Below, in pieces: positions 1 to 64,000 of a stretch of 64,000 bases of DNA. This stretch comes from Pseudomonas sp. CFBP 13711 (GTDB lineage: Bacteria > Pseudomonadota > Gammaproteobacteria > Pseudomonadales > Pseudomonadaceae), in contig NZ_JACYVI010000008.1 of assembly GCF_014842265.1 (NCBI RefSeq), positions 62,001-126,000 on the forward strand. Direction: 5' to 3'. Made by a program: the position numbers and the translations under genes. The number at the start of each line of letters is the position of its first letter. The stretch's first letter is position 1. The notes beneath the pieces were generated by a model, which was not told where the DNA came from, made no database searches, and saw only the letters and a list, made by a program, of their open reading frames with translations.

Positions 1-330
1 AAAACCGAGCGGCGCGAGGCGCGCTTGCCGGACATCGACCCGTCATGCCCGCCCCAGGGATTGAGCCTGGCGCCGCCGTTGTCCGTGGTGGGGGTGCGAG
101 AGGGCGATCAGTTGCGCTTGCCGGCCGGCAGTCAGCAACTGTTGCGGCCCACGCTGTCGGCGCTGGGCGGAAGTGGCCGGCGCTGGTGGTTCATCGACGG
201 CACGCCGGTGGGCGACACCGCCAGTCAGGACAGCTACACCCACACCTTCACGCGCTTGGGGCGATACCAACTGAGCGTGCTGGATGAAAGCGGGCAGACC
301 GCCCGGGTGGAGTTCAGTGTGGTGGAGTGA
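1..330 (+). CDS. pbpC: Penicillin-binding protein 1C, C-terminal end (partial)
   Basis: The reading frame is open from base 1 and ends with TGA at 328-330; the start lies outside the window. The visible 109 residues look like the C-terminal beta-rich domain (BiPBP_C type) found after the transglycosylase and transpeptidase domains of PBP1C, with the phrase RWWFIDGTPVG and a final beta-strand pattern. PBP1C proteins are membrane-anchored and polymerise peptidoglycan in the periplasm. No catalytic motif is in the visible part, so the call rests on this tail domain only. Confidence 0.7.
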   Translation, partial: KTERREARLPDIDPSCPPQGLSLAPPLSVVGVREGDQLRLPAGSQQLLRPTLSALGGSGRRWWFIDGTPVGDTASQDSYTHTFTRLGRYQLSVLDESGQTARVEFSVVE

Positions 331-380
331 GGCAATGCCCTGGACTCTGTCTGCGGGCGCTCAACTGGGCGCAATCCATT

Positions 381-790
381 GTAGGAGTGAGCTTGCTCGC
401 GAATGGGCGGTACGACCGCTAAAGATTCAGCGGCTGGAATACCGTCTTCGCGAGCAAGCTCACTCCTACGTGCGATGTATCGGCTGGGAGATAGCGCGGT
501 GTCAGAGGACGCCGCAGATGTATCTGTTGAAGCACGGATTGTAGGAGTGAGCTTGCTCGCGAATGGGCGGTACATGCGCTAAAGATTCAGCGGCTGGAAT
601 ACCGTCTTCGCGAGCAAGCTCATTCCTACATGCGATGTGTCAGCTCAGAGATAGCGCGGTGTCAGAGGACGCCGCAGATGTATCTGTTGAAGCACGGAGT
701 GTGGGAGCGAGCTTGCTCGCGAATGGTCGGCACATCCGTTAAAGATTCAGCGGCTGAAATACCTTCTTCGCGAGCAAGCTCACTCCTACA
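381..790. repeat. 160-bp tandem repeat (2.6 copies) carrying REP inverted pairs
   Basis: Three units begin at 381, 541 and 701, so the period is exactly 160 bp; the third unit stops near 790. Each unit starts with GTAGGAGTGAGCTTGCTCGC (GTGGGAGCGAGC... in unit 3) and has its reverse complement about 70 bp later, so it forms a 90-bp hairpin. The other 70 bp (TAGCGCGGTGTCAGAGGACG and onward) is also copied between units 1 and 2. The palindrome is the common Pseudomonas REP type. The array fills the gap between pbpC and the convergent lipoprotein gene; no gene is seen at 331-821. Confidence 0.9.
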
Positions 791-821
791 TGGACCTCAC
801 AGGCTGAGCACTGATCAACCT

Positions 822-1391
822 TCAATGCGGTGGATATTGCTGCAGAATTTGCTGCACGGTCTGGCGCAGGGCCTGCTCGCGTGCAGCAGGGTTGGTATTG
901 CTGTCGTTGACCATCTGCTCGGTGCTGCCACGCCACACCAGCTTGCCATCCTTGCCGTCGAGCATGTCGATCTGCAGCGTCGAGACTTTGTAATCGATGT
1001 TGCGCGTCTCGGTGCCGATCGGGCCGCCCCAGTAGCCGCCCCACGGATTACCCCAATAACCGCCAGCGCCGCCATAGTTGGTAGTCACCGTCTGTTGGCG
1101 GTTCTCGACGATCAGCCATGCCTGCAGTTGAACATCCGCTTTCACGCCGGGCGCTGCCATGCGCAGGCCGCGTTGCTCCAATTGCTCGCCGACCGCCTGG
1201 CGAATGCGCTGCTCGGTCAGATCACTTTTGATGCGCGGATCGTTAGGCTGATATTGCAAGCCGGGCTCTTTCCACGCCCAAGAGCGGTAAGCGCCGAAAT
1301 CCCGCTGGGAGTCGAAGTCACGGTTGACCCGATCGGTCTGGCAGGCGCCGAGCAGCAGGGCGACACAGAGGACAGCAATGCGGCGATACAT
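822..1391 (-). CDS. DUF4136-family lipoprotein
   Basis: 189 residues. The N-terminus MYRRIAVLCVALLLGACQTD is a lipoprotein signal with lipobox LGAC, so the mature protein should start at Cys17 and be lipid-anchored. The pattern RDFDSQRDFGAYRSWAWKEP followed by a C-terminal region ending in QALRQTVQQILQQYPP is typical of DUF4136 proteins. A glycine/tryptophan-rich stretch (GGYWGNPWGGYWGG) lies in the middle. The function of the family is unknown. It is paralogous to the gene immediately upstream on the same strand (42 bp gap), so the pair probably forms an operon. Confidence 0.85.
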   Translation of the reverse strand: MYRRIAVLCVALLLGACQTDRVNRDFDSQRDFGAYRSWAWKEPGLQYQPNDPRIKSDLTEQRIRQAVGEQLEQRGLRMAAPGVKADVQLQAWLIVENRQQTVTTNYGGAGGYWGNPWGGYWGGPIGTETRNIDYKVSTLQIDMLDGKDGKLVWRGSTEQMVNDSNTNPAAREQALRQTVQQILQQYPPH

Positions 1392-1433
1392 GGGTTTCTC
1401 CAGCGTGAAAACAAAACGCCACGGGGCGCGAAA

Positions 1434-2063
1434 TCAGGACGGCGGGTAAGCCGTCAGGGCTTGTTGTACGGCCTGGCGCAGGGCTTTGGCGCGTTCTGAC
1501 TGATCGCCGCCGCTGGCGGTTTCGGCACTCGCGCTCCACACCGGCTGGCCGCTGCGGGCATCGAACAGGCTGATGCGCACCACGACCACCTGCTCTTGAT
1601 ACGTGCGCACGATCGGGACGCTGGCATAACCGCCGTAACCGTTGCGGTAGCCATTACCACCGTAATAGCCCACACCTGAACCGCCGTAGTACGGATCGTA
1701 ATAGTCGTCGCGCACCTGACGAATCCGGGTTTCGGCGTGGGCATCAGCCGCGACGCGCAAGTCCGCCGCCTGCGGGTTCTGCGAAGGCCGCAAACCCCGT
1801 TGATCCAGCCCGTTGCTGACGGCTTCAGCCAGCTGAGCCGAGTCAGCCCACAGGGTGCCCGGCGGCAACTGACCGTTGAGCCAGGACCAATTGCGATAGC
1901 GGCCATAGTCGCGCGGCGCCGCAGGATAAGCGCTCATGTCGATGGCGTTGGCAGCCTGAGGCGGCGCCGGTGGAATGGCCGCAGACACGGCACGATAAGG
2001 GCTGGGACTCTGGCAGGCGGTGAGGCCCAGGCAGAGGGAAAGCAAAGCGAGACGGCGTTTCAT
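1434..2063 (-). CDS. DUF4136-family lipoprotein, paralogue
   Basis: 209 residues with signal [19 protein letters not shown] and lipobox LTAC. It shares the DUF4136 layout with its neighbour: [17 protein letters not shown] near residue 50, a Gly/Tyr-rich insert ([20 protein letters not shown] cut to its core) and an ending [16 protein letters not shown]. The two lipoproteins diverged after a local duplication (inference from similar layout and adjacency). Probably outer-membrane or periplasmic; substrate or partner unknown. Confidence 0.85.
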
Positions 2064-2111
2064 TAGGGTCTCCGCAGCGTGTGTTAAGCAGCGTGTATCA
2101 ACCAGCGTGGG

Positions 2112-2861
2112 TCAGACAGCCCGGCACATCCAGTGCAGATAGCGTCCCAGTCCGGCGAAGGCCGGGTGGCGACGATGGGCGAGCTCCATTTCAAGGAGAT
2201 CCGCAAGATCGGCCTTGGCCTGAAACTCGACCGGCATGTAGTCGTGGAAAACCCGAATGCCACTTTGGGTTTCGACTCGCCACAGGGAGCCAAGTTGCGC
2301 CGCCAGTTCTCGGGGATCAAGGGGCTCCTGCGGGGTCAGGCTCTGTTTTTCGCCGGCCAAGGTGTTCTTGCGCATTTTGCGGAAGTGGCCCTTGAGCAGA
2401 TTGCGATAAATCAGCGCGTCGCGGTTGTAGAAGGCCAATGACAGCCAGCCTTCGGGCTTGGTTAGCTGATGCAGTACCGGCAGAATCGTGAACGGTTCTT
2501 CCAGCCATTCCAGCACGGCATGGCAGATCACCAGGTCGTACCGCTCGGTCAGAATATCGGGCAGTGCTTGCCACGGCGCCTGAATGAAATTAGCCGTCTG
2601 CCCCGCGTCGGCAAAGCGCTGGCGGGCGCCTTCGAGCATGGGCGCGGCGGGTTCGGCCAACATGACGTCATGACCGCGCTCGGCCAGCCACAACGACATG
2701 TGCCCAAGCCCGGCGCCGATGTCCAGCACGCGCAACGGACGATCGGGGAGGCTTTCGATGAGGTCAGCTTGTAGCACCGCCAACCGGATCGCGCCCTTGG
2801 CACCGCCGTAGATTTTTTCAGCGAAGCGCGTCGCCAGTTGATCGAAATGACGGTCGCTCAT
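2112..2861 (-). CDS. cmoM: tRNA 5-carboxymethoxyuridine methyltransferase
   Basis: 249-residue class I SAM-dependent methyltransferase. The N-terminus MSDRHFDQLATRFAEKIYGG and the SAM-binding motif RVLDIGAGLGHMSLWLAERG (residues about 40-60) with acidic strand-2 end VMLAEPAAPM are those of CmoM (formerly SmtA). This enzyme methylates cmo5U at the tRNA wobble position to give mcmo5U in the cytoplasm. The start codon overlaps the stop of the upstream MazG-like gene (ATGA, 2858-2861), so the two are translationally coupled. Confidence 0.85.
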   Translation of the reverse strand: MSDRHFDQLATRFAEKIYGGAKGAIRLAVLQADLIESLPDRPLRVLDIGAGLGHMSLWLAERGHDVMLAEPAAPMLEGARQRFADAGQTANFIQAPWQALPDILTERYDLVICHAVLEWLEEPFTILPVLHQLTKPEGWLSLAFYNRDALIYRNLLKGHFRKMRKNTLAGEKQSLTPQEPLDPRELAAQLGSLWRVETQSGIRVFHDYMPVEFQAKADLADLLEMELAHRRHPAFAGLGRYLHWMCRAV

Positions 2862-3163
2862 TTGCTGAACCGCCGTTCGCCGTCCGCCAGTTTCGCGCGC
2901 ACCACTTCATCCATGTCCAGCCCGAGTTCGCTGCACAACAGCAGCAGGTAAAGCACGATATCCCCGACTTCCTGCCCGGCGTGGGCCAGCTCATCAGCGG
3001 GCAGCTGACGGGATTGATCCTCGGTCTTCCACTGAAAGATCTCCACCAGCTCGGCCATTTCGACGCTGGCGGCCATGGCCAGGTTTTTCGGGCTGTGAAA
3101 TTGCCGCCAGTCGTTGTTATCGCGGATGCGATGCAGGCGTTGGGTGAGTTCGTCGAGGTTCAT
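2858..3163 (-). CDS. MazG-like nucleotide pyrophosphohydrolase
   Basis: 101 residues from MNLDELTQRLHRIRDNNDW. The frame is open further upstream, but the start at 3163 is chosen because AGGAGA lies just before it and the family is about 100 residues long. The all-alpha NTP-PPase metal motif is present: EMAELVEIFQWK (about residue 35) then HAGQEVGDIVLYLLLL (about residue 65), i.e. ExxE and ExxD. Such enzymes hydrolyse (d)NTPs to NMP and pyrophosphate, often as house-cleaning. Operon with cmoM. Confidence 0.85.
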   Translation of the reverse strand: MNLDELTQRLHRIRDNNDWRQFHSPKNLAMAASVEMAELVEIFQWKTEDQSRQLPADELAHAGQEVGDIVLYLLLLCSELGLDMDEVVRAKLADGERRFSK

Positions 3164-3264
3164 GGGGGTCTCCTGAAGGTGCGTAGCTTCAGGGGGATAG
3201 GCGATTGACGCAAGGGGGGCGCGATGCTCCGGGACGCAGGTTTTATACCCGCTACGGCGGTGCG

Positions 3265-3335
3265 CCGATTCCCGGCTGAAGCCGGTCCTACAGTCTGCGT
3301 ACTTAGTGGGACCGGCTTTAGCCGGGAAGGCGTCA
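3265..3335. repeat. REP-type inverted pair (second family)
   Basis: Arms TTCCCGGCTGAAGCCGGTCC (3269-3288) and GGACCGGCTTTAGCCGGGAA (3309-3328) pair almost perfectly around a 20-base loop. A related pair occurs at 21815-21886. This is a second REP family, different from the GTAGGAGTGAGC type at 381-790. It lies between the maoC-like gene and the mazG-like gene. Confidence 0.8.
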
Positions 3336-3378
3336 GATGTCACACCGCAAAACCACTGGCGCACGATAGGCGCAGCCA

Positions 3379-4236
3379 TCACTCCGACGCCGGTCGCCAG
3401 CTCCCCAGCATATGCACGATCCCTTCCGCCCCTTCCAGCTTGAGCTGCCCATGTGACCCCGCCGCGCTGGCCGACAACGTCACCCCGCTGGGCAGCCGTA
3501 CCGGTTTGTGAAACTCCACCGATATCTCCACATTCGACGCCGGCAGGTGATCGTCAAGCGCCGCCAGCGCACGGCTTTTTATCCACAGCCCGTGGGCGAT
3601 CGCCTTGGGAAAGCCGAACAGCCTGGCGCTGCTGTCACTCAGGTGAATCGGGTTGTAATCACCACTGACCTTCGCGTACTGACGACCAATGTCCGACGGC
3701 GCCGACCACGTTGCCAATTCCGTCATCGGCAGTGGCGCGGGTTCATAATCACCTTCGATCTCACCGTCCACCTGAACACCTCGGCAGAGCATCGTGCTCT
3801 CTTCCTCCCACAGCAGGCCCAGCGCGTCCTCGATCTGGGTGATCAGGCTGAACGTCGCACCTTTGGCGTGGGGCTTGAGGTGGCCGACACGCACGCTCAC
3901 CTGAACCTTGATCACGCTGCCAAGGGGCCGACGAATGCTGATCCGGTTATGCAGGTGGACCAATCCGAGGAGCGGGAAGGGAAAGTCCTTGTCGGTGAGC
4001 AGCTTCATCTGCAGCGGGAAAGCCAGCACATGGGGATAGGTTGGCGGCAGCAGACTGCCGGGCACGAATCCGCAGACGTGGGCAAACGCTTTCACCCTGT
4101 CCGGGTCCACCGACATCCAGCACCGCAGCCCCTGATCCGGCAATTGCGTGCCGCTGACCTTGCGCCGCAGCGCCGCTTGCATGAACAGGCCGGGAAGGGC
4201 CGGGGGCGTGTCCAGATACCGCCAGTGCACACTCAT
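3379..4236 (-). CDS. MaoC-like hot-dog dehydratase
   Basis: 285 residues. The C-terminal half carries the MaoC/R-hydratase signature: SGDYNPIHLSDSSARLFGFP followed by AIAHGLWIKSRALAAL, where D-(x)4-H of the hydratase motif supplies the catalytic Asp and His. The N-terminal half (PPTYPHVLAFPLQMKLL) looks like a degenerate second hot-dog. Such proteins hydrate trans-2-enoyl-CoA to 3-hydroxyacyl-CoA. The adjacent ketoacyl reductase and thiolase support a role in acyl-CoA metabolism. The exact substrate is unknown. Confidence 0.8.
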   Translation of the reverse strand: MSVHWRYLDTPPALPGLFMQAALRRKVSGTQLPDQGLRCWMSVDPDRVKAFAHVCGFVPGSLLPPTYPHVLAFPLQMKLLTDKDFPFPLLGLVHLHNRISIRRPLGSVIKVQVSVRVGHLKPHAKGATFSLITQIEDALGLLWEEESTMLCRGVQVDGEIEGDYEPAPLPMTELATWSAPSDIGRQYAKVSGDYNPIHLSDSSARLFGFPKAIAHGLWIKSRALAALDDHLPASNVEISVEFHKPVRLPSGVTLSASAAGSHGQLKLEGAEGIVHMLGSWRPASE

Positions 4237-4323
4237 CGAGCTACTCCTGTGGTCATGCTACAGATCAGGCAGGCCTCGGATCGACGGGGCGCCTATTCAG
4301 ACACTTTTTTTCTTAATGCCAGC

Positions 4324-5679
4324 TCAGGCGCCGAGCACGCTTTGGCCGCACACCCGCAGCACCTGGCCGCTCATTGCGCCGGAACCCGGTTGACCCAGCC
4401 ACGCCACCGCTTCCGCCACGTCTTGCGGCTGGCCGCCCTGGCCCAGCGAACTCATGCGTCTGCCCGCTTCGCGCAGGGCAAAAGGCATGTGCGCCGTCAT
4501 GCTGGTTTCGATAAAGCCCGGGGCCACGGCGTTGATGCTGATGCCGCGGGCTTTGAGTGTCGGCGCCATCGCTCGGGCATAACCGATCAGGCCGGCCTTG
4601 CTGGTGGTGTAGTTGGTTTGCCCACGATTGCCCGCCAGCCCGCTGATCGACGCCAGCAGAATCACACTGCCATTCTCGTGCAATGCGCCGCTGTCGAGCA
4701 GCGCCTGGGTCAGCACCTGAGGCGCGTTGAGATTGACGTCGAGCACCGAGTCCCAGAAGTCCGCCGGCATATTGGCCAGCGTTTTGTCCCGGGTGATGCC
4801 GGCGTTGTGCACGACGATATCGAGCCCGCCGGGGAGGTGTTCAATCAACTGAGCGGCAGCGTCCGGTGCGCAGATGTCCAGGACCAGCGCCTGTCCACCC
4901 AGACGCGCAGCCAGTGCATCGAGATCGGATTTGGCTTGGGGCACGTCCAACAGAATGACTTCGGCGCCATCACGGGCGAGGGTTTCCGCGATGGCCGCGC
5001 CGATGCCTCGGGCGGCGCCGGTCACCAGCGCTTTGCGTCCGGCCAGTGGGCGGGTCCAGTCCTGAACCTGCTGATCGCAAGCACTCAGGCGAATGACTTG
5101 ACCGGAAATAAACGCGCTCTTCGGCGACAGGAAAAACCGCAGCGCGCCTTCCAGTTGATCTTCGGCGCCGTCCTCTATTTGCAGCAGCTGAACCGTGCCG
5201 CCGTTGCGCATTTCCTTGGCCAGCGAGCGGCTGAAACCTTCGATGGCTTGCTGCGTGCTGGCGGCCAGTGGATCGGATTGAGCCTCCGGCGCGCGCGCAA
5301 GCATCACGACGTGAGCGCTGTTATCCAGATGACGCAGGATCGGCTGGAAGAACTCGCGCAACTGACTCAGCTGAGAGGTGTGCAGCAGCGTGCTGGCGTC
5401 GAACACCACGGCCTTGATCTTCGCGCTCTGCTCGGCAGTCCAAGGGTGGGCGCCTGTGACTTCGCCGCCATGACTGAACAGCACATCAGTCAGACGCGGC
5501 GCAAAGGCGCTCACCCGCTCGGCCAGCGGACCTGTGCTCAGCAACAGCGCGCCTTCGACCGGACGCAGACGCCCGGCCTGCCAGCGCTCCAGACGTGCGG
5601 GGGCTGGCAAACCGACGGCGCCGACCAGCTTGCGGCCGAGGTCGGAGTTGACGAAGTCAATGTAGCGATCGGATGCCAT
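4324..5679 (-). CDS. 3-oxoacyl-ACP/CoA reductase, long FabG-like form
   Basis: 451 residues. An N-terminal domain of about 205 residues, itself Rossmann-like (HVVMLARAPEAQ), precedes a classical SDR domain. The latter shows cofactor motif GRKALVTGAARGIGAAIAET, the NAG motif VHNAGITRDKTLAN, and catalytic Ser-Tyr-Lys in LLASISGLAGNRGQTNYTTS / KAG. It should reduce 3-ketoacyl thioesters with NAD(P)H in the cytoplasm. It follows the divergent thiolase promoter region and lies 87 bp upstream of the maoC-like gene, so all three genes probably act in one acyl-CoA pathway. Confidence 0.85.
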   Translation of the reverse strand: MASDRYIDFVNSDLGRKLVGAVGLPAPARLERWQAGRLRPVEGALLLSTGPLAERVSAFAPRLTDVLFSHGGEVTGAHPWTAEQSAKIKAVVFDASTLLHTSQLSQLREFFQPILRHLDNSAHVVMLARAPEAQSDPLAASTQQAIEGFSRSLAKEMRNGGTVQLLQIEDGAEDQLEGALRFFLSPKSAFISGQVIRLSACDQQVQDWTRPLAGRKALVTGAARGIGAAIAETLARDGAEVILLDVPQAKSDLDALAARLGGQALVLDICAPDAAAQLIEHLPGGLDIVVHNAGITRDKTLANMPADFWDSVLDVNLNAPQVLTQALLDSGALHENGSVILLASISGLAGNRGQTNYTTSKAGLIGYARAMAPTLKARGISINAVAPGFIETSMTAHMPFALREAGRRMSSLGQGGQPQDVAEAVAWLGQPGSGAMSGQVLRVCGQSVLGA

Positions 5680-5761
5680 GGAACACGCTCCTTGAGTCTG
5701 GGTTCAAATCAGTTGACCGCACCGGTGGGTAATAGGTCCTACGCTGTCAGTTGGCGAACTC

Positions 5762-5788
5762 TGTAGGAGTGAGCGTGCTCGCGATCGC
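5762..5788. repeat. Single REP half-site
   Basis: GTAGGAGTGAGCGTGCTCGC at 5763-5782 matches the REP arm of the 381-790 array with one change (T to G) and has no nearby inverted partner. It lies in the 202-bp divergent promoter region between the fabG-like and thiolase genes, so it is a REP singlet in a regulatory region. Confidence 0.6.
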
Positions 5789-5881
5789 TTTTCGTCAGGG
5801 GGCACAAAAACGCCAGGCCTGCTGCGGTCGTGCTTCCGCAACCGATGCCCGCAAGATCCAAAAAAGAGAAAGGAGATTTCG

Positions 5882-7159
5882 ATGATTCAGACACGACGCG
5901 TGGCCATTGTCGGCGGTAATCGCATTCCGTTCGCACGCTCCAACGGCGCGTATGCCACCGCCAGCAATCAGGACATGCTGACCGCTGCGCTGGAGGGTCT
6001 GATCGAGCGCTTCAACCTGCATGGCCTGCGCATGGGCGAAGTCGCTGCCGGCGCGGTCCTCAAGCATTCCCGTGATTTCAACCTCACCCGCGAATGCGTG
6101 CTCGGCTCAAGGCTGTCGCCGCAAACCCCTGCCTACGACATTCAACAGGCTTGCGGCACCGGGCTCGAAGCGGCGCTGCTGGTGGCAAACAAAATCGCCC
6201 TCGGCCAGATCGAGTGCGGCATCGCTGGCGGCGTGGACACCACCTCAGACGCGCCCATCGGCGTCAACGAAGACCTGCGGCAGATCCTGTTGCAGGTCAA
6301 TCGCAGCAAAACTACGGCTGACAAACTCAAGGCGCTGACGCAATTGCGCCTGCATAACCTCAAGCCGGAGCTGCCGCGCAACGGCGAACCCCGCACCGGT
6401 TTGTCGATGGGCCAGCACTGCGAACTGATGGCGCAGACTTGGGGCATCCCCCGCGACGCGCAGGACCAACTGACGCTGGAAAGTCACCAGAAAATGGCCG
6501 CTGCTTACGCGGAGGGCTGGCAGGACGATCTGCTCACGCCGTTCCTCGGCCTGACCCGCGACAACAACCTGCGCACCGACGCGAGCCTGGAAAAACTCGC
6601 GTCGCTCAAGCCTGCTTATGAGCGCAGCGCCAAGGGCACACTGACGGCGGGTAACTCGACGCCACTGACTGACGGCGCCTCGCTGGTGCTGCTCGCCAGC
6701 GAAGAGTGGGCGCATGAGCGGGGCTTGCCGATTCTGGCCTACTGGCGAGATGGCGAGGCCGCCGCCGTGGACTTCGTGCGCGGTAACGAAGGCCTGCTGA
6801 TGGCCCCGGTCTACGCCGTCCCCCGCCTGCTGGCGCGCAACGGTCTGACGCTGCAAGACTTCGATTATTACGAGATTCACGAAGCCTTTGCGGCGCAGGT
6901 GCTGTGTACGTTGAAGGCGTGGGAAGACCCCGAATACTGCAAAACGCGGTTGGGTTTGGATGCGCCGTTGGGGACGATTGATCGCAGCAAGCTCAACGTG
7001 AAAGGCAGCTCGTTGGCGGCGGGACATCCGTTTGCTGCGACGGGTGGGCGGATTGTGGCGAACCTGGCGAAACTGCTTAGCAAGAGGGGAGGAGGGCGTG
7101 GATTGATATCGATTTGCGCCGCGGGTGGGCAAGGCGTGACGGCCATTATCGAAACATGA
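5882..7159 (+). CDS. Acetyl-CoA C-acyltransferase (thiolase)
   Basis: 425 residues; ATG at 5882 follows AAAGGAGATTTCG, a strong ribosome binding site. Thiolase motifs: nucleophile Cys in QQACGTGLEA (about residue 90), YYEIHEAFAAQ (about residue 325), NVKGSSLAAGHPFAATGGR (about 365) and CAAGGQG near the C-terminus with the second catalytic Cys. It condenses or cleaves acyl-CoA and acetyl-CoA. It is transcribed divergently from the fabG-like/maoC-like pair, together giving three steps of a beta-oxidation-type cycle. FadI-like by length, but the substrate is not fixed by sequence. Confidence 0.88.
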   Translation: MIQTRRVAIVGGNRIPFARSNGAYATASNQDMLTAALEGLIERFNLHGLRMGEVAAGAVLKHSRDFNLTRECVLGSRLSPQTPAYDIQQACGTGLEAALLVANKIALGQIECGIAGGVDTTSDAPIGVNEDLRQILLQVNRSKTTADKLKALTQLRLHNLKPELPRNGEPRTGLSMGQHCELMAQTWGIPRDAQDQLTLESHQKMAAAYAEGWQDDLLTPFLGLTRDNNLRTDASLEKLASLKPAYERSAKGTLTAGNSTPLTDGASLVLLASEEWAHERGLPILAYWRDGEAAAVDFVRGNEGLLMAPVYAVPRLLARNGLTLQDFDYYEIHEAFAAQVLCTLKAWEDPEYCKTRLGLDAPLGTIDRSKLNVKGSSLAAGHPFAATGGRIVANLAKLLSKRGGGRGLISICAAGGQGVTAIIET

Positions 7160-7185
7160 TGTTTTTAAAGGGTGGTTTAAAGACG

Positions 7186-7368
7186 CGCGATACGCCGTGT
7201 TGACTACTGTCAGAAATGACAGTACGGCCGAGGTCTATTAATCAGTCAGCCGGTAAAGCAACGGCTTGGCGGCATATATCGCGGATGGAAATGAGCGCTA
7301 TGAGGAATTGGTCTGAGGCTTAACGTGAGGGGCCTGATGTATTTAAGGATATAAATAAATCTGACCCC
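7186..7368. repeat. 183-bp direct repeat, copy 1 (control-region remnant)
   Basis: About 90% identical by eye to 10725-10907. It starts CGCGATACGCCGTG, contains the palindrome ACTGTCAGAAATGACAGT (7206-7223) and ends AAATAAATCTGACCCC. Copy 2 is the upstream control region of the Ig-like gene at 8399-10666. Copy 1 directly follows the thiolase and has no Ig-like gene attached, so it is probably the leftover of a deleted module (inference). No gene is seen at 7160-7425. Confidence 0.85.
7206..7223. promoter_or_regulatory. Palindromic operator-like site, copy 1
   Basis: ACTGTCA-GAAA-TGACAGT: two perfect 7-bp arms around 4 bases. It is one of five related sites (also 10745-10762, 13479-13494, 15555-15570, 18801-18816). 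Here it lies in an orphan repeat without a linked Ig-like gene. The cognate regulator is not known. Confidence 0.5.
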
Positions 7369-7425
7369 TACAAGACCTAGATGAATCAGACCCTTTATAA
7401 GAACCTTTTATAGGTTCTTTATTTT

Positions 7426-8112
7426 CTAGGTAGGTGGGTCGTCCAAGCTTTCAAGTATACCTATTACTCTAACGAAGTTAAGGTTGCTCGGTGAATCCTG
7501 GTAGACACTTGTAGATGGGAAATCCCAAACTTCTGGAGTTGGTGAGCAGCACCAGCATTTGCGATATCCCCCTCGGTCAGGTGGAAACGGAGCTCCATAC
7601 AGGGTTGCAAGAACTGATATATGTCTCCGTTCTACAGGCTTAAGGTTGTGTTCTTGTGACTGTTCGACTGCTCGAGCATGAGTGGCCTGCCAAGTCTCCT
7701 ATTGCCTCATAACGTAAACATTAGACACGTTAACGGTGTATCTGACGTTTTGATTAAGAGCGTCCGTTACGGTTATTGTGCTGTTGCCCCATCCTCTACC
7801 TTTGACTTTTCCTTGAGAATCCACGGAGGCATAACGTGTACTGCTTGATGAATATGTGTAAGGCGGCGTCCCCCCTGAGGCTTTTCTTACCTGAGTATTA
7901 CCGGCAGTGTCACTGCCGTTTAGCGTCCACTCTGGGCTACCTCTTACATATAAGCCATCTAGAATCATCGTCGTCTGGTCAATCGTCAAAGGCTCAGGTA
8001 TCGGTTTAGCAATCACAGTATAACTCTGCACTGGAAACGCCTGACGCGTTAGCCCGCCATCAAACGACATTTCGAGTATCAGTCTTAACGTCGAACCATC
8101 GGTTAGGTTTTG
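7426..8112 (-). pseudogene. 3' remnant of an Ig-like repeat protein gene
   Basis: Reading down the minus strand from 8112, the frame gives QNLTDGSTLRLILEMSFDGG, which matches QNLTDGSQLNLVLEVLFDDG of the intact gene at 8399-10666. It continues through a Big-2-like segment (GNSTITVTDALNQNVRYTVN). A TAG at 7699-7701 interrupts it, and the same frame stays open for 90 more codons to TAG at 7426-7428, encoding ETWQATHARAVEQSQEHNLK and a Cys-containing tail. There is no 5' end: at 8111-8113 the sequence switches abruptly to an AraC gene fragment on the other strand. A truncated, probably inactive copy. Confidence 0.75.
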
Positions 8113-8371
8113 GACACCGACTCACCGACACGACTGGGTGCAGTTTTCCTACGCCATCAGCGGCGTGCTTGGCGTGCACACACCCCATGGCAGTTTCTTT
8201 GCGCCGCCGCAGTGGGGCGTGTGGATTCCGGCCGGGCTCGATCATGAGGTTGTCACGTCGACCCGGGCCGAGATGCGCAGCCCGTACGTGCGCAAGGAGG
8301 ATTGCGATTGGGCGCCAGATCGTTGCCGGGTGTTCGAAGTTTCGCCACTCGCCAGGGCGTTGATAATTTAA
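8111..8371 (+). pseudogene. AraC-family regulator fragment (cupin part only)
   Basis: Encodes WTPTHRHDWVQFSYAISGVL and onward, matching residues 40 to about 124 of the complete regulator at 15751-16557, then ends ...LARALII and TAA. It has neither the first 39 residues nor the HTH domain. The 5' junction is with the Ig-like remnant (shared bases TTGG/TGGA). The 3' break is at the same codon as in the other truncated copy (13674-14051), directly next to AATTTAAATAAATCCGA. Confidence 0.85.
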
Positions 8372-8398
8372 ATAAATCCGATCCCTTTTTTAAGCAAA

Positions 8399-10666
8399 TT
8401 AATCTGTCGCCGATTTAAATAAATCAGACGCTTTGTCAATTTTCCCCCATTTGATATTGTCCAATATTACGGTTAGAAACCAATCATTCGTGCCGTTAAA
8501 AGAAGTTCGCTTGAAAGTGATGTTGGTTATGTCTGTTCCATATAGCGTTATTTTTTGGGATGGTCTCGGTGATAATGTCATGGGTCTAGGTTCTTCCGAG
8601 CTTAGGCAGGTTACTATGCAGTTGCTATTTCCCGCTATTACACTTATATCCATTGATACATAGGAGGGTTTTGACCCTGTCTTAAATATTATTTCTGCAG
8701 GGTCATTAGAGGTCTGAAGCGAAATGGCTGTGCTTCCCGCTCGAGTAATGATATTATGATGCAAAGGCACAAGAGAGTCCGCGCCACCCTTGAATTTCAG
8801 GTCGGCAGTTTCAAATATGGTTGCGAATTCCCCTATCGGGGATTCATCAAAATTTTCCGATCCTGAACCGCTTCCTTTACCTTTGGGAATCAACTGTAAT
8901 TTCAATAGCGGAAAGTCATTAGCGCCATTGAGTGAATCGCTGCCATCTAGCTGAACTTTTGCCGGAAACTCAATCGTTGCGATGTCAGAAAATAGCTCTA
9001 GACTGGCCCTACTTATTGAACTGCTGATGCCACTCGTGTCTTCACCTGGTGCGACCTGATGCTTGTCCAAAATAGGGAGTGGGGCTGTGCCGCCAGTCAT
9101 GTCAAGCCAAACTCTTTGCCCTTCTTTAATAAATGGCCATGGCTCAATAATAATTTCTGCATCACCGGTAAACGTCGACAAGTCCAGCACGCCCAATGTT
9201 CCATCGGTTGCCTGTGTAACTTTTGGCATTTTGAAATCTCCTTCCATGAGAGGCAGCACATTCAGTCTGAGTGCTGGTGAGGTCGACCACGTGGTGCCGC
9301 GTCGGACCGCATATTGAACATCTATGGTCTTACCCACTACGAGTCCAATTTCTGAGGGTGGAACAATGAAGGTAATTGTCGCAGCGCCGTTCTGCCAATC
9401 TACTGCGTCATTTTTGCCGTTCCAGAGCAGCGCGATGACGTCGCTAGGGAGCGGGTTTGGATAAATGATCTGAACGGTCGCGCCATTGATCACACGCATC
9501 GGAGCCAGCCCTTCGGGAGTATCTCCGAGGACCGCTAGCGGCGGCAAATTCAGCGTTGCGACGGTGACACTGTAGGTGGTTATGGGGGAATTCTGGATGC
9601 CCCCACCCACCTTGATTATTTGATAGCTCAACTGCAGCGTGCCGCCGCCCAGCGACTCCAGATTCGCGCGAGGAACCTCGAAGCGCACCTCGCCCGTTTC
9701 ACCACCCGCCAGCACGGTGTATTCGTGGCTATAGGTTATCGGCGTACCGTTGGCAGCGACTCCCGCCCAAGACAGCAAAAGTCGGTCCCCAGCCGTTTGC
9801 CCTATGTACGCATGGGTGTGGACGGTCACCGGATCGCCGCTGACAACGCCCAGTTCAATGACATCTCCAGTGGCGCCAACCAGTTCCAGAGCTCCGAGAG
9901 CGTATTCCGGCGCGGTCTTGATCTGGTAAGTCCGAATCGGAAACGGCTGAAGCGGCAGCCCGTCATCGAACAACACTTCTAGCACCAGGTTTAGTTGTGA
10001 ACCGTCGGTAAGGTTTTGCAGGTCTTTCCGCTGAACCGTGGCGACTTGCGCGCCAGTACTGCCAATTTCATACCCTTGCCAAACGGGCAGGTTTAAATTG
10101 CCGAAGCCTTGAAGTTGCATCCATGTCTTCTGTTTAAGCGCGATAAGTGGCCAAGCGTTTATGAAGATATCAGCGGCAGTTTGCAGCCCCCCGACGTCCA
10201 GAACGCCCCCTACCGCCTGAACGATCTGCGGCGCGGTTAATTGACCGACGGGAATCAGGCGCACGTCCAGATCGAGCGTCTGTGAGCGAACCGCGCCAGT
10301 ATTCCCTGCTACTGAATAGGAAACCTGCACGGTTTTGCCCACAGTCTTCGCAACATATTCCTTAGGCACGAGGAAGGTTACTTTCAGCTCGACGTTGCCC
10401 TTCTGCGGCACAAGAGTGTCCTCGCCGTTGAAGATCAGGGCAATCGTGTCGTCAACCGACATGGAGGGGTACGTCACTTCCACAAGGAGGCCGTCGGGGT
10501 CTGCACGATTGGGTTCAAGCAGCACGCCGTCTGGTGCTAGAGGGACGATGGGTGCAGGAAGGTTCGGGTCTTGTAGGGCGGTCGCATTCGAAGCCGAGTT
10601 GCTGGAACTCGCTGAAGCCAGTTCATTGGCGGGTAGTTTGTCTTGCTCGTCGTTTTTCCGGGTCAT
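8399..10666 (-). CDS. Ig-like beta-repeat protein 1, function unknown
   Basis: 755 residues; ATG at 10666 follows AAGGACC. A 35-residue Ser/Asn/Ala-rich leader without a signal peptide is followed by alternating beta-rich repeats. One repeat type has TYPSMSVDDTIALIFNGEDT (about 55-145, echoes near 255-370 and 375-470). The other has the phrase DLSTFTGDAEIIIEPWPFI (about 480-580; degenerate earlier copy ADIFINAWPLIALKQ). A final domain of about 165 residues begins SENFDESPIGEF and ends VILDNIKW. The repeats look Ig-like by pattern and length, an inference that needs structure prediction. GC is lower than in the core genes. No enzymatic motif is recognised. Confidence 0.8.
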   Translation of the reverse strand: MTRKNDEQDKLPANELASASSSNSASNATALQDPNLPAPIVPLAPDGVLLEPNRADPDGLLVEVTYPSMSVDDTIALIFNGEDTLVPQKGNVELKVTFLVPKEYVAKTVGKTVQVSYSVAGNTGAVRSQTLDLDVRLIPVGQLTAPQIVQAVGGVLDVGGLQTAADIFINAWPLIALKQKTWMQLQGFGNLNLPVWQGYEIGSTGAQVATVQRKDLQNLTDGSQLNLVLEVLFDDGLPLQPFPIRTYQIKTAPEYALGALELVGATGDVIELGVVSGDPVTVHTHAYIGQTAGDRLLLSWAGVAANGTPITYSHEYTVLAGGETGEVRFEVPRANLESLGGGTLQLSYQIIKVGGGIQNSPITTYSVTVATLNLPPLAVLGDTPEGLAPMRVINGATVQIIYPNPLPSDVIALLWNGKNDAVDWQNGAATITFIVPPSEIGLVVGKTIDVQYAVRRGTTWSTSPALRLNVLPLMEGDFKMPKVTQATDGTLGVLDLSTFTGDAEIIIEPWPFIKEGQRVWLDMTGGTAPLPILDKHQVAPGEDTSGISSSISRASLELFSDIATIEFPAKVQLDGSDSLNGANDFPLLKLQLIPKGKGSGSGSENFDESPIGEFATIFETADLKFKGGADSLVPLHHNIITRAGSTAISLQTSNDPAEIIFKTGSKPSYVSMDISVIAGNSNCIVTCLSSEEPRPMTLSPRPSQKITLYGTDITNITFKRTSFNGTNDWFLTVILDNIKWGKIDKASDLFKSATD

Positions 10667-10724
10667 TTCAGCGGTCCTTGGCTAGTCGACGTAGTGGAGC
10701 GTCATCCATGGAGACAGAGTGCTC

Positions 10725-10907
10725 CGCGATATGCCGTGGTGGCTACTGTCAGAAATGACAGTACGGCTGCGGTCTATTGATCAGTCAGCCGGTAAAGCAA
10801 CGGCTTGGCGGCGTATATCGCGGATGGAAATTAGCGCTATGAGGAAATGGTCTGAGCGTTAAGCTGAGGGGGCTGATGTATTTAAGGATTTAAATAAATC
10901 AGACCCC
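10725..10907. repeat. 183-bp direct repeat, copy 2 (control region of Ig-like gene 1)
   Basis: Partner of 7186-7368. It lies upstream of the start at 10666, with the palindrome at 10745-10762 about 80 bp before the start codon, and ends with TTTAAATAAATCAGACCCC. The remaining gap to the next gene (10908-11010) is AT-rich and shows no gene. Confidence 0.85.
10745..10762. promoter_or_regulatory. Palindromic operator-like site, copy 2
   Basis: ACTGTCA-GAAA-TGACAGT, identical to 7206-7223, located 79 bp upstream of Ig-like gene 1. Its fixed place upstream of each Ig-like gene suggests a regulator binding site (inference). Confidence 0.55.
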
Positions 10908-11010
10908 TTTATCGTTAATCGCTCATATTGCTTTATTCTCATCATTGATATGATTGCCAGTAATGTAATTCTTTTCGCCACTGCTGGCAACGCATTGCGA
11001 AGCACCAAAA

Positions 11011-13344
11011 TTATTCTGACGCTTTTGCGTATAACTTTATATTTTCAATAGTGACTCTTGTTTGCCAGCCGTCATAGACGGCAGTCACTTGAAATGAGCT
11101 GATATCGTCATGGCTAAATTCATAGTGCTGCATGTCTGTTCCAGAGATTACCCGCTCATCTACGTCGCCGTCTTTATAAGTGCATATAAGGCGGCCGTCT
11201 CCCGCGATGTCAAAACGGAGGTCAATTGTGGCTCTCTTGTAATGTCCTATGAATGAAAATTTGATATCTGCTTCGCCTCTTTGGACCGTGGCTTTGAGTG
11301 CTCTGCCGCCTGCCGCCCCGATCACACTAAGATTTGTACCCGTAATTGTCATGCCTTTGGCGTCGAAGGGTGATGGCTTGTCCCCTGATGCGTAAGTTTC
11401 AAAGTCCTCGACTATATCTCCACTGCCGCCGCCATTATGCTGCAATAGTAATTTCAAAGCAGGGAAAGGTCGTGCGCCATTGGCGGATCTGCTACCGTTA
11501 AATTGAACCTTTTGAGCAAACTCCAGCAAACTTCCGTCCGGGGTCGTTTCCAGCAGAGATCTTCTAATCGGACGAGTGATACCTGTAGACACTTCATCCA
11601 ATGTCACCGGATAGGCATTCAGAAAATGTTGCGTGCTGCTCTCGCTGATCATGTCTAACCACACCAGTTGGCCCTCAGCAATCACTGGCCATGGGGGAAT
11701 AATGAACTCAGCATCGCCAATGAATGTTGATAAATCGAGTTTGCCTGGGGTGCTCTCTGTCGCTTGTGGGATCTTAATTATTGTCATATCTTCCTCCATG
11801 AGGGGTAGTATTGTAAGCGTTAACGATTCCGAGATTATCCCGCCATCCACACCGTTGATCACATACTTCACCAGAATGTCTTCACCAAGCGCTTTTGCCA
11901 CATGGGAAGAGCCAACGGTGAAGATAACGGCTTTCGTGTCGTTGCCGTATTGCGGCACGAATGTGTCTTCACCGTTGAAAATCAGAGCAATCACGTCATT
12001 GGGTGACATCGATTCATAAGTCACCTTCACGTGAATGCCTTCGGGGAGTACATCCAGAGGGGAAAGAACGTTGTTCGAGGCCTCCGACACTGTTGGGGCG
12101 GGGTAGGCCGGATCTTGCTGGGCGGCTGAGCGTGGAGGCGAGGTGTCGTAACTCGCCGAAGCCAGTGCCTTTGCGGGTAGTTTTTTCTTTTCCAAGGCTT
12201 CGGCATTGATTCGCAGTGTTATGTTATCCAATGCAACCGTTAACCTGTCACCCGTGTAGTAGGGCGAAAACTTCAGGCCTTTTATTACGCCGTGTCCGCT
12301 GAATTCGACATTTTTATGAACCCCAACGGCCAGAGTTTGATCTGAAGGGGTCTGAGCCTCACAGTCAATTTTGCACATGCTATCAAATACGGTGCAATCA
12401 AATGCTATACATGTGTAATCTATATTATTAAATGTCGCGTTTACTGGAAAGTTGTGATTGATGTCAAATGCCAGCACCTTATTGTTGTCTATCTCTTTGA
12501 TCAGGCGAGGCAGGTCGCCGAATACGAAGTCTATGTATGTGGTTTTGAATTCAGGTTCGGTGAGGTTCCCAGGTGAATATTTTGAAAAGTCTTCTGTGTG
12601 CTCTCGTTTGCTGGGGTCCACGAGTCTTAGTTCCAGTAAAGGAAGTTCGCATATGATGTCTTCTGTCATCTGGAGCTTTCCGGGAAAGCTAATCACTTTC
12701 TGATCAGGAATCCGCTCCAGATAAGTCCGGCTGATTGGGCTACTAATACCGTCGGTAACTTCGCCCGCTACTACTGAATGCCCGTTAAAAATGGGGAGCG
12801 GGTTGGTGCCGTCCGTTATGTCAAGCCAAACTTTCTGTCCTTCGCTAATTAAGGGCCACGGCTTAACGACTATTTCTGCATCGCCGGTGAATGTCGATAG
12901 ATCCAACTCGCCCAATGCTCCGTCAGTGGCTTGTATGACTTCAGGCATTTCGATATCTCCTTCCATGAAAGGCAGCACTGTCAGCTGCAGTATGTCTGAC
13001 TTCTGTCCAGCGCTCTCATCGCTAAGCGTGTATTGAATGTCGACGGTTGTTCCAAGGGCTTTGATGATGTGCGGCACCGAAACCCAGAAAGAAACAGAAG
13101 TATGGTTCTCCACCTCTATCGGAACAAAGGTGTCGTCAGCATTAAACTTCAGTGCGATCACATCCCCTGGCTTTATGGATGGGTAAGTCACCACCACTTC
13201 CAAACCCGCAGCGGTCACTTGCTTCGGCGACAGAAATTCGCCAAGCGCCACGGGAACGGTAGGTTTTGGGTAGATCGGGTTAAGCCGCTGCGGACTCGCG
13301 GATTTGCCCGTTGGCGAGTTCACCGCTTTTTTGGGTTTAGACAT
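11011..13344 (-). CDS. Ig-like beta-repeat protein 2, in-frame fusion of two paralogues
   Basis: 777 residues from MSKPKKAVNSPTGKSAS; this start is chosen over an upstream one because AAGGAAG precedes it and it aligns with the start of Ig-like gene 3. Residues 1-385 form one complete unit: TYPSIKPGDVIALKFNADDT, then LDLSTFTGDAEIVVKPWPLI, then a C-terminal domain ending LTVALDNITLRI. At about residue 387 a second unit begins with KKKLPAKALASAS, which resembles the N-terminal leader DKLPANELASAS of gene 1, and runs to the end (VTIENIKLYAKASE). It therefore looks like two whole genes joined without a stop. No signal peptide; function unknown. Confidence 0.8.
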   Translation of the reverse strand: MSKPKKAVNSPTGKSASPQRLNPIYPKPTVPVALGEFLSPKQVTAAGLEVVVTYPSIKPGDVIALKFNADDTFVPIEVENHTSVSFWVSVPHIIKALGTTVDIQYTLSDESAGQKSDILQLTVLPFMEGDIEMPEVIQATDGALGELDLSTFTGDAEIVVKPWPLISEGQKVWLDITDGTNPLPIFNGHSVVAGEVTDGISSPISRTYLERIPDQKVISFPGKLQMTEDIICELPLLELRLVDPSKREHTEDFSKYSPGNLTEPEFKTTYIDFVFGDLPRLIKEIDNNKVLAFDINHNFPVNATFNNIDYTCIAFDCTVFDSMCKIDCEAQTPSDQTLAVGVHKNVEFSGHGVIKGLKFSPYYTGDRLTVALDNITLRINAEALEKKKLPAKALASASYDTSPPRSAAQQDPAYPAPTVSEASNNVLSPLDVLPEGIHVKVTYESMSPNDVIALIFNGEDTFVPQYGNDTKAVIFTVGSSHVAKALGEDILVKYVINGVDGGIISESLTLTILPLMEEDMTIIKIPQATESTPGKLDLSTFIGDAEFIIPPWPVIAEGQLVWLDMISESSTQHFLNAYPVTLDEVSTGITRPIRRSLLETTPDGSLLEFAQKVQFNGSRSANGARPFPALKLLLQHNGGGSGDIVEDFETYASGDKPSPFDAKGMTITGTNLSVIGAAGGRALKATVQRGEADIKFSFIGHYKRATIDLRFDIAGDGRLICTYKDGDVDERVISGTDMQHYEFSHDDISSFQVTAVYDGWQTRVTIENIKLYAKASE

Positions 13345-13478
13345 GAGACGCTTCCTTGAAGGGTATCCCTTGCACGTCTTCACCCCGTCGAAACTTGAAG
13401 GCTGGTTGAGGGCTGACCGCAAGGACGTTTTAATCTCTGGCGCAGGACCATCATCAGCGCCGGACAAGCATCTGTCTG

Positions 13479-13494
13479 CTGTCACAAATGACAG
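13479..13494. promoter_or_regulatory. Palindromic operator-like site, copy 3
   Basis: CTGTCA-CAAA-TGACAG in the 329-bp divergent region (13345-13673) between Ig-like gene 2 and the truncated AraC gene; 135 bp upstream of the Ig-like start. The flanks GCATCTGTCTG and GTGCACA are shared with copy 4 at 15555. Confidence 0.55.
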
Positions 13495-13673
13495 TGCACA
13501 AATCACGTAGGCGACTCACGCGCCTGAGAACAGGGGGTATAGGCAGCTAATCGCGGAATGAGCCACGCGTAATGAAAAATCCATCTAAGGCCTGAACACC
13601 GCACTTAATCAGCCCTGCGGGTTCCCATTCGCAGCAAGCACGTAAACTGCAGCCTCTTACAGCAGGCCAGCCC

Positions 13674-14051
13674 ATGCCCACCACCGGACACATCTCCCCG
13701 CGAAACCCCGAGACCGAGCGACAAGTCCCTTGGCTTGAAGATCTCCCGCGCCCGCTTTACGCCCGCGCCGAAAGCCTTGGCGCAGGTTCCTGGACACCGA
13801 CTCACCGCCACGACTGGGTGCAGTTTTCCTACGCCATCAGCGGCGTGCTCGGCGTGCACACACCCCATGGCAGTTTCTTCGCACCGCCGCAGTGGGGCGT
13901 TTGGATTCCGGCCGGGCTCGATCATGAAGTTGTCACGTCGACCCGGGCTGAGATGCGCAGCCTTTACGTGCGCAAAGAGGATTGCGATTGGGCGCCAGAT
14001 CGTTGCCGGGTGCTCGAAGTCACGCCACTCGCCAGGGACTCGATAATTTGA
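13674..14051 (+). pseudogene. Truncated AraC-family regulator (N-terminal domain only)
   Basis: 125 codons from ATG, closely matching residues 1-124 of the complete regulator at 15751-16557 (both start MP.T.HISPRNPETERQVP). It ends ...PLARDSII and TGA. The whole DNA-binding domain is missing; the sequence changes at the same codon as in the 8111-8371 copy, next to AATTTGAATAAATTCGACCC. The start and reading frame are intact, so a cupin-only protein could be made. It might be inert or might interfere with the full-length regulator (inference). Confidence 0.8.
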
Positions 14052-14136
14052 ATAAATTCGACCCTTTTTTTACATCATTCGAAGGTCCAGGCGTACTTGA
14101 AGGTTTGCGAGAGTGCTGACCATCTGGTTCAGTCAT
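14046..14136 (-). pseudogene. 5' remnant of another leader-type gene
   Basis: On the minus strand an AAGGACAG site precedes ATG at 14136, then MTEPDGQHSRKPSSTPGPSN, a short Ser/Pro-rich leader like those starting the Ig-like genes. The frame then runs into the AATAAATT junction and the reverse strand of the truncated AraC gene. It may be the decapitated start of a lost Ig-like gene. The evidence is only position, leader style and ribosome binding site. Confidence 0.35.
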
Positions 14137-14228
14137 AATCCTGTCCTTGTGATTACCGCTATCCGACGGGGCGCCGGGATATCCGGTATTTTGGACAGTC
14201 ATAAATAACCCGAAGTTTGCAAGCAGCG

Positions 14229-15425
14229 TCACAGCTGGAGGAATGGAGTTCCCGTCGTGTCGTTAAATCTGAAATTATCTAAAAGAAATTCAGTTTCCAT
14301 GGGTATGGCGTTAATGGCATAAAGTCGCAGTTCTTTTATACCGGGTGCGTCAAATCTCATGGTTTTGAAATCTGACACCCCACGCTCTTGGGGGATTGTG
14401 TCGGAGTCATTGTAACAATAAACTACGCATGCTCCATCAGTCACTGCTAGGTCAAATGATACGTAAGAAGGGGTAATTCCACGGTTGAATGTAATAATTA
14501 CTATGCCGCCAGTCTTAGCGGTATGCATTTTTAAATAGATGGATCCGTTTTCACTAGCGATTTCATTTGGATGACGGGTTGTGCCAAACGAAACTTTCAT
14601 GTTCAAAGTGTTTAGGTCGTGGTCAAGTACTCGCGGTACGAGGTCGTTGAAATTCTCAGAGTACTCGGTTCCCCCTGCCGTGCCCAAGAGGCGCAGCTTC
14701 AGAGTCGAAAATTCCTTCGCACCCACGACTGTATCGGTTCCATCAAACTGCACCTTCAGCGGAAACGTAATTTCGCTATTATTTGCAATCTCCAGGAGTT
14801 CAGTCCTGCTGATGCCGTGTGTAATTCCCGCGGAAATGTCTGCATTCGTTACCGAATAGCTTTTAAGAATGTTCGAGGTGCCTTTGTTGCTCACCATGTC
14901 GAGCCATACGCGTTGTCCCGCGGCTATCAGAGGCCATGGCTCGATGGAAATGTCTGCATCACCGGCAAATTTAGAAAGATCTAACTCGCCCGGCGCGCCA
15001 TCTGATGCTTGTTCAACTTTGGCCATTTTCAAATCTCCGTCCATAAATGGCAGCACAGTTAGCTGCAATACTTCCGACTGATTCACATCACCCTCACTGC
15101 TGACAGTCTTGTAATAGATTTCCACCGTTTCGCCTAGCGTCGGAACGATGTATGAAGCAGATATCCAGAAAGAAACCACTCTTTCATCGCCAACCTCAAT
15201 TGGAACGAATGTGTCGATACGGTTAAATATGAGTGCGATTACATCGCCAGTTTTGATCGTCGGGTAAGAAACCTTTATCTCCATCCCGGCGGGGCTTACC
15301 TGCGTCGGGTCTAATACTGCATTGGTCGCTAACGTGACTAAGGGCTTAGGGTAAAACGGGTCTTGATGCCGCGGTTCGCCGGATTGTGTCGCTGTGTGGC
15401 GTAACGCATTTTTGAATTTGGACAT
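14229..15425 (-). CDS. Ig-like beta-repeat protein 3 (single-unit form)
   Basis: 398 residues; ATG at 15425 follows AAGGAAGATTGTC. The single-unit layout is: 30-residue leader, Ig-like repeat with SYPTIKTGDVIALIFNRIDT (about 50-125), second repeat with LDLSKFAGDADISIEPWPLI (about 145-245), then a C-terminal domain starting EYSENFNDLVP (about 255) and ending TEFLLDNFRFND. It corresponds to each half of protein 2, so about 390 residues is the basic unit of the family. No signal peptide or catalytic motif seen. It lies divergent to the intact AraC gene, its likely regulator (inference from position). Confidence 0.8.
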   Translation of the reverse strand: MSKFKNALRHTATQSGEPRHQDPFYPKPLVTLATNAVLDPTQVSPAGMEIKVSYPTIKTGDVIALIFNRIDTFVPIEVGDERVVSFWISASYIVPTLGETVEIYYKTVSSEGDVNQSEVLQLTVLPFMDGDLKMAKVEQASDGAPGELDLSKFAGDADISIEPWPLIAAGQRVWLDMVSNKGTSNILKSYSVTNADISAGITHGISRTELLEIANNSEITFPLKVQFDGTDTVVGAKEFSTLKLRLLGTAGGTEYSENFNDLVPRVLDHDLNTLNMKVSFGTTRHPNEIASENGSIYLKMHTAKTGGIVIITFNRGITPSYVSFDLAVTDGACVVYCYNDSDTIPQERGVSDFKTMRFDAPGIKELRLYAINAIPMETEFLLDNFRFNDTTGTPFLQL

Positions 15426-15554
15426 GACAATCTTCCTTGAGGAGAGCCGTGGGTAGGTCGCTGCCCATTAAAAGATGCGCGTCGATTTGGGGCGGTAGTG
15501 AGCTTTAAATAATCGACGCAAGGTCATCATCTACCCGGCGTAAGCATCTGTCTG

Positions 15555-15570
15555 CTGTCACAAATGACAG
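15555..15570. promoter_or_regulatory. Palindromic operator-like site, copy 4
   Basis: CTGTCA-CAAA-TGACAG within the 325-bp divergent region (15426-15750), 130 bp upstream of Ig-like gene 3 and 181 bp upstream of the complete AraC gene. It is a good candidate for the binding site that controls both genes. Confidence 0.6.
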
Positions 15571-15750
15571 TGCACAGATCACGGAGGCGTCGCAGGCGCC
15601 CGAAAACAGGAAGTTGGTAGTGGCTAACCTCGAGACCAGCCAAGCTTAATGAACAATCGTTCTAACCCTCAGCTTCGCCCCTGATGACCCGCATCTGGTA
15701 CCCATCCGCGGCAAAAACGTAAACTGCCGCCTCACACCAAAGGCCAGTCC

Positions 15751-16557
15751 ATGCCCGCCACCGCACACATCTCCCCGCGAAACCCCGAAACAGAGCGACA
15801 AGTCCCTTCGCTTGAAGGCCTTTCGCGCCCGCTCTACGCCCGCGCCGAAAGCCTCGGCGCAGGTTCCTGGACACCGACTCACCGCCACGACTGGGTGCAG
15901 TTTTCCTACGCCATCAGCGGCGTCCTCGGCGTGCATACACCCCACGGCAGTTTCTTCGCGCCGCCGCAGTGGGGCGTGTGGATTCCCGCCGGGCTGGAGC
16001 ATGAAGTTGTCACGTCGACCCGGGCTGAGATGCGCAGCCTTTACGTGCGCAAAGAGGATTGCGATTGGGCGCCAGATCGTTGCCGGGTGCTCGAAGTCAC
16101 GCCACTCGCCAGGGAGTTGATAAAGACGTTTTGTCAGTTGCCAGCGGATTACCCGGAGCTGGATAGCGCCGAGTCCCGCCTTGTTCAGGTATTGCTCGAC
16201 CAGCTGGCGAATTTGCCCGAGGTGGGTTTCTCGCTCCCGCTACCTCGTCATCCACGCTTGCTGGGACTGTGTGGTGAACTGATCGAAACGCCGGATCAAG
16301 CGGTCACCCTGAATGACTGGGCGGCGCGTTTGAACATGTCGGAAAAGACGCTCACACGATTGTTTCAGCGCGAAACCGGCTTGAGCTTTCGGGGTTGGCG
16401 GCAGAGGGCACGCTTGCTGTCGTCACTCAATGCTTTGGAGGAAGGGGTGAGCGTTACGAGCACGGCGCTCAATTGCGGTTACGATTCGACGTCGGCTTTT
16501 ATTGCTGCTTTCAAAGGGCTGTTCGGGAGGACACCTGGCGAACTGTTTCGCGGATGA
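15751..16557 (+). CDS. AraC-family transcriptional regulator (complete copy)
   Basis: 268 residues. N-terminal cupin domain with THRHDWVQFSYAISGVLGVH and PPQWGVWIPAGLEHEV (residues about 43-86), then the AraC double HTH (about 185-268): VTLNDWAARLNMSEKTLTRL and ALNCGYDSTSAFIAAFKGLF followed by the GRTPGE signature. It resembles the short cupin-AraC regulators that control neighbouring genes. Two truncated copies of its 5' half lie at 8111 and 13674, each beside an Ig-like gene. The ligand is unknown. Confidence 0.88.
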   Translation: MPATAHISPRNPETERQVPSLEGLSRPLYARAESLGAGSWTPTHRHDWVQFSYAISGVLGVHTPHGSFFAPPQWGVWIPAGLEHEVVTSTRAEMRSLYVRKEDCDWAPDRCRVLEVTPLARELIKTFCQLPADYPELDSAESRLVQVLLDQLANLPEVGFSLPLPRHPRLLGLCGELIETPDQAVTLNDWAARLNMSEKTLTRLFQRETGLSFRGWRQRARLLSSLNALEEGVSVTSTALNCGYDSTSAFIAAFKGLFGRTPGELFRG

Positions 16558-16790
16558 TGAGCGAAGCTTGCGTGGTTGCGCTGTAGTCGCTCGTCGACAA
16601 GCGCGGTGGTAGAGGCTGTCAAGCGGTGTAGATATGCGTCGGCACGAATGCTGCTTGGCGAAGTGTCAGGGATATCGTGAGACAGCTGGCATACAGTCAA
16701 TCGACCTGACCCCCTACTCGCTGGCAGAGGATTGCCGTATAACGAGCAACAATCGCGTGTTTGGCAACGAAGGACCCCCAATAAAAGCTG

Positions 16791-17684
16791 ATGAAGACTC
16801 CTAAACGCATTGAACCCCTGATCGAAGACGGTCTTGTGGACGAGGTGCTGCGCCCGCTCATGAGCGGTAAAGAGGCAGCTGTTTATGTGGTGCGCTGTGG
16901 CAATGAGCTGCGGTGTGCCAAGGTTTACAAGGAGGCCAACAAACGTAGTTTCCGTCAGGCAGCGGAATATCAGGAAGGCCGTAAGGTCCGCAACAGCCGC
17001 CAGGCCCGCGCCATGGCCAAGGGTTCGAAGTTCGGCCGCAAGGAAACCGAAGACGCGTGGCAGAACGCCGAAGTCGCGGCTCTGTTCCGTCTGGCAGGCG
17101 CCGGCGTGCGAGTGCCCAAGCCGTACGACTTCCTTGAGGGCGTACTGCTCATGGAGCTGATCGCCGATGAATACGGTGATGCCGCGCCGCGTCTGAATGA
17201 CGTGACGCTTGAGCCGGATCAGGCGCGCGAATACCACGCGTTCCTGATTCAGCAGATCGTGCTGATGTTGTGTACCGGTCTGGTGCATGGTGACCTGTCC
17301 GAGTTCAATGTGCTGCTCACGCCCACGGGGCCGGTCATTATCGACTTGCCGCAAGCGGTGGATGCGGCGGGCAACAACCATGCGTTTACCATGCTGGAGC
17401 GCGACGTCGGCAACATGGCGTCCTACTTCGGCCGCTTCGCGCCGGAGCTGAAGCAGACGCGCTATGCCCGGGAGATGTGGTCCCACTTCGAAGCGGGCAC
17501 GTTGTCCCCAGCGACCGTGCTGACGGGCGAGTTCGCTGATCCGGACGAGATTGCCGACGTCGGCAGTGTGTTGCGCGAGATTGAAGCGGCGCGACTGGAC
17601 GATGCAAGACGCCAAGCCGCGAGAACGGCGGACGATGCGCCGCCGAACAAAACCGAAGAACCGCCTCCGCCCTGGATGCAGTAA
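16791..17684 (+). CDS. RIO-type serine protein kinase
   Basis: 297 residues. RIO1-like kinase core: ATP-loop region MSGKEAAVYVVRCG (about 25), catalytic Lys in RCAKVYKEAN, hinge LLMELI, catalytic loop LVHGDLSEFNVLL (about 163), metal-binding IIDLPQAVD (about 182). The C-terminus is Pro-rich (TEEPPPPWMQ). Bacterial RIO proteins are less studied than the ribosome-maturation kinases of eukaryotes, and targets here are unknown. The gene is flanked by Ig-like modules but is of core base composition, with its own terminator. Confidence 0.85.
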   Translation: MKTPKRIEPLIEDGLVDEVLRPLMSGKEAAVYVVRCGNELRCAKVYKEANKRSFRQAAEYQEGRKVRNSRQARAMAKGSKFGRKETEDAWQNAEVAALFRLAGAGVRVPKPYDFLEGVLLMELIADEYGDAAPRLNDVTLEPDQAREYHAFLIQQIVLMLCTGLVHGDLSEFNVLLTPTGPVIIDLPQAVDAAGNNHAFTMLERDVGNMASYFGRFAPELKQTRYAREMWSHFEAGTLSPATVLTGEFADPDEIADVGSVLREIEAARLDDARRQAARTADDAPPNKTEEPPPPWMQ

Positions 17685-17696
17685 TCGACCCAGAAA

Positions 17697-17723
17697 AACA
17701 CCCGGCTCAGGCCGGGTTTTTGC
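17697..17723. terminator. Bidirectional rho-independent terminator
   Basis: CCCGGCTCAGGCCGGG at 17701-17716 followed by TTTTT on the plus strand and by TGTTTTT on the minus strand. It sits between the convergent RIO kinase gene and Ig-like gene 4, so it can serve both. Confidence 0.85.
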
Positions 17724-17725
17724 GT

Positions 17726-18580
17726 TCACACCGATGCTACTCTGAGCAGTTGCGAGAACAGGTAGTGAGGGTCTCCCGGATTGACCCCTACGCTGCAATT
17801 GAAAACTGCCGGCTTTCCCCTGTTTCGAGCTAGCCAAGATGGATCAATCTTGAAGTTTAGATGAGGGTCGCTACCAAACGCAGGCGTTATGTCTGCGGAC
17901 CATTGATCACCATCAGCGCCGATGGCGCGAACGCCAGCGGTGCTGTCTTTATTGAACTCGGGCTGCTTTTTTACCCGCAGATTATCGTGTCCATCGTTGA
18001 TGGTCGGGGCATCCACTTGGAATGAATGTCCTTCTACGGTGAGGAGGAGTGTCAACGAGGTAAAAGTCTCTGTGTCGGGGGGGCGTTTTACGGTGTAGTA
18101 GAGAGATGCGTTGTGGCCTATGACATCAATGACTTCATATTTCGATATCGGAAACGGTTGCAGCGACGGTGGGCTTCCCACCGTTTGGATGGGTGAACCA
18201 ATAGTGATGTTCCGACCCACCCAATACGCTTTCACGGTATCGCCAGACTTCATATTGTAGTTAGGAACGATACAGTGAATAACATCGTTTACCTGGTAAT
18301 AATCCAGCCGCTCCCTGTTATCCGCAACCAAGGTTGCCTCCCTCACATGAGGTGCCACCAGATTCATCGCTGCCTCGGTCACCGTAATACGCCACTCATT
18401 GGAGCGACCTGTGATGGTGCGCGCGGTAAAAGTGTGCAAGCCCGGTGGAAGATTCCGGGCGTTGAATGACCAAGTTGCACCGTTACTTGTAGCTGTGCCC
18501 AGCAGGGCTTCGCCATCGTAAATATTAATCAGGTCCACGTTTTGTGACGATTGGTCATTAGAAGGTGTGGGCAAATTCAT
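17726..18580 (-). CDS. Ig-like beta-repeat protein 4 (short form)
   Basis: 284 residues from MNLPTPSNDQSSQN; start at 18580 chosen because AAGGAGCTGTTC precedes it. The first domain (DLINIYDGEALLGTATSNGA then LPPGLHTFTARTITG) is a recognisable bacterial Ig-like pattern. The second (VNDVIHCIVPNYNMKSGDTV) follows the repeat type of the other three proteins, and the third begins DAPTINDGHDNLRVKKQPEF. It lacks the LDLSTFTGDAE repeat and the long C-terminal domain. No signal peptide. Most divergent member of the local family; function unknown. Confidence 0.75.
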   Translation of the reverse strand: MNLPTPSNDQSSQNVDLINIYDGEALLGTATSNGATWSFNARNLPPGLHTFTARTITGRSNEWRITVTEAAMNLVAPHVREATLVADNRERLDYYQVNDVIHCIVPNYNMKSGDTVKAYWVGRNITIGSPIQTVGSPPSLQPFPISKYEVIDVIGHNASLYYTVKRPPDTETFTSLTLLLTVEGHSFQVDAPTINDGHDNLRVKKQPEFNKDSTAGVRAIGADGDQWSADITPAFGSDPHLNFKIDPSWLARNRGKPAVFNCSVGVNPGDPHYLFSQLLRVASV

Positions 18581-18800
18581 GAACAGCTCCTTGCCGGTTT
18601 GCAAACTATAAGGTGAGAAGTGAAGGCTAGTAAGAGGGGTTTAAATCGTCAAGTTTACGCATTGTTTTTATTTTTTCTTGAGTAGTTGGTCGCCTGTCTC
18701 TAATAGGTTAATAATTTTGTCTTGCCCATGTGCGGTTGCCAAGTGGCTAGAGCTATTTGCGATAAGCGCTGCATGGATTATTTCGAAGCGGTATCGATCA

Positions 18801-18816
18801 CTGTCATATGTGTCAG
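18801..18816. promoter_or_regulatory. Imperfect palindromic site, possible copy 5
   Basis: CTGTCA-TATG-TGTCAG differs by one base from the palindrome of the other modules. It lies 221 bp upstream of Ig-like gene 4 and 90 bp upstream of the halovibrin-like gene. The rest of the 325-bp gap 18581-18905 is AT-rich with no gene visible. Confidence 0.35.
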
Positions 18817-18905
18817 TTGGCAAAGCCCGTCCAGTGAATGATGCTTGAACGGCCGAATATCATTTTTTGACATGGATTGCCATTGATTATCATCAGGAGA
18901 TCAGC

Positions 18906-19838
18906 ATGAATAGATTCGGATCTGTCGCGCTTGCACTTATCTATATCGGACTTGTTGCATGTGTAGGCGAGCAGCCTTCATTAAACGGGCCCCACGGTAA
19001 TGATCCTCGATTTACGCAGAGTCCTGCTATTCAGCAAGATACCGGCGATGATGTTGCGCGACATCTAGAAGACCGGTACAGCAAGACAGCTGCAGATTGC
19101 GGAACGCCTTCACAGCCGTCCTTTCTGTGCAATGGAGTGATGATTAGAGGCACCAGCAGTGAACCGACTTACCACGTATGGGAGAACAGTGCTGCTTCTA
19201 TTGAAAAGGGTGGCGTCTCTATTTCCTACTTAAGGTCGGATGTTAATTACAATAAGCTCGCCTACGGGTACAACAACGGCTATATCTTGACCGCTTATTT
19301 TTATGCGGCTGAGAAACTGCACCCCGAGGTGCTGTGCCTCTTTCCGATCGATGCGGGTACCTCGGCCCGTACAAACAAGGGATGTGGTGATTACCCTAGT
19401 TATGCAGGTAGCGGCCCCTGCCATCTACAGGGCATTACCACCGCAACGGAGTGGTGGACGCATTACAACTCACACGCCAGCAGTCGCCATAGCTACCAAT
19501 GCGGATTTGATGTTACCGATGCCAGAAACTCGGCGGCAGGACCTGCCTTCGCTGCGGGATTGGCGGCAATGGGTTTGATGGGGTCTGAGTCGTTTAGAGA
19601 GCAGAACGAGCTCATCCTTGCAGTCTGGGGAAATGGATTGGGCAAGACCCTCCCGCTGGAAGCTTTTTTCTACGTGGCTGGCCTGCCTGGATTGACTGTC
19701 GCACAACGTAATCAGCTGGATCTCAATAGTACTGATGGGGTATGGATACCTGTGATAAAGCTCACACTTCCGGCGAGTGAAGGGGGCAAGGCGACGTTTA
19801 CTTACAGTGCAGGAGATCAGGTTATTACGAAGTCGTAG
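18906..19838 (+). CDS. Halovibrin (HvnA)-like lipoprotein 1
   Basis: 310 residues from MNRFGSVALALIYIGLVACV; start at 18906 follows CAGGAGATCAGC and yields a proper lipoprotein signal with lipobox LVAC. The body contains the features I associate with halovibrin HvnA-like proteins: DCGTPSQPSFLCNGVMIRGT, YLRSDVNYNKLAYGYNNGYI, PEVLCLFPIDAGT, and multiple Cys (QCGFDVTDAR). Vibrio halovibrins were reported as secreted proteins acting on NAD or ADP-ribose; activity here is untested. A close paralogue follows 170 bp downstream. Confidence 0.65.
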   Translation: MNRFGSVALALIYIGLVACVGEQPSLNGPHGNDPRFTQSPAIQQDTGDDVARHLEDRYSKTAADCGTPSQPSFLCNGVMIRGTSSEPTYHVWENSAASIEKGGVSISYLRSDVNYNKLAYGYNNGYILTAYFYAAEKLHPEVLCLFPIDAGTSARTNKGCGDYPSYAGSGPCHLQGITTATEWWTHYNSHASSRHSYQCGFDVTDARNSAAGPAFAAGLAAMGLMGSESFREQNELILAVWGNGLGKTLPLEAFFYVAGLPGLTVAQRNQLDLNSTDGVWIPVIKLTLPASEGGKATFTYSAGDQVITKS

Positions 19839-20008
19839 TCATCATCCATTACTCCTGATGTTAACTCACAGATATTTGGATGAATATTTGACGGAGTGTT
19901 CAGTTTTAAGTTGTTTCATAGCAGCTTGTGGTGTAACGAAACCGAGAAGGTGCAATGGTCTTTTTGGATTATTCTAGAAGTTTTCGTGTTTTGGCTTCGG
20001 AGGCCATT

Positions 20009-20959
20009 ATGAGAAAGATTAATAAGGTGGTGTTTTTACTTGTGTATGTCGTCCTTGTTGCTTGTGTCAGTGAGCAAAGATCGGGCTTCGATACAACTCA
20101 GCGTCCTATTCCGCATGTCGCGCACCGCGCTACGATACAGCAAGACTCTGGGGAGGACGTGGTCAGGCACCTCACCAATCGTTACGCCGACACAGCTGCA
20201 AATTGCGGAACGCCGTCGCAACCAGCGTTTTTGTGTAATGGGGTAATGATCCGCGGTACGAGCAATAGTCCCGGTGCGTATCACGTATGGGACAACAGTC
20301 CAGCAAGTATTACACGAGGCGGCGTGTCCGCGTCTTACTTAAGGTCTGACGCTAACTTCAGAAAGTTGGCCTGGGGGTATAACAACGGATACATCTTGAC
20401 GGCTTATTTATTTGCCGAGGGGAAACTGCATCCTGAGGTGCTTTGCTTATTTCCGGTTGACGCAGGCACGGGGAGCAGGACTGACAGGGGGTGTGGTGAG
20501 CATCCAGGAACAGTAGGCAGTCGTCCCTGCCATTTACAGAACGTTACAACTGCAGCGCAATGGTGGACTCATTACACATCGCAGCCTGGCAATTTACACT
20601 ATGCGCAGTGCGGATTCGACGTGAGCGACGATCGAAACGATAATGCAGGTCCCGCGTTTGTTGCTGGATTAGAAGCGATGTCCTTAATGGGATCTCAGGC
20701 TTTTGTAGAGAACAATGAGCTTGTCCTCGCCGTCTGGGATAGCGGCTTGGGTAAAACGTTACCGCTTGAAGCGTTTTTCTACTTGGCAGGCTCAGCCGGG
20801 TTGCCTGTCGCTCAGCACAACCAAAGCGATCTTATAAATACTGATGGAGTCTGGATACCGGTTATCAAAATTACCCTCCCCACTACCGCGGCCGGTAAAG
20901 TGACGTTTAGTTATAGCGCCGATGAGCAGACGCCTGTCCGTCCCCCTGTCCAGGGATGA
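20009..20959 (+). CDS. Halovibrin (HvnA)-like lipoprotein 2
   Basis: 316 residues from MRKINKVVFLLVYVVLVACV; CGGAGG lies just upstream of the ATG at 20009. Lipobox LVAC, then the same layout as the preceding gene: NCGTPSQPAFLCNGVMIRGT, YLRSDANFRKLAWGYNNGYI, PEVLCLFPVDAGT, QCGFDVSDDR. The pair arose by tandem duplication (inference). It ends in a Pro-rich tail. Each copy has its own ribosome binding site and a 170-bp AT-rich leader, so independent promoters are possible. Confidence 0.65.
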   Translation: MRKINKVVFLLVYVVLVACVSEQRSGFDTTQRPIPHVAHRATIQQDSGEDVVRHLTNRYADTAANCGTPSQPAFLCNGVMIRGTSNSPGAYHVWDNSPASITRGGVSASYLRSDANFRKLAWGYNNGYILTAYLFAEGKLHPEVLCLFPVDAGTGSRTDRGCGEHPGTVGSRPCHLQNVTTAAQWWTHYTSQPGNLHYAQCGFDVSDDRNDNAGPAFVAGLEAMSLMGSQAFVENNELVLAVWDSGLGKTLPLEAFFYLAGSAGLPVAQHNQSDLINTDGVWIPVIKITLPTTAAGKVTFSYSADEQTPVRPPVQG

Positions 20960-21069
20960 AGGCTACATAACGTAGTTTTCAGACCATGTCCCCGCTGACC
21001 CATTCGCTTTGCGTGAGCTTACGCGTTGGGTCAGTTGTTATCTGGGCATTGATGTCACCAGGAGGCGAT

Positions 21070-21450
21070 TCAATAATTCAAATCCGCCTTCTTCAAGTAC
21101 ATCCCGTTCGGACCCGACGCGATGCGGTATTTCAAAACGTCACCCGCATTGATGTGCAGACGCGTGTTGTTCTGCGCTTCGATGCCTGGCGAGCAGCCCG
21201 GCGTCTGACCCGGGAGCACACGCAAGCGCACCGACACATCGCCTGCAGGCAGATTGAATGAGCGCGACTCCTCCTGGTACAGACGGCCGACCAGTTGGTC
21301 CTGCATGAAAATTCCGATTTCGCAGGAAGTGGAAACCTCCAGGCGCTCGCGGGAAATGATCAGCACGCCGTAGTCCTGATCGGCATGAGCCCAGGATGCG
21401 CACGCCAACAGGCCGGCAAAACCTGCAATACGAAAGGCTGACCAGCGCAT
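21070..21450 (-). CDS. Small periplasmic protein, unknown function
   Basis: 126 residues from MRWSAFRIAGFAGLLACASW, with a Sec signal peptide ending AHA. The start at 21450 is chosen because AGGAGA precedes it; the frame runs on upstream. The mature part has two Cys (STSCEIGIF, TPGCSPG) that could form a disulphide, and the repeated-strand pattern EESRSFNLPAGDVSVRLRVL. No domain recognised. It is convergent with the second halovibrin-like gene. Confidence 0.75.
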   Translation of the reverse strand: MRWSAFRIAGFAGLLACASWAHADQDYGVLIISRERLEVSTSCEIGIFMQDQLVGRLYQEESRSFNLPAGDVSVRLRVLPGQTPGCSPGIEAQNNTRLHINAGDVLKYRIASGPNGMYLKKADLNY

Positions 21451-21605
21451 GACTGATTCTCCTGATATGACGGTTGTAGGCGCACTCTGGCGCAGAGTGC
21501 AGATGAATGCCAGCCCGGCAGATCCCCCGGAAACTTGACCTTGCCCCGACGGGAAGGTCTTAGATGGCGCCATCACGTGTTTTCGATGAGAAGAGGAGTC
21601 AGCAC

Positions 21606-21803
21606 ATGCAGGTATTCAACGTTCAAGGCATGACCTGCGCGCATTGCGTGCATGCCGTTACTGGCGCCATTCAGGGGCAAGACCCCACGGCGCAGGTGCA
21701 GGTTGATCTGGCGAAAGGCGAGGTGAAAGTCCAGAGCCAGCTTGGCGCCGAGCAGATTGTGGAACTGATCGAAGAAGAGGGTTACGCCACGACGCGCACA
21801 TAG
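21606..21803 (+). CDS. copZ: Heavy-metal-associated (CopZ-like) chaperone
   Basis: 65 residues from MQVFNVQGMTCAHCVHAVTG; GAGGAG precedes the ATG. It has the metal-binding motif GMTCAHC (Cys at about 11 and 14) of HMA-domain proteins and the typical length. It should carry Cu(I) in the cytoplasm. No copper ATPase or CueR regulator gene is adjacent, so it is an orphan here. Confidence 0.85.
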   Translation: MQVFNVQGMTCAHCVHAVTGAIQGQDPTAQVQVDLAKGEVKVQSQLGAEQIVELIEEEGYATTRT

Positions 21804-21814
21804 CAGGGCTGGCC

Positions 21815-21886
21815 TCTTCCCGGCTAAAGCCAGTCCTACAGAACCGTCCCGCGCATCGTAGAACCTGCTTCAGCCGGGAAGGCGTC
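21815..21886. repeat. REP-type inverted pair (second family)
   Basis: Arms TTCCCGGCTAAAGCCAGTCC (21817-21836) and GAACCTGCTTCAGCCGGGAA (21861-21880). Same family as 3265-3335 but with more mismatches. It sits between convergent copZ and the DUF4105 gene. Confidence 0.75.
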
Positions 21887-21920
21887 AGGCATCACAGTGA
21901 ATAATTCAGGCGCCTGCCAC

Positions 21921-23780
21921 TCAATAGTGATACCACTTCAGCTCCAGCATCACTTCATTCACCGGCGAGGTCAGCTGGCTAAAATCCCGCTGCGCACTCA
22001 GCCGTAGGCCAAGGTTGCGCGACAGCTCCCACTGCTGGTTCAGGCTGATGTTGCGCCGCACTTCGCCGTTGGTGAAGTAATCGCCTTTGGTTTCCAGGCT
22101 GAAGTTACCCAGCGGATTTCGCCACAGCACGCCGGTATTGAAGCCCGCCGCCGGCGAAACCAGCGCCGAGAAATCGTTATTGTGCTCAACCCGCACGGTG
22201 CCCAGTGCGAAGCCCAGCACGTCATCTCCCAACTTCCACGTACCACCTGCGCCACCGTTGACGTGGCTGACCAGATTCTCGTCGCCGTGCTTGCCCAGCA
22301 CCCGCTCAAGGCCACCCGCCACTTGCCACGACCAGGGCTGCAACAGCTCGTTGCGCGGTGTTAGCGAACGGATGGTCGCCAGATCGAGCCGCTGCACCTG
22401 CCAGTGACTGTCTTCATATTGGCGCAGCTTGAGCTGCAGAATCTCGATCTGCGCACCCAGCGGGAAGCCGTACGCGTTGTCGTTCAAATCGTGATACGCC
22501 ATGCGCAGGCCGTATTCGGCGAACGCCTTGTCATCCCGCGTGCCCGCACCCAGTTGCCACGTGCGCGACTCATGCCCGTCTTCCGGCAGACCCGGGCGCT
22601 CAATCTCCAGCGCAGGCGGTGGATTGGTGCTGATTGCGCGCAGCAAGTCATAGCTGCGTTGCGCGCTGGTAGGGTCACGCTCCTGGCCGTTGGCGCGATA
22701 CCGCTCCAGCCTGTAGGCCGCGTCCTGAATCAACGCGCGACGTTCCTTCGGCAGCGCGATGTATTCGGGGCTCTGCATTTGCTTCTGGTCCGCACTGACT
22801 TTCAAAACCCACTGTTGCTCGTCGTTGTTCAACGGCTCGGCGCGGCTCAGCAGTTCGCGCTCTCTGGACGGGCGATAGTCGATCTTCTCGACCAGACCCG
22901 CTTCCTTCACCGCGCGCACGGTGTCCGTGGGAATCGCCGTCAGACGAAACTGCGGCGTCAGGTCCAGGCTCGGGCGAGCCACCTGAAGCAGCTCAAGCAG
23001 GCGATAGGAGCAGTTCTCGTCGAAGAAGAAATACCCAAAGCGAATCTGTTTGAGTTCCCACACGTGCTCGACCATGCGCCGGGTTTCTTCCGGCGTCAGA
23101 TTGAGGCGGTATTCCCACAGGTCGCGGTTTTCAAGGCTGCGATATTCGGAGAGCTTTTCCTGATACGGTACCAGCGCGAACAGCCCGGGGTAGCCGCCCG
23201 CCAGGCCTTTCCATGCGTACAAAATGCTGTTGTCGGAGCCCTCGATGTAGGCGCCGAAATTGATCGCGTAGCTGAGCAACGCGGTCTTATTCGCCTGCAC
23301 GTCGGCCTGATCGATGCGCAGCAGCGTGTGGCCGAACATGGACGACGGGCTGTTGAGGTACGCCGCCGGGAAAATCAGCACCGTGCTGTCCGGGGCCACA
23401 TCGGAAAACCATTTGTTGAATTCTTTGCAGTCGACCGCAGGCAAATCGGTCAGCTTCAATTCGTCACGCAAAAAGCGCGTGCGGGAGGGGTAGACGCATT
23501 GCGGGTGGACGTTTTCCTGGCCTTGAGTGACAGGACGGTAGATCGCCTCAAGCGTCGCGGCCAGCTCGGCTTTGGGATCATGGGCGCCGTTCTGGGCGAG
23601 GAAAAACTTCGGGTCATCGACATAACTGCGCCAGCCACCCAGCTTGCCGGCTTCGTAGTGACCAATGGAGATCCAGAACCTGGAATTGGCCAGTTGCTGC
23701 AAACGATCATTGTCGACGTGGGGCGCGGCGGACAGCGGGGCGCAGACACAGAGCACCAGCCAGGCAAGGCGTTTGAGCAT
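21921..23780 (-). CDS. DUF4105 (Lnb-like) envelope protein
   Basis: 619 residues with a signal peptide (MLKRLAWLVLCVCAPLSAAP). The N-terminal half is the DUF4105 domain, with its conserved His in SPSSMFGHTLLRID (about 145-160) and conserved Cys in FFFDENCSYRLLELL (about 245-260). This fits a papain-like Cys/His pair. DUF4105 includes Lnb, an N-acyltransferase of lipoproteins in other bacteria. The C-terminal 200 residues are beta-rich (RNISLNQQWELSRNLGLRLS) and end ELKWYHY, like an outer-membrane barrel end. Substrate here not known. Confidence 0.8.
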   Translation of the reverse strand: MLKRLAWLVLCVCAPLSAAPHVDNDRLQQLANSRFWISIGHYEAGKLGGWRSYVDDPKFFLAQNGAHDPKAELAATLEAIYRPVTQGQENVHPQCVYPSRTRFLRDELKLTDLPAVDCKEFNKWFSDVAPDSTVLIFPAAYLNSPSSMFGHTLLRIDQADVQANKTALLSYAINFGAYIEGSDNSILYAWKGLAGGYPGLFALVPYQEKLSEYRSLENRDLWEYRLNLTPEETRRMVEHVWELKQIRFGYFFFDENCSYRLLELLQVARPSLDLTPQFRLTAIPTDTVRAVKEAGLVEKIDYRPSRERELLSRAEPLNNDEQQWVLKVSADQKQMQSPEYIALPKERRALIQDAAYRLERYRANGQERDPTSAQRSYDLLRAISTNPPPALEIERPGLPEDGHESRTWQLGAGTRDDKAFAEYGLRMAYHDLNDNAYGFPLGAQIEILQLKLRQYEDSHWQVQRLDLATIRSLTPRNELLQPWSWQVAGGLERVLGKHGDENLVSHVNGGAGGTWKLGDDVLGFALGTVRVEHNNDFSALVSPAAGFNTGVLWRNPLGNFSLETKGDYFTNGEVRRNISLNQQWELSRNLGLRLSAQRDFSQLTSPVNEVMLELKWYHY

Positions 23781-23852
23781 AGATTGGCAACTAGTCAGAA
23801 GTGGGCAGGGCGGAGAACCTGCCTTCCGGGGAGGAAGGCAGGCGGCACGACT

Positions 23853-24341
23853 TTAAGCTTGGGTTGCGTATTTAGCCAGAGTCGGATCGTTCTTCAGGAC
23901 GTCGATGGTGTTGGTGTGAACATCTTCAGCAGTGGCGTCGGCCTTGGTGAAGATCTGCTGGTAGTGCTCGTGGGTGACTGCGGCGAAATGCGCACGGTCT
24001 TCCGGTGCAACGCCCAACACGACCGCGTAAGTGGTCAGTGCTTCGCCTTGGCCCATGGCCATGTCTTTGGATAGCTCGTCCATCATGCCGTTCATGGCAA
24101 TCCAGGATTTGCCGCCGTAGGTCAGCGCGCTGTTGGTCGAGCAACCGTTGGTGCCCGAGGTCATGCCGAAGGTGGCGTTGCCCGAAGTACCGTTGGTGGT
24201 GGAAGCGAGGAAGTGAGCTGGAGTGCCGCGTTGACCTTCAAACAGCATGTTGCCCCAGCCGCAGTCCGGACCGCCAGGAGCTTGAGCCATGGCGTTGATG
24301 GACACAGCGGCGAAGAGAGTACCAAGAAGAATCCGTTTCAT
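23853..24341 (-). CDS. DUF3015 family periplasmic protein
   Basis: 162 residues from MKRILLGTLFAAVSINAMAQ, a signal peptide with cleavage after AMA. The mature start GGPDCGWGNMLFEGQRG and the later TTNGTSGNATFGMTSGTNGC are the DUF3015 hallmarks. Function unknown; Pseudomonas genomes keep it next to the DUF4105 gene. The start at 24341 lacks a strong Shine-Dalgarno but fits the signal peptide. Between the two genes lies a hairpin (CCTGCCTTCC/GGAAGGCAGG, 23818-23843) without a T-run. Confidence 0.85.
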   Translation of the reverse strand: MKRILLGTLFAAVSINAMAQAPGGPDCGWGNMLFEGQRGTPAHFLASTTNGTSGNATFGMTSGTNGCSTNSALTYGGKSWIAMNGMMDELSKDMAMGQGEALTTYAVVLGVAPEDRAHFAAVTHEHYQQIFTKADATAEDVHTNTIDVLKNDPTLAKYATQA

Positions 24342-24621
24342 AGCTTTAGTCTCTGTTGTTTCAACCAAGGGTCGGATTCCTGGCCGGTAGGGCGCCAGGG
24401 CGGACCGGTTATTTAAATTGTTACCGGTCGCGCAAGTTGGAGTTTAGGCACGATATGAACGTTCCGTGAGTAATTGCAGATTGTTGTGTGTAATCCGCCT
24501 CCGCCGGGTATGTAGGCCGGTTCCTCATACGGAAAAGCGATCAGGTGGTTCATGCCTTGCCAGTGCGGTGCGGCGAGCGCCAGAATGCGCCCATCTGCCC
24601 CGCCTGATGTAAGGATGTCCG

Positions 24622-27054
24622 ATGCCCGATTCTGTTGCTGCCAGCTTGCGACTTGCGCCCGAAGCGCTGACCCGTCCCTTTTCCGCTGAACAGTTCAGCT
24701 TCACGACAACCAACGATCTGGAACCCTTTCGCGGCGTACTCGGCCAGGAGCGCGCGGTCGAAGCCCTGCAATTCGGCGTCGCCATGCCGCGCCCTGGTTA
24801 CAACGTGTTCGTCATGGGCGAGCCCGGTACCGGCCGCTTCTCCTTCGTCAAGCGCTACCTCAAGGCCGAAGCCAAGCGCATGCAGACGCCGTCGGACTGG
24901 GTCTACGTCAATAATTTCGATGACGCCCGTGAGCCGCGCGCCCTTGAACTGCCGCCCGGCAGCGCCAGTGCGTTCATTGCCGACATCAACGGACTGATCG
25001 ACAACCTGCTGTCGACGTTTCCTGCGGTGTTCGAACATCCGTCCTACCAGCAGAAGAAGAGCTCGATTGACCGCGCCTTCAATCAGCGCTACGACCGCGC
25101 CCTCGATGTCATCGAACGTCTTGCGCTGGAAAAGGACATCGCGCTGTACCGCGACAACACCAACATTGCGTTCACCCCGATGCTCGAAGGCAAGGCGCTG
25201 GACGAGGCCGAGTTTTCGCAATTGCCGGAAGCCGAGCGCGAGCGTTTTCACACCGATATTTCGACGCTGGAAGAGCGGTTGAATGAAGAACTCGCCAGCC
25301 TGCCGCAGTGGAAGCGCGAGTCCAACAACCAGATGCGTGAGCTCAATGAAGAGACCATCATCCTCGCGCTCCAGCCTTTGTTGGCACCGTTGTCCGAGCA
25401 GTACGCCGAGAACGCCGCGGTGTGCGCCTACCTTCAGGCAGTGCAGGTTAACCTGCTCAGAACCGTGGTCGAGCAATTGGTTGACGACAGCAAAACCGAT
25501 GCCCAGGCGCGCAAGCTGCTCGAAGAGCAATACTGCCCGAGCCTGATGGTGGGCCATTCCGCCAGCGGCGGCGCGCCGGTGGTATTCGAGCCGCACCCGA
25601 CCTACGACAACCTCTTCGGTCGCATCGAATACAGCACCGACCAGGGCGCGCTTTACACCACCTATCGTCAGCTGCGCCCCGGAGCATTTCACCGGGCCAA
25701 CGGCGGTTTTCTGGTGCTGGAAGCCGAGAAAATGCTCAGCGAGCCGTTCGTGTGGGACGCCCTCAAGCGCTCCCTGCAATCGCGCAAACTGAAGATGGAA
25801 GCGCCGCTGGGTGAACTGGGTCGTCTGGCCACCGTAACGCTGACCCCGCAGACCATCCCGCTGCAGGTCAAAGTCATCATCATTGGCGCGCGGTCGCTGT
25901 ATTACACGCTGCAGGACCTAGATCCGGACTTCCAGGAGATGTTCCGGGTGCTGGTGGATTTCGACGAAGACATTCCGATGGTCGACGAGAGCCTGGAGCA
26001 GTTCGCCCAGTTGCTCAAAACCCGGACGTCGGAGGAGGGCATGGCGCCGCTGACGGCGGATGCAGTCGCGCGCCTTGCCACGTACAGCGCGCGCCTCGCC
26101 GAGCACCAGGGGCGCTTGTCGGCGCGCATCGGTGATCTGTTCCAACTGGTCAGCGAGGCGGACTTCATTCGCAGTGTGGCCGGTGACGAGCGCACTGACG
26201 CCGGGCACATCGAGCGTGCGTTGAAAGCCAAGGCCACCCGCACCGGACGTGTGTCGGCCCGAATTCTCGATGACATGCTCGCCGGCATCATCCTGATCGA
26301 CACTCAGGGCGCGGCAGTCGGCAAGTGCAACGGCCTGACGGTGCTGGAAGTGGGGGATTCCGCGTTCGGTGTGCCGGCGCGCATCTCGGCGACGGTTTAC
26401 CCGGGCGGTAGCGGCATCGTCGACATCGAGCGTGAGGTCAACCTGGGCCAGCCGATTCACTCCAAAGGGGTGATGATCCTCACCGGTTATCTGGGCAGCC
26501 GCTACGCCCAGGAATTCCCGCTGGCCATTTCCGCGAGCATCGCGCTGGAGCAGTCCTACGGTTATGTCGATGGCGACAGCGCTTCCCTCGGCGAGGTCTG
26601 CACGCTCATTTCAGCGCTGTCGAAAACCCCGCTCAAGCAGTGCTTCGCCATCACCGGCTCGATCAACCAGTTCGGTGAAGTCCAGGCGGTCGGCGGCGTT
26701 AACGAGAAGATCGAAGGCTTCTTCCGGCTCTGCGAAGCCCGAGGTCTTACCGGCGATCAAGGCGCGATCATTCCCCACGCCAACGTCGCCACGCTGATGC
26801 TGGACGAGCGCGTGCTGCAAGCCGTGCGCGCCGGGCAGTTCCACGTGTACGCCGTGCGTCAGGTGGATGAGGCGCTGAGCCTGTTGGTGGGCATGCCGGT
26901 GGGTGAAGCGGACGAGGACGGTCAATTCCCCGATGATTCGGTGAACGGCAGGGTGGTGGACCGTCTGCGCGACATCGCTGAAATGCTCAGCGACGACGAC
27001 CTCAAAGAGCTCGAAAAGGAGGCGCCACAATTACAGCCCGAGCTGAAAAGCTAG
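24622..27054 (+). CDS. Lon-like ATP-dependent protease
   Basis: 810 residues. N-terminal AAA part with a Walker-A-like GEPGTGRFSF (about 65) and Walker-B-like ANGGFLVLEAEKML (about 360). The C-terminal Lon protease domain has catalytic Ser in YGYVDGDSASLGE (about 655) and Lys in VGGVNEKIEGF (about 700). It is the Lon-like form with a shortened N-terminal region, related to P. aeruginosa PA4576 by context. Cytoplasmic protein degradation. It has its own downstream terminator and a 280-bp divergent upstream region (24342-24621) without a visible gene. Confidence 0.88.
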   Translation: MPDSVAASLRLAPEALTRPFSAEQFSFTTTNDLEPFRGVLGQERAVEALQFGVAMPRPGYNVFVMGEPGTGRFSFVKRYLKAEAKRMQTPSDWVYVNNFDDAREPRALELPPGSASAFIADINGLIDNLLSTFPAVFEHPSYQQKKSSIDRAFNQRYDRALDVIERLALEKDIALYRDNTNIAFTPMLEGKALDEAEFSQLPEAERERFHTDISTLEERLNEELASLPQWKRESNNQMRELNEETIILALQPLLAPLSEQYAENAAVCAYLQAVQVNLLRTVVEQLVDDSKTDAQARKLLEEQYCPSLMVGHSASGGAPVVFEPHPTYDNLFGRIEYSTDQGALYTTYRQLRPGAFHRANGGFLVLEAEKMLSEPFVWDALKRSLQSRKLKMEAPLGELGRLATVTLTPQTIPLQVKVIIIGARSLYYTLQDLDPDFQEMFRVLVDFDEDIPMVDESLEQFAQLLKTRTSEEGMAPLTADAVARLATYSARLAEHQGRLSARIGDLFQLVSEADFIRSVAGDERTDAGHIERALKAKATRTGRVSARILDDMLAGIILIDTQGAAVGKCNGLTVLEVGDSAFGVPARISATVYPGGSGIVDIEREVNLGQPIHSKGVMILTGYLGSRYAQEFPLAISASIALEQSYGYVDGDSASLGEVCTLISALSKTPLKQCFAITGSINQFGEVQAVGGVNEKIEGFFRLCEARGLTGDQGAIIPHANVATLMLDERVLQAVRAGQFHVYAVRQVDEALSLLVGMPVGEADEDGQFPDDSVNGRVVDRLRDIAEMLSDDDLKELEKEAPQLQPELKS

Positions 27055-27073
27055 GCCTTTGACGTCAATGAAA

Positions 27074-27116
27074 CGGGGCGCTTGATGGCCAAATGACCAT
27101 TCGGCGCCCTTTTCGT
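27074..27116 (+). terminator. Terminator after Lon-like protease gene
   Basis: Stem GGGCGC (27076-27081) with GCGCCC (27104-27109), an inner ATGG/CCAT pairing, then TTTTCGTTTTC. Confidence 0.7.
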
Positions 27117-27239
27117 TTTCGCGCTTTTCCAACGGGGTAGTTGTTCGATATTGTCGGGTTGCAGCAGTTGTCAAAGGGACTGACGCGTTTCCTTCATTAT
27201 GCGAAGGAGATGAATACTGCAATCAATAAGGAGCTCGCC

Positions 27240-27572
27240 ATGCCGCGCAGCCTCTGCCTCACTCGCCAATGCCTGGGTCTGGTGACCCGAATCGAATGTG
27301 TTGTTCGCCCGCTGTCAGGCGACAAAGGAATGTGGACCTTGTTGTTCGCCGCCGGAATGTCTGGCGAACAGCCCTCCGCACTCAAGGCTCAGGGGCCTTT
27401 TCATGGACCGGTTGCTGCCGAATCGGTCCTTGATGCCATTGCCGAAAGCCTCCTGCTGCATGGCTATCAAACGGCGGAGGAGATCCCGATCTGGGGGCTT
27501 CACCTCCAGGGGGAGCTGCGAAGAATCAACAGCGACGCCGCCGTGGGTCAGCGGACGTCTCCCGCCAACTGA
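27240..27572 (+). CDS. Conserved Pseudomonas small protein, unknown
   Basis: 110 residues from MPRSLCLTRQCLGLVTRIEC. The start at 27240 is chosen because AAGGAG is 8 bases upstream; the frame is open further up without a better site. The protein is compact and soluble, with no membrane segment or known motif (VLDAIAESLLLHGYQTAEEI is the most regular helix). It occupies the place of PA4575 in the conserved gene order. Function not recognised. Confidence 0.65.
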   Translation: MPRSLCLTRQCLGLVTRIECVVRPLSGDKGMWTLLFAAGMSGEQPSALKAQGPFHGPVAAESVLDAIAESLLLHGYQTAEEIPIWGLHLQGELRRINSDAAVGQRTSPAN

Positions 27573-27685
27573 CCCCTTCGTTTCGAGGCGTTCCGCGTCT
27601 GCCTTCTACGGTCTGCAGACGCGGATTTGCCGAGTTTCCCCCATGCCCAATCGGGCGTTATTGTTTCAACTCTTTTCGCAGTGGG

Positions 27686-27713
27686 TTGTGCTAATCGGCC
27701 CTCGCCCTATACT
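27686..27713 (+). promoter_or_regulatory. Sigma-70-like promoter of the UPF0114 gene
   Basis: TTGTGC (27686-27691), 16-base spacer, TATACT (27708-27713), 31 bases before the UPF0114 start codon. Confidence 0.45.
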
Positions 27714-27743
27714 CGCGAGCTTTTAAATTATCAGTGAGCTTCA

Positions 27744-28232
27744 ATGGAACGTTTTATCGAAAATGCCATGTACGCATCCCGCTGGCTGCTGGCGCCGATC
27801 TACTTTGGTTTGTCTCTGGGGCTTCTGGCGCTGGCGCTGAAGTTTTTCCAGGAAATCTTCCACATCATCCCCAACGTATTCGCGCTGGCCGAATCTGACC
27901 TGATCCTTGTGCTGCTGTCGTTGATCGACATGGCGCTGGTCGGTGGTTTGCTGGTCATGGTGATGATCTCCGGCTACGAGAACTTCGTGTCGCAGCTGGA
28001 CATCGACGAAGGCAAGGAAAAGCTCAACTGGCTGGGCAAGATGGATTCTTCGTCGCTGAAGATGAAAGTCGCTGCGTCCATCGTCGCGATTTCGTCCATT
28101 CACCTGTTGCGGGTGTTCATGGACGCCAAGAACATCGAGCCGCAGTACCTGATGTGGTACGTGATCATCCACATGACCTTTGTTGTGTCGGCCTGCGCCA
28201 TGGGCTTTCTGGACAAAGTCACCAAGCACTGA
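27744..28232 (+). CDS. UPF0114 (YqhA-like) membrane protein
   Basis: 162 residues starting [20 protein letters not shown]. Three or four transmembrane helices are visible (about 12-35, 52-75, 105-125, 135-155). The phrase [17 protein letters not shown] is typical of the family. Inner-membrane protein of unknown function. It is 30 bases upstream of the DUF6482 gene, likely one transcript. Confidence 0.85.
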
Positions 28233-28262
28233 TCGACTTCCTGCGACCCGCGAGGATTTGCC

Positions 28263-28568
28263 ATGAACCTTCAGGAACTCATTTCCCACGCCAGCACCGG
28301 AGGTGTTGAAGAGCTCAATCTGATCTCCATCGAAGGCGGCATTTACTTGCTGGAAGCCAGGATGCAGGGCGTCGCGCATCGTTTGGTCGATGCGCAGAAC
28401 AAGGCATTGCACCTGCGCTCAGTCGAGCACGCACGCGAACTGCTGCAGCCGGTTGCGCCGATGCCGTTCAATCTGGTCCATGCCGTGGTTCACGACGAGA
28501 TGTGCGGCGTGAACGACGACCTGAATCAAGACGTCAAAATCCCCCTGGCTTTTCGATCCGCCTGGTAG
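28263..28568 (+). CDS. DUF6482-like protein
   Basis: 101 residues, MNLQELISHASTGGVEELNL at the N-terminus, with ribosome binding site GAGGA upstream of the ATG. Soluble alpha/beta pattern, conserved neighbour of fklB in pseudomonads. No enzymatic motif. Function unknown. Confidence 0.75.
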   Translation: MNLQELISHASTGGVEELNLISIEGGIYLLEARMQGVAHRLVDAQNKALHLRSVEHARELLQPVAPMPFNLVHAVVHDEMCGVNDDLNQDVKIPLAFRSAW

Positions 28569-28651
28569 AGGTTACGGGTATTACGCTTTGTGCTAGGCTG
28601 CCCGGCCTTTAAATACGGGCGCCCGAGGGCGCTCTTCAGCGGAGCAGTCTC

Positions 28652-29269
28652 ATGTCCGAAGTCAATCTGTCCACCGACGAAACTCGCGTCAGCTACGGTA
28701 TTGGCCGTCAACTGGGCGACCAACTGCGTGACAACCCGCCACCGGGCGTCGACCTGGACGCTATTCTGGCTGGCCTGACCGACGCTTTCGCCGGCAAGCC
28801 GAGCCGTGTTGGCCAAGAAGAAATGGGCGCGAGCTTCAAAGTCATCCGCGAAATCATGCAAGCCGAAGCAGCAGCCAAAGCTGAAGCAGCGGCTGGCGCA
28901 GGCAAGGAATACCTGACTGAAAACGCCAAGCGTGATGGCGTGACCACTCTGGCCTCCGGTCTGCAATATGAAGTGATCACTGCGGGCGAGGGCGCTCAGC
29001 CGACCCGCGAAAGCAACGTGCGCACCCATTACCACGGCATGCTGATCGACGGCACTGTGTTTGACAGCTCCTACGATCGTGGCGAGCCGGCTGAATTCCC
29101 GGTGGGCGGCGTGATTCCAGGCTGGACCGAAGCTCTTCAACTGATGAAGGCCGGCAGCAAATGGCGCCTGTACGTTCCTAGCGAACTGGCCTACGGCGCT
29201 CAAGGCGTTGGCAGCATTCCGCCACACAGCGTCCTGGTCTTCGACGTCGAGCTGCTCGACGTTCTGTAA
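28652..29269 (+). CDS. fklB: FKBP-type peptidyl-prolyl isomerase
   Basis: 205 residues: a helical dimerisation region (residues 1-90, SYGIGRQLGDQLRDNPP and an Ala/Glu-rich helix) followed by the FKBP domain with VRTHYHGMLIDGTVFDSSYD, GVIPGWTEALQLMKAGSKWR and PSELAYGAQGVGSIPP. These are the active-site and FK506-binding signatures. No signal peptide, so cytoplasmic. It catalyses cis-trans proline isomerisation. The Met-Ser start at 28652 lies after a GGAG site. Confidence 0.9.
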   Translation: MSEVNLSTDETRVSYGIGRQLGDQLRDNPPPGVDLDAILAGLTDAFAGKPSRVGQEEMGASFKVIREIMQAEAAAKAEAAAGAGKEYLTENAKRDGVTTLASGLQYEVITAGEGAQPTRESNVRTHYHGMLIDGTVFDSSYDRGEPAEFPVGGVIPGWTEALQLMKAGSKWRLYVPSELAYGAQGVGSIPPHSVLVFDVELLDVL

Positions 29270-29291
29270 GGTTCACGATTCACGCTCGACA

Positions 29292-29332
29292 GATGCCGAG
29301 TCAGCCCCGCGCTGGCTCGGCATCGTCGTTTT
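29292..29332 (+). terminator. Terminator after fklB
   Basis: GATGCCGAGTCAGC (29292-29305) pairs with GCTGGCTCGGCATC (29311-29324); TTTT follows at 29329. It lies between convergent fklB and the next gene. Confidence 0.8.
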
Positions 29333-29343
29333 ATCTGTTCTCA

Positions 29344-29586
29344 TCAATGCAGTTCAATGGCCGGGCGCAATGCCCGCGCATAGCAGAACAGAAACAGACT
29401 TCGCACCATCTCCTTCTGAACACCGGGTTCGCTTGAGCTCAAGCTGCTGACATCCAGATCCCCCTGATCACGCAACTCGTCGAGCGCCTCTTCCTCCAGC
29501 ACTGCACACACTTTGCCCGTCTCGCGATCCAGAATGCGAAGGTAGGGCTGTGGGCGATCAAGCCAGGCATCAATCAGATACGTCAT
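29344..29586 (-). CDS. Small conserved protein of the PA4570 type, probably iron-regulated
   Basis: 80 residues, MTYLIDAWLDRPQPYLRILD, soluble, rich in Asp/Glu, no known domain. AAGGAGAATCAC precedes the ATG at 29586. It holds the position of PA4570 between fklB and ispB. A Fur-box-like sequence begins 23 bases upstream, so expression under iron limitation is expected (inference). Function unknown. Confidence 0.75.
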   Translation of the reverse strand: MTYLIDAWLDRPQPYLRILDRETGKVCAVLEEEALDELRDQGDLDVSSLSSSEPGVQKEMVRSLFLFCYARALRPAIELH

Positions 29587-29608
29587 GTGATTCTCCTTGA
29601 GTGTTTCA

Positions 29609-29630
29609 ATGAGAATAATTCTTATCTGAG
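29609..29630 (-). promoter_or_regulatory. Fur-box-like operator
   Basis: GATAAGAATTATTCTCATT on the minus strand, close to the 19-bp Fur consensus of alternating GATAAT/ATTATC. A second weaker match (TGAGATTAATTCGCATTA) lies at 29649-29666. Both are upstream of the 80-residue gene. Confidence 0.65.
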
Positions 29631-29704
29631 GAATAGCAAGGATCTATTTGAGATTAATTCGCATTAGAGCGTTAGGTCTATCAAACGGTCCTGAATCGCA
29701 GGCA

Positions 29705-29732
29705 ACAAAAAGCCCGTCACGTGGACGGGCGT
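29705..29732 (-). terminator. Terminator of ispB
   Basis: On the minus strand GCCCGTC-CACGT-GACGGGC is followed by TTTTTG. It lies 22 bases downstream of the ispB stop. Confidence 0.8.
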
Positions 29733-29752
29733 TCGGTGGAGCAGGGCAGCGG

Positions 29753-30721
29753 TCAGTGCGTGCGCGCGACCGCAAATTCACTCAGCTCGACGAGGGCGTC
29801 GCGGTAGATGCTCGGGGGCAGCACATCCAGGCAGGCAATGGCGCGAGCAATGTAGTCGCGTGCAAGCTGGGCTGTGTATTCGAGGGCGCCTGACTTTTCC
29901 ACAGCATCGCGGATGCTTTCGAGATCTTCCAGGCCGCCCTTCTGAATGGCCTGACGAACCAGCGCGGCTTGTTCAGGGGTGCCTTCACGCATGGTGTAGA
30001 TCAGCGGCAGGGTAGGCTTGCCTTCGGCGAGGTCGTCGCCGACGTTCTTGCCGAGGGTTTCGGCGTCGCCGCGATAGTCCAGCAGGTCGTCGACCAACTG
30101 GAAAGCGACCCCCAGATGATCACCAAAGGTGCGCAGTGCTTCGCTTTGCTCGGGACCGGCATTGGCCAGTGCGGCGGCGCTGTGGGTCGATGCTTCGAAG
30201 AGCATCGCGGTTTTGCCGCGGATGACCTCCATGTAGGTTTCTTCGGTGGTGCTGGCGTCGCGCACTTTGGACAACTGCAACACTTCGCCTTCCGCGATAA
30301 CCCGGGTAGCCTTCGACAGGATCTGCATCACCTGCATCGAGCCCAGTTCGACCATCATCTCAAACGAGCGCGAATACAGAAAATCCCCTACCAGCACGCT
30401 CGGTGCGTTGCCCCACATCGCGTTGGCGGTCGAGCGGCCACGGCGCATGCCGGACATGTCGACAACGTCATCGTGCAGCAGGGTAGCGGTGTGCAGGAAT
30501 TCGATGGTTGCGGCCAACAGGCGCAAGTCATCACCGCCAGAGCCCAGCGCTTTGCCGCATAACAGAACGAGCAACGGGCGCAGGCGTTTACCGCCAGCAG
30601 AAGTGATGTAGTCGCCGATTTTGGAGACCAGCGGCACGCGCGATGTCAGCTGCTTCTTGATAATGTGGTCGACGGCGGTAAAGTCGTCTGCCACAGCGGT
30701 GTAGAAGGCTTGGGGTTGCAT
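29753..30721 (-). CDS. ispB: All-trans polyprenyl diphosphate synthase (octaprenyl/nonaprenyl type)
   Basis: 322 residues. First Asp-rich motif LLHDDVVDMSGMRRG (about 85) and second QLVDDLLDYRG (about 210), with GGKRLRPLL near residue 45, all of trans-polyprenyl synthases. It makes the ubiquinone side chain from IPP and FPP. Pseudomonads mostly carry UQ-9, so the product length may be nonaprenyl. Divergent from rplU, sharing a 239-bp upstream region. Confidence 0.92.
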   Translation of the reverse strand: MQPQAFYTAVADDFTAVDHIIKKQLTSRVPLVSKIGDYITSAGGKRLRPLLVLLCGKALGSGGDDLRLLAATIEFLHTATLLHDDVVDMSGMRRGRSTANAMWGNAPSVLVGDFLYSRSFEMMVELGSMQVMQILSKATRVIAEGEVLQLSKVRDASTTEETYMEVIRGKTAMLFEASTHSAAALANAGPEQSEALRTFGDHLGVAFQLVDDLLDYRGDAETLGKNVGDDLAEGKPTLPLIYTMREGTPEQAALVRQAIQKGGLEDLESIRDAVEKSGALEYTAQLARDYIARAIACLDVLPPSIYRDALVELSEFAVARTH

Positions 30722-30800
30722 CAGCGAGACGTGCTCCAGAAGGGTTGCGCGGCATGCTAGGTTGCAGGCCCCACCCTGTCAAGGCGTGACATAACGCAGC

Positions 30801-30829
30801 TTGCAAGGCGTTGATCGCTTGCGTACAAT
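30801..30829 (+). promoter_or_regulatory. Sigma-70 promoter of rplU-rpmA
   Basis: TTGCAA (30801-30806), 17-base spacer, TACAAT (30824-30829). It leaves a leader of about 125 bases before rplU, in the divergent region with ispB. Confidence 0.65.
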
Positions 30830-30960
30830 CGCGCACCCTAACTTCCTGGGCAGCACCTGCCTTACGCAATTGCATGTCGGCCTTCCAGCCTTGTGCAGCC
30901 ATGCCAGCCAATACCTCTTCCTATAAAGAGCTGGGTGAGCAGGATTATCGGAGATACACC

Positions 30961-31275
30961 ATGTCTTATGCAGTAATCGTTACTGGCGGCAAGCAATACA
31001 AGGTCGCCCCAGGTGAATACCTGAAGATTGAGAAACTGGAAATCGCTACCGGCGAATCCGTTACCTTTGATCGCGTTCTGTTGGTTGCCAATGGCGACGA
31101 CGTGAACATCGGCGCTCCAGTTGTTGCAGGCGCTACCGTTGTGGCTGAAGTGATCTCCCAAGGTCGTCACGATAAAGTCCGCATCATCAAGTTCCGTCGT
31201 CGTAAGCACCACATGAAGCGTATGGGCCACCGCCAGTGGTACACCGAGATCAAAATCACCGGTATTCAGGCTTAA
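30961..31275 (+). CDS. rplU: 50S ribosomal protein L21
   Basis: 104 residues, [20 protein letters not shown], ending in [20 protein letters not shown] and ITGIQA, the standard L21 sequence and length. Component of the large ribosomal subunit. AUCGGAGAUACACC-type binding site (ATCGGAGATACACC) precedes the ATG. First gene of the rplU-rpmA pair. Confidence 0.97.
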
Positions 31276-31308
31276 TTTCAGCCTAATCCTCACTAGGAGA
31301 ATTGACTC

Positions 31309-31581
31309 ATGGCACACAAAAAAGCTGGTGGTAGTACCCGTAACGGTCGCGATTCAGAAGCCAAACGCCTTGGCGTGAAGATGTATGGCGGCCAGGTTAT
31401 CGTTCCGGGCAACATCATCGTGCGTCAGCGCGGCACCCAATTCCACGCTGGCTACGGCGTTGGTATGGGCAAGGATCACACCCTGTTCGCTAAAGTCGAA
31501 GGCGTGATCAAGTTCCAGGTTAAAGGCGCCTTCGGTCGTCGCTATGTAAGCATCGTGCCAAAGACTGAAGTCGCGGCATAA
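31309..31581 (+). CDS. rpmA: 50S ribosomal protein L27
   Basis: 90 residues: [20 protein letters not shown], then [12 protein letters not shown] and [18 protein letters not shown]27 lies near the peptidyl transferase centre. CTAGGAGAATTGACTC precedes the start, 33 bases after rplU, so co-transcribed. Confidence 0.97.
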
Positions 31582-31630
31582 TCTTGCGTTCAGGGGGTGT
31601 GAGGGCCTGACCTTCACGCCTCCTGAGCTG

Positions 31631-31662
31631 AAAAGCCCTGTCGATGACAGGGCTTTTTCGTT
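31631..31662 (+). terminator. Terminator after rpmA
   Basis: AGCCCTGTC-GA-TGACAGGGCT (31634-31654) followed by TTTTCGTTT. It separates rplU-rpmA from obgE. Confidence 0.9.
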
Positions 31663-31807
31663 TGTAGAAGGTCCTGTTTCTGGTGAGTCTCTTGCAAAGC
31701 TGTTTGTGTGGGCCGTTGTGGTGTGAAGTCGCTGGTTTTTGATCGGTATCGCAACGCTCATCTTTGCAAGAGCCTTATGAATCAATGTTGTTTGCTCGTC
31801 TTTGTGA

Positions 31808-33055
<1,248 letters not shown>

Positions 33056-33072
33056 TCGACTGCAGTAAACTA

Positions 33073-33100
33073 CGACGCCGCTCTTGAAGCGGCGTTTTAG
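33073..33100 (+). terminator. Short terminator between obgE and proB
   Basis: CGCCGCT (33076-33082) and AGCGGCG (33088-33094) followed by TTTTAG. Incomplete read-through into proB is possible as the gap is only 85 bp. Confidence 0.65.
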
Positions 33101-33140
33101 TATCTAGAATTCGGACTCTCTGGCTTAAGGTTGAAAGATC

Positions 33141-34259
33141 ATGCGGAGCAAGGTGACAGGTGCCCAGCGTTGGGTGGTGAAGATCGGAAGTGCGCTGCTG
33201 ACGGCGGACGGCAAGGGTCTGGATCGCAACGCGATGGGTGTTTGGGTCGGGCAGATGGTGGCGCTGCATGAGGCAGGTGTCGAACTGGTCCTGGTGTCGT
33301 CCGGCGCGGTAGCGGCCGGCATGAGCCGTCTGGGCTGGACTGCGCGACCGAGTGCCATGCATGAGCTTCAGGCCGCTGCAGCAATCGGTCAGATGGGGCT
33401 GGTGCAAGCGTGGGAATCCAGCTTTGCCGAGCATCAGCGCCACACCGCGCAGATTCTGCTCACCCACGATGATCTGTCTGATCGCAAGCGCTACCTGAAC
33501 GCCCGAAGCACGTTGCGCACCCTGGTTGAGCTGGGCGTCGTCCCTGTCATCAATGAAAACGACACGGTCGTCACCGACGAGATTCGTTTTGGCGACAACG
33601 ACACCCTGGCGGCGCTGGTGGCCAACCTGGTTGAAGCCGACCTATTGGTCATCCTGACCGACCGTGACGGCATGTTCGATGCCGACCCTCGCAACAATCC
33701 TGAAGCGCAGCTCATTTATGAAGCCCGCGCCGATGATCCCGCCCTTGATGCAGTGGCCGGCGGCACCGGCGGTGCGCTGGGTCGTGGTGGCATGCAGACC
33801 AAATTGCGTGCTGCACGACTCGCCGCCCGTTCCGGCGCGCACACCGTGATTGTGGGTGGTCGCATCGAGCGTGTCCTTGCGCGTTTGAAGGCCGGTGAGC
33901 GATTGGGCACGTTGCTATCCCCGGAGCGCGAGATGCTCGCGGCTCGCAAGCAGTGGCTGGCCGGGCATCTGCAAACCCGTGGCACGCTGGTGCTGGACGA
34001 GGGCGCGGTGAAGGCATTGACCGAAAGCCACAAGAGCCTGTTGCCAGTCGGCGTCAAGCTGGTGCAGGGCAGCTTTCGTCGCGGCGAGATGGTCGTGTGC
34101 GTGGCGGCTGACGGTCGCGAGATCGCCCGCGGTCTCAGCAATTACAGTGCGCTCGAGGCGCAGAAGATCATCGGCCTGCCCTCTGACGCCATTGTCAAAG
34201 AGTTGGGTTACATGGCTGAGCCTGAGCTCGTGCATCGTGACAACCTGATTCTGGTCTGA
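33141..34259 (+). CDS. proB: Glutamate 5-kinase
   Basis: 372 residues. Amino-acid kinase domain with [47 protein letters not shown] and the [20 protein letters not shown] motif, followed by a PUA domain (about 280-372). First step of proline synthesis, phosphorylating glutamate with ATP. Ends 28 bases before the CreA-like gene. Confidence 0.95.
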
Positions 34260-34287
34260 AGTGCATCATCAAAAGAAGGAAGCATAC

Positions 34288-34758
34288 ATGCGAGTCATGA
34301 AAGGGTTGGTAGGCGCGTTGCTGATGTTGCCTTTGCTGGCGTCGGCTGAAGAGATCGGCCAGGTATCCACCGTGTTCAAGATGGTCGGTCCGAATGATCG
34401 GATCGTGGTCGAGGCATTCGACGACCCCAAGGTTGATGGCGTGACGTGCTATCTGTCCCGCGCGAAAACCGGTGGGGTGAAGGGCGGTCTGGGTCTGGCT
34501 GAAGATCGTGCAGAGGCGTCCATCGCTTGTCGGCAGGTCGGTCCCATTCACTTCAAGGAGCAATTGAAGGACGGTGACGAGGTGTTCAAGGAGCGGACTT
34601 CGCTGGTGTTCAAGACCATGCAGGTCGTGCGATTCCTCGACAAGAAGCGCAACACGCTGGTGTACCTCGTCTACAGCGACAAGGTGATCGAGGGCAGTCC
34701 GCAGAACGCCGTGACCGCGATCCCGATTCTGCCGTGGGCGCCTGCTCCCGCGCCTTGA
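34288..34758 (+). CDS. CreA family protein
   Basis: 156 residues from [20 protein letters not shown], a signal peptide. Start at 34288 chosen because GAAGGA precedes it. The mature sequence [20 protein letters not shown] and the region [19 protein letters not shown] are the CreA hallmarks. Periplasmic, function unknown. Adjacent to proB as in other pseudomonads. Confidence 0.85.
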
Positions 34759-34782
34759 TGCTGAAGCGTCAAATCGAAGGCA

Positions 34783-34812
34783 ATAAAAAACCGACCCTGA
34801 GGTCGGTTTTTT
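34783..34812. terminator. Bidirectional terminator between creA-like gene and rpsT
   Basis: AAAAAACCGACC-CTGA-GGTCGGTTTTTT, perfect stem with A-run and T-run, so it works for both convergent genes. Confidence 0.9.
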
Positions 34813-34826
34813 AACAAGCGGATCGC

Positions 34827-35105
34827 TTAGGCTGCAGCAGCAAGGTTCAGAGCCTTGATGTGGCCATTCAAGCGACCTTTATGGCGAGCAGCTTTGTTCT
34901 TGTGGATGATGCCTTTATCGGCCATACGGTCGATAACTGGCACGGCCAGAACATAAGCAGCTTGCGCTTTTTCAGCGTCTTTAGCGTCGATGGCTTTAAC
35001 TACATTCTTGATGTAGGTACGAACCATGGAACGCATGCTGGCGTTGTGGCTGCGACGCTTCTCAGCCTGTTTTGCACGTTTTTTGGCGGAAGGTGTGTTG
35101 GCCAC
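34827..35105 (-). CDS. rpsT: 30S ribosomal protein S20
   Basis: 92 residues [20 protein letters not shown], standard length and sequence ([31 protein letters not shown]). Binds 16S rRNA in early 30S assembly. Divergent from murJ across 250 bases. Confidence 0.97.
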
Positions 35106-35355
35106 CGTCGAGCTCCTCGAAAGACTTGGGAAATAGCTAACAAAATAGGCCGCGAATCATGCCGATGAGATTGACGCTTGTCAAGGGCAGTTGATGCGTT
35201 CCGCTGAGTGGTCGCGGTGTGGTGCCGAGGTGATTTCTTTCCGGCGTGCGACCTGTAAACTCGCGGGCTTTGGCTCTGAGCTGTTTTGCGGCGCGGAGTA
35301 TCGCATATATGGAACGCGCTTTGGCGCTTCCTTTGGTCAGGCGTACAACCTTTCG

Positions 35356-36900
35356 ATGAATCTACTCAAATCGCTTGCCGCCGTTAGCTCTATTACGATG
35401 CTTTCGCGGGTGCTGGGCTTTGTCCGCGATACCATCATCGCGCGCGCATTCGGCGCCGGCATGGCCACTGATGCCTTCTTTATCGCCTTCAAACTGCCTA
35501 ACCTGCTGCGCCGGATCTTTGCCGAGGGCGCCTTTTCCCAGGCATTCGTGCCGATCCTGGCGGAATACAAAAGCCAGCAGGGCGAGGAGGCAACCCGCAC
35601 ATTTGTTGCGTATGTCACCGGCTTGCTGACGTTGGCGCTGGCGATCGTCACTGTGTTGGGCGTCGTGTTCGCCCCTTGGGTCATCTGGGCGACTGCGCCG
35701 GGATTTGCCGACACGCCGGAGAAATTCCAGCTCACCTCGGACCTGTTGCGGGTGACCTTTCCTTATATATTGCTCATCTCGCTGTCTTCGCTGGCCGGCG
35801 CGATCCTCAATACGTGGAATCGCTTCTCCGTTCCGGCGTTCGTGCCGACGCTGCTCAATCTGGCGATGATCTTCTTCGCCCTGTTTCTCACGCCGTATTT
35901 CCACCCGCCCGTCATGGCGCTGGGCTGGGCGGTGCTGGCGGGTGGGCTGCTGCAGCTTCTCTATCAGCTGCCGCATCTGAAAAAGATCGGCATGTTGGTG
36001 CTGCCGCGCCTCAACCTGCGCGACACCGGGGTCTGGCGGGTGATGAAGCAAATGCTGCCGGCCATGCTCGGAGTGTCGGTCAGTCAGATATCGCTGATCA
36101 TCAACACGATCTTCGCCTCGTTCCTTGTTGCCGGCTCGGTGTCCTGGATGTACTACGCCGACCGTCTGATGGAGCTGCCTTCTGGTGTGCTCGGCGTAGC
36201 GTTGGGGACGATTCTTCTGCCGATTCTCTCGAAAACCTACGCCAGCCGGGATCGCCACGAATATTCGCGCATCCTCGACTGGGGCCTGCGCCTGTGCTTC
36301 CTGCTGGTGCTCCCGTGCACCCTGGCGCTCGGATTGCTCGCCGAGCCGCTGACGGTTTCGCTGTTTCAGTACGGCAAGTTCGACGGCGAAGATGCTGCGA
36401 TGACTCAGCGTGCGCTGGTCGCGTATTCGGTCGGGCTGCTGGGCATTATCGTGATCAAGGTGCTGGCCCCCGGCTTTTATGCCCAACAAAATATCCGCAC
36501 TCCGGTGAAAATCGCGATCTTCACCCTCATAGTGACTCAGCTGTTCAACCTGCTTTTCGTCTACGTCATCCACTTGGCTCATGCGGGTCTGGCGCTGGCG
36601 ATCAGCGCGGGCGCATGCCTGAACGCCTTGCTGCTGTTCTGGCAGTTGCGCAAGCAGGACCTGTTTCAGCCGCAGCCAGGGTGGCCGGTGTTTTTGGGCA
36701 AGCTGATTGTCGCCGTGGCGGTGATGTCCGCCGTGCTGCTGGGCCTGATGCATGTGATGCCCGCCTGGTCGGACGGTGAGATGCTGCAGCGTTTCCTGCG
36801 CCTGGGTGCGCTGGTGCTGGCAGGTGTCCTGGCGTATTTCGGCACCTTGTTGGTGTTGGGTTTCCGGGTCAGGCATTTCGCCCGCAAGGCGATCCTGTAG
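35356..36900 (+). CDS. murJ: Lipid II flippase MurJ (MviN)
   Basis: 514 residues from [20 protein letters not shown]; this start fits the family, while the open frame runs on upstream. About 14 transmembrane helices. Family motifs [35 protein letters not shown] near the N-terminus and [20 protein letters not shown] in the middle. It flips lipid-linked peptidoglycan precursor across the inner membrane. No strong Shine-Dalgarno was found. Confidence 0.93.
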
Positions 36901-37018
36901 GATCAGTCGTCGTTTTCTGCCGGTTAACGTCGATTGTTGCGGTTTGCCCGGATGTGTCGCCTGTCGTTGACGGCGGTGTGTGGTTATAATCGGCCACTTT
37001 ATGAGCAAGAAGCGCGTT

Positions 37019-37966
37019 ATGCAGCTGGTTCGAGGCCTTCACAATCTGCGCCCGCAGCACCGGGGCTGCGTCGCCACCATTGGCAATTTCGACGGTGTTC
37101 ACCGGGGTCACCAGGCTATCCTGGCGCGCCTGCGTGAGCGTGCCGTCGAGCTGGGTTTGCCCAGTTGTGTGGTGATCTTCGAACCGCAACCGCGCGAGTT
37201 CTTCGCTCCCGAGACGGCGCCGGCCCGCTTGGCCCGACTGCGTGACAAGCTTGATCTGCTTGCTGGCGAGGGCGTTGATCTGGTGTTGTGTCTGGCATTC
37301 AACCAGCGTTTCAGCAGGCTCAGCGCCTCCGAGTTTGTCGACACCGTGCTGATAGATGGCCTGGGCGTGAAGCATCTGGAGGTCGGCGACGACTTCCGCT
37401 TTGGCTGCGACCGGATCGGTGATTTTGATTTCCTGCAAAACGTAGGCGCCGAGAAGGGCTTTACCGTCGAAGCGGCACAGACTGTCGAGATCGACGGCTT
37501 CCGCGTCAGCAGCACCAAGGTGCGCACCGCGCTGGCCGCCGCAGACTTCAAACTGGCGGAGCATTTGCTGGGCCGCCCGTTCGAGATTTCCGGCCGCGTG
37601 CTGCATGGCCAGAAACTGGCGCGTCAGCTGGGTACGCCCACCGCCAACGTGCAACTCAAGCGTCGTCGCGTGCCATTGACCGGTGTCTATCTGGTCAGCG
37701 CGCAGATTGACGGCAAGGTGTGGCCGGGCGTCGCCAACATTGGCGTGCGTCCCAGCGTGGCGGGCGATGGACGTCCCCACCTGGAGATTCACCTTCTGGA
37801 TTTTACCGGCGATATCTATGGCCGGCGTTTGACGGTGGTATTCCACCAGAAGCTGCGTGATGAGCAGCGCTTTGCCTCCCTTGAGGCGCTCAAGACGGCG
37901 ATCGATGCGGATGTCGCTGCCGCTCGTGCCCACTGGCACGACCAACCGCTAAACTTTAGAGCCTGA
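37019..37966 (+). CDS. ribF: Bifunctional riboflavin kinase / FAD synthetase
   Basis: 315 residues from [18 protein letters not shown]-terminal FMN adenylyltransferase with [17 protein letters not shown] (HxGH-type) and the region [13 protein letters not shown]-terminal flavokinase with [20 protein letters not shown] and [12 protein letters not shown]. Makes FMN and FAD. One base separates its stop from the ileS start. Confidence 0.95.
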
Positions 37967-37967
37967 A

Positions 37968-40799
37968 ATGACCGACTACAAAGCCACGCTTAATCTTCCG
38001 GACACCGCCTTCCCGATGAAGGCCGGCCTGCCCCAGCGCGAGCCGCAAACTCTGCAGCGCTGGGACAGCATTGGCCTGTACCAGAAGCTGCGCGAAATTG
38101 GCAAGGATCGGCCCAAGTTCGTGCTGCACGACGGGCCTCCGTACGCCAACGGCAATATCCACATCGGTCATGCGGTCAACAAGATTCTCAAGGACATGAT
38201 CGTTCGCTCGAAGACCCTTTCGGGGTTCGACGCGCCTTATGTTCCGGGCTGGGATTGCCACGGTCTGCCGATCGAGCACAAGGTCGAGGTCACCCACGGC
38301 AAAAACCTGCCTGCGGACAAGACCCGCGAACTGTGCCGTGCCTACGCGGCCGAGCAGATCGAAGGCCAGAAAGCCGAGTTTATTCGCCTGGGCGTACTCG
38401 GCGACTGGGACAACCCGTACCGCACCATGGACTTCGCCAACGAAGCCGGGGAAATCCGCGCGTTGGCCGAAATGGTCAAGAACGGCTTCGTCTTCAAGGG
38501 CCTGAAGCCGGTCAACTGGTGTTTCGACTGCGCCTCGGCATTGGCTGAAGCAGAAGTCGAATACCAGGACAAGAAATCGTCCACCATCGACGTGGCCTTC
38601 CCGGTTGCCGATGCCGACAAGCTCGCTGCCGCCTTCGGTCTGCCAAGCCTGAGCAAACCTGCTGCCATCGTGATCTGGACCACCACCCCGTGGACCATCC
38701 CGGCGAACCAGGCGCTCAACGTTCACCCGGAATTCACCTATGCGCTGGTCGATACCGGCGAGCGCCTGCTGGTGCTGGCTGAAGAGCTGGTAGAGTCCTG
38801 CCTGAAGCGCTGGAACCTCGAAGGTTCGGTGTTGGCGACGGCCGAGGGTTCGGCGCTTGAGCTGATCAATTTCCGTCATCCGTTCTACGATCGTCTGTCG
38901 CCCATCTATCTGGCCGACTACGTCGAGCTGGGCGCCGGTACCGGTGTGGTTCACTGCTCGCCGGCCTATGGCGTCGATGACTTCGTGATCTGCAAAGCCT
39001 ACGGCCTGACCAATGACGACATCATCAGCCCGGTGCAGAGCAACGGCGTGTACAGCCCGTCGCTGGAGTTCTTTGGCGGCCAGTTCATCTTCAAGGCCAA
39101 CCAGCCCATCATCGACAAGCTGACCGAAGTCGGCGCGTTGCTGCACACCGAAACCATCACCCACAGCTACATGCACTGCTGGCGCCACAAGACGCCGCTG
39201 ATCTACCGCGCCACCGCGCAGTGGTTCGTGGGCATGGACAAGCAGCCAGCGTCGGGCGACACCCTGCGCAACCGCGCCGTGAAAGCCATCGAAGAAACCA
39301 AGTTCGTCCCGGCATGGGGGCAGGCGCGCCTGCACTCGATGATCGCCAACCGCCCTGACTGGTGCATCTCCCGTCAGCGCAACTGGGGTGTGCCGATCCC
39401 GTTTTTCCTGAACAAGGAAAGCGGCGAGCTGCACCCGCGCACCGTTGAGCTGATGGAAGAAGTCGCCCAGCGCGTCGAGCAGGAAGGCATCGAAGCCTGG
39501 TTCAAGATGGACGCGGCCGAGCTGTTGGGTGACGAAGCGCCGCAGTACGACAAGATATCCGACACCCTGGACGTCTGGTTCGATTCCGGCACCACGCACT
39601 GGCATGTGCTGCGCGGCTCACACCCGATGGGCCACGAAAGCGGTCCACGCGCCGACCTGTACCTGGAAGGCTCCGACCAGCACCGTGGCTGGTTCCACTC
39701 GTCGCTGCTGACCGGTTGCGCCATCGACAATCACGCGCCGTACCGTGAATTGCTCACCCATGGTTTTACCGTGGACGAGAACGGCCGCAAGATGTCCAAG
39801 TCGCTGGGCAACGTGATCGCACCGCAGAAAGTCAACGACACGCTGGGCGCCGACATTATGCGTCTGTGGGTTTCGGCGACCGATTACTCCGGCGAAATGG
39901 CCGTCTCGGACACCATCTTGCAGCGCAGCGCCGATGCGTACCGTCGCATCCGCAACACCGCGCGTTTCCTGCTCTCGAACCTGACCGGCTTCAACCCGGC
40001 CACCGACCTGCTGCCCGCCGAAGACATGCTCGCGCTGGATCGCTGGGCCGTGGATCGCGCGCTGCTGCTGCAACGTGAGCTGGAAGAGCATTACGGCGAG
40101 TACCGTTTCTGGAACGTCTATTCGAAGGTGCACAACTTCTGCGTGCAGGAGTTGGGCGGCTTCTACCTCGACATCATCAAGGATCGCCAGTACACCACCG
40201 GCGCCAACAGCAAGGCGCGTCGGTCCTGCCAGACCGCGCTGTTCCACATCTCCGAAGCGCTGGTTCGCTGGATCGCACCGATCCTGGCGTTTACCGCCGA
40301 CGAGCTGTGGCAGTACTTTCCGGGCGAGCGTAACGAGTCGGTCATGCTCAACACCTGGTACCAGAACCTGAGCGAGCTGCCAGAAGGCTTCGAGCTGGAC
40401 CGTGCCTACTGGGAGCGGATCATGGCGGTGAAGGTCGCGGTCAACAAGGAGATGGAGAACCTGCGCGCGGCCAAGGCCATCGGCGGCAACTTGCAGGCCG
40501 AAGTCACGCTGTACGCTGAAGACGCGCTGGTAGCGGATCTGTCCAAACTGAGCAACGAGCTGCGTTTCGTGCTCATCACCTCGACGGCCAGTGTCGCGCC
40601 TTTCGTCAGCGCGCCTGCCGATGCTGTGGTTACCGAAGTGGCCGGTCTGAAGCTCAAGGTCGTCAAATCCGGCCACGCCAAGTGCGCGCGCTGCTGGCAT
40701 CACCGCGAGGACGTCGGGGTCAATCCTGAGCATCCGGAAATCTGCGGTCGTTGCGTCGACAACATCAGCGGTGCAGGCGAGGTTCGTCACTATGCCTAA
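37968..40799 (+). CDS. ileS: Isoleucyl-tRNA synthetase
   Basis: 943 residues. HIGH motif [11 protein letters not shown] (about 62), KMSKS motif [10 protein letters not shown] (about 605), editing-domain [14 protein letters not shown], and a C-terminal zinc finger [10 protein letters not shown]...CGRC (about 905-930). Class I synthetase charging tRNA-Ile. Closely packed with ribF upstream and lspA downstream. Confidence 0.97.
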
Positions 40800-41304
40800 T
40801 GCATCGGCTGGCCGTATGGGCCGACTGGGTTGGTTGTGGCTGAGCGTGCTGGTGTTGGTCATTGACCAGGCCAGCAAGTTCTACTTCGAAAACCGTCTGG
40901 AGTTGTACGAGCAGATCGTCATCCTTCCTGACTACTTCAGCTGGATGCTGGCCTACAACACTGGCGCTGCGTTCAGCTTCCTGGCCGACAGTTCCGGCTG
41001 GCAGCGCTGGTTGTTTGCGCTGATTGCGGTCGTGGTGAGTGGGGTGCTGGTGGTCTGGCTCAAGCGCCTGGGGCGTGACGAAACCTGGCTGGCGATTGCC
41101 CTTGCCCTGATATTGGGTGGGGCGCTCGGCAATCTGTATGACCGAATCTTCATCGGCCATGTCATAGACTTTATCTTCGTGCATTGGAAAGAACACGGCT
41201 TCCCGGCCTTCAATGTCGCGGACAGCGCCATCACCGTTGGCGCGATCATGCTGGCTCTGGACATGTTCAAGAGCAAGAAAACCGGAGAAACCGTCAATGA
41301 CTGA
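40792..41304 (+). CDS. lspA: Lipoprotein signal peptidase (SPase II)
   Basis: 170 residues from [20 protein letters not shown]; the start overlaps the end of ileS by 8 bases. Four transmembrane helices. Catalytic Asp residues in [15 protein letters not shown] and [20 protein letters not shown] is also conserved. It cleaves prolipoproteins at the inner membrane and would process the many lipoproteins in this window. Confidence 0.96.
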
Positions 41305-41764
41305 TCAGTTGATGACCGAACAGGCTGCACAGGAAACACGCATCGGTCAGAACACGGAAGTCACCCTGCATTTCGCCCTGCACCTGGAAAACGGCGACAC
41401 CGTCGACAGCACGTTCGACAAGGCCCCAGCGACCTTTAAGGTTGGCGATGGTAGCCTTCTTCCGGGCTTTGAAGCGCTGATCTTTGGCTTCAAAGCCGGC
41501 GACAAACGTACGCTTCAGGTGCCGCCGGAAAACGCGTTCGGTCAGCCGAACCCGCAGAATGTGCAGATCATGCCGCGCTCGCAGTTCCAGAACATGGAGC
41601 TGTCCGAAGGGCTGCTGGTGATATTCAACGATGCGGCGAATACCGAGCTGCCGGGTGTGGTGAAGGCGATTGATGATGATCAGGTCACCGTCGATTTCAA
41701 CCACCCGCTGGCGGGCAAGACGTTGACCTTCGAAGTGGAAATTTTCGAGGTGAAGGCACTCTGA
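41297..41764 (+). CDS. fkpB: FKBP-type peptidyl-prolyl isomerase (SlpA/FkpB type)
   Basis: 155 residues from [20 protein letters not shown]; start overlaps the lspA stop by 8 bases. SlyD-like FKBP with [40 protein letters not shown] and a C-terminal insert-in-flap pattern. Lacks the His-rich tail of SlyD, hence the FkpB call. Cytoplasmic folding helper; conserved place between lspA and ispH. Confidence 0.88.
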
Positions 41765-41779
41765 GCATCGCCAGAGCGC

Positions 41780-41816
41780 TTGGCCCCGGCACTGTTCGGG
41801 GCCTTTTCGTTTTTAT
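41780..41816 (+). terminator. Terminator-like hairpin between fkpB and ispH
   Basis: GGCCCC (41782-41787) and GGGGCC (41798-41803) followed by TTTTCGTTTTT, 31 bases before the ispH start. Confidence 0.75.
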
Positions 41817-41846
41817 GTTTCATTGCGCGTAGACACGAGGCACATC

Positions 41847-42794
41847 ATGCAAATCAAACTCGCCAACCCACGAGGCTTCTGCGCCGGGGTGGACCGTGCG
41901 ATCGAAATCGTCAATCGCGCGCTGGAAGTGTTTGGCCCGCCGATTTACGTGCGCCATGAAGTGGTTCATAACAAATTCGTCGTCGAAGACCTGCGCAGCC
42001 GTGGCGCGATCTTCGTCGAAGAGCTCGAGCAGGTGCCGGACGACGTCATCGTGATTTTCAGTGCCCACGGCGTGTCACAGGCGGTGCGCACCGAGGCGGC
42101 AGGTCGCGGTTTGAAGGTGTTCGACGCCACGTGTCCGCTGGTGACCAAAGTGCATATCGAGGTGGCGCGCTACAGCCGCGATGGCCGCGAGTGCATCCTC
42201 ATCGGTCACGCCGGCCACCCGGAAGTCGAAGGCACGATGGGCCAGTACGACGCCAGCAATGGCGGCGCGATCTATCTGGTCGAAGACGAAGCGGACGTCG
42301 CCAAGCTGCAGGTCGGCAACCCCGAGAACCTGGCTTTCGTGACCCAGACGACGTTGTCGATGGACGACACCAGCCGTGTGATCGACGCCTTGCGCTCGCG
42401 ATTCCCGGCCATTGGCGGTCCGCGTAAAGACGACATCTGCTACGCCACGCAAAACCGTCAGGATGCGGTAAAGGTTCTGGCCGATGAGTGTGACGTGGTG
42501 CTGGTGGTCGGCAGCCCGAACAGCTCCAACTCCAATCGCCTGCGCGAACTGGCTGAGCGCATGTCGACCCCGGCCTATTTGATTGATGGTGCCGAAGACA
42601 TGCAGCGCAGCTGGTTCGACGGCGTGGGACGCATCGGCATTACCGCCGGTGCTTCGGCGCCCGAGGTGCTGGTGCGTGGCGTGATTGAGCAGTTGCACGC
42701 CTGGGGCGCGACCGGCGCGGACGAACTGGCCGGGCGCGAGGAAAACATCACCTTCTCGATGCCGAAGGAATTGCGCGTCAAGTCACTGCTGTAA
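41847..42794 (+). CDS. ispH: 4-hydroxy-3-methylbut-2-enyl diphosphate reductase
   Basis: 315 residues from [20 protein letters not shown]; iron-sulphur Cys at [15 protein letters not shown] and the third Cys in [11 protein letters not shown]. Motifs [10 protein letters not shown] and [13 protein letters not shown] present. Last step of the MEP isoprenoid pathway. The next genes are minor pilins, as in P. aeruginosa. Confidence 0.96.
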
Positions 42795-42815
42795 TCCGGT
42801 CATCCTGTCACCGCA

Positions 42816-43319
42816 TCATGCGCAGGGCTCGCTGCCGAATCCCTCGGATCGCAGCGTGACCCTGCCAGTCACCGCGATCGCCAACTGATAGCGGCTGGCG
42901 GGTGCGTCTTTGAGGCACACCGCCAGGGTGCCGTTGGCGTTGTTCAGCAGCCGCCCCGTGTTATCAAAACCAATCCGCGCAGCTACTTTGCTGTTGCCGA
43001 CGACCCTGACATTTCGGTGGCTGGCGAACTCGGCCAGAGAAAGCTCGCCCTCGTCCCTGAACTGGTTGCGGTTGCTGTCAACGAACACATTCCAGCCTCG
43101 GCTCCAGTCATTGTCCAGCGCCTGCATCACCACCGGCTGACTGCGCAGAATCGCCTCCGTGCGAGCCATTCGCAGCCCACTGGCCAGTTGCTGAGCCGTG
43201 TCCTGACGGCGTTGAGAATCGATCAGTTGCCCGAAGGCGGGGATCGCCAGCGTGGCGACGATGCCGACAATTACCAACCCTGCCAGCAGTTCAATCAGCG
43301 TCAATCCTTGCTGTTTCAC
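42816..43319 (-). CDS. fimT: Minor pseudopilin FimT/GspH-like
   Basis: 167 residues from a GTG start at 43319, chosen because GGAAGA precedes it and it gives the short leader MKQQG before LTLIELLAGLVIVGIVATLA, the type IV pilin cleavage motif. An ATG start at 43376 would give a 27-residue leader and cannot be ruled out. The C-terminal half is the FimT/GspH domain. Probably part of the pilus tip or DNA-uptake system. Divergent from the pilV-W-X-E set. Confidence 0.8.
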   Translation of the reverse strand: MKQQGLTLIELLAGLVIVGIVATLAIPAFGQLIDSQRRQDTAQQLASGLRMARTEAILRSQPVVMQALDNDWSRGWNVFVDSNRNQFRDEGELSLAEFASHRNVRVVGNSKVAARIGFDNTGRLLNNANGTLAVCLKDAPASRYQLAIAVTGRVTLRSEGFGSEPCA

Positions 43320-43502
43320 GAGCGTCTTCCGTTGAATGCGGCGCTCAAGCAAACACCCGCTTGGCCGCGCTGACAACCGGGTCGATTGTCAGCCGGTATG
43401 TCCGAAAGCCGCCGTTACACATCCTCCGGGCAAACCGCCGCGCATCGGCTTCACTGGTGGCTGCACAGCGGATGGCAGAGGTGGACGATGCGAGGGAAGA
43501 CG

Positions 43503-43943
43503 ATGCAATCAGGGATGACATTGATCGAAGTGCTGGTCGCGTTGCTGATCTTCAGTGTCGGCATATTGGGCGTGGCGATGTTGCAGCTCAACGCCCTGAA
43601 ATACACCGACAGCTCGATGCGCAGCATGCACGTCAGCTTCATCGCCCATGACCTGTTCGAGCGCATCCGCGCCAATCCGGGGACCAGTTACGCGCTGGCT
43701 TCGCTGAGTCAGGCGCCTACTTCCGGCAGTCTCGCCGTGCCCCGCCAGCAAGACCTGTACGACTTCGCGACGCAGTTGAAACGCGCAGTCGGTGACGATG
43801 CCGAGGCATCGATTGCGGTGGCGGGATCGCGCGTGAACCTTACATTGAAGTGGGACGATTCCCGTGCCAGCCAGGAGCTTGCGGACAAGCAAACACTTAC
43901 GCTGACCGCCGATGTCGCTGCCGAGCGGGGCGCACGGCCATGA
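43503..43943 (+). CDS. pilV: Minor pilin PilV-like (set 1)
   Basis: 146 residues from MQSGMTLIEVLVALLIFSVG; GAGGGAAG precedes the ATG at 43503. PilV hallmarks: short leader, MTLIEV, then DLFERIRANPGTSYAL. Works as a minor pilin priming type IV pilus assembly at the inner membrane. Stop overlaps the next start (ATGA), so the set is an operon. Confidence 0.82.
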   Translation: MQSGMTLIEVLVALLIFSVGILGVAMLQLNALKYTDSSMRSMHVSFIAHDLFERIRANPGTSYALASLSQAPTSGSLAVPRQQDLYDFATQLKRAVGDDAEASIAVAGSRVNLTLKWDDSRASQELADKQTLTLTADVAAERGARP

Positions 43944-44641
43944 AAACTCTGGAGAAGGGCTTTGGCCTAATCGAAGTCATGTTGGCGCTGGTCCTGGGGT
44001 TGGTGATGTCGCTGGCCTTGGCGCAGATATTTATCAGTTCAAAGAGCAGCTATGCCAGTCAGACATCGTCCGCCAGCCTGCAGGAAGACGCACGATTCGT
44101 GCTCAGCAAAATGGTCCAGGAAGTGCAGCTGGTAGGGATGTTCGGCTGTTTGGGGAAGGTCGAAGACGCCAGCGTCAGTAATGGTTTCTCCAGGGCGTTT
44201 GAAGACCCCATCACGTGGGACGCCAATTCGCACACTCTGACCCTCGCCACGGCCGGAACCGGGGAGGGCGGCGGCTGGTCGACCTGGGTCATTCACACCG
44301 ACTGCATTTCATCCGCCACTGCGTACTCCAACGGCAGGGCGCCTCGACTTGCCGTGGGTGAGACCGCTATGCCGATTCACCGGCAGGTCTATCGCTTCAA
44401 CAAGGCGCGCAATGAGCTGTCGCTGAACGGCCAGCCTCTGGTCAGCAACGTGCGTGCGTTCAGCGTGTTGTTTGGCGTCGCCGGATCCATCAACGACCGC
44501 TCCATCTCGCGGTACGCCGCCACTGCCGAACCCTCCCTCATCCGCAGCGTGCGATTGACCCTGACCCTGTTCGACCCCGCAGGCCGGGCGCAGGAACAAA
44601 CCGTCGACGTTGTCGCCGCCATCCGTAACCGGCTGGGGTGA
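43940..44641 (+). CDS. pilW: Minor pilin PilW-like (set 1)
   Basis: 233 residues from MKTLEKGFGLIEVMLALVLG; the Gly-Phe-Gly-Leu-Ile-Glu leader motif is a variant of the usual FTLIE. The middle part FISSKSSYASQTSSASLQED, RFVLSKMVQEVQLVGMFGC is that of PilW. Inner-membrane minor pilin. Same operon as pilV and pilX. Confidence 0.8.
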   Translation: MKTLEKGFGLIEVMLALVLGLVMSLALAQIFISSKSSYASQTSSASLQEDARFVLSKMVQEVQLVGMFGCLGKVEDASVSNGFSRAFEDPITWDANSHTLTLATAGTGEGGGWSTWVIHTDCISSATAYSNGRAPRLAVGETAMPIHRQVYRFNKARNELSLNGQPLVSNVRAFSVLFGVAGSINDRSISRYAATAEPSLIRSVRLTLTLFDPAGRAQEQTVDVVAAIRNRLG

Positions 44642-44645
44642 GCGC

Positions 44646-45137
44646 ATGAACATGAACGCACAACGTGGGGCGGTGTTGATCGTCAGTTTGGTGTTCCTGC
44701 TGTTGTTGACCCTGCTGGCAACATCGTCGATGCAAAACGCCACGCTCCAGGAAAAAGTGGCCGGCACGCTAAAGCTGCGCGATGCGTCGTTTCAGTCCGC
44801 CGAGACAGCGCTGCGCCTTGCGGAAGCGAAAATCGTGGCACCGGGGTTTTCCCTGCCAGCTTGTTCGTCGCCAGCCAAATGTGTGCCACCGCCTGAAGCG
44901 TTGACCCTTTCCAGCAGCGGAACGGGCGCGGCGTCGGGCGTGGATTGGGTCGCGACGCGAGGTGGTTTTTACGGCATTCAGCATGTTGGCCAAACCGACC
45001 AGCCGGCCGGAGGCGCAGACGGTCAGTTTTGGAACTTGTATCGCGTGACGGCTGTTGGCATCGAGGGCGACTCACGCACCGTGCTCGAAAGCATCCACAC
45101 CCAGGAGCGTCGCGTGATGTGGCGGCAGCGGCAATGA
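44646..45137 (+). CDS. pilX: Minor pilin PilX-like (set 1)
   Basis: 163 residues from MNMNAQRGAVLIVSLVFLLL. It has the PilX leader RGAVLIVSLVF without the usual Glu5, then SMQNATLQEKVAGTLKLRDA and AETALRLAEAK. Minor pilin of the tip complex. Located 4 bases after pilW and overlapping pilE by ATGA. Confidence 0.8.
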   Translation: MNMNAQRGAVLIVSLVFLLLLTLLATSSMQNATLQEKVAGTLKLRDASFQSAETALRLAEAKIVAPGFSLPACSSPAKCVPPPEALTLSSSGTGAASGVDWVATRGGFYGIQHVGQTDQPAGGADGQFWNLYRVTAVGIEGDSRTVLESIHTQERRVMWRQRQ

Positions 45138-45556
45138 ACAGAGCAACCGCAGGCTTCACCCTGATTGAACTGCTGATTGCCATCGCCATCGTCGCGATTC
45201 TCGCCGCCGTCGCGTACCCGCAGTACAGCGAATACACCCGTAAAACTCGCCGCTCCGAGATCGCCGGGGTGCTGGTTGAAGAGGCGCAGAAGCTGGAGCG
45301 GTTTCATTCGCGGGCAGGGCAGTACTCGGACGTCAGCGGGCCGCCGGCGTTTAGTCATGAGGTGTCAGTGGGAAATGCATTTTATCGGATAGGGGCTGAG
45401 CGCAAGGAGCGGACATTTACGCTGACCGCGTCGCCGATTGGCGGGGGCCTGATGGGAGGCGATGCCTGCGGCAGCTTTGTGCTGGAACACACCGGCAGGC
45501 GCGACAACCTCGGGATGTCGGGGGCTGCCAGTGTGGCGGGGTGTTGGGGGCGGTGA
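45134..45556 (+). CDS. pilE: Minor pilin PilE-like (set 1)
   Basis: 140 residues, leader MNRATAGFTLIELLIAIAIV, standard class III pilin cleavage site, then PQYSEYTRKTRRSEIAGVLV. Last gene of set 1, convergent with the second PilE-like gene: only 3 bases lie between the two stop codons (45557-45559). No PilY1 gene belongs to this set. Confidence 0.8.
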   Translation: MNRATAGFTLIELLIAIAIVAILAAVAYPQYSEYTRKTRRSEIAGVLVEEAQKLERFHSRAGQYSDVSGPPAFSHEVSVGNAFYRIGAERKERTFTLTASPIGGGLMGGDACGSFVLEHTGRRDNLGMSGAASVAGCWGR

Positions 45557-45559
45557 CGG

Positions 45560-45970
45560 CTATTTGAAACACTCAGCGGCGCCGGATGCTGATGTTTTGT
45601 TCCCGAGTTGGTCAATGGCCAACGAACCGCATGCATCTTGCATTTGCTGCCCCAGAGGGGCTGCGGTAAATGAATACGTCGTTGCTGTCGCAGCTACGCT
45701 CAACTGGTATTTGCCGGTTTGTGAGGCCGGCGTCGCGCTGGCGAAACCCAAAGCTGTGAGACTCGCCGAATAGCTATTGTTCTGCGCGTAATACCGCTCC
45801 ATTCGCGCCACTGCGTCGTTGAGCATCACGATCCCTTCGGAGCGATAACCGCGCTGAACGTATTTGGTGTAGGACGGATACGCGATCGCGGCCAGGATAG
45901 CGACGATGGCGACGGTAATCATCAGCTCGATCAGCGTGAAGCCGCGTTCAGATCGTGTTACAGAATGCAT
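45560..45970 (-). CDS. pilE: Minor pilin PilE (set 2)
   Basis: 136 residues from MHSVTRSERGFTLIELMITV. A start at 45985 overlapping the pilY1 stop is also possible; 45970 is preferred because GAGG lies upstream. GFTLIEL cleavage motif, then YPSYTKYVQRGYRSEGIVML, NDAVARMERYYAQNNSYSA and QMQDACGSL, as in PilE of pseudomonads. It connects the minor-pilin complex to the fibre. Confidence 0.85.
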   Translation of the reverse strand: MHSVTRSERGFTLIELMITVAIVAILAAIAYPSYTKYVQRGYRSEGIVMLNDAVARMERYYAQNNSYSASLTALGFASATPASQTGKYQLSVAATATTYSFTAAPLGQQMQDACGSLAIDQLGNKTSASGAAECFK

Positions 45971-45981
45971 TGAGTACAGCC

Positions 45982-48900
45982 TCATGGAGTGTATGGGATG
46001 AAGCGCCAGTTCTGACGGCCATTGAAAGCGGTTCCGGTGTTGACGGCAGTGGGTTCGCCGCTCGAGTCGGTGGCGTACTTGCTGCCGCCGATGCTGCCAA
46101 CGTCCACACCCCCGGCACTGATGCTCATCCCGCTGACGACGGTGTCGTTGTAGTTGTCAGCGCTCGAGATCGTACCGTTGCGTCGAAGGTTGAACACGGT
46201 AAAGGTCGTGCGGCCTCCGGTGGTCGGGTTAAGGCCGTAAAGCCATCCGGTGACGCCCGGGCTGCATACGTCGGTGACAGGGGTCCTCGTCGATGCAAAC
46301 AATACGCTGCCGCTGAGGACCAGCGGATCGACCAGCCGCTCACCCAGAAGCGTGTTGCCCACAGCAAGGTCGAGATACCAGCCCGACTTGGCGGTCCAGT
46401 CCACCGTGTTATTACTCACGATGCGGACATCGTTACTGGTGCCCGCAAAACTGACGTTATTGGCTTGGGACGTAATCGTCTGAGCCTGAAGGCTGCCCCG
46501 CGTCAACGTCGGCGTTGACGATGCTGCAGCGCCCACCGTTTGTTTATCCCAGATGCCGTACAGAGTCTGCAGGTCGGTGCTGGCCTTATCCGCCGTCGCG
46601 AAGTAGCGACCCGTTCCGAACAACACGATCGTTCCCGCTGCGGTCGGGTGGGCCACGACCGTAGGCGGCGCGGTAATGGACTGCACGGCGGCCCCTGCTG
46701 TATCGCTCGCGGTTGCGGTGTAGAGCGGTTTGTTGCCAAACGCTACTTTGTAGTTACTCGCTGTGGCGTTTGCCGTCAGCGAACTTGCGATCAGGTCAAA
46801 GCGCCACAGATTGCCAAGCAGGTCCCCGGCATACACGTAATCTGCATAGCCGTCGGCGTTTGCATCCAGCACCACGGGAGAAGACAGCCCGTTGTTGCCG
46901 GTCACCGAGGTGGTCAACTTGCTGATCGTGGCACCTGTGGCGGCATTGAGGATGAACAGTGATGCATTGCCGTTGTTGCCGCTGTAGCCATTGCCGACTA
47001 TGACGCCCCATTCACCGGAGTGCAGCTTGGCGATGACAGGAACGGAAAAACTTGAGCCCAGATCCACGTCGTTCTGTGACGTGAACTCCCAGAGCAGGCT
47101 GATGCTGTCGGGATTGGTGACGTCCAGCGCAAAGATTTCCCGTCCTCCAGCACCCAGCGTGCCCACCAGAATCGTGTGCCAGGCGCTGCCAAAGTAAACG
47201 TCTGCGACGACCGGCGTGCTGTCGACGAAGAAACGGTGAAGGGCGGAGTTGGAGTTGTAGTCCTTGTTGGTCAACGCATTCAGGTTCGAGATCACTGCCG
47301 TGGGGATGAACGCGAATTTTTCGACGCCGGTCAGGGTGTCGAACGCATGCAGCATCCCGTCATTGGCACCGACGTAAACTTGCCCGCGTCGGGTGCTCTG
47401 GGTCGTCTGGAACGTTCCGTAGGCGCCGCTCTGTCCGTCGAGCGTATCGGCAACGGTAGCGTCATAGAGCGCTGTGTCCACCACCACTGGCGAGGAGTTG
47501 ACCAGGTCACCGATGAGCGAGGCACGGCGGCGATAGGTGGAGGTCGCTTTACTAGTGTCGCCTTTCACGAAGTCCACTTGGTCAGACGTCAATGTCGTCT
47601 GCAAGTTGATGCCGGCGTAGGTACGGTTCGCCAGGTTGGCATAGGTGAACGCCTGCAGGCCGTTAGTGGTCGTGCCTGCCATCTGGATGTTGCGCGAACT
47701 CCATGTAGGCACTACCTGCGAGGCAGACCAGTTCTGTACGCTGCTGGTACTGCCGTCCGCTTTGTTGATCGTGGTAGTGGTCTTGATTAGGTCGCCGCTC
47801 CAGGTGGCGACATTGAGGCTGTTCAAATACGTCGCGGCCGCGTTGCTGGTGCCGAGCGCAGGGACCACTGCCGGTGTCGCCACCGAGTTATTGGTTTGCA
47901 GAATCTGGTTGAAGGCGGCGTCGAGCTGTTGCTTGAGCGTCGAAGCGTTGGTCACCAGGAAGTAATTGTTGGGTGTGCCCGATTTTGTCGAATCCCACTG
48001 TCCCGCCACCGGCAGGCTGCTGCTGGTGTTGGTCGGGCCGCCGAAGCCGCCCCACTTGGCCGCGTACCACAATGGATCCTGGAGGTTGGTGATGGAGGTC
48101 GTTGGCGAGGCAACGAATCTTCGCGTGTGAGTATCTCCGCGAGTCAAAGGAAGCACAGCCTGGTTTTGGTCTTTGCGTCCCGGCAGCAGGTCGGCCGTGT
48201 TGTTGCAGGTCGCGGTGGATGTCGCGCATGCACCGGGAAGTCTCGTACCGGGCGTGTCCAGCGAGTAGTGAAGGTTGCCGTTGGCCCCCCCTGTCACCTC
48301 CAGATAAATACCATCGGTGGTGGTGCCGGAAATGGTATAGCCCATGTGCGACTCGGCGCCCGATACCGAGTAGACGGTCTGCAGCGTCACATCCAGAGTG
48401 CCGAGGGCGTTGACCGCGACGGTATAGAGCACGATGGCGTCCATGTCGTAATCACAGCCCTGACCGCAGTCATCGAACACCACCCGGAAAACCGCCTGCG
48501 CCCGGCCGCCGTTGATATTGGCGTTGGTGGGCTGGCCTGTCATGTTGTACAGCGAATCGATATAAAAGCCGGTGATTTGCTCGGTAATGCCGCTGCTTGC
48601 CACTTTGCCAAATGGTACCAGCGTGATTGAGCCCGTACCGACGGGCATTTGAATCCGCGGTAGTGTCGATGAGAGCGCGATGGAAAATGTCTGGACCTTT
48701 TGGTTACCCAGTGACGTGATCGGGTTGGTATTGGCGAAATAAGCCACCGCTGCCGCGTTGAACGTGCCCTCTTTGGTGGGCTCTTCGGGCAATCCCCTGA
48801 TGTCGCCCAGACTGGACGCCACTTTTGCAGTCGGCGCCTGATCGCTAGCGCTTAATGTCTGGCCGATGTTGATGTTTTTGCTGCCACCCACATCGGTGTT

Positions 48901-50343
48901 CCAGATTGTCTGCCCAAGGGCGCTAACATCCAGGTTTTTCAGCGCATCGGAACTGCCCGGGGCGGCGTTTATCGTGTATTTGCTGCCAGGCAAGTCGGAG
49001 TCATAACTAGGGGTGACGTCACTGAAAAGTGTCCCGAATGGTTTGGAACAGCTCGGATAGGTCGGCGGTGTGGCGGCTGCGTTCGGTGTCGCCGAGTAAG
49101 GGTTGCTCCACGTCGTGACGCTGGTCAGGCTCAAGCCACCGCTGGTGTCAGCATTCCCGGATTTATAGTTGGCAGTAGGCGTGGTCTCGCCACTGAAGTA
49201 GCGCATGGTCTCAAACATCATTTCGCCAAGCGGATTCCCCCAGTTTGGGCAGTTCGCGTTCGGCATCGGGGTCACGTAAATATTGCACCCGGTGGTACTG
49301 AGCCTCAGCCCGTCCAAGGTGCCGATGATCGCGCCTTTTACGTAGTTGCCATATCTGTCCTGTGTGCCAAAGATGCCGGTCGAGGCATCGATTTCGGCAG
49401 AGAAGCTGCCCATCGCTTTGCGGACCACGCCGCCCTGAATGTTGTTCTGGTAGGTTCCCGTCACAAGCCCGAAATACATCTGGTTGCCTTCACCGTAGTC
49501 GTGGAGGATGCCTGTGGGTTTGTAGGTACCATTGGGATAGAGCTTGCAATTGCTTTCGATAAAGCCCGATTTACAGACCTCGACCCGCACCTGATAGCTG
49601 GTGGGCGAAACATCTACGTCGCTGAAGCTGGTGTTGGTTGCCTTGGACCCGCCCTGGGTCACTTCCCGGGATACCCAGCCAAAGATGCGGATGTTCGACA
49701 CGTTGGACAGCACACGCAGCAACGGCGCGCTGCTTTGCGTGTTGTTGGCGAAGAGCGTGTAGTTGCCCGCACTGGGATTCGACAGTGGCGTGTAATCCGA
49801 CAGGTCGTAACCATCGATTGTACGGCTCGAATATTCCTTGCCCCACGTGTGTGCGTCGGTCGAAATATAGGCGCGGGTAAGAATGGTCTGCGAGGTGGTG
49901 TCCACCTCGCGATAGCCGCCATAGAGCACTTTACGCAGCGCATCAGCGCGTGAGGTCGTCAGGTAGTTAAGGTAATCGCCACTCCAGCTGCCTGGACATT
50001 TCTTCAGGTTGGCAACCGTTGTTTTTGACTGCGCCGAAAAGTAACCATTGTTGTAGCTGTAGCACGTGAGTGAGTCGAAATAGCCCAGGTAAGTGATTGA
50101 AGGCTTGTAACGAATATCGATTGAGCCGTCCCCGTCCAGATCCGAGGCGTCGTTATAGGCAGGGAAAAACAATTTATGGTCGCGGCCCACCACCAGCATG
50201 TTCAACGGCGGTACGGAGTTGTTCAGGAACAGCGGCAGCTGCGCGGGAACCTGGCTCACGGCAGCGTGCGCCAAGCCGAACGGCAGCAGGATCAGACAGG
50301 CCAGTGCAACGATGAAACTGCTGAGCGTGATTGGCTTATTCAT
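45982..50343 (-). CDS. pilY1: Type IV pilus tip protein PilY1
   Basis: 1453 residues with signal peptide MNKPITLSSFIVALACLILL. The N-terminal 600 residues vary among PilY1 proteins. The C-terminal half is the conserved seven-blade beta-propeller: VYVGANDGMLHAFDTLTGVE, FGSAWHTILVGTLGAGGREI and a Ca-binding loop DANADGYADYVYAGDLLGNL. PilY1 is exposed at the pilus tip and acts in attachment, twitching and surface sensing. Longer than the P. aeruginosa protein (about 1160), mostly in the N-terminal part. Transcribed after pilX of set 2, overlapping pilE. Confidence 0.92.
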   Translation of the reverse strand: MNKPITLSSFIVALACLILLPFGLAHAAVSQVPAQLPLFLNNSVPPLNMLVVGRDHKLFFPAYNDASDLDGDGSIDIRYKPSITYLGYFDSLTCYSYNNGYFSAQSKTTVANLKKCPGSWSGDYLNYLTTSRADALRKVLYGGYREVDTTSQTILTRAYISTDAHTWGKEYSSRTIDGYDLSDYTPLSNPSAGNYTLFANNTQSSAPLLRVLSNVSNIRIFGWVSREVTQGGSKATNTSFSDVDVSPTSYQVRVEVCKSGFIESNCKLYPNGTYKPTGILHDYGEGNQMYFGLVTGTYQNNIQGGVVRKAMGSFSAEIDASTGIFGTQDRYGNYVKGAIIGTLDGLRLSTTGCNIYVTPMPNANCPNWGNPLGEMMFETMRYFSGETTPTANYKSGNADTSGGLSLTSVTTWSNPYSATPNAAATPPTYPSCSKPFGTLFSDVTPSYDSDLPGSKYTINAAPGSSDALKNLDVSALGQTIWNTDVGGSKNINIGQTLSASDQAPTAKVASSLGDIRGLPEEPTKEGTFNAAAVAYFANTNPITSLGNQKVQTFSIALSSTLPRIQMPVGTGSITLVPFGKVASSGITEQITGFYIDSLYNMTGQPTNANINGGRAQAVFRVVFDDCGQGCDYDMDAIVLYTVAVNALGTLDVTLQTVYSVSGAESHMGYTISGTTTDGIYLEVTGGANGNLHYSLDTPGTRLPGACATSTATCNNTADLLPGRKDQNQAVLPLTRGDTHTRRFVASPTTSITNLQDPLWYAAKWGGFGGPTNTSSSLPVAGQWDSTKSGTPNNYFLVTNASTLKQQLDAAFNQILQTNNSVATPAVVPALGTSNAAATYLNSLNVATWSGDLIKTTTTINKADGSTSSVQNWSASQVVPTWSSRNIQMAGTTTNGLQAFTYANLANRTYAGINLQTTLTSDQVDFVKGDTSKATSTYRRRASLIGDLVNSSPVVVDTALYDATVADTLDGQSGAYGTFQTTQSTRRGQVYVGANDGMLHAFDTLTGVEKFAFIPTAVISNLNALTNKDYNSNSALHRFFVDSTPVVADVYFGSAWHTILVGTLGAGGREIFALDVTNPDSISLLWEFTSQNDVDLGSSFSVPVIAKLHSGEWGVIVGNGYSGNNGNASLFILNAATGATISKLTTSVTGNNGLSSPVVLDANADGYADYVYAGDLLGNLWRFDLIASSLTANATASNYKVAFGNKPLYTATASDTAGAAVQSITAPPTVVAHPTAAGTIVLFGTGRYFATADKASTDLQTLYGIWDKQTVGAAASSTPTLTRGSLQAQTITSQANNVSFAGTSNDVRIVSNNTVDWTAKSGWYLDLAVGNTLLGERLVDPLVLSGSVLFASTRTPVTDVCSPGVTGWLYGLNPTTGGRTTFTVFNLRRNGTISSADNYNDTVVSGMSISAGGVDVGSIGGSKYATDSSGEPTAVNTGTAFNGRQNWRFIPYTP

Positions 50344-50367
50344 GGTCGTTCACTGTCTGGCAGGCAC

Positions 50368-50946
50368 TTAAGAGTCGGAAACGGCAAAAACCGTGCGAAG
50401 GATGACGCGTTGCGTGGTTGTGTCGCTGGAGCATCTGACGTTGGAAGCGCAGGCGGTGATTTCGTAATAGTGACGGCCGCAGTCTCTGGCCAGAAGCGCG
50501 CAATTATTCTGCGTCTGACCGTCCAGGAACTTCAGATCGGTTACATACCATTCAATCTCGACGTTATTGCCGGTGACCGGATTGTATTGATAAGTAGTAA
50601 CCAGGTTGATATTGGCGATGTTGGCGGCGTTGAATGCCGGCAAATAGTCGCCATTTGTCAGGGTCGTCGGGATACGCATGCAGGGCTTGTTCGTATTGCC
50701 GGCGATCGCAGTGCATTGCCACTGGTTGATGCTCAGTTCACCGATTCGCAGCCCCGCTTCGGCGGCGTTGGTCAGGGTCTTCTGGAGCCTGAGGTTACCG
50801 GTGATCCGGGATTCGAGCGACACCCCCCGCATGCTGGAAAGTGCAAGCAACGTGATGATCAACAGCATCATCAACGCCACCAGAAGCGTGGCGCCGGTCT
50901 GGTTGCGGTGTTGCCAGCGCGCAAGTGTATTGATCGGGGGCTTCAT
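50368..50946 (-). CDS. pilX: Minor pilin PilX (set 2)
   Basis: 192 residues MKPPINTLARWQHRNQTGAT, then LLVALMMLLIITLLALSSMR, with the PilX pattern SLESRITGNLRLQKTLTNAA and EAGLRIGEL. Conserved Cys residues in the tail (TACASNVRCSSD). It overlaps pilW of set 2 by 4 bases and lies 24 bases upstream of pilY1. Confidence 0.87.
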   Translation of the reverse strand: MKPPINTLARWQHRNQTGATLLVALMMLLIITLLALSSMRGVSLESRITGNLRLQKTLTNAAEAGLRIGELSINQWQCTAIAGNTNKPCMRIPTTLTNGDYLPAFNAANIANINLVTTYQYNPVTGNNVEIEWYVTDLKFLDGQTQNNCALLARDCGRHYYEITACASNVRCSSDTTTQRVILRTVFAVSDS

Positions 50947-51743
50947 GGCATCTGATTCCGGATCATGACGGTCCCCTGCACAATTTGATAAATACCTTTC
51001 GTATCGTTGTAACTGGTGCCATAGCGCCCGTTCCAGTCTTTCAAAGCGGGTGAAATATCGGTGGTAGAGTCGCGGATCGTTGGTGTGCCCGAGCTCTGCA
51101 TCAACGCGCTGTAGCGCACCGCCGCAATGGTCCCGGTCGGCGCGGAGGTGCTGAATTTGCTGACAGCTTTCGGGTCAGAGGGGTCCGATCCATATTCAAA
51201 ACGCAGATCCTGAACGCCGCTCACCAGTTGCTGAGTGGTGGCGCCGCTGGTGCATGTAATGGCCTTGCTGCCGGAATCGAAGACTATTTTCTCGACAATT
51301 TTCGGGCGTACTGTGGCCAGCACCGGCTTCGCCGAATAGGGCGTGGTGATGCTGTCTCTGTCCCCCGTCGCCAAAGCGGTTCCCTGACAAGTGACGTCGA
51401 GTTTGCTGGTGGCCTGATATTGAATGCACAAGGACGATTCGGATAGTGCTACGACGGAGGCACCCTGGGGGAAATTGCAGCCATTCATGGAATTGTCAGC
51501 GGGAATCTCTGCGCCGAGGCTGCTGCGGTACCCTGCCTTCAGCAGTTCCTGGCTCAGGATGGCCAAGGTAAATCGGCCGTTTTCCTGATTGCCCATCTGT
51601 GCCTGCTGGAATAGATAGGTCCGTTGGTTGCTGATGAAAATCTGAGTCACGCCGAGGATCAGAAATAGCCCGATGACCATCGCGACCATCAGCTCGATCA
51701 GTGACAGGCCTTCCTGCCGGTTAGGTAAGGCGTTCACTGTCAT
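50943..51743 (-). CDS. pilW: Minor pilin PilW (set 2)
   Basis: 266 residues; leader MTVNALPNRQEGLSLIELMV, then FISNQRTYLFQQAQMGNQEN and ILSQELLKAGYRSSLG, typical of PilW. Four-base overlaps with pilV and pilX show a tight operon. Confidence 0.87.
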   Translation of the reverse strand: MTVNALPNRQEGLSLIELMVAMVIGLFLILGVTQIFISNQRTYLFQQAQMGNQENGRFTLAILSQELLKAGYRSSLGAEIPADNSMNGCNFPQGASVVALSESSLCIQYQATSKLDVTCQGTALATGDRDSITTPYSAKPVLATVRPKIVEKIVFDSGSKAITCTSGATTQQLVSGVQDLRFEYGSDPSDPKAVSKFSTSAPTGTIAAVRYSALMQSSGTPTIRDSTTDISPALKDWNGRYGTSYNDTKGIYQIVQGTVMIRNQMP

Positions 51744-52288
51744 TTGATGCGTGTCCTCAAGCGGTAGGTGCAGGTGCCTGGCGTAGTGAGACTGGCGCCG
51801 GTCATGCAGTCCGCGGCGTTCTTGACCGTCCAGGCAACCTGAATCTCCAGGTCAACGTTCGTTGTGCTTGAGGTCGTGCAGGCCGATACGTCGCCTGGCG
51901 TGGGGGTCTTGCAGATGTAGAAGCTATTGGTGTCGGCGCTTGGCAACAGGGTGCGTGCACGTGATGCCCAGCAACCGATCTGCTCGGAAAGCGCTGAAGG
52001 TGACGGTGTGCAGTCCGCAGCGGGATCCGGAAACGCAGAGCCCGGCGCCTTCAGGCATGAGTTGGCGGTGGTGCAATCCGCGGGTGCGCTGCGAATGATT
52101 TCGACGAGATCGTCCACCAGCATGATCGCAGTATTGCGCTGGACAGAATCCTGAGTGTAGGGAATGGCCTTGCTTTGCAGGGCAACCATCCCAAGCACGC
52201 CCACCACAGTGATGAGCAGGCTGACCAGGACTTCGATCATGCTGAAACCCGCTGAACGACCGGGCGCGAAGCCAGCGTCCATCAGCAC
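51740..52288 (-). CDS. pilV: Minor pilin PilV (set 2)
   Basis: 182 residues; leader MLMDAGFAPGRSAGFSMIEV, with the cleavage motif GFSMIEVLVSLL. Body: GMVALQSKAIPYTQDSVQRN, LVDDLVEIIRSAP. Overlaps the fimU stop by 7 bases. Part of the priming complex. Confidence 0.87.
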   Translation of the reverse strand: MLMDAGFAPGRSAGFSMIEVLVSLLITVVGVLGMVALQSKAIPYTQDSVQRNTAIMLVDDLVEIIRSAPADCTTANSCLKAPGSAFPDPAADCTPSPSALSEQIGCWASRARTLLPSADTNSFYICKTPTPGDVSACTTSSTTNVDLEIQVAWTVKNAADCMTGASLTTPGTCTYRLRTRIK

Positions 52289-52818
52289 CCTCCAGGGCGC
52301 GTCGAGGCGGGAGGTGTTACCCGTCCGCTGGACTGCACGGAGATAAATTGCGGTGTAACGGAGGCGTCACTGGCGTATGAAACCTGGAAGCAGGTAGTCG
52401 CAGATGACGTGCCCGTCGGCGAGAAAGCAATGCTGCCCACTGCGGTAGCAATAGTGATACCGGCCTGCAGCCCAGAGGCGCCAATCTGTCTCAGCGTTTG
52501 CTGAGTCGTTTTAACCGAGAGATCCCCAGCCCAGTTGGCGCTACTGCTTCCGGGGGCAGCAATGGTCACAACCATGCTTCGGGTCACCGCTTCGCCCCGA
52601 GCGTATTGCAGCAGGTCATACAGCTCATCGGCCCCGGCCCTCACGTTACTTCGGTGAATCAAGCCAACGAAACTCGGCACCGCAATGGCCGCGAAAATAC
52701 CGACGATTACCACGGTCACGATCAACTCGATCAACGTAAACCCGCCGCTCATGCCCTTGTCAGGACATTGCCAGCTGCGACGCGGATTCGGGCGCGTTAG
52801 ACCAGAGCTGAGATCCAT
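52282..52818 (-). CDS. fimU: Minor pilin FimU/GspH-like (set 2)
   Basis: 178 residues from ATG at 52818; a shorter form from MSGGFTLIELIVTVVIVGIF at 52752 has a poorer ribosome binding site. GFTLIEL pilin motif, then SFVGLIHRSNVRAGADELYD, LLQYARGEAVTR, matching FimU. First gene of set 2. It is divergent from thiO over 191 bases. Confidence 0.85.
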   Translation of the reverse strand: MDLSSGLTRPNPRRSWQCPDKGMSGGFTLIELIVTVVIVGIFAAIAVPSFVGLIHRSNVRAGADELYDLLQYARGEAVTRSMVVTIAAPGSSSANWAGDLSVKTTQQTLRQIGASGLQAGITIATAVGSIAFSPTGTSSATTCFQVSYASDASVTPQFISVQSSGRVTPPASTRPGGC

Positions 52819-53009
52819 CAAGGAAATTCCATTTTTTGCGTTGAAATATGGTGATACTACGCAGCTCCGAAGTCGCTAAGTAGTAGATGTCCGGGAATTT
52901 TCGGCGGACCGGTGGCATACAGTATTTCTTCGGCCGCTTTCGCGTCAGGTTGATTGCTATCTGACGAGCGGACTGCGGCGCATATTATCCGTGGGTGGTT
53001 GGGTTCAGC

Positions 53010-54113
53010 ATGTCCAGGCAACACATCATTATCATCGGCGGCGGCGTCATCGGCCTCCTGACCGCCTTCAACCTCGCCTCCAAAGTCCGAAGCGTAACGC
53101 TGATCGACCGTTCCGAAGTCGGTCAGGAATCCTCATGGGCCGGCGGCGGCATCGTGTCGCCGCTCTACCCGTGGCGCTACAGCCCGGCCGTAACGGCACT
53201 CTCGCACTGGTCCCAGGATTTTTACCCACAGCTCGCCGAGCGCTTGCTGGCAATGACCGGCATCGACCCGCAAGTACACAAGACTGGCCTTTACTGGCTG
53301 GATCTGGACGACGAAGCCGAGGCCCTCAAGTGGGCGGCGCTTATGAATCGTCCGCTGACATCGGTGGATATTTCTGCGGTGTACGACGCCGTTCCCGTCA
53401 TGGGCGGCGGATATTCACGTGCGGTGCACATGGCCGACGTCGCCAACGTGCGCAACCCGCGCCTGGTCAAGTCGCTTAAGGCGGCACTGCTGGCGTTGTC
53501 CAATGTGGTGATTCGCGAGCACTGCCAGGTCATCGACTTTGTGCGCGAAGGTGATCGCGTACTGGGAGTCACGACAGACGAGGGCGATGTGCTCGGCGAC
53601 AGCGTTGTGCTGGCGGCAGGCGCATGGAGCGGCGATCTGCTCGGCAAGCTGGGGCTGGCGCTGCCCGTCGAACCGGTTAAAGGGCAGATGATCCTCTACA
53701 AGTGCGCCGCCGACTTTCTGCCGAGCATGATCCTCGCCAAAGGCCGTTACGCCATCCCCCGGCGTGACGGACATATCCTCATCGGCAGCACGCTCGAACA
53801 CGAAGGTTTTGATAAGACACCCACTGAAAATGCTCTGGAAAGCCTGAAAGCTTCGGCGATCGAACTGATCCCGGCTCTGGCGGATGCGCACGTGGTCGGG
53901 CACTGGGCAGGGCTGCGGCCGGGATCGCCTGACGGCATTCCTTTCATCGGCCCTGTGCCGAATCATCAAGGCTTGTGGCTCAACTGCGGCCACTACCGCA
54001 ACGGCTTGGTGCTGGCGCCGGCGTCGTGTCAGTTACTGACGGATTTGCTGGTGGGGGAAAGGCCGATTATTGATGCGGCGCCTTATGCGCCAGAGGGGAG
54101 ACTGAAACCATGA
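53010..54113 (+). CDS. thiO: FAD-dependent glycine/D-amino acid oxidase (ThiO-like)
   Basis: 367 residues from MSRQHIIIIGGGVIGLLTAF, the FAD-binding GxGxxG motif; GESSWAGGGIVSPLYPW-type region (QESSWAGGGIVSPL) and the DAO end signature GHYRNGLVLAPAS. It oxidises glycine to iminoglycine for thiazole synthesis or acts on other D-amino acids. In pseudomonads it is fixed between fimU/fimT and pilR. The 3' end overlaps the convergent HEPN gene by 31 bases. Confidence 0.85.
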   Translation: MSRQHIIIIGGGVIGLLTAFNLASKVRSVTLIDRSEVGQESSWAGGGIVSPLYPWRYSPAVTALSHWSQDFYPQLAERLLAMTGIDPQVHKTGLYWLDLDDEAEALKWAALMNRPLTSVDISAVYDAVPVMGGGYSRAVHMADVANVRNPRLVKSLKAALLALSNVVIREHCQVIDFVREGDRVLGVTTDEGDVLGDSVVLAAGAWSGDLLGKLGLALPVEPVKGQMILYKCAADFLPSMILAKGRYAIPRRDGHILIGSTLEHEGFDKTPTENALESLKASAIELIPALADAHVVGHWAGLRPGSPDGIPFIGPVPNHQGLWLNCGHYRNGLVLAPASCQLLTDLLVGERPIIDAAPYAPEGRLKP

Positions 54114-54529
54114 GCGGCCATCTCCGACGCCAGTAGGCCTCGAAGTGCTTCGGTACTCGTGAGTAGCTCCGCGAGCAGCGCATCATCGATATCCATGTAG
54201 CCTTCGTATTCAGCGAGGTTTCTGCGCTCGTGGCAAAGCGCAAAGAGCCTTACCCGCACTTTATCCAGATTCAGCGTGTGTGGAAGGCACTGAAACACGA
54301 GATAGCGGCGGTCTGACCGGTATCCTTTCAGGCGCATTGCCGCCAGCGCCAGTGCGTGTGCAGCGTTATAGGCCAGATCAAAACGGCTGGCGTATGAAAG
54401 CGCGGAATTATGAGCGTCCAACAGCCTATCAAGCGCCGAGCGGACCAGTCCGATACATTCGTTCTTGTCAGCAGGCTCGGCTTTCAATCCCCCGGTGCGT
54501 ACCAAGTTCGCCAAAGGCTCGTTGCCCAT
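54083..54529 (-). CDS. HEPN-domain protein, probable toxin of a HEPN-MNT pair
   Basis: 148 residues, mostly alpha-helical. The motif HERRNLAEYEGY (about 108) is the R-N-x-x-x-Y form seen in HEPN ribonucleases; YNAAHALALAAMRLKGYRSD is the usual first helical pair. Placed 14 bases after the nucleotidyltransferase gene. In characterised pairs the HEPN protein is an RNase and the MNT partner inactivates it by AMPylation. The identification rests on motif and context. Confidence 0.7.
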   Translation of the reverse strand: MGNEPLANLVRTGGLKAEPADKNECIGLVRSALDRLLDAHNSALSYASRFDLAYNAAHALALAAMRLKGYRSDRRYLVFQCLPHTLNLDKVRVRLFALCHERRNLAEYEGYMDIDDALLAELLTSTEALRGLLASEMAAHGFSLPSGA

Positions 54530-54543
54530 TCCGTGGGTTCTCC

Positions 54544-55113
54544 CTAATCGCTTCCGATGATGTCGATCTTCTCCTGCTCTGCCACTCGGGTCACAAAGCT
54601 GTTGCCTGTGGCGAGCTTCGCTTTCCAGTCCGATGGCGTGTAGAGCGTCGGGTTGATGGGTCTGCCCAGCATCTCTTCGAGCGGGATCATACGCTCCATC
54701 ACTTCGCTGTAGCTGACGCCTTCACCGATCAGCATCAGATCTATGTCGCTGGATGTGTTTGCGGTCCCTTTCGCAACCGAGCCGTAAATAAACGCTCGCT
54801 GAATCTGGTCTGCGAAAGGCAACAACTCCACTCGGAGGTGATCGGCGATGCCGAATGTTTTGCGCACAAGGCCAACCAGTTCGGGGTACACCGGACTTTC
54901 AGAATTCGCCTGATAATGGATTTGGTTGCCTTGGCGGGTTGCGGTCAGCAAACCTGCTGAGTGCAATTTCTCCAGCTCACGAGTTGTGCTGCCTTTGCCG
55001 ACCTGGGCCCAGCGACTGATTTCGTTGGTATAGAAACTCCGCTCCGGATTGCCGAAGAGCAGGCCCAGCACTCGTTGCTGAGTCGTGGTGAAGAGCGCAT
55101 CGCCGATGTTCAT
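54544..55113 (-). CDS. MNT nucleotidyltransferase with N-terminal winged-helix domain, probable antitoxin
   Basis: 189 residues. The N-terminal 75 residues are a winged HTH: FYTNEISRWAQVGKGSTTRE, LEKLHSAGLLTATRQGNQIH. The second half holds the minimal nucleotidyltransferase signature IYGSVAKGTANTSSDIDLML (about 110). The fused HTH suggests autoregulation; a strong inverted repeat starts 14 bases upstream of the ATG. The neighbouring HEPN gene follows, as in known toxin-antitoxin pairs. Confidence 0.8.
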   Translation of the reverse strand: MNIGDALFTTTQQRVLGLLFGNPERSFYTNEISRWAQVGKGSTTRELEKLHSAGLLTATRQGNQIHYQANSESPVYPELVGLVRKTFGIADHLRVELLPFADQIQRAFIYGSVAKGTANTSSDIDLMLIGEGVSYSEVMERMIPLEEMLGRPINPTLYTPSDWKAKLATGNSFVTRVAEQEKIDIIGSD

Positions 55114-55126
55114 AGGGATTTGTCTG

Positions 55127-55172
55127 GATAAGTCTCAAAAAGGGAACGATAGGTCCCTTTTTGGGACTTATC
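55127..55172 (-). promoter_or_regulatory. 19-bp inverted repeat, candidate operator of the HEPN-MNT pair
   Basis: Arms GATAAGTCTCAAAAAGGGA (55127-55145) and TCCCTTTTTGGGACTTATC (55154-55172) pair at 18 of 19 positions around 8 bases. It is 14 bases upstream of the ATG at 55113 and 22 bases from the pilR stop at 55194. It could be an operator for the winged-helix protein or a hairpin in the leader. Confidence 0.6.
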
Positions 55173-55193
55173 AAGCCTACGTCGTCGAATTCA

Positions 55194-56534
55194 TCACTCC
55201 AACCCCAACTTCTTCAACCGATAGCGCATCGACCTGAAGGTCAAATTCAAACGCTGCGCGGCCGCCGTGCGATTCCAGCGGGTTTCTTCCAGCGCTTGCA
55301 GGATGAGCTTGCGTTCGATGCTTTCCAGATAGTCTTCCAGATTATCGATGTCGGCCAGGCTCGGGCCGTCTTGCTCGGTGGGGCGTGACGGCTCGGCCAG
55401 GCGCAGGTCTGCGGTGTTGATCTGATCGTCTTCGCACAGCGTGTACGCCCGTTCGAGCATGTTTTCCAGCTCGCGCACATTGCCAGGAAAACGATAGCCC
55501 TTGAGCGCCGCCAGCGCATGGGGCGGGAGGAGGGTGGCAGGCTCGCCGGCGGATTCAGTCAGGCGACGCAGCACGCTGTTGGCGATCTCTTCGATGTCTT
55601 CGCGGCGCTCGCGCAAGGGCGGTACGCGGAGCTCGATGACGTTCAGCCGGTAGTACAAATCCTGACGGAAACGCCCGGCCGCCACTTCCTGATTGAGGTC
55701 CTTGTGGGTGGCACACAGCACGCGAACGTCCACCACTTGCTCCTGCTGGCCGCCGATGGCGCGAACGGATTTTTCCTGGATCGCGCGGAGCAGTTTCACT
55801 TGCATCGCCAGCGGCAGGTCAGCCACTTCATCGAGAAACAGGGTCCCGCCGTTCGCAACCTGAAACAGCCCGGGCTTGTCTTCGTGGGCGCCGGTGAAGC
55901 TGCCTTTGCGGTGCCCGAAGAATTCGCTTTCCATAAGCTCTGACGGGATTGCGCCACAGTTGACCGGCACGAACGGCTGTTCGGCGCGCGGGCCTTGCTC
56001 ATGAATCAACCGGGCTACCAATTCTTTGCCGCTGCCCGATTCGCCACTGATGTAAATCGGCGCCTGGCTGCGGGCCAGTTTGGCGATTTGCTTGCGCAGC
56101 GCCTGCATCGGTGGCGAGCTGCCGAGCAGGCGGTTATCGATGCGGTTGTCTTCAGCAGGCGCAATACGCAGGCGCAGAGCGCTCGTCACCAACTCACGCA
56201 ATCGCGTCAGGTCGACAGGCTTGGTCAGAAAATCGAACGCGCCGGCTTTCAGGGCATGGATCGCTGTGTCGAGGCTGCCGTGGGCGGTGATCATCGCCAC
56301 CGGCACCTGGTTGTGGCGCTTTTGAATGTGCTGCACCAGCTCCAGGCCATTGCCATCGGGCAGGCGCATGTCGGTCAGGCACAGGTCGAACGCTTCGCGG
56401 GCCAGCCACTCTTGGGCTTCCTTGACGTTTCGCGCGCTGCGGGTGTCTAGCTTCATTCGTCCGAGCGTGATTTCCAGCAACTCACGAATGTCCGGCTCAT
56501 CGTCGACGATCAGAATTTTTTGCCGTGGGCTCAT
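55194..56534 (-). CDS. pilR: Two-component response regulator PilR (sigma-54 activator)
   Basis: 446 residues from MSPRQKILIVDDEPDIRELL; the start at 56534 is chosen over an upstream one because it fits PilR. Receiver domain with phospho-Asp in CLTDMRLPDGNG (about 54), AAA domain with GESGSGKELVAR (Walker A) and the sigma-54 loop GSFTGAHEDK, Fis-type HTH at the C-terminus (NRTAAAQRLNLTFRSMRYRL). It activates pilin genes with RpoN. Co-transcribed with pilS (2-base gap). Confidence 0.95.
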   Translation of the reverse strand: MSPRQKILIVDDEPDIRELLEITLGRMKLDTRSARNVKEAQEWLAREAFDLCLTDMRLPDGNGLELVQHIQKRHNQVPVAMITAHGSLDTAIHALKAGAFDFLTKPVDLTRLRELVTSALRLRIAPAEDNRIDNRLLGSSPPMQALRKQIAKLARSQAPIYISGESGSGKELVARLIHEQGPRAEQPFVPVNCGAIPSELMESEFFGHRKGSFTGAHEDKPGLFQVANGGTLFLDEVADLPLAMQVKLLRAIQEKSVRAIGGQQEQVVDVRVLCATHKDLNQEVAAGRFRQDLYYRLNVIELRVPPLRERREDIEEIANSVLRRLTESAGEPATLLPPHALAALKGYRFPGNVRELENMLERAYTLCEDDQINTADLRLAEPSRPTEQDGPSLADIDNLEDYLESIERKLILQALEETRWNRTAAAQRLNLTFRSMRYRLKKLGLE

Positions 56535-56536
56535 GT

Positions 56537-58129
56537 TCAGCTCAGCTTGAACGGATGGGCGAAGGTAATTCGCATGCAGCTTCCGCCACCTTCCCGTGGT
56601 GTGTAATTGAGGCTCGCCTGATTGCTTTCGCACAGTTCGCGCGACAGGTACAGGCCCAGGCCGGTTCCTTTGCTTTCGGTGGTGAAGAAGGGCTCGAAGA
56701 TTTTCGCGAGATGCTCTTCGGCAACGCCCGGCCCGTCGTCAAGAACTTCCAGCGTCGGCAGTTCGCTGAACGGTGCTTGAAACAACCTTAGCCAAACTTG
56801 CGCGTGTTCGTGCAGCTGGCCGCTATAGCGCAAACCGTTTTGCACCAGATTGCTCATCACTTGCTGCAACTGTTCCGCGTCCATCTGCGTACTGAGCACG
56901 CCTGCACCGATGTCCAGATGCACGCTTTGTCCCGCCGTCAGCTCATCGCCAAGGTTGCGGACGAACGCCTCGAGCCACTGCTTGAGGTCGAGCAGATGGG
57001 GCTCGGTCTGACGTCGACGAGACAACTGCAGAACGTTCTCGATCACCAGATTCATCCGCCGCGATTGATCGTGAATGATTTGACTGAGACGCCGGTCCGG
57101 AACGGTCAGTTCCTCGGATTCCAGCTGCAGTTGGGCGGCGTGACTGATGGCGCCCAGCGGGTTGCGGATCTCGTGGGCGATACCGGCGGTCAGTCTGCCC
57201 AGCGCGGCCAGTTTGAGCTGCTGGGCCTGTTGGGAAATCTGCGACAGGTCATCGAGAAATACCAACGTATGGCGATGACTGCCGCGCGCCAGGGCGATGA
57301 ACCCCGGACGCAGCACCGGGCCAATGGCCGAGGTGGTGATGCTGCGCGGTGCCATGGACGGGTTGGCCATCCACTGACCCAGGCGCTCGACCAACTGCGG
57401 CGAGTAAACATCGATGATTTCGCCCAGCAGGCGCTCGTGGCCCAGCAGATTCAGCGCGCTCTGGTTGGCCAGCAGCACCTTGTGTTCTTCGTCGAGCACC
57501 AAAATGCCGGTCCGCATGCGCTGCAGGATCAATGCGTTGAGCTCTTCAAGGTTGTCGACGTCAGCGGCGCGGCGTTCGGCGATGTCTTCGCTGAGCTGCA
57601 GCCGGCGTGAGAGGGCCTGGACCAGCAGGGCCGCCGCAAAGCACAGGGCACCCAGCGAGCCGGCCTGCACGAAATGATTGGCGGCAGAGGGCTTGTGATA
57701 GCTGATGTAGAAGGTCAGGTAAATGATGCCGATGGCTGACAGCGCGGCAATCAGCAGCCCGGTTCGTTTGCGCAGCAGCACATTGCTGATCGCCACCGAC
57801 GCAATGATCAGGTTGCCAATGCCGCTCGGCGCCCCGCCCCCGGCATAGAACAGTGCCGCCAGCATCAGCGTATCGGCCATGGCCAGGGAGAACAGTTGCC
57901 CCTGGCGGCTTGGGCGTTCGAGCAGCACCACGACGAGGATGTTGAACACCAGATACAGCCAACAGCCGATCCGGAACAGCTCGATATCGGCCAGCTCCAG
58001 CAGTTCGGCATCCAGGCTGCTGGAGATCAGCAGCACCAGCAGCACGCCGATGCTCAGACGATAGAGGTGATACAGCCGCAGGATGCGTTGTGCCTGAGGT
58101 GTCGTCAGCGAAAGGCTGTCAGCGGTCAC
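56537..58129 (-). CDS. pilS: Sensor histidine kinase PilS
   Basis: 530 residues. Six transmembrane helices (about 20-185), PAS region, then HisKA with phospho-His in LTAGIAHEIRNPLGAISHAA (about 320) and HATPase with QQVMSNLVQNGLRYS, DDGPGV and GTGLGLYLSRELCE. Senses pilin levels in the membrane and phosphorylates PilR. It overlaps the 3' end of the preceding small gene by 11 bases. Confidence 0.94.
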   Translation of the reverse strand: MTADSLSLTTPQAQRILRLYHLYRLSIGVLLVLLISSSLDAELLELADIELFRIGCWLYLVFNILVVVLLERPSRQGQLFSLAMADTLMLAALFYAGGGAPSGIGNLIIASVAISNVLLRKRTGLLIAALSAIGIIYLTFYISYHKPSAANHFVQAGSLGALCFAAALLVQALSRRLQLSEDIAERRAADVDNLEELNALILQRMRTGILVLDEEHKVLLANQSALNLLGHERLLGEIIDVYSPQLVERLGQWMANPSMAPRSITTSAIGPVLRPGFIALARGSHRHTLVFLDDLSQISQQAQQLKLAALGRLTAGIAHEIRNPLGAISHAAQLQLESEELTVPDRRLSQIIHDQSRRMNLVIENVLQLSRRRQTEPHLLDLKQWLEAFVRNLGDELTAGQSVHLDIGAGVLSTQMDAEQLQQVMSNLVQNGLRYSGQLHEHAQVWLRLFQAPFSELPTLEVLDDGPGVAEEHLAKIFEPFFTTESKGTGLGLYLSRELCESNQASLNYTPREGGGSCMRITFAHPFKLS

Positions 58130-58358
58130 GTGCAGCGGGACCCTGCAAACGGTGCGCTTCGGTGCAATACCATTTCTGGTTCTGGCTCAGCGCGCGATCT
58201 TGAGGGACGTGCACGCCACATTGCGCGCAACGCACCATGGGCGCAGCGTCGAGTTCAGGCGTTGCGGGTTTCGGGCGTGGGGCAGGGCCTTTGGTCAGGC
58301 GTTTGAAGAACCAGATGGCCGCCACGATCAGGGCGATCCACATAATCAAGCGAATCAT
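58119..58358 (-). CDS. PP0621-family small membrane protein
   Basis: 79 residues: one N-terminal transmembrane helix (MIRLIMWIALIVAAIWFFKR) and a cytoplasmic zinc-ribbon-like region MVRCAQCGVHVPQDRA with a Cys pair, then WYCTEAH. This is the PP0621 layout. Function unknown. First gene of the operon with pilS-pilR. Confidence 0.8.
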   Translation of the reverse strand: MIRLIMWIALIVAAIWFFKRLTKGPAPRPKPATPELDAAPMVRCAQCGVHVPQDRALSQNQKWYCTEAHRLQGPAARDR

Positions 58359-58458
58359 GTCTGTCAGCTTATGAAGTGAAGAGCGCGCAGTGTAGCCAAG
58401 CGGGTGTCGGGCGCACAGTCATCTCCATCGCCGGATGCTGTCGGAAAACGGTCAGGCA

Positions 58459-58487
58459 TGAAAAAAGGCCCCGAAGGGCCTTTTTCA
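58459..58487. terminator. Bidirectional terminator after bamD
   Basis: AAAAAAGGCCC-CGAA-GGGCCTTTTT (58461-58485). It lies 20 bases past the bamD stop, with A- and T-runs on both sides. Confidence 0.85.
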
Positions 58488-58506
58488 GCTGACGCTTGGC
58501 AGGGAA

Positions 58507-59529
58507 TCAGTCGAACAGGCCAAAGGTCATGTAGCTGAAGATCGAGCGGCTTTTCGGCGTGCCGTCGTCGTCATTGTTTTTCTTCTCTTCGTCAGCCGAC
58601 TGGTTCTCAGGCAACAGGTCGGCAGGGATGGCTTCCTTGGCGTCCTGGTACTGCTTGATCACGTCCTGGTTGGCGCGGGTTTGTCCTGGCGGCAACGGCG
58701 GACGGCTTTCGATCAGGCCCAACGTCGCCTTGGACAGCCACGAGCGGTTGTCGGCTTCTGCCGTGCGCGCTTCGAACTTGCCGTCGACCAGTTGCGGGTG
58801 ATCCGGGTAGTTGGTTTTCAGGACTTGCAGGCTGGTGTCAGCCAGGTCGTCCAGGTGCAGGCGCTGATAGGCCTCGACCATGACCGCCAGGCCGTCACCG
58901 ACCGATGGGGTTTCCTGGAAGTTCTCAACCACGTAACGACCGCGGTTGGCGGCTGCGACGTAGGCCTGACGGGTCAGGTAGTAGTCGGCAACGTGTATCT
59001 CGTAGGCCGCCAGCAGGTTGCGCAGGTAAATCATGCGCTGCTTGGCGTCAGGGGCGTAGCGGCTGTTCGGGTAACGACTGGTCAGCTGAGCGAACTCGTT
59101 GTACGAATCGCGAGCGGCGCCCGGGTCACGCTTGGTCTGATCCAGCGGCAGGAAGCGGGCGATGATGCCGACGTCCTGGTCGAACGAGGTCAGGCCCTTG
59201 AGGTAATAGGCGTAGTCGACGTTCGGGTGTTGCGGGTGCAGACGAATGAAACGCTCGGCCGCCGATTTGGCAGCTTCCGGCTCGCCATTCTTGTAGTTGG
59301 CGTAGATCAGCTCGAGTTGCGCCTGGTCAGCGTAGCGACCGAACGGATAACGCGACTCCAGCGCCTTGAGCTTCTCGGTGGCGCTGTTATAGCTGTTGTT
59401 GTCCAGATCGGCCTGCGCCTGCTGGTACAGCTCGACTTCACTGAGGTTTTCGTCGATGACTTCTTTCTTCGAAGAACAGGCAACAGTAAGTCCGAGGATG
59501 GCTATCAGCAGCAGGTGTTTCACTTGCAT
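58507..59529 (-). CDS. bamD: Outer-membrane assembly lipoprotein BamD (ComL)
   Basis: 340 residues from [20 protein letters not shown]; lipobox TVAC, so lipid-anchored. TPR repeats: [40 protein letters not shown] and [19 protein letters not shown]. The BAM complex inserts beta-barrels in the outer membrane. The long Asp-rich tail ([17 protein letters not shown]) is typical of Pseudomonas. Essential in E. coli. Confidence 0.95.
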
Positions 59530-59680
59530 GGCGGCTTGCGTCCCTATAACGGCCTGCTGTCTTGCGCAGGACCGTCCTGTTATGATGGGCGCCCCGTGGA
59601 ACCCCCGGGACAAAAGACGCCGTATTTAACCACAAGCGCACAGCCGAAACCAAAGGCCAGTGCCACCTCCTAGTTTGAGC

Positions 59681-60643
59681 ATGTCTGAGATCATAGAACT
59701 CCGCGCAGAGGTGCCGTCCGAATTGGGCGGTCAACGCCTCGACCAAGTCGCCGCCCAACTATTCGCAGAGCACTCGCGCTCGCGCCTTTCCGCCTGGATC
59801 AAAGACGGTCGCCTGACTGTGGACGGAGGCGCGTTGCGCCCGCGTGACATCGTGCATGGTGGCGCCGTTCTGCTCCTCAAAGCCGAGCAGGAAGCCCAGG
59901 GCGAGTGGATCGCGCAGGACATCGAGCTCGACATCGTCTACGAAGACGACCAGATCCTGGTGATCAACAAGCCGTCCGGTCTGGTTGTGCATCCGGCAGC
60001 GGGTCACGCCGACGGCACCCTGCTCAATGCCTTGCTGCACCATGTGCCGGACATCATCAATGTCCCGCGTGCCGGCATCGTGCACCGCCTGGACAAGGAC
60101 ACCACCGGCCTGATGGTGGTCGCCAAGACCATTCAGGCGCAGACGCAGTTGGTCACCCAACTTCAGAATCGCAGCGTTAGCCGCATTTATGAGTGCATCG
60201 TCATCGGCGTGGTGACCTCGGGCGGCAAGATCAACGCACCGATCGGTCGTCATGGTCAGCAGCGTCAGCGCATGGCGGTCATGGAAGGCGGCAAGCCTGC
60301 CGTCAGCCATTACCGGGTTCTGGAGCGTTTCCGTTCGCACACCCACGTGCGGGTCAAGCTGGAAACCGGGCGTACCCACCAGATCCGTGTGCACATGGCC
60401 CACATCAACTTCCCGCTGGTCGGCGACCCTGCCTACGGCGGTCGTTTCCGGATCCCGCCTGCGGCCAGTGTCACCATGGTCGAATCGCTGAAACATTTCC
60501 CGCGTCAGGCGCTGCATGCGCGTTTCCTTGAACTGGATCATCCGACGACCGGTAAGCGCATGAGCTGGGAATCGCCGCTGCCAGACGACTTTGTCTGGTT
60601 GCTGACGCTGCTCAAGCAAGACCGCGAAGCGTTCATCGGATGA
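59681..60643 (+). CDS. rluD: 23S rRNA pseudouridine synthase RluD
   Basis: 320 residues from MSEIIELRAEVPSELGGQRL. N-terminal S4 domain (QRLDQVAAQLFAEHSRSRLS) and catalytic Asp in the motif GIVHRLDKDTTGLMVVAKT (about 140). Modifies positions 1911, 1915 and 1917 of 23S rRNA. Divergent from bamD, overlapping pgeF by 4 bases. Confidence 0.94.
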   Translation: MSEIIELRAEVPSELGGQRLDQVAAQLFAEHSRSRLSAWIKDGRLTVDGGALRPRDIVHGGAVLLLKAEQEAQGEWIAQDIELDIVYEDDQILVINKPSGLVVHPAAGHADGTLLNALLHHVPDIINVPRAGIVHRLDKDTTGLMVVAKTIQAQTQLVTQLQNRSVSRIYECIVIGVVTSGGKINAPIGRHGQQRQRMAVMEGGKPAVSHYRVLERFRSHTHVRVKLETGRTHQIRVHMAHINFPLVGDPAYGGRFRIPPAASVTMVESLKHFPRQALHARFLELDHPTTGKRMSWESPLPDDFVWLLTLLKQDREAFIG

Positions 60644-61380
60644 CTGAGAGCGTGACGGACTGGCTGATTCCCGACTGGCCTGCGCCGGCGGGTGTCGATG
60701 CGTGCGTCACGACGCGATCGGGCGGAGTCAGCGCGACGCCGTTCGACAGCTTCAATCTGGGTGATCACGTTAACGACGATCCAGCGACCGTTGCGCACAA
60801 CCGTTCCGCACTCACCTCGCGCCTGAATATCCAGCCTGCATGGTTGAAGCAGGTTCATGGCGTCAACGTGGTCGAGGCCGCGCCGGCAGAAGTGCTTGAG
60901 GCTGATGCAAGTTGGAGCAAAACCCCGGGGGTGGCCTGCACCATCATGACGGCCGATTGCTTGCCGGCACTGTTCTGCAACAAAGCGGGCACTCAGGTCG
61001 CCGCTGCCCATGCGGGCTGGCGCGGTCTGGCGGCGGGCGTGCTTGAGGCGACGGTGGACAGTTTTGCCGATGCGCCCTCCGACATCCTGGTCTGGCTTGG
61101 CCCTGCCATCGGGCCGCAGGCATTCGAAGTCGGTCCCGAAGTGCGCGAAGCCTTCATGGCGACGCACCCCCAGACGGCCGATGCGTTCGTGCCGAGCGCC
61201 AACGCTGGCAAGTTCATGGCCGATATCTACCAGTTGGCTCGCCTGCGTCTGGCCGCCCACGGCGTGACAGCGGTGTATGGCGGCGGCCTCTCAACCTACA
61301 ACGATGAGCGATTCTTCTCCTATCGCCGTGGCGCACGCACCGGACGGTTCGCCTCGCTTGTCTGGCTCGAAGCCCGGTAG
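60640..61380 (+). CDS. pgeF: Peptidoglycan editing factor (YfiH-like laccase-fold)
   Basis: 246 residues. Metal-binding residues in TIMTADCLPALFCN and AAHAGWRGLAAGVLEA, with AWLKQVHGVNVV, all of the YfiH/PgeF family. It prevents misincorporation of non-canonical amino acids in peptidoglycan precursors. Translationally coupled to rluD by ATGA. Confidence 0.9.
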   Translation: MTESVTDWLIPDWPAPAGVDACVTTRSGGVSATPFDSFNLGDHVNDDPATVAHNRSALTSRLNIQPAWLKQVHGVNVVEAAPAEVLEADASWSKTPGVACTIMTADCLPALFCNKAGTQVAAAHAGWRGLAAGVLEATVDSFADAPSDILVWLGPAIGPQAFEVGPEVREAFMATHPQTADAFVPSANAGKFMADIYQLARLRLAAHGVTAVYGGGLSTYNDERFFSYRRGARTGRFASLVWLEAR

Positions 61381-61455
61381 CCTCCGCGCTCCCGCACTAA
61401 TTCCTTCTGAATTCCTTCCTTCAAGCTAATGTTGATCCATGTCAACCCGTCAGCG

Positions 61456-61483
61456 CTTGAATCCTGCCTAATCGGCCGCATGT
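61456..61483 (+). promoter_or_regulatory. Sigma-32-like heat-shock promoter of clpB
   Basis: CTTGAAT (61456-61462), 13-base spacer, CCGCATGT (61476-61483); consensus is CTTGAAA-N13-15-CCCCATNT. It lies 73 bases before the clpB start codon. Confidence 0.65.
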
Positions 61484-61556
61484 AAAGAACCATCTGGCAG
61501 GTTTTCTTTATTAGGTGTGTTCATTACTCCGGCCTGCCCATTTAGGAAGGTGACCC

Positions 61557-64000
61557 ATGCGTATTGACCGTTTAACCAGCAAATTGCAACTCGCTCTTTC
61601 AGATTCTCAATCACTGGCGGTGGGCCTGGACCATCCGGCCATCGAGCCTGCGCACTTGATGCAGGCGCTGCTTGAACAGCAGGGCGGTTCGATCAAGCCT
61701 TTGTTGCTGCAAGTGGGCTTCGACATCAATAGCCTGCGCACCGCGCTGACCAAAGAGCTTGACCAACTGCCGAAGATCCAGAACCCGACTGGCGACGTGA
61801 ACATGTCGCAGGATCTGGCGCGCCTGTTGAATCAGGCCGATCGTCTGGCTCAGCAAAAAGGCGATCAGTTCATCTCCAGCGAGCTGGTGTTGCTCGCCGC
61901 CATGGACGAGAACAGCAAGCTCGGCAAGCTGCTGCTCGGCCAGGGTGTCAGCAAGAAAGCCCTGGAAAACGCCATCAGCAACCTGCGTGGCGGCGATGCT
62001 GTCAACGACCCGAACGCGGAAGAATCCCGTCAGGCGCTGGACAAGTACACCGTCGACCTGACCAAGCGCGCCGAGGAAGGCAAGCTTGACCCGGTGATTG
62101 GCCGAGACGATGAGATCCGTCGGACCATCCAGGTGCTGCAACGCCGGACCAAGAACAACCCGGTATTGATCGGTGAGCCTGGCGTGGGTAAAACCGCCAT
62201 CGCCGAAGGCCTTGCTCAGCGCATCATCAACGGCGAAGTGCCGGACGGCTTGCGTGGCAAGCGTCTGCTGTCCCTGGACATGGGCGCGCTGATCGCGGGC
62301 GCCAAGTTCCGTGGCGAGTTTGAAGAGCGCCTGAAAGGCCTGCTCAATGAACTATCGAAGCAGGAAGGGCAGATCATTCTGTTCATCGACGAACTGCACA
62401 CCATGGTCGGTGCCGGCAAGGCCGAAGGCTCGATGGACGCCGGCAACATGCTCAAGCCGGCGCTGGCCCGTGGCGAGCTGCATTGCGTGGGCGCCACGAC
62501 GCTCAATGAGTACCGCCAATATATAGAGAAGGACGCCGCTCTCGAACGTCGCTTCCAGAAAGTGCTGGTGGATGAACCGAGTGAAGAAGACACCATCGCC
62601 ATCCTGCGCGGCTTGAAAGAGCGCTATGAGGTTCACCACAAGGTGGCGATCACCGACGGCGCGATCATTGCGGCGGCCAAACTCAGCCATCGCTACATCA
62701 CCGATCGGCAGCTGCCGGACAAGGCTATCGACCTGATCGACGAAGCGGCCAGCCGCATTCGTATGGAGATCGACTCCAAGCCGGAAGTGCTCGACCGTCT
62801 TGAGCGTCGCCTGATCCAGTTGAAGGTAGAAGCGCAGGCGCTGAAGAAGGAAGACGACGAGGCCGCGATCAAGCGCCTGGAAAAACTCCAGGAAGAGATC
62901 CAGCGCCTTGAGCGGGAGTACGCCGACCTCGAAGAAATCTGGACTTCCGAAAAAGCTGAAGTGACCGGCTCTGCGCAGATTCAGCAGAAGATCGAGCAGT
63001 CTCGCCAGGAACTGGAAGCGGCGCGGCGTAAGGGTGACCTCAACCGCATGGCTGAATTGCAGTACGGCGTGATTCCCGATCTGGAGCGCAGCCTGCAGAT
63101 GGTCGACCAGCACGGCAAGCCGGAGAACCAGCTGCTGCGCAGCAAGGTGACCGAGGAAGAGATTGCCGAAGTCGTGTCCAAGTGGACGGGCATTCCGGTG
63201 TCGAAGATGCTCGAAGGCGAGCGTGACAAGCTGCTGAAAATGGAAGAGCTGCTGCACCAGCGCGTGATCGGGCAGAACGAAGCGGTCGTCGCGGTGGCCA
63301 ACGCTGTGCGCCGGTCGCGTGCCGGGCTGTCGGACCCTAACCGCCCGAGCGGCTCGTTCATGTTCCTCGGCCCAACCGGTGTGGGTAAGACCGAGCTGTG
63401 CAAGGGGCTGGCGGAGTTCCTGTTCGACACCGAAGAGGCGATGGTGCGGATCGATATGTCCGAGTTCATGGAGAAGCATTCCGTGGCTCGTCTGATCGGC
63501 GCGCCCCCTGGCTATGTCGGTTACGAAGAGGGTGGCTATCTGACCGAAGCGGTACGCCGCAAGCCTTACTCGGTCATCCTGCTGGACGAAGTCGAGAAAG
63601 CGCACCCGGACGTCTTCAACGTCCTGCTGCAAGTGCTCGAAGACGGGCGTTTGACCGACAGTCACGGGCGTACGGTGGATTTCCGTAATACCGTGATCGT
63701 CATGACCTCCAACCTGGGCTCGGCTCGCATTCAGGAGCTGGTGGGCGATCGGGAAGGGCAGCGCGCAGCGGTCATGGATGCGCTCACCACGCACTTCCGT
63801 CCGGAGTTCATCAACCGGGTCGACGAAGTGGTGATCTTCGAACCGCTGGCTCGCGACCAGATCGCCGGCATCACCGAGATCCAGTTGGGCCGTCTGCGTC
63901 AGCGTCTGGCGGAGCGCGATCTGCGCCTGGAACTGTCCACCGAGGCGATGGACAAGCTGATCGCCGTCGGCTACGACCCTGTGTACGGCGCGCGTCCGCT
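61557..64000 (+). CDS. clpB: ClpB disaggregase (partial at window end)
   Basis: 814 residues visible, open to the window end (ATG at 61557 after TAGGAAGGTGACCC). N-domain ([20 protein letters not shown]-type repeat), NBD1 Walker [11 protein letters not shown], coiled-coil M-domain ([20 protein letters not shown]), NBD2 Walker [11 protein letters not shown] and [16 protein letters not shown] linker. It works with DnaK to dissolve aggregates. About 40-45 C-terminal residues are missing. Confidence 0.96.

What the first reader, a model, noticed from the sequence alone, without database searches (positions are those of the whole stretch)
7186..18580. Array of duplicated Ig-like / AraC modules
Four minus-strand Ig-like genes plus one 3' remnant, one complete plus two truncated AraC genes, two copies of a 183-bp control region and four to five shared palindromes lie within 11.4 kb. 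The recurring unit is: Ig-like gene, divergent control region, AraC gene. Seen directly: paralogous proteins, DNA repeats and matching truncation points. Inferred: a history of serial duplication with decay of the AraC part. The proteins have no signal peptide or known enzyme motif, so the role is open (surface, effector-like or intracellular beta-repeat protein).
Basis: partly seen in the sequence, partly recalled or inferred. Interest (0 to 1): 0.8.

Follow-up and report, generated by a model that had tools for sequence, protein, structure and literature searches.

The report
Co-regulated leaderless Ig-CBM protein array
A Pseudomonas genome carries its own row of genes for sugar-binding-like proteins with a constant stem and a variable tip, and each intact gene has the same short DNA switch that is found in front of many toxin-like genes in the genus, which points to a shared control system not yet described in the papers searched.

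Summary
Between thiolase and an AraC-type gene, under 0.3 kb apart in seven of eight relatives read, lie three intact Ig-like genes (B, C, D), an Ig remnant and two AraC 5' fragments. Models of D and B's C-terminal half show two Ig-like domains plus a carbohydrate-binding-module-like tip. Stem identity is 29-59%, tip 13-20%. No signal peptide is evident. The AraC fragments are sisters of the resident AraC, but the Ig genes beside them are far more diverged, so simple recent duplication of whole units does not fit. Main new result: a palindrome, CTGTCAnnnnTGACAG, lies upstream of B, C and D and, orphaned, beside thiolase. It occurs in 16 of 32 Ig loci read (13 of the last 20: 20 sites, about 0.02 expected). 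A -10-like box lies at one distance in half of those 20. Genomes are nearly all-or-none: 21 of 36 have 3-22 sites, 15 have 0-1. It also precedes Rhs/YD-repeat, SpvA-like, beta-propeller and halovibrin-like genes. AraC does not share its distribution. Its CT-N12-AG form resembles a lux box; the regulator is unidentified. No description was found in the open-licence papers searched.

The parts
7186..7369 (.). Orphan copy of the 184 bp region: operator 7207-7222 plus REP-like hairpin 7330-7367; no gene is left for it to drive
7699..8110 (-). R0, 3' remnant of an Ig gene: part of an Ig2-like domain plus a Big_2/intimin-like C-terminal domain; its 5' part is replaced by AraC DNA
   Evidence: Big_2 4.6e-6
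8111..8365 (+). AraC 5' fragment 3, cut at both ends; 3' cut at a REP-like motif
8369..8431 (.). Two REP-like motifs (minus strand) on either side of the stop codon of B
8399..10666 (-). B, 755 aa, leaderless; B1 = Ig pair (aa 1-255), B2 = weakly related segment (aa 256-375), B3 = Ig-Ig-CBM-like (aa 376-755, modelled)
10746..10761 (-). Operator of B, CTGTCATTTCTGACAG in gene direction, 79 bp before the ATG
10869..10906 (.). REP-like hairpin between B's operator and C's stop codon
11011..13344 (-). C, 777 aa, leaderless; two D-like units in tandem (C1, C2)
13479..13494 (-). Operator of C, CTGTCATTTGTGACAG in gene direction, 134 bp before the ATG
13674..14045 (+). AraC 5' fragment 2; 96% identical to resident AraC over 252 bp; cut at a REP-like motif (14049-14064)
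14229..15425 (-). D, 398 aa, leaderless: Ig1 (about 25-125), Ig2 (126-247), CBM-like tip (248-392)
15555..15570 (-). Operator of D, CTGTCATTTGTGACAG in gene direction, 129 bp before the ATG
15751..16557 (+). Resident AraC-family regulator, complete (AraC_binding + HTH_18)
17726..18604 (-). E, Ig-like (weak Big_7/Big_3_5, below the curated cut-offs), only loosely related to B-D; 81% identical copy in G205
18801..18816 (.). One-mismatch operator CTGTCATATGTGTCAG between E and hvn1; the G205 copy is exact (CTGTCAGAATTGACAG)
18867..19838 (+). hvn1, halovibrin-like (35.6% identical to Serratia plasmid proteins annotated HvnA/HvnB)
19955..20959 (+). hvn2, second halovibrin-like gene (71% identical DNA to hvn1 over 300 nt)

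Best explanation
The array is a set, private to this species among those searched, of leaderless multidomain adhesin- or lectin-like proteins (constant Ig-Ig stem, variable CBM-like tip; in R0 an intimin-like tip). It was built at a recombination-prone spot between thiolase and a resident AraC gene. Each intact gene has its own operator, CTGTCAnnnnTGACAG. The operator belongs to a genus-wide regulon that also holds other Ig-like genes, Rhs/YD-repeat and SpvA-like genes, beta-propeller proteins and halovibrins. Its place just upstream of -35, its fixed distance to -10 and its CT-N12-AG form suggest an activator of the LuxR/lux-box kind. AraC and its fragments are passengers. Shown: array anatomy, shared fold of two members, stem/tip contrast, operator enrichment, near all-or-none distribution, no link of AraC to that distribution. 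Inferred: activation, LuxR type, export without a signal peptide, and binding of host or neighbour glycans by the tip.
For: Short site: thiolase and AraC are 116-117 bp apart in G020, G205 and G203 and under 0.3 kb apart in 7 of the 8 loci L080-L087. Private: at E<=1e-22, 7 of 397 other genus genomes carry a D relative, none over 38% identical, while D and C1 are 40% identical over 365 columns. Fold: D residues 246-392 match CBM structures (8wc1 Z 12.2, rmsd 4.1, 131 aligned; CBM29 Z about 10) and 18-247 tandem Ig (5gni Z 10.7, rmsd 6.2, 186 aligned); B3 matches the same kinds (8x8h Z 10.9, rmsd 3.2, 127 aligned; 5gni Z 10.3, rmsd 5.6, 180 aligned). Stem 29-59% against tip 13-20% identity among D, C1, C2, B3. 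Operator: 9 exact sites in the 6.19 Mb genome, 4 in the array; 13 of 20 loci (L275-L294) taken by Ig homology alone, 20 sites in 349 kb; each of the 20 has an ORF of 250 aa or more starting within 200 bp on one side (better side chosen, no control run); a YTARAT/YTAAT box at one offset in 10 of 20, at most 1 at any other offset or on the other side. Distribution: 21 of 36 same-genus genomes with 3-22 sites, 15 with 0-1, reversed control 0 in 34 of 36; association with Ig genes p = 2.6e-5. Regulon content.
Against: No expression, binding or secretion was measured. Of the 12 Ig loci read before L275-L294, only 3 (L076, L078, L094) hold an exact operator and 2 more (L093, L095) one with a mismatch; some of these stretches are cut near the gene. 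7 of the 20 later loci have none exact. The four Ig genes of G320's own array have no operator each: the exact sites of L076 lie at 2890 and 16139, outside the array. 3 of 22 Ig-positive genomes have no site at all (G007, G015, G024) and 2 operator-positive ones have no Ig match (G002, G017). B, C and D have poor -10 matches at the consensus offset. LuxR proteins could be read for only 5 of 8 operator-positive genomes that have a single autoinducer-domain LuxR; G000's differs by eye from the other four. C1:83373 and C6:241619 in the own genome precede no recognisable Ig gene. CBM is a fold resemblance; binding residues were not examined. Models rest on 10 sequences (pTM 0.53-0.55).
Confidence: 0.57

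Rival explanations
1. The neighbouring AraC regulator controls the Ig genes from the divergent region; Ig - control region - AraC is a functional unit.
For: D and AraC are divergent and 325 bp apart; the AraC 5' part recurs beside C and B.
Against: AraC ortholog distribution (E<=1e-100, my threshold) is unrelated to the operator (p = 0.73). The AraC loci of relatives L077, L083, L084, L086, L089, L090 hold no exact operator. Operators stand at Ig loci of genomes without that ortholog: G011, G016, G029, G030, G031, G032, G033, G034.
Confidence: 0.1
2. The modules were brought in by homologous recombination from close relatives that each carried their own Ig gene beside a working AraC, leaving AraC 5' scars, rather than copied within this genome.
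For: AraC fragment differences are mostly synonymous (7 of 10 and 12 of 17 changed codons against 26-27% expected under neutrality; P = 0.004, and 0 of 1500 simulations), as if they diverged while in working genes; Ig parts are very diverged; GC of the array is low.
Against: Both fragments are sisters of the resident AraC (support 0.976); no donor was found; gene conversion with the resident AraC would give a similar pattern (100% identical blocks).
Confidence: 0.35
3. The operator is a LexA/SOS box (CTGT-N8-ACAG) and the genes are damage-inducible.
For: The outer bases fit the CTGT-N8-ACAG form (recalled).
Against: Inner bases are CA....TG in 31 of 43 CTGT-N8-ACAG sites in 37 stretches read, not the AT-rich centre of SOS boxes (recalled); genomes are near all-or-none for it, whereas LexA is near-universal (recalled); it lies upstream of -35 at a fixed distance, as for an activator.
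Confidence: 0.07
4. The genes are decaying, unexpressed remnants of an old insertion.
For: R0, two AraC fragments and an orphan operator are plainly decayed; the array was found in no other genome searched; weak -10 boxes.
Against: B, C and D are open over 398-777 codons; stem residues and operators are conserved.
Confidence: 0.12

Closest known systems
Bacterial Ig-like (Big) adhesins of the intimin/invasin kind
   Same: Tandem Ig-like domains with a terminal binding domain; R0's end matches Big_2 and, weakly, intimin profiles
   Different: B, C and D have no Pfam or NCBIfam match up to E = 1, no signal peptide-like start, no barrel or anchor; tips of the two models are CBM-like
LuxR-type (lux box) regulons, including LuxR solos of fluorescent pseudomonads (PMC8546723 and PMC4338825; passages seen)
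   Same: Palindrome with CT-N12-AG upstream of -35; all 21 operator-positive genomes have an autoinducer-domain LuxR
   Different: No common LuxR seen among the 5 compared; binding not shown; this regulon is not in the passages seen
Pvf/Mgo (diazeniumdiolate) signalling regulon of Pseudomonas entomophila (PMC10194917; abstract, outline, section 9 and passages seen)
   Same: A signalling system controlling many secreted and virulence proteins; its receptor was still to be found
REP/RAYT palindromic repeats (recalled)
   Same: Short palindromic motif repeated between genes, at AraC break points here and at the same locus in G407
   Different: No RAYT gene beside it; one Y1_Tnp match in the genome, on another contig; six forms of the motif found in no paper searched

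Membership tests
LuxR / lux-box regulon | 20-bp palindrome with CT-N12-AG | tested here: met
   Operator CTGTCAnnnnTGACAG; L278, L285 and L287 carry CTGTCAGATCTGACAG; definition from PMC4338825 passages
LuxR / lux-box regulon | Box at fixed place just upstream of -35 (about -42 from the start site, recalled) | tested here: met
   -10-like hexamer centred about 34-35 bp beyond the box centre: T 50%, A 47%, T 67% at three positions among 106 sites and YTARAT/YTAAT in 10 of 20 other sites; weak in B, C, D themselves
LuxR / lux-box regulon | A LuxR-type regulator with the same distribution | tested here: inconclusive
   PF03472 in 21 of 21 operator-positive and 7 of 15 operator-negative genomes, p = 2e-4; of 8 operator-positive genomes with one such gene 5 were read, and G000's differs from the other four; relatedness of genomes not corrected
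LuxR / lux-box regulon | Regulator binds the box | not testable with these tools
   needs EMSA or pull-down
AraC-controlled unit | Operator found where the AraC ortholog is found | tested here: not met
   9 of 21 against 5 of 15, p = 0.73
Intimin/invasin-type Ig adhesin | Secretion signal and outer-membrane barrel or anchor | tested here: not met
   No hydrophobic start in B, C, D, E (max 12-residue KD 0.80-1.45 against 2.49-3.32 in hvn1, hvn2 and an autotransporter; no signal-peptide program was run); no barrel family
Intimin/invasin-type Ig adhesin | Tandem Ig-like domains | tested here: met
   Models of D and B3: 5gni Z 10.7 and 10.3
Carbohydrate-binding module | CBM beta-sandwich fold | tested here: met
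   D 246-392: 8wc1 Z 12.2, CBM29 Z about 10; B3: 8x8h Z 10.9; C not modelled
Carbohydrate-binding module | Ligand-binding residues and sugar binding | not tested
   none
Polymorphic toxin | Variable C-terminal toxin domain with immunity gene | tested here: inconclusive
   C-terminus is variable (13-20%) but CBM-like in the two models; no Pfam or NCBIfam match for B, C, D, one weak PHROG of unknown function for C (0.081); immunity genes not searched
REP/RAYT element | RAYT transposase flanked by the repeat | tested here: not met
   Only Y1_Tnp match lies on contig C3, the window on C8

The most novel reading that the evidence does not exclude
The operator marks an undescribed regulon of the genus Pseudomonas, present whole or absent whole, under one unidentified (lux-box-type) activator. 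It switches on together leaderless Ig-CBM proteins, Rhs/YD and SpvA-like toxin relatives, beta-propellers and halovibrins. The Ig-CBM arrays are its fast-diversifying recognition arm: a fixed stem with exchangeable glycan-binding tips.
Probability: 0.4. Interest if true: 0.8.

Novelty: new variant of a known kind. Interest (0 to 1): 0.6.

Why it matters
Many large leaderless Pseudomonas proteins (Ig-like, Rhs/YD, beta-propeller) have no known regulator or role. A single exact DNA box that precedes them, in genomes that have either 3-22 copies or almost none, gives a direct way to find the regulator by gene presence and to define the whole set. For the array itself, the stem/tip contrast makes a clear test of whether these are glycan-recognition proteins under diversifying pressure.

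Tried and rejected
AraC as the operator's regulator: rejected by distribution. A single autoinducer-domain LuxR: not settled. G000 has one PF03472 match, beside an mtnC-like gene by eye; G011, G016, G019, G033 and G034 share another type by eye. In one search my script returned no protein for 11 of 28 loci and non-LuxR frames for at least 3 (G002, G003, G009), so it is a partial look. LuxI in G000: no match, but the control rang nowhere, so inconclusive. Pvf/Mgo link: the papers looked at gave no operator; co-distribution not tested. PprB (PMC3510237, passages): raises hvnA but its promoter region was not retarded by PprB; not pursued.

Searches without result: D in plasmids and phages, PDB by sequence, PHROGs for B and D. 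Other palindromes in six Ig loci without an exact operator: GTCCCCTAGGGGAC occurs twice in L288 and once in L293; not followed up. The first score for a -10 box (TA...T) was blunt; I then looked at the sequences and counted YTARAT/YTAAT, so that motif was chosen after seeing the data; its place agrees within one to two bases. Whole-unit recent duplication: rejected as sole explanation. The R0 query was out of frame, so its lack of hits there means nothing.

Paper searches (10). Six forms of the operator core were in 3 unrelated papers, six forms of the REP-like motif in none; the other searches were by topic. Only open-licence PMC text was searched. Rows dropped: 13 of 33 AraC loci lacked my anchor, and among the 20 kept L083-L086 repeat genomes already there; one search kept 106 of 131 sites (GC at least 0.53, full flanks); one search kept 86 ORFs from 131 sites (same GC rule, start 25-160 bp away, no duplicates, at most 1500 aa). 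The full outputs were cut; I saw head and tail.
Full report
Observation. The array proper is B (8399-10666), C (11011-13344), D (14229-15425) and remnant R0. E (17726-18604) is only weakly similar and sits with two halovibrin-like genes; hvn1 is 35.6% identical to Serratia plasmid proteins annotated HvnA/HvnB. The genus is Pseudomonas: same-genus genome G106 has a contig of 22,473 bases with an operator at base 783, as has the Pseudomonas bohemica record L223.

Place. In G020, G205 and G203 thiolase and AraC are 116-117 bp apart with nothing between; the gap is under 0.3 kb in 7 of the 8 loci L080-L087 and 1.9 kb in L084; here it is 8.6 kb. The neighbourhood takes up Ig genes repeatedly: of these eight loci, L080, L081, L082 and L086 have genes similar to B, C or D, L084 two small ORFs, one with Big_3_5 at 8e-6, L085 the E gene, L087 only a weak Ig match (0.048), L083 none. 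L080-L082 were fetched because of their Ig hits, so this is no unbiased count. AraC is old in the genus: 356 of 398 genomes match at E<=1e-50, in two strength classes. In L077 and L090 its divergent neighbour looks by eye like a sodium symporter.

Assembly. AraC fragments 2 and 3 are 96% and 93% identical to the resident AraC over 252 bp, against 90% for the nearest other species, and group with it (0.976). Their differences are mostly synonymous. Along the C/fragment-2 copy against the D/AraC copy, identity in 50-base windows is 52-72% in Ig coding DNA, about 50-74% in the spacer outside the operator, 86-88% at the operator and 84-100% in AraC. Both fragments end at a REP-like motif. That motif has 11 matches at up to one mismatch in the genome, 4 of them in the array. 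It is clustered at the same locus in G407 (12 matches in L082), with 3 more in the other 51 loci scanned (795 kb in all). So the spot has been recombining, but whether modules were copied or imported is open.

Proteins. D was modelled from 10 sequences (pLDDT 82, pTM 0.55): two Ig-like domains, then a CBM-like sandwich. B3 (pLDDT 78, pTM 0.53) gives the same picture. Across D, C1, C2 and B3 identity is 29-56% in Ig1, 42-59% in Ig2 and 13-20% in the tip. R0 ends in a Big_2/intimin-like domain instead. No hydrophobic leader is seen in B, C, D or E, unlike hvn1 and hvn2. In 11 of 32 Ig loci read, an autotransporter lies in the fetched stretch; the own genome has 6 such genes in 6.2 Mb, so this looks more than chance, without a formal test.

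Operator. CTGTCAnnnnTGACAG stands before B, C and D and at the orphan copy. The whole genome has 9 exact sites: 4 here, 2 before Ig ORFs on contig C1 (L078, L124), one before a protein with a weak NTTRR-F1 match (L125), two before genes of unknown kind. A near-match lies between E and hvn1, exact in G205. In 20 loci of 19 other genomes taken by D similarity alone (L275-L294), 13 hold exact sites, 20 in all, in 349 kb (uniform expectation 0.02). Of the 12 Ig loci read earlier, 3 hold exact sites, so 16 of 32 in all. The four Ig genes of G320's array have none of their own. All 20 sites have a long ORF within 200 bp, the better side being chosen. A -10-like box lies at one offset in 10 of 20 and within one to two bases of that place among 106 sites of the collection scan.

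Regulon. The extended site occurs 20 times in 15 of 298 genomes, reversed control none. Of 86 downstream ORFs, Pfam found DUF5122 propellers in 8, thioredoxin in 4, T2SSE, VRP1 (SpvA-like) and RHS repeats in 3 each, trypsin in 2; only the 25 commonest families were shown. Others look halovibrin-like or Ig-like by eye, and G205's operator lies between E and a halovibrin-like gene. In 36 same-genus genomes the count is 3-22 in 21 and 0-1 in 15. It tracks Ig genes (19/2 against 3/12, p = 2.6e-5), not AraC (p = 0.73); autoinducer-domain LuxR is in all 21 positives and 7 of 15 negatives (p = 2e-4). Genome relatedness was not corrected.

Reading. The box has the CT-N12-AG form given for lux boxes (PMC4338825 passages) and an activator-like position. 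Yet no common LuxR was seen in the partial comparison, so LuxR type is a lead. Leaderless co-regulated toxin relatives suggest a shared release route such as lysis or a dedicated secretion system; this is inference. The most likely role is recognition of host or competitor glycans by released or surface-bound proteins with variable tips.

Verdict. A real array, found in no other genome searched; ordinary in being a tandem family, unusual in its domain make-up and in exposing a genus-wide operator that I found in no paper searched.

Noticed in passing
window 34001-38000: Strong local AT skew (-0.145 to -0.290) unlike the rest of the window.
   Followed up: no
window 18867-20959: Two tandem halovibrin-like genes with lipoprotein-like starts (LVACVG, LVACVS by eye); 71% identical DNA over 300 nt.
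   Followed up: partly
L078, L124 (G000 contig C1): A second Ig locus in the own genome: operator, Ig 850 aa and 1492 aa, then an autotransporter, a 590 aa ORF and Ig 444 aa with its own operator facing back.
   Followed up: partly
L076 (G320), 5822-13783: An independent array of four Ig genes (377-419 aa) in another species, next to an autotransporter, with exact operators only outside the array.
   Followed up: partly
L277, L281, L287, L294: Operator plus Ig gene directly after the end of very large ORFs that look like peptide synthetases by eye, followed by Dsb-like genes.
   Followed up: no
L211 (Aeromonas dhakensis): Operator 65 bp before an ORF that looks like a type VI sheath protein by eye; may be chance.
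   Followed up: no
L234, L262, L268: Operator before a type II secretion ATPase-like gene (T2SSE), three related cases.
   Followed up: no
L126:6808-7551 (G000 contig C6): Operator about 69 bp before a 247 aa ORF with no Pfam or NCBIfam match.
   Followed up: partly
L082 (G407), 1413-3654: Twelve REP-like motifs around AraC at the same thiolase-AraC locus.
   Followed up: partly
L288 and L293: Palindrome GTCCCCTAGGGGAC, twice in L288 and once in L293, Ig loci without an exact operator.
   Followed up: no
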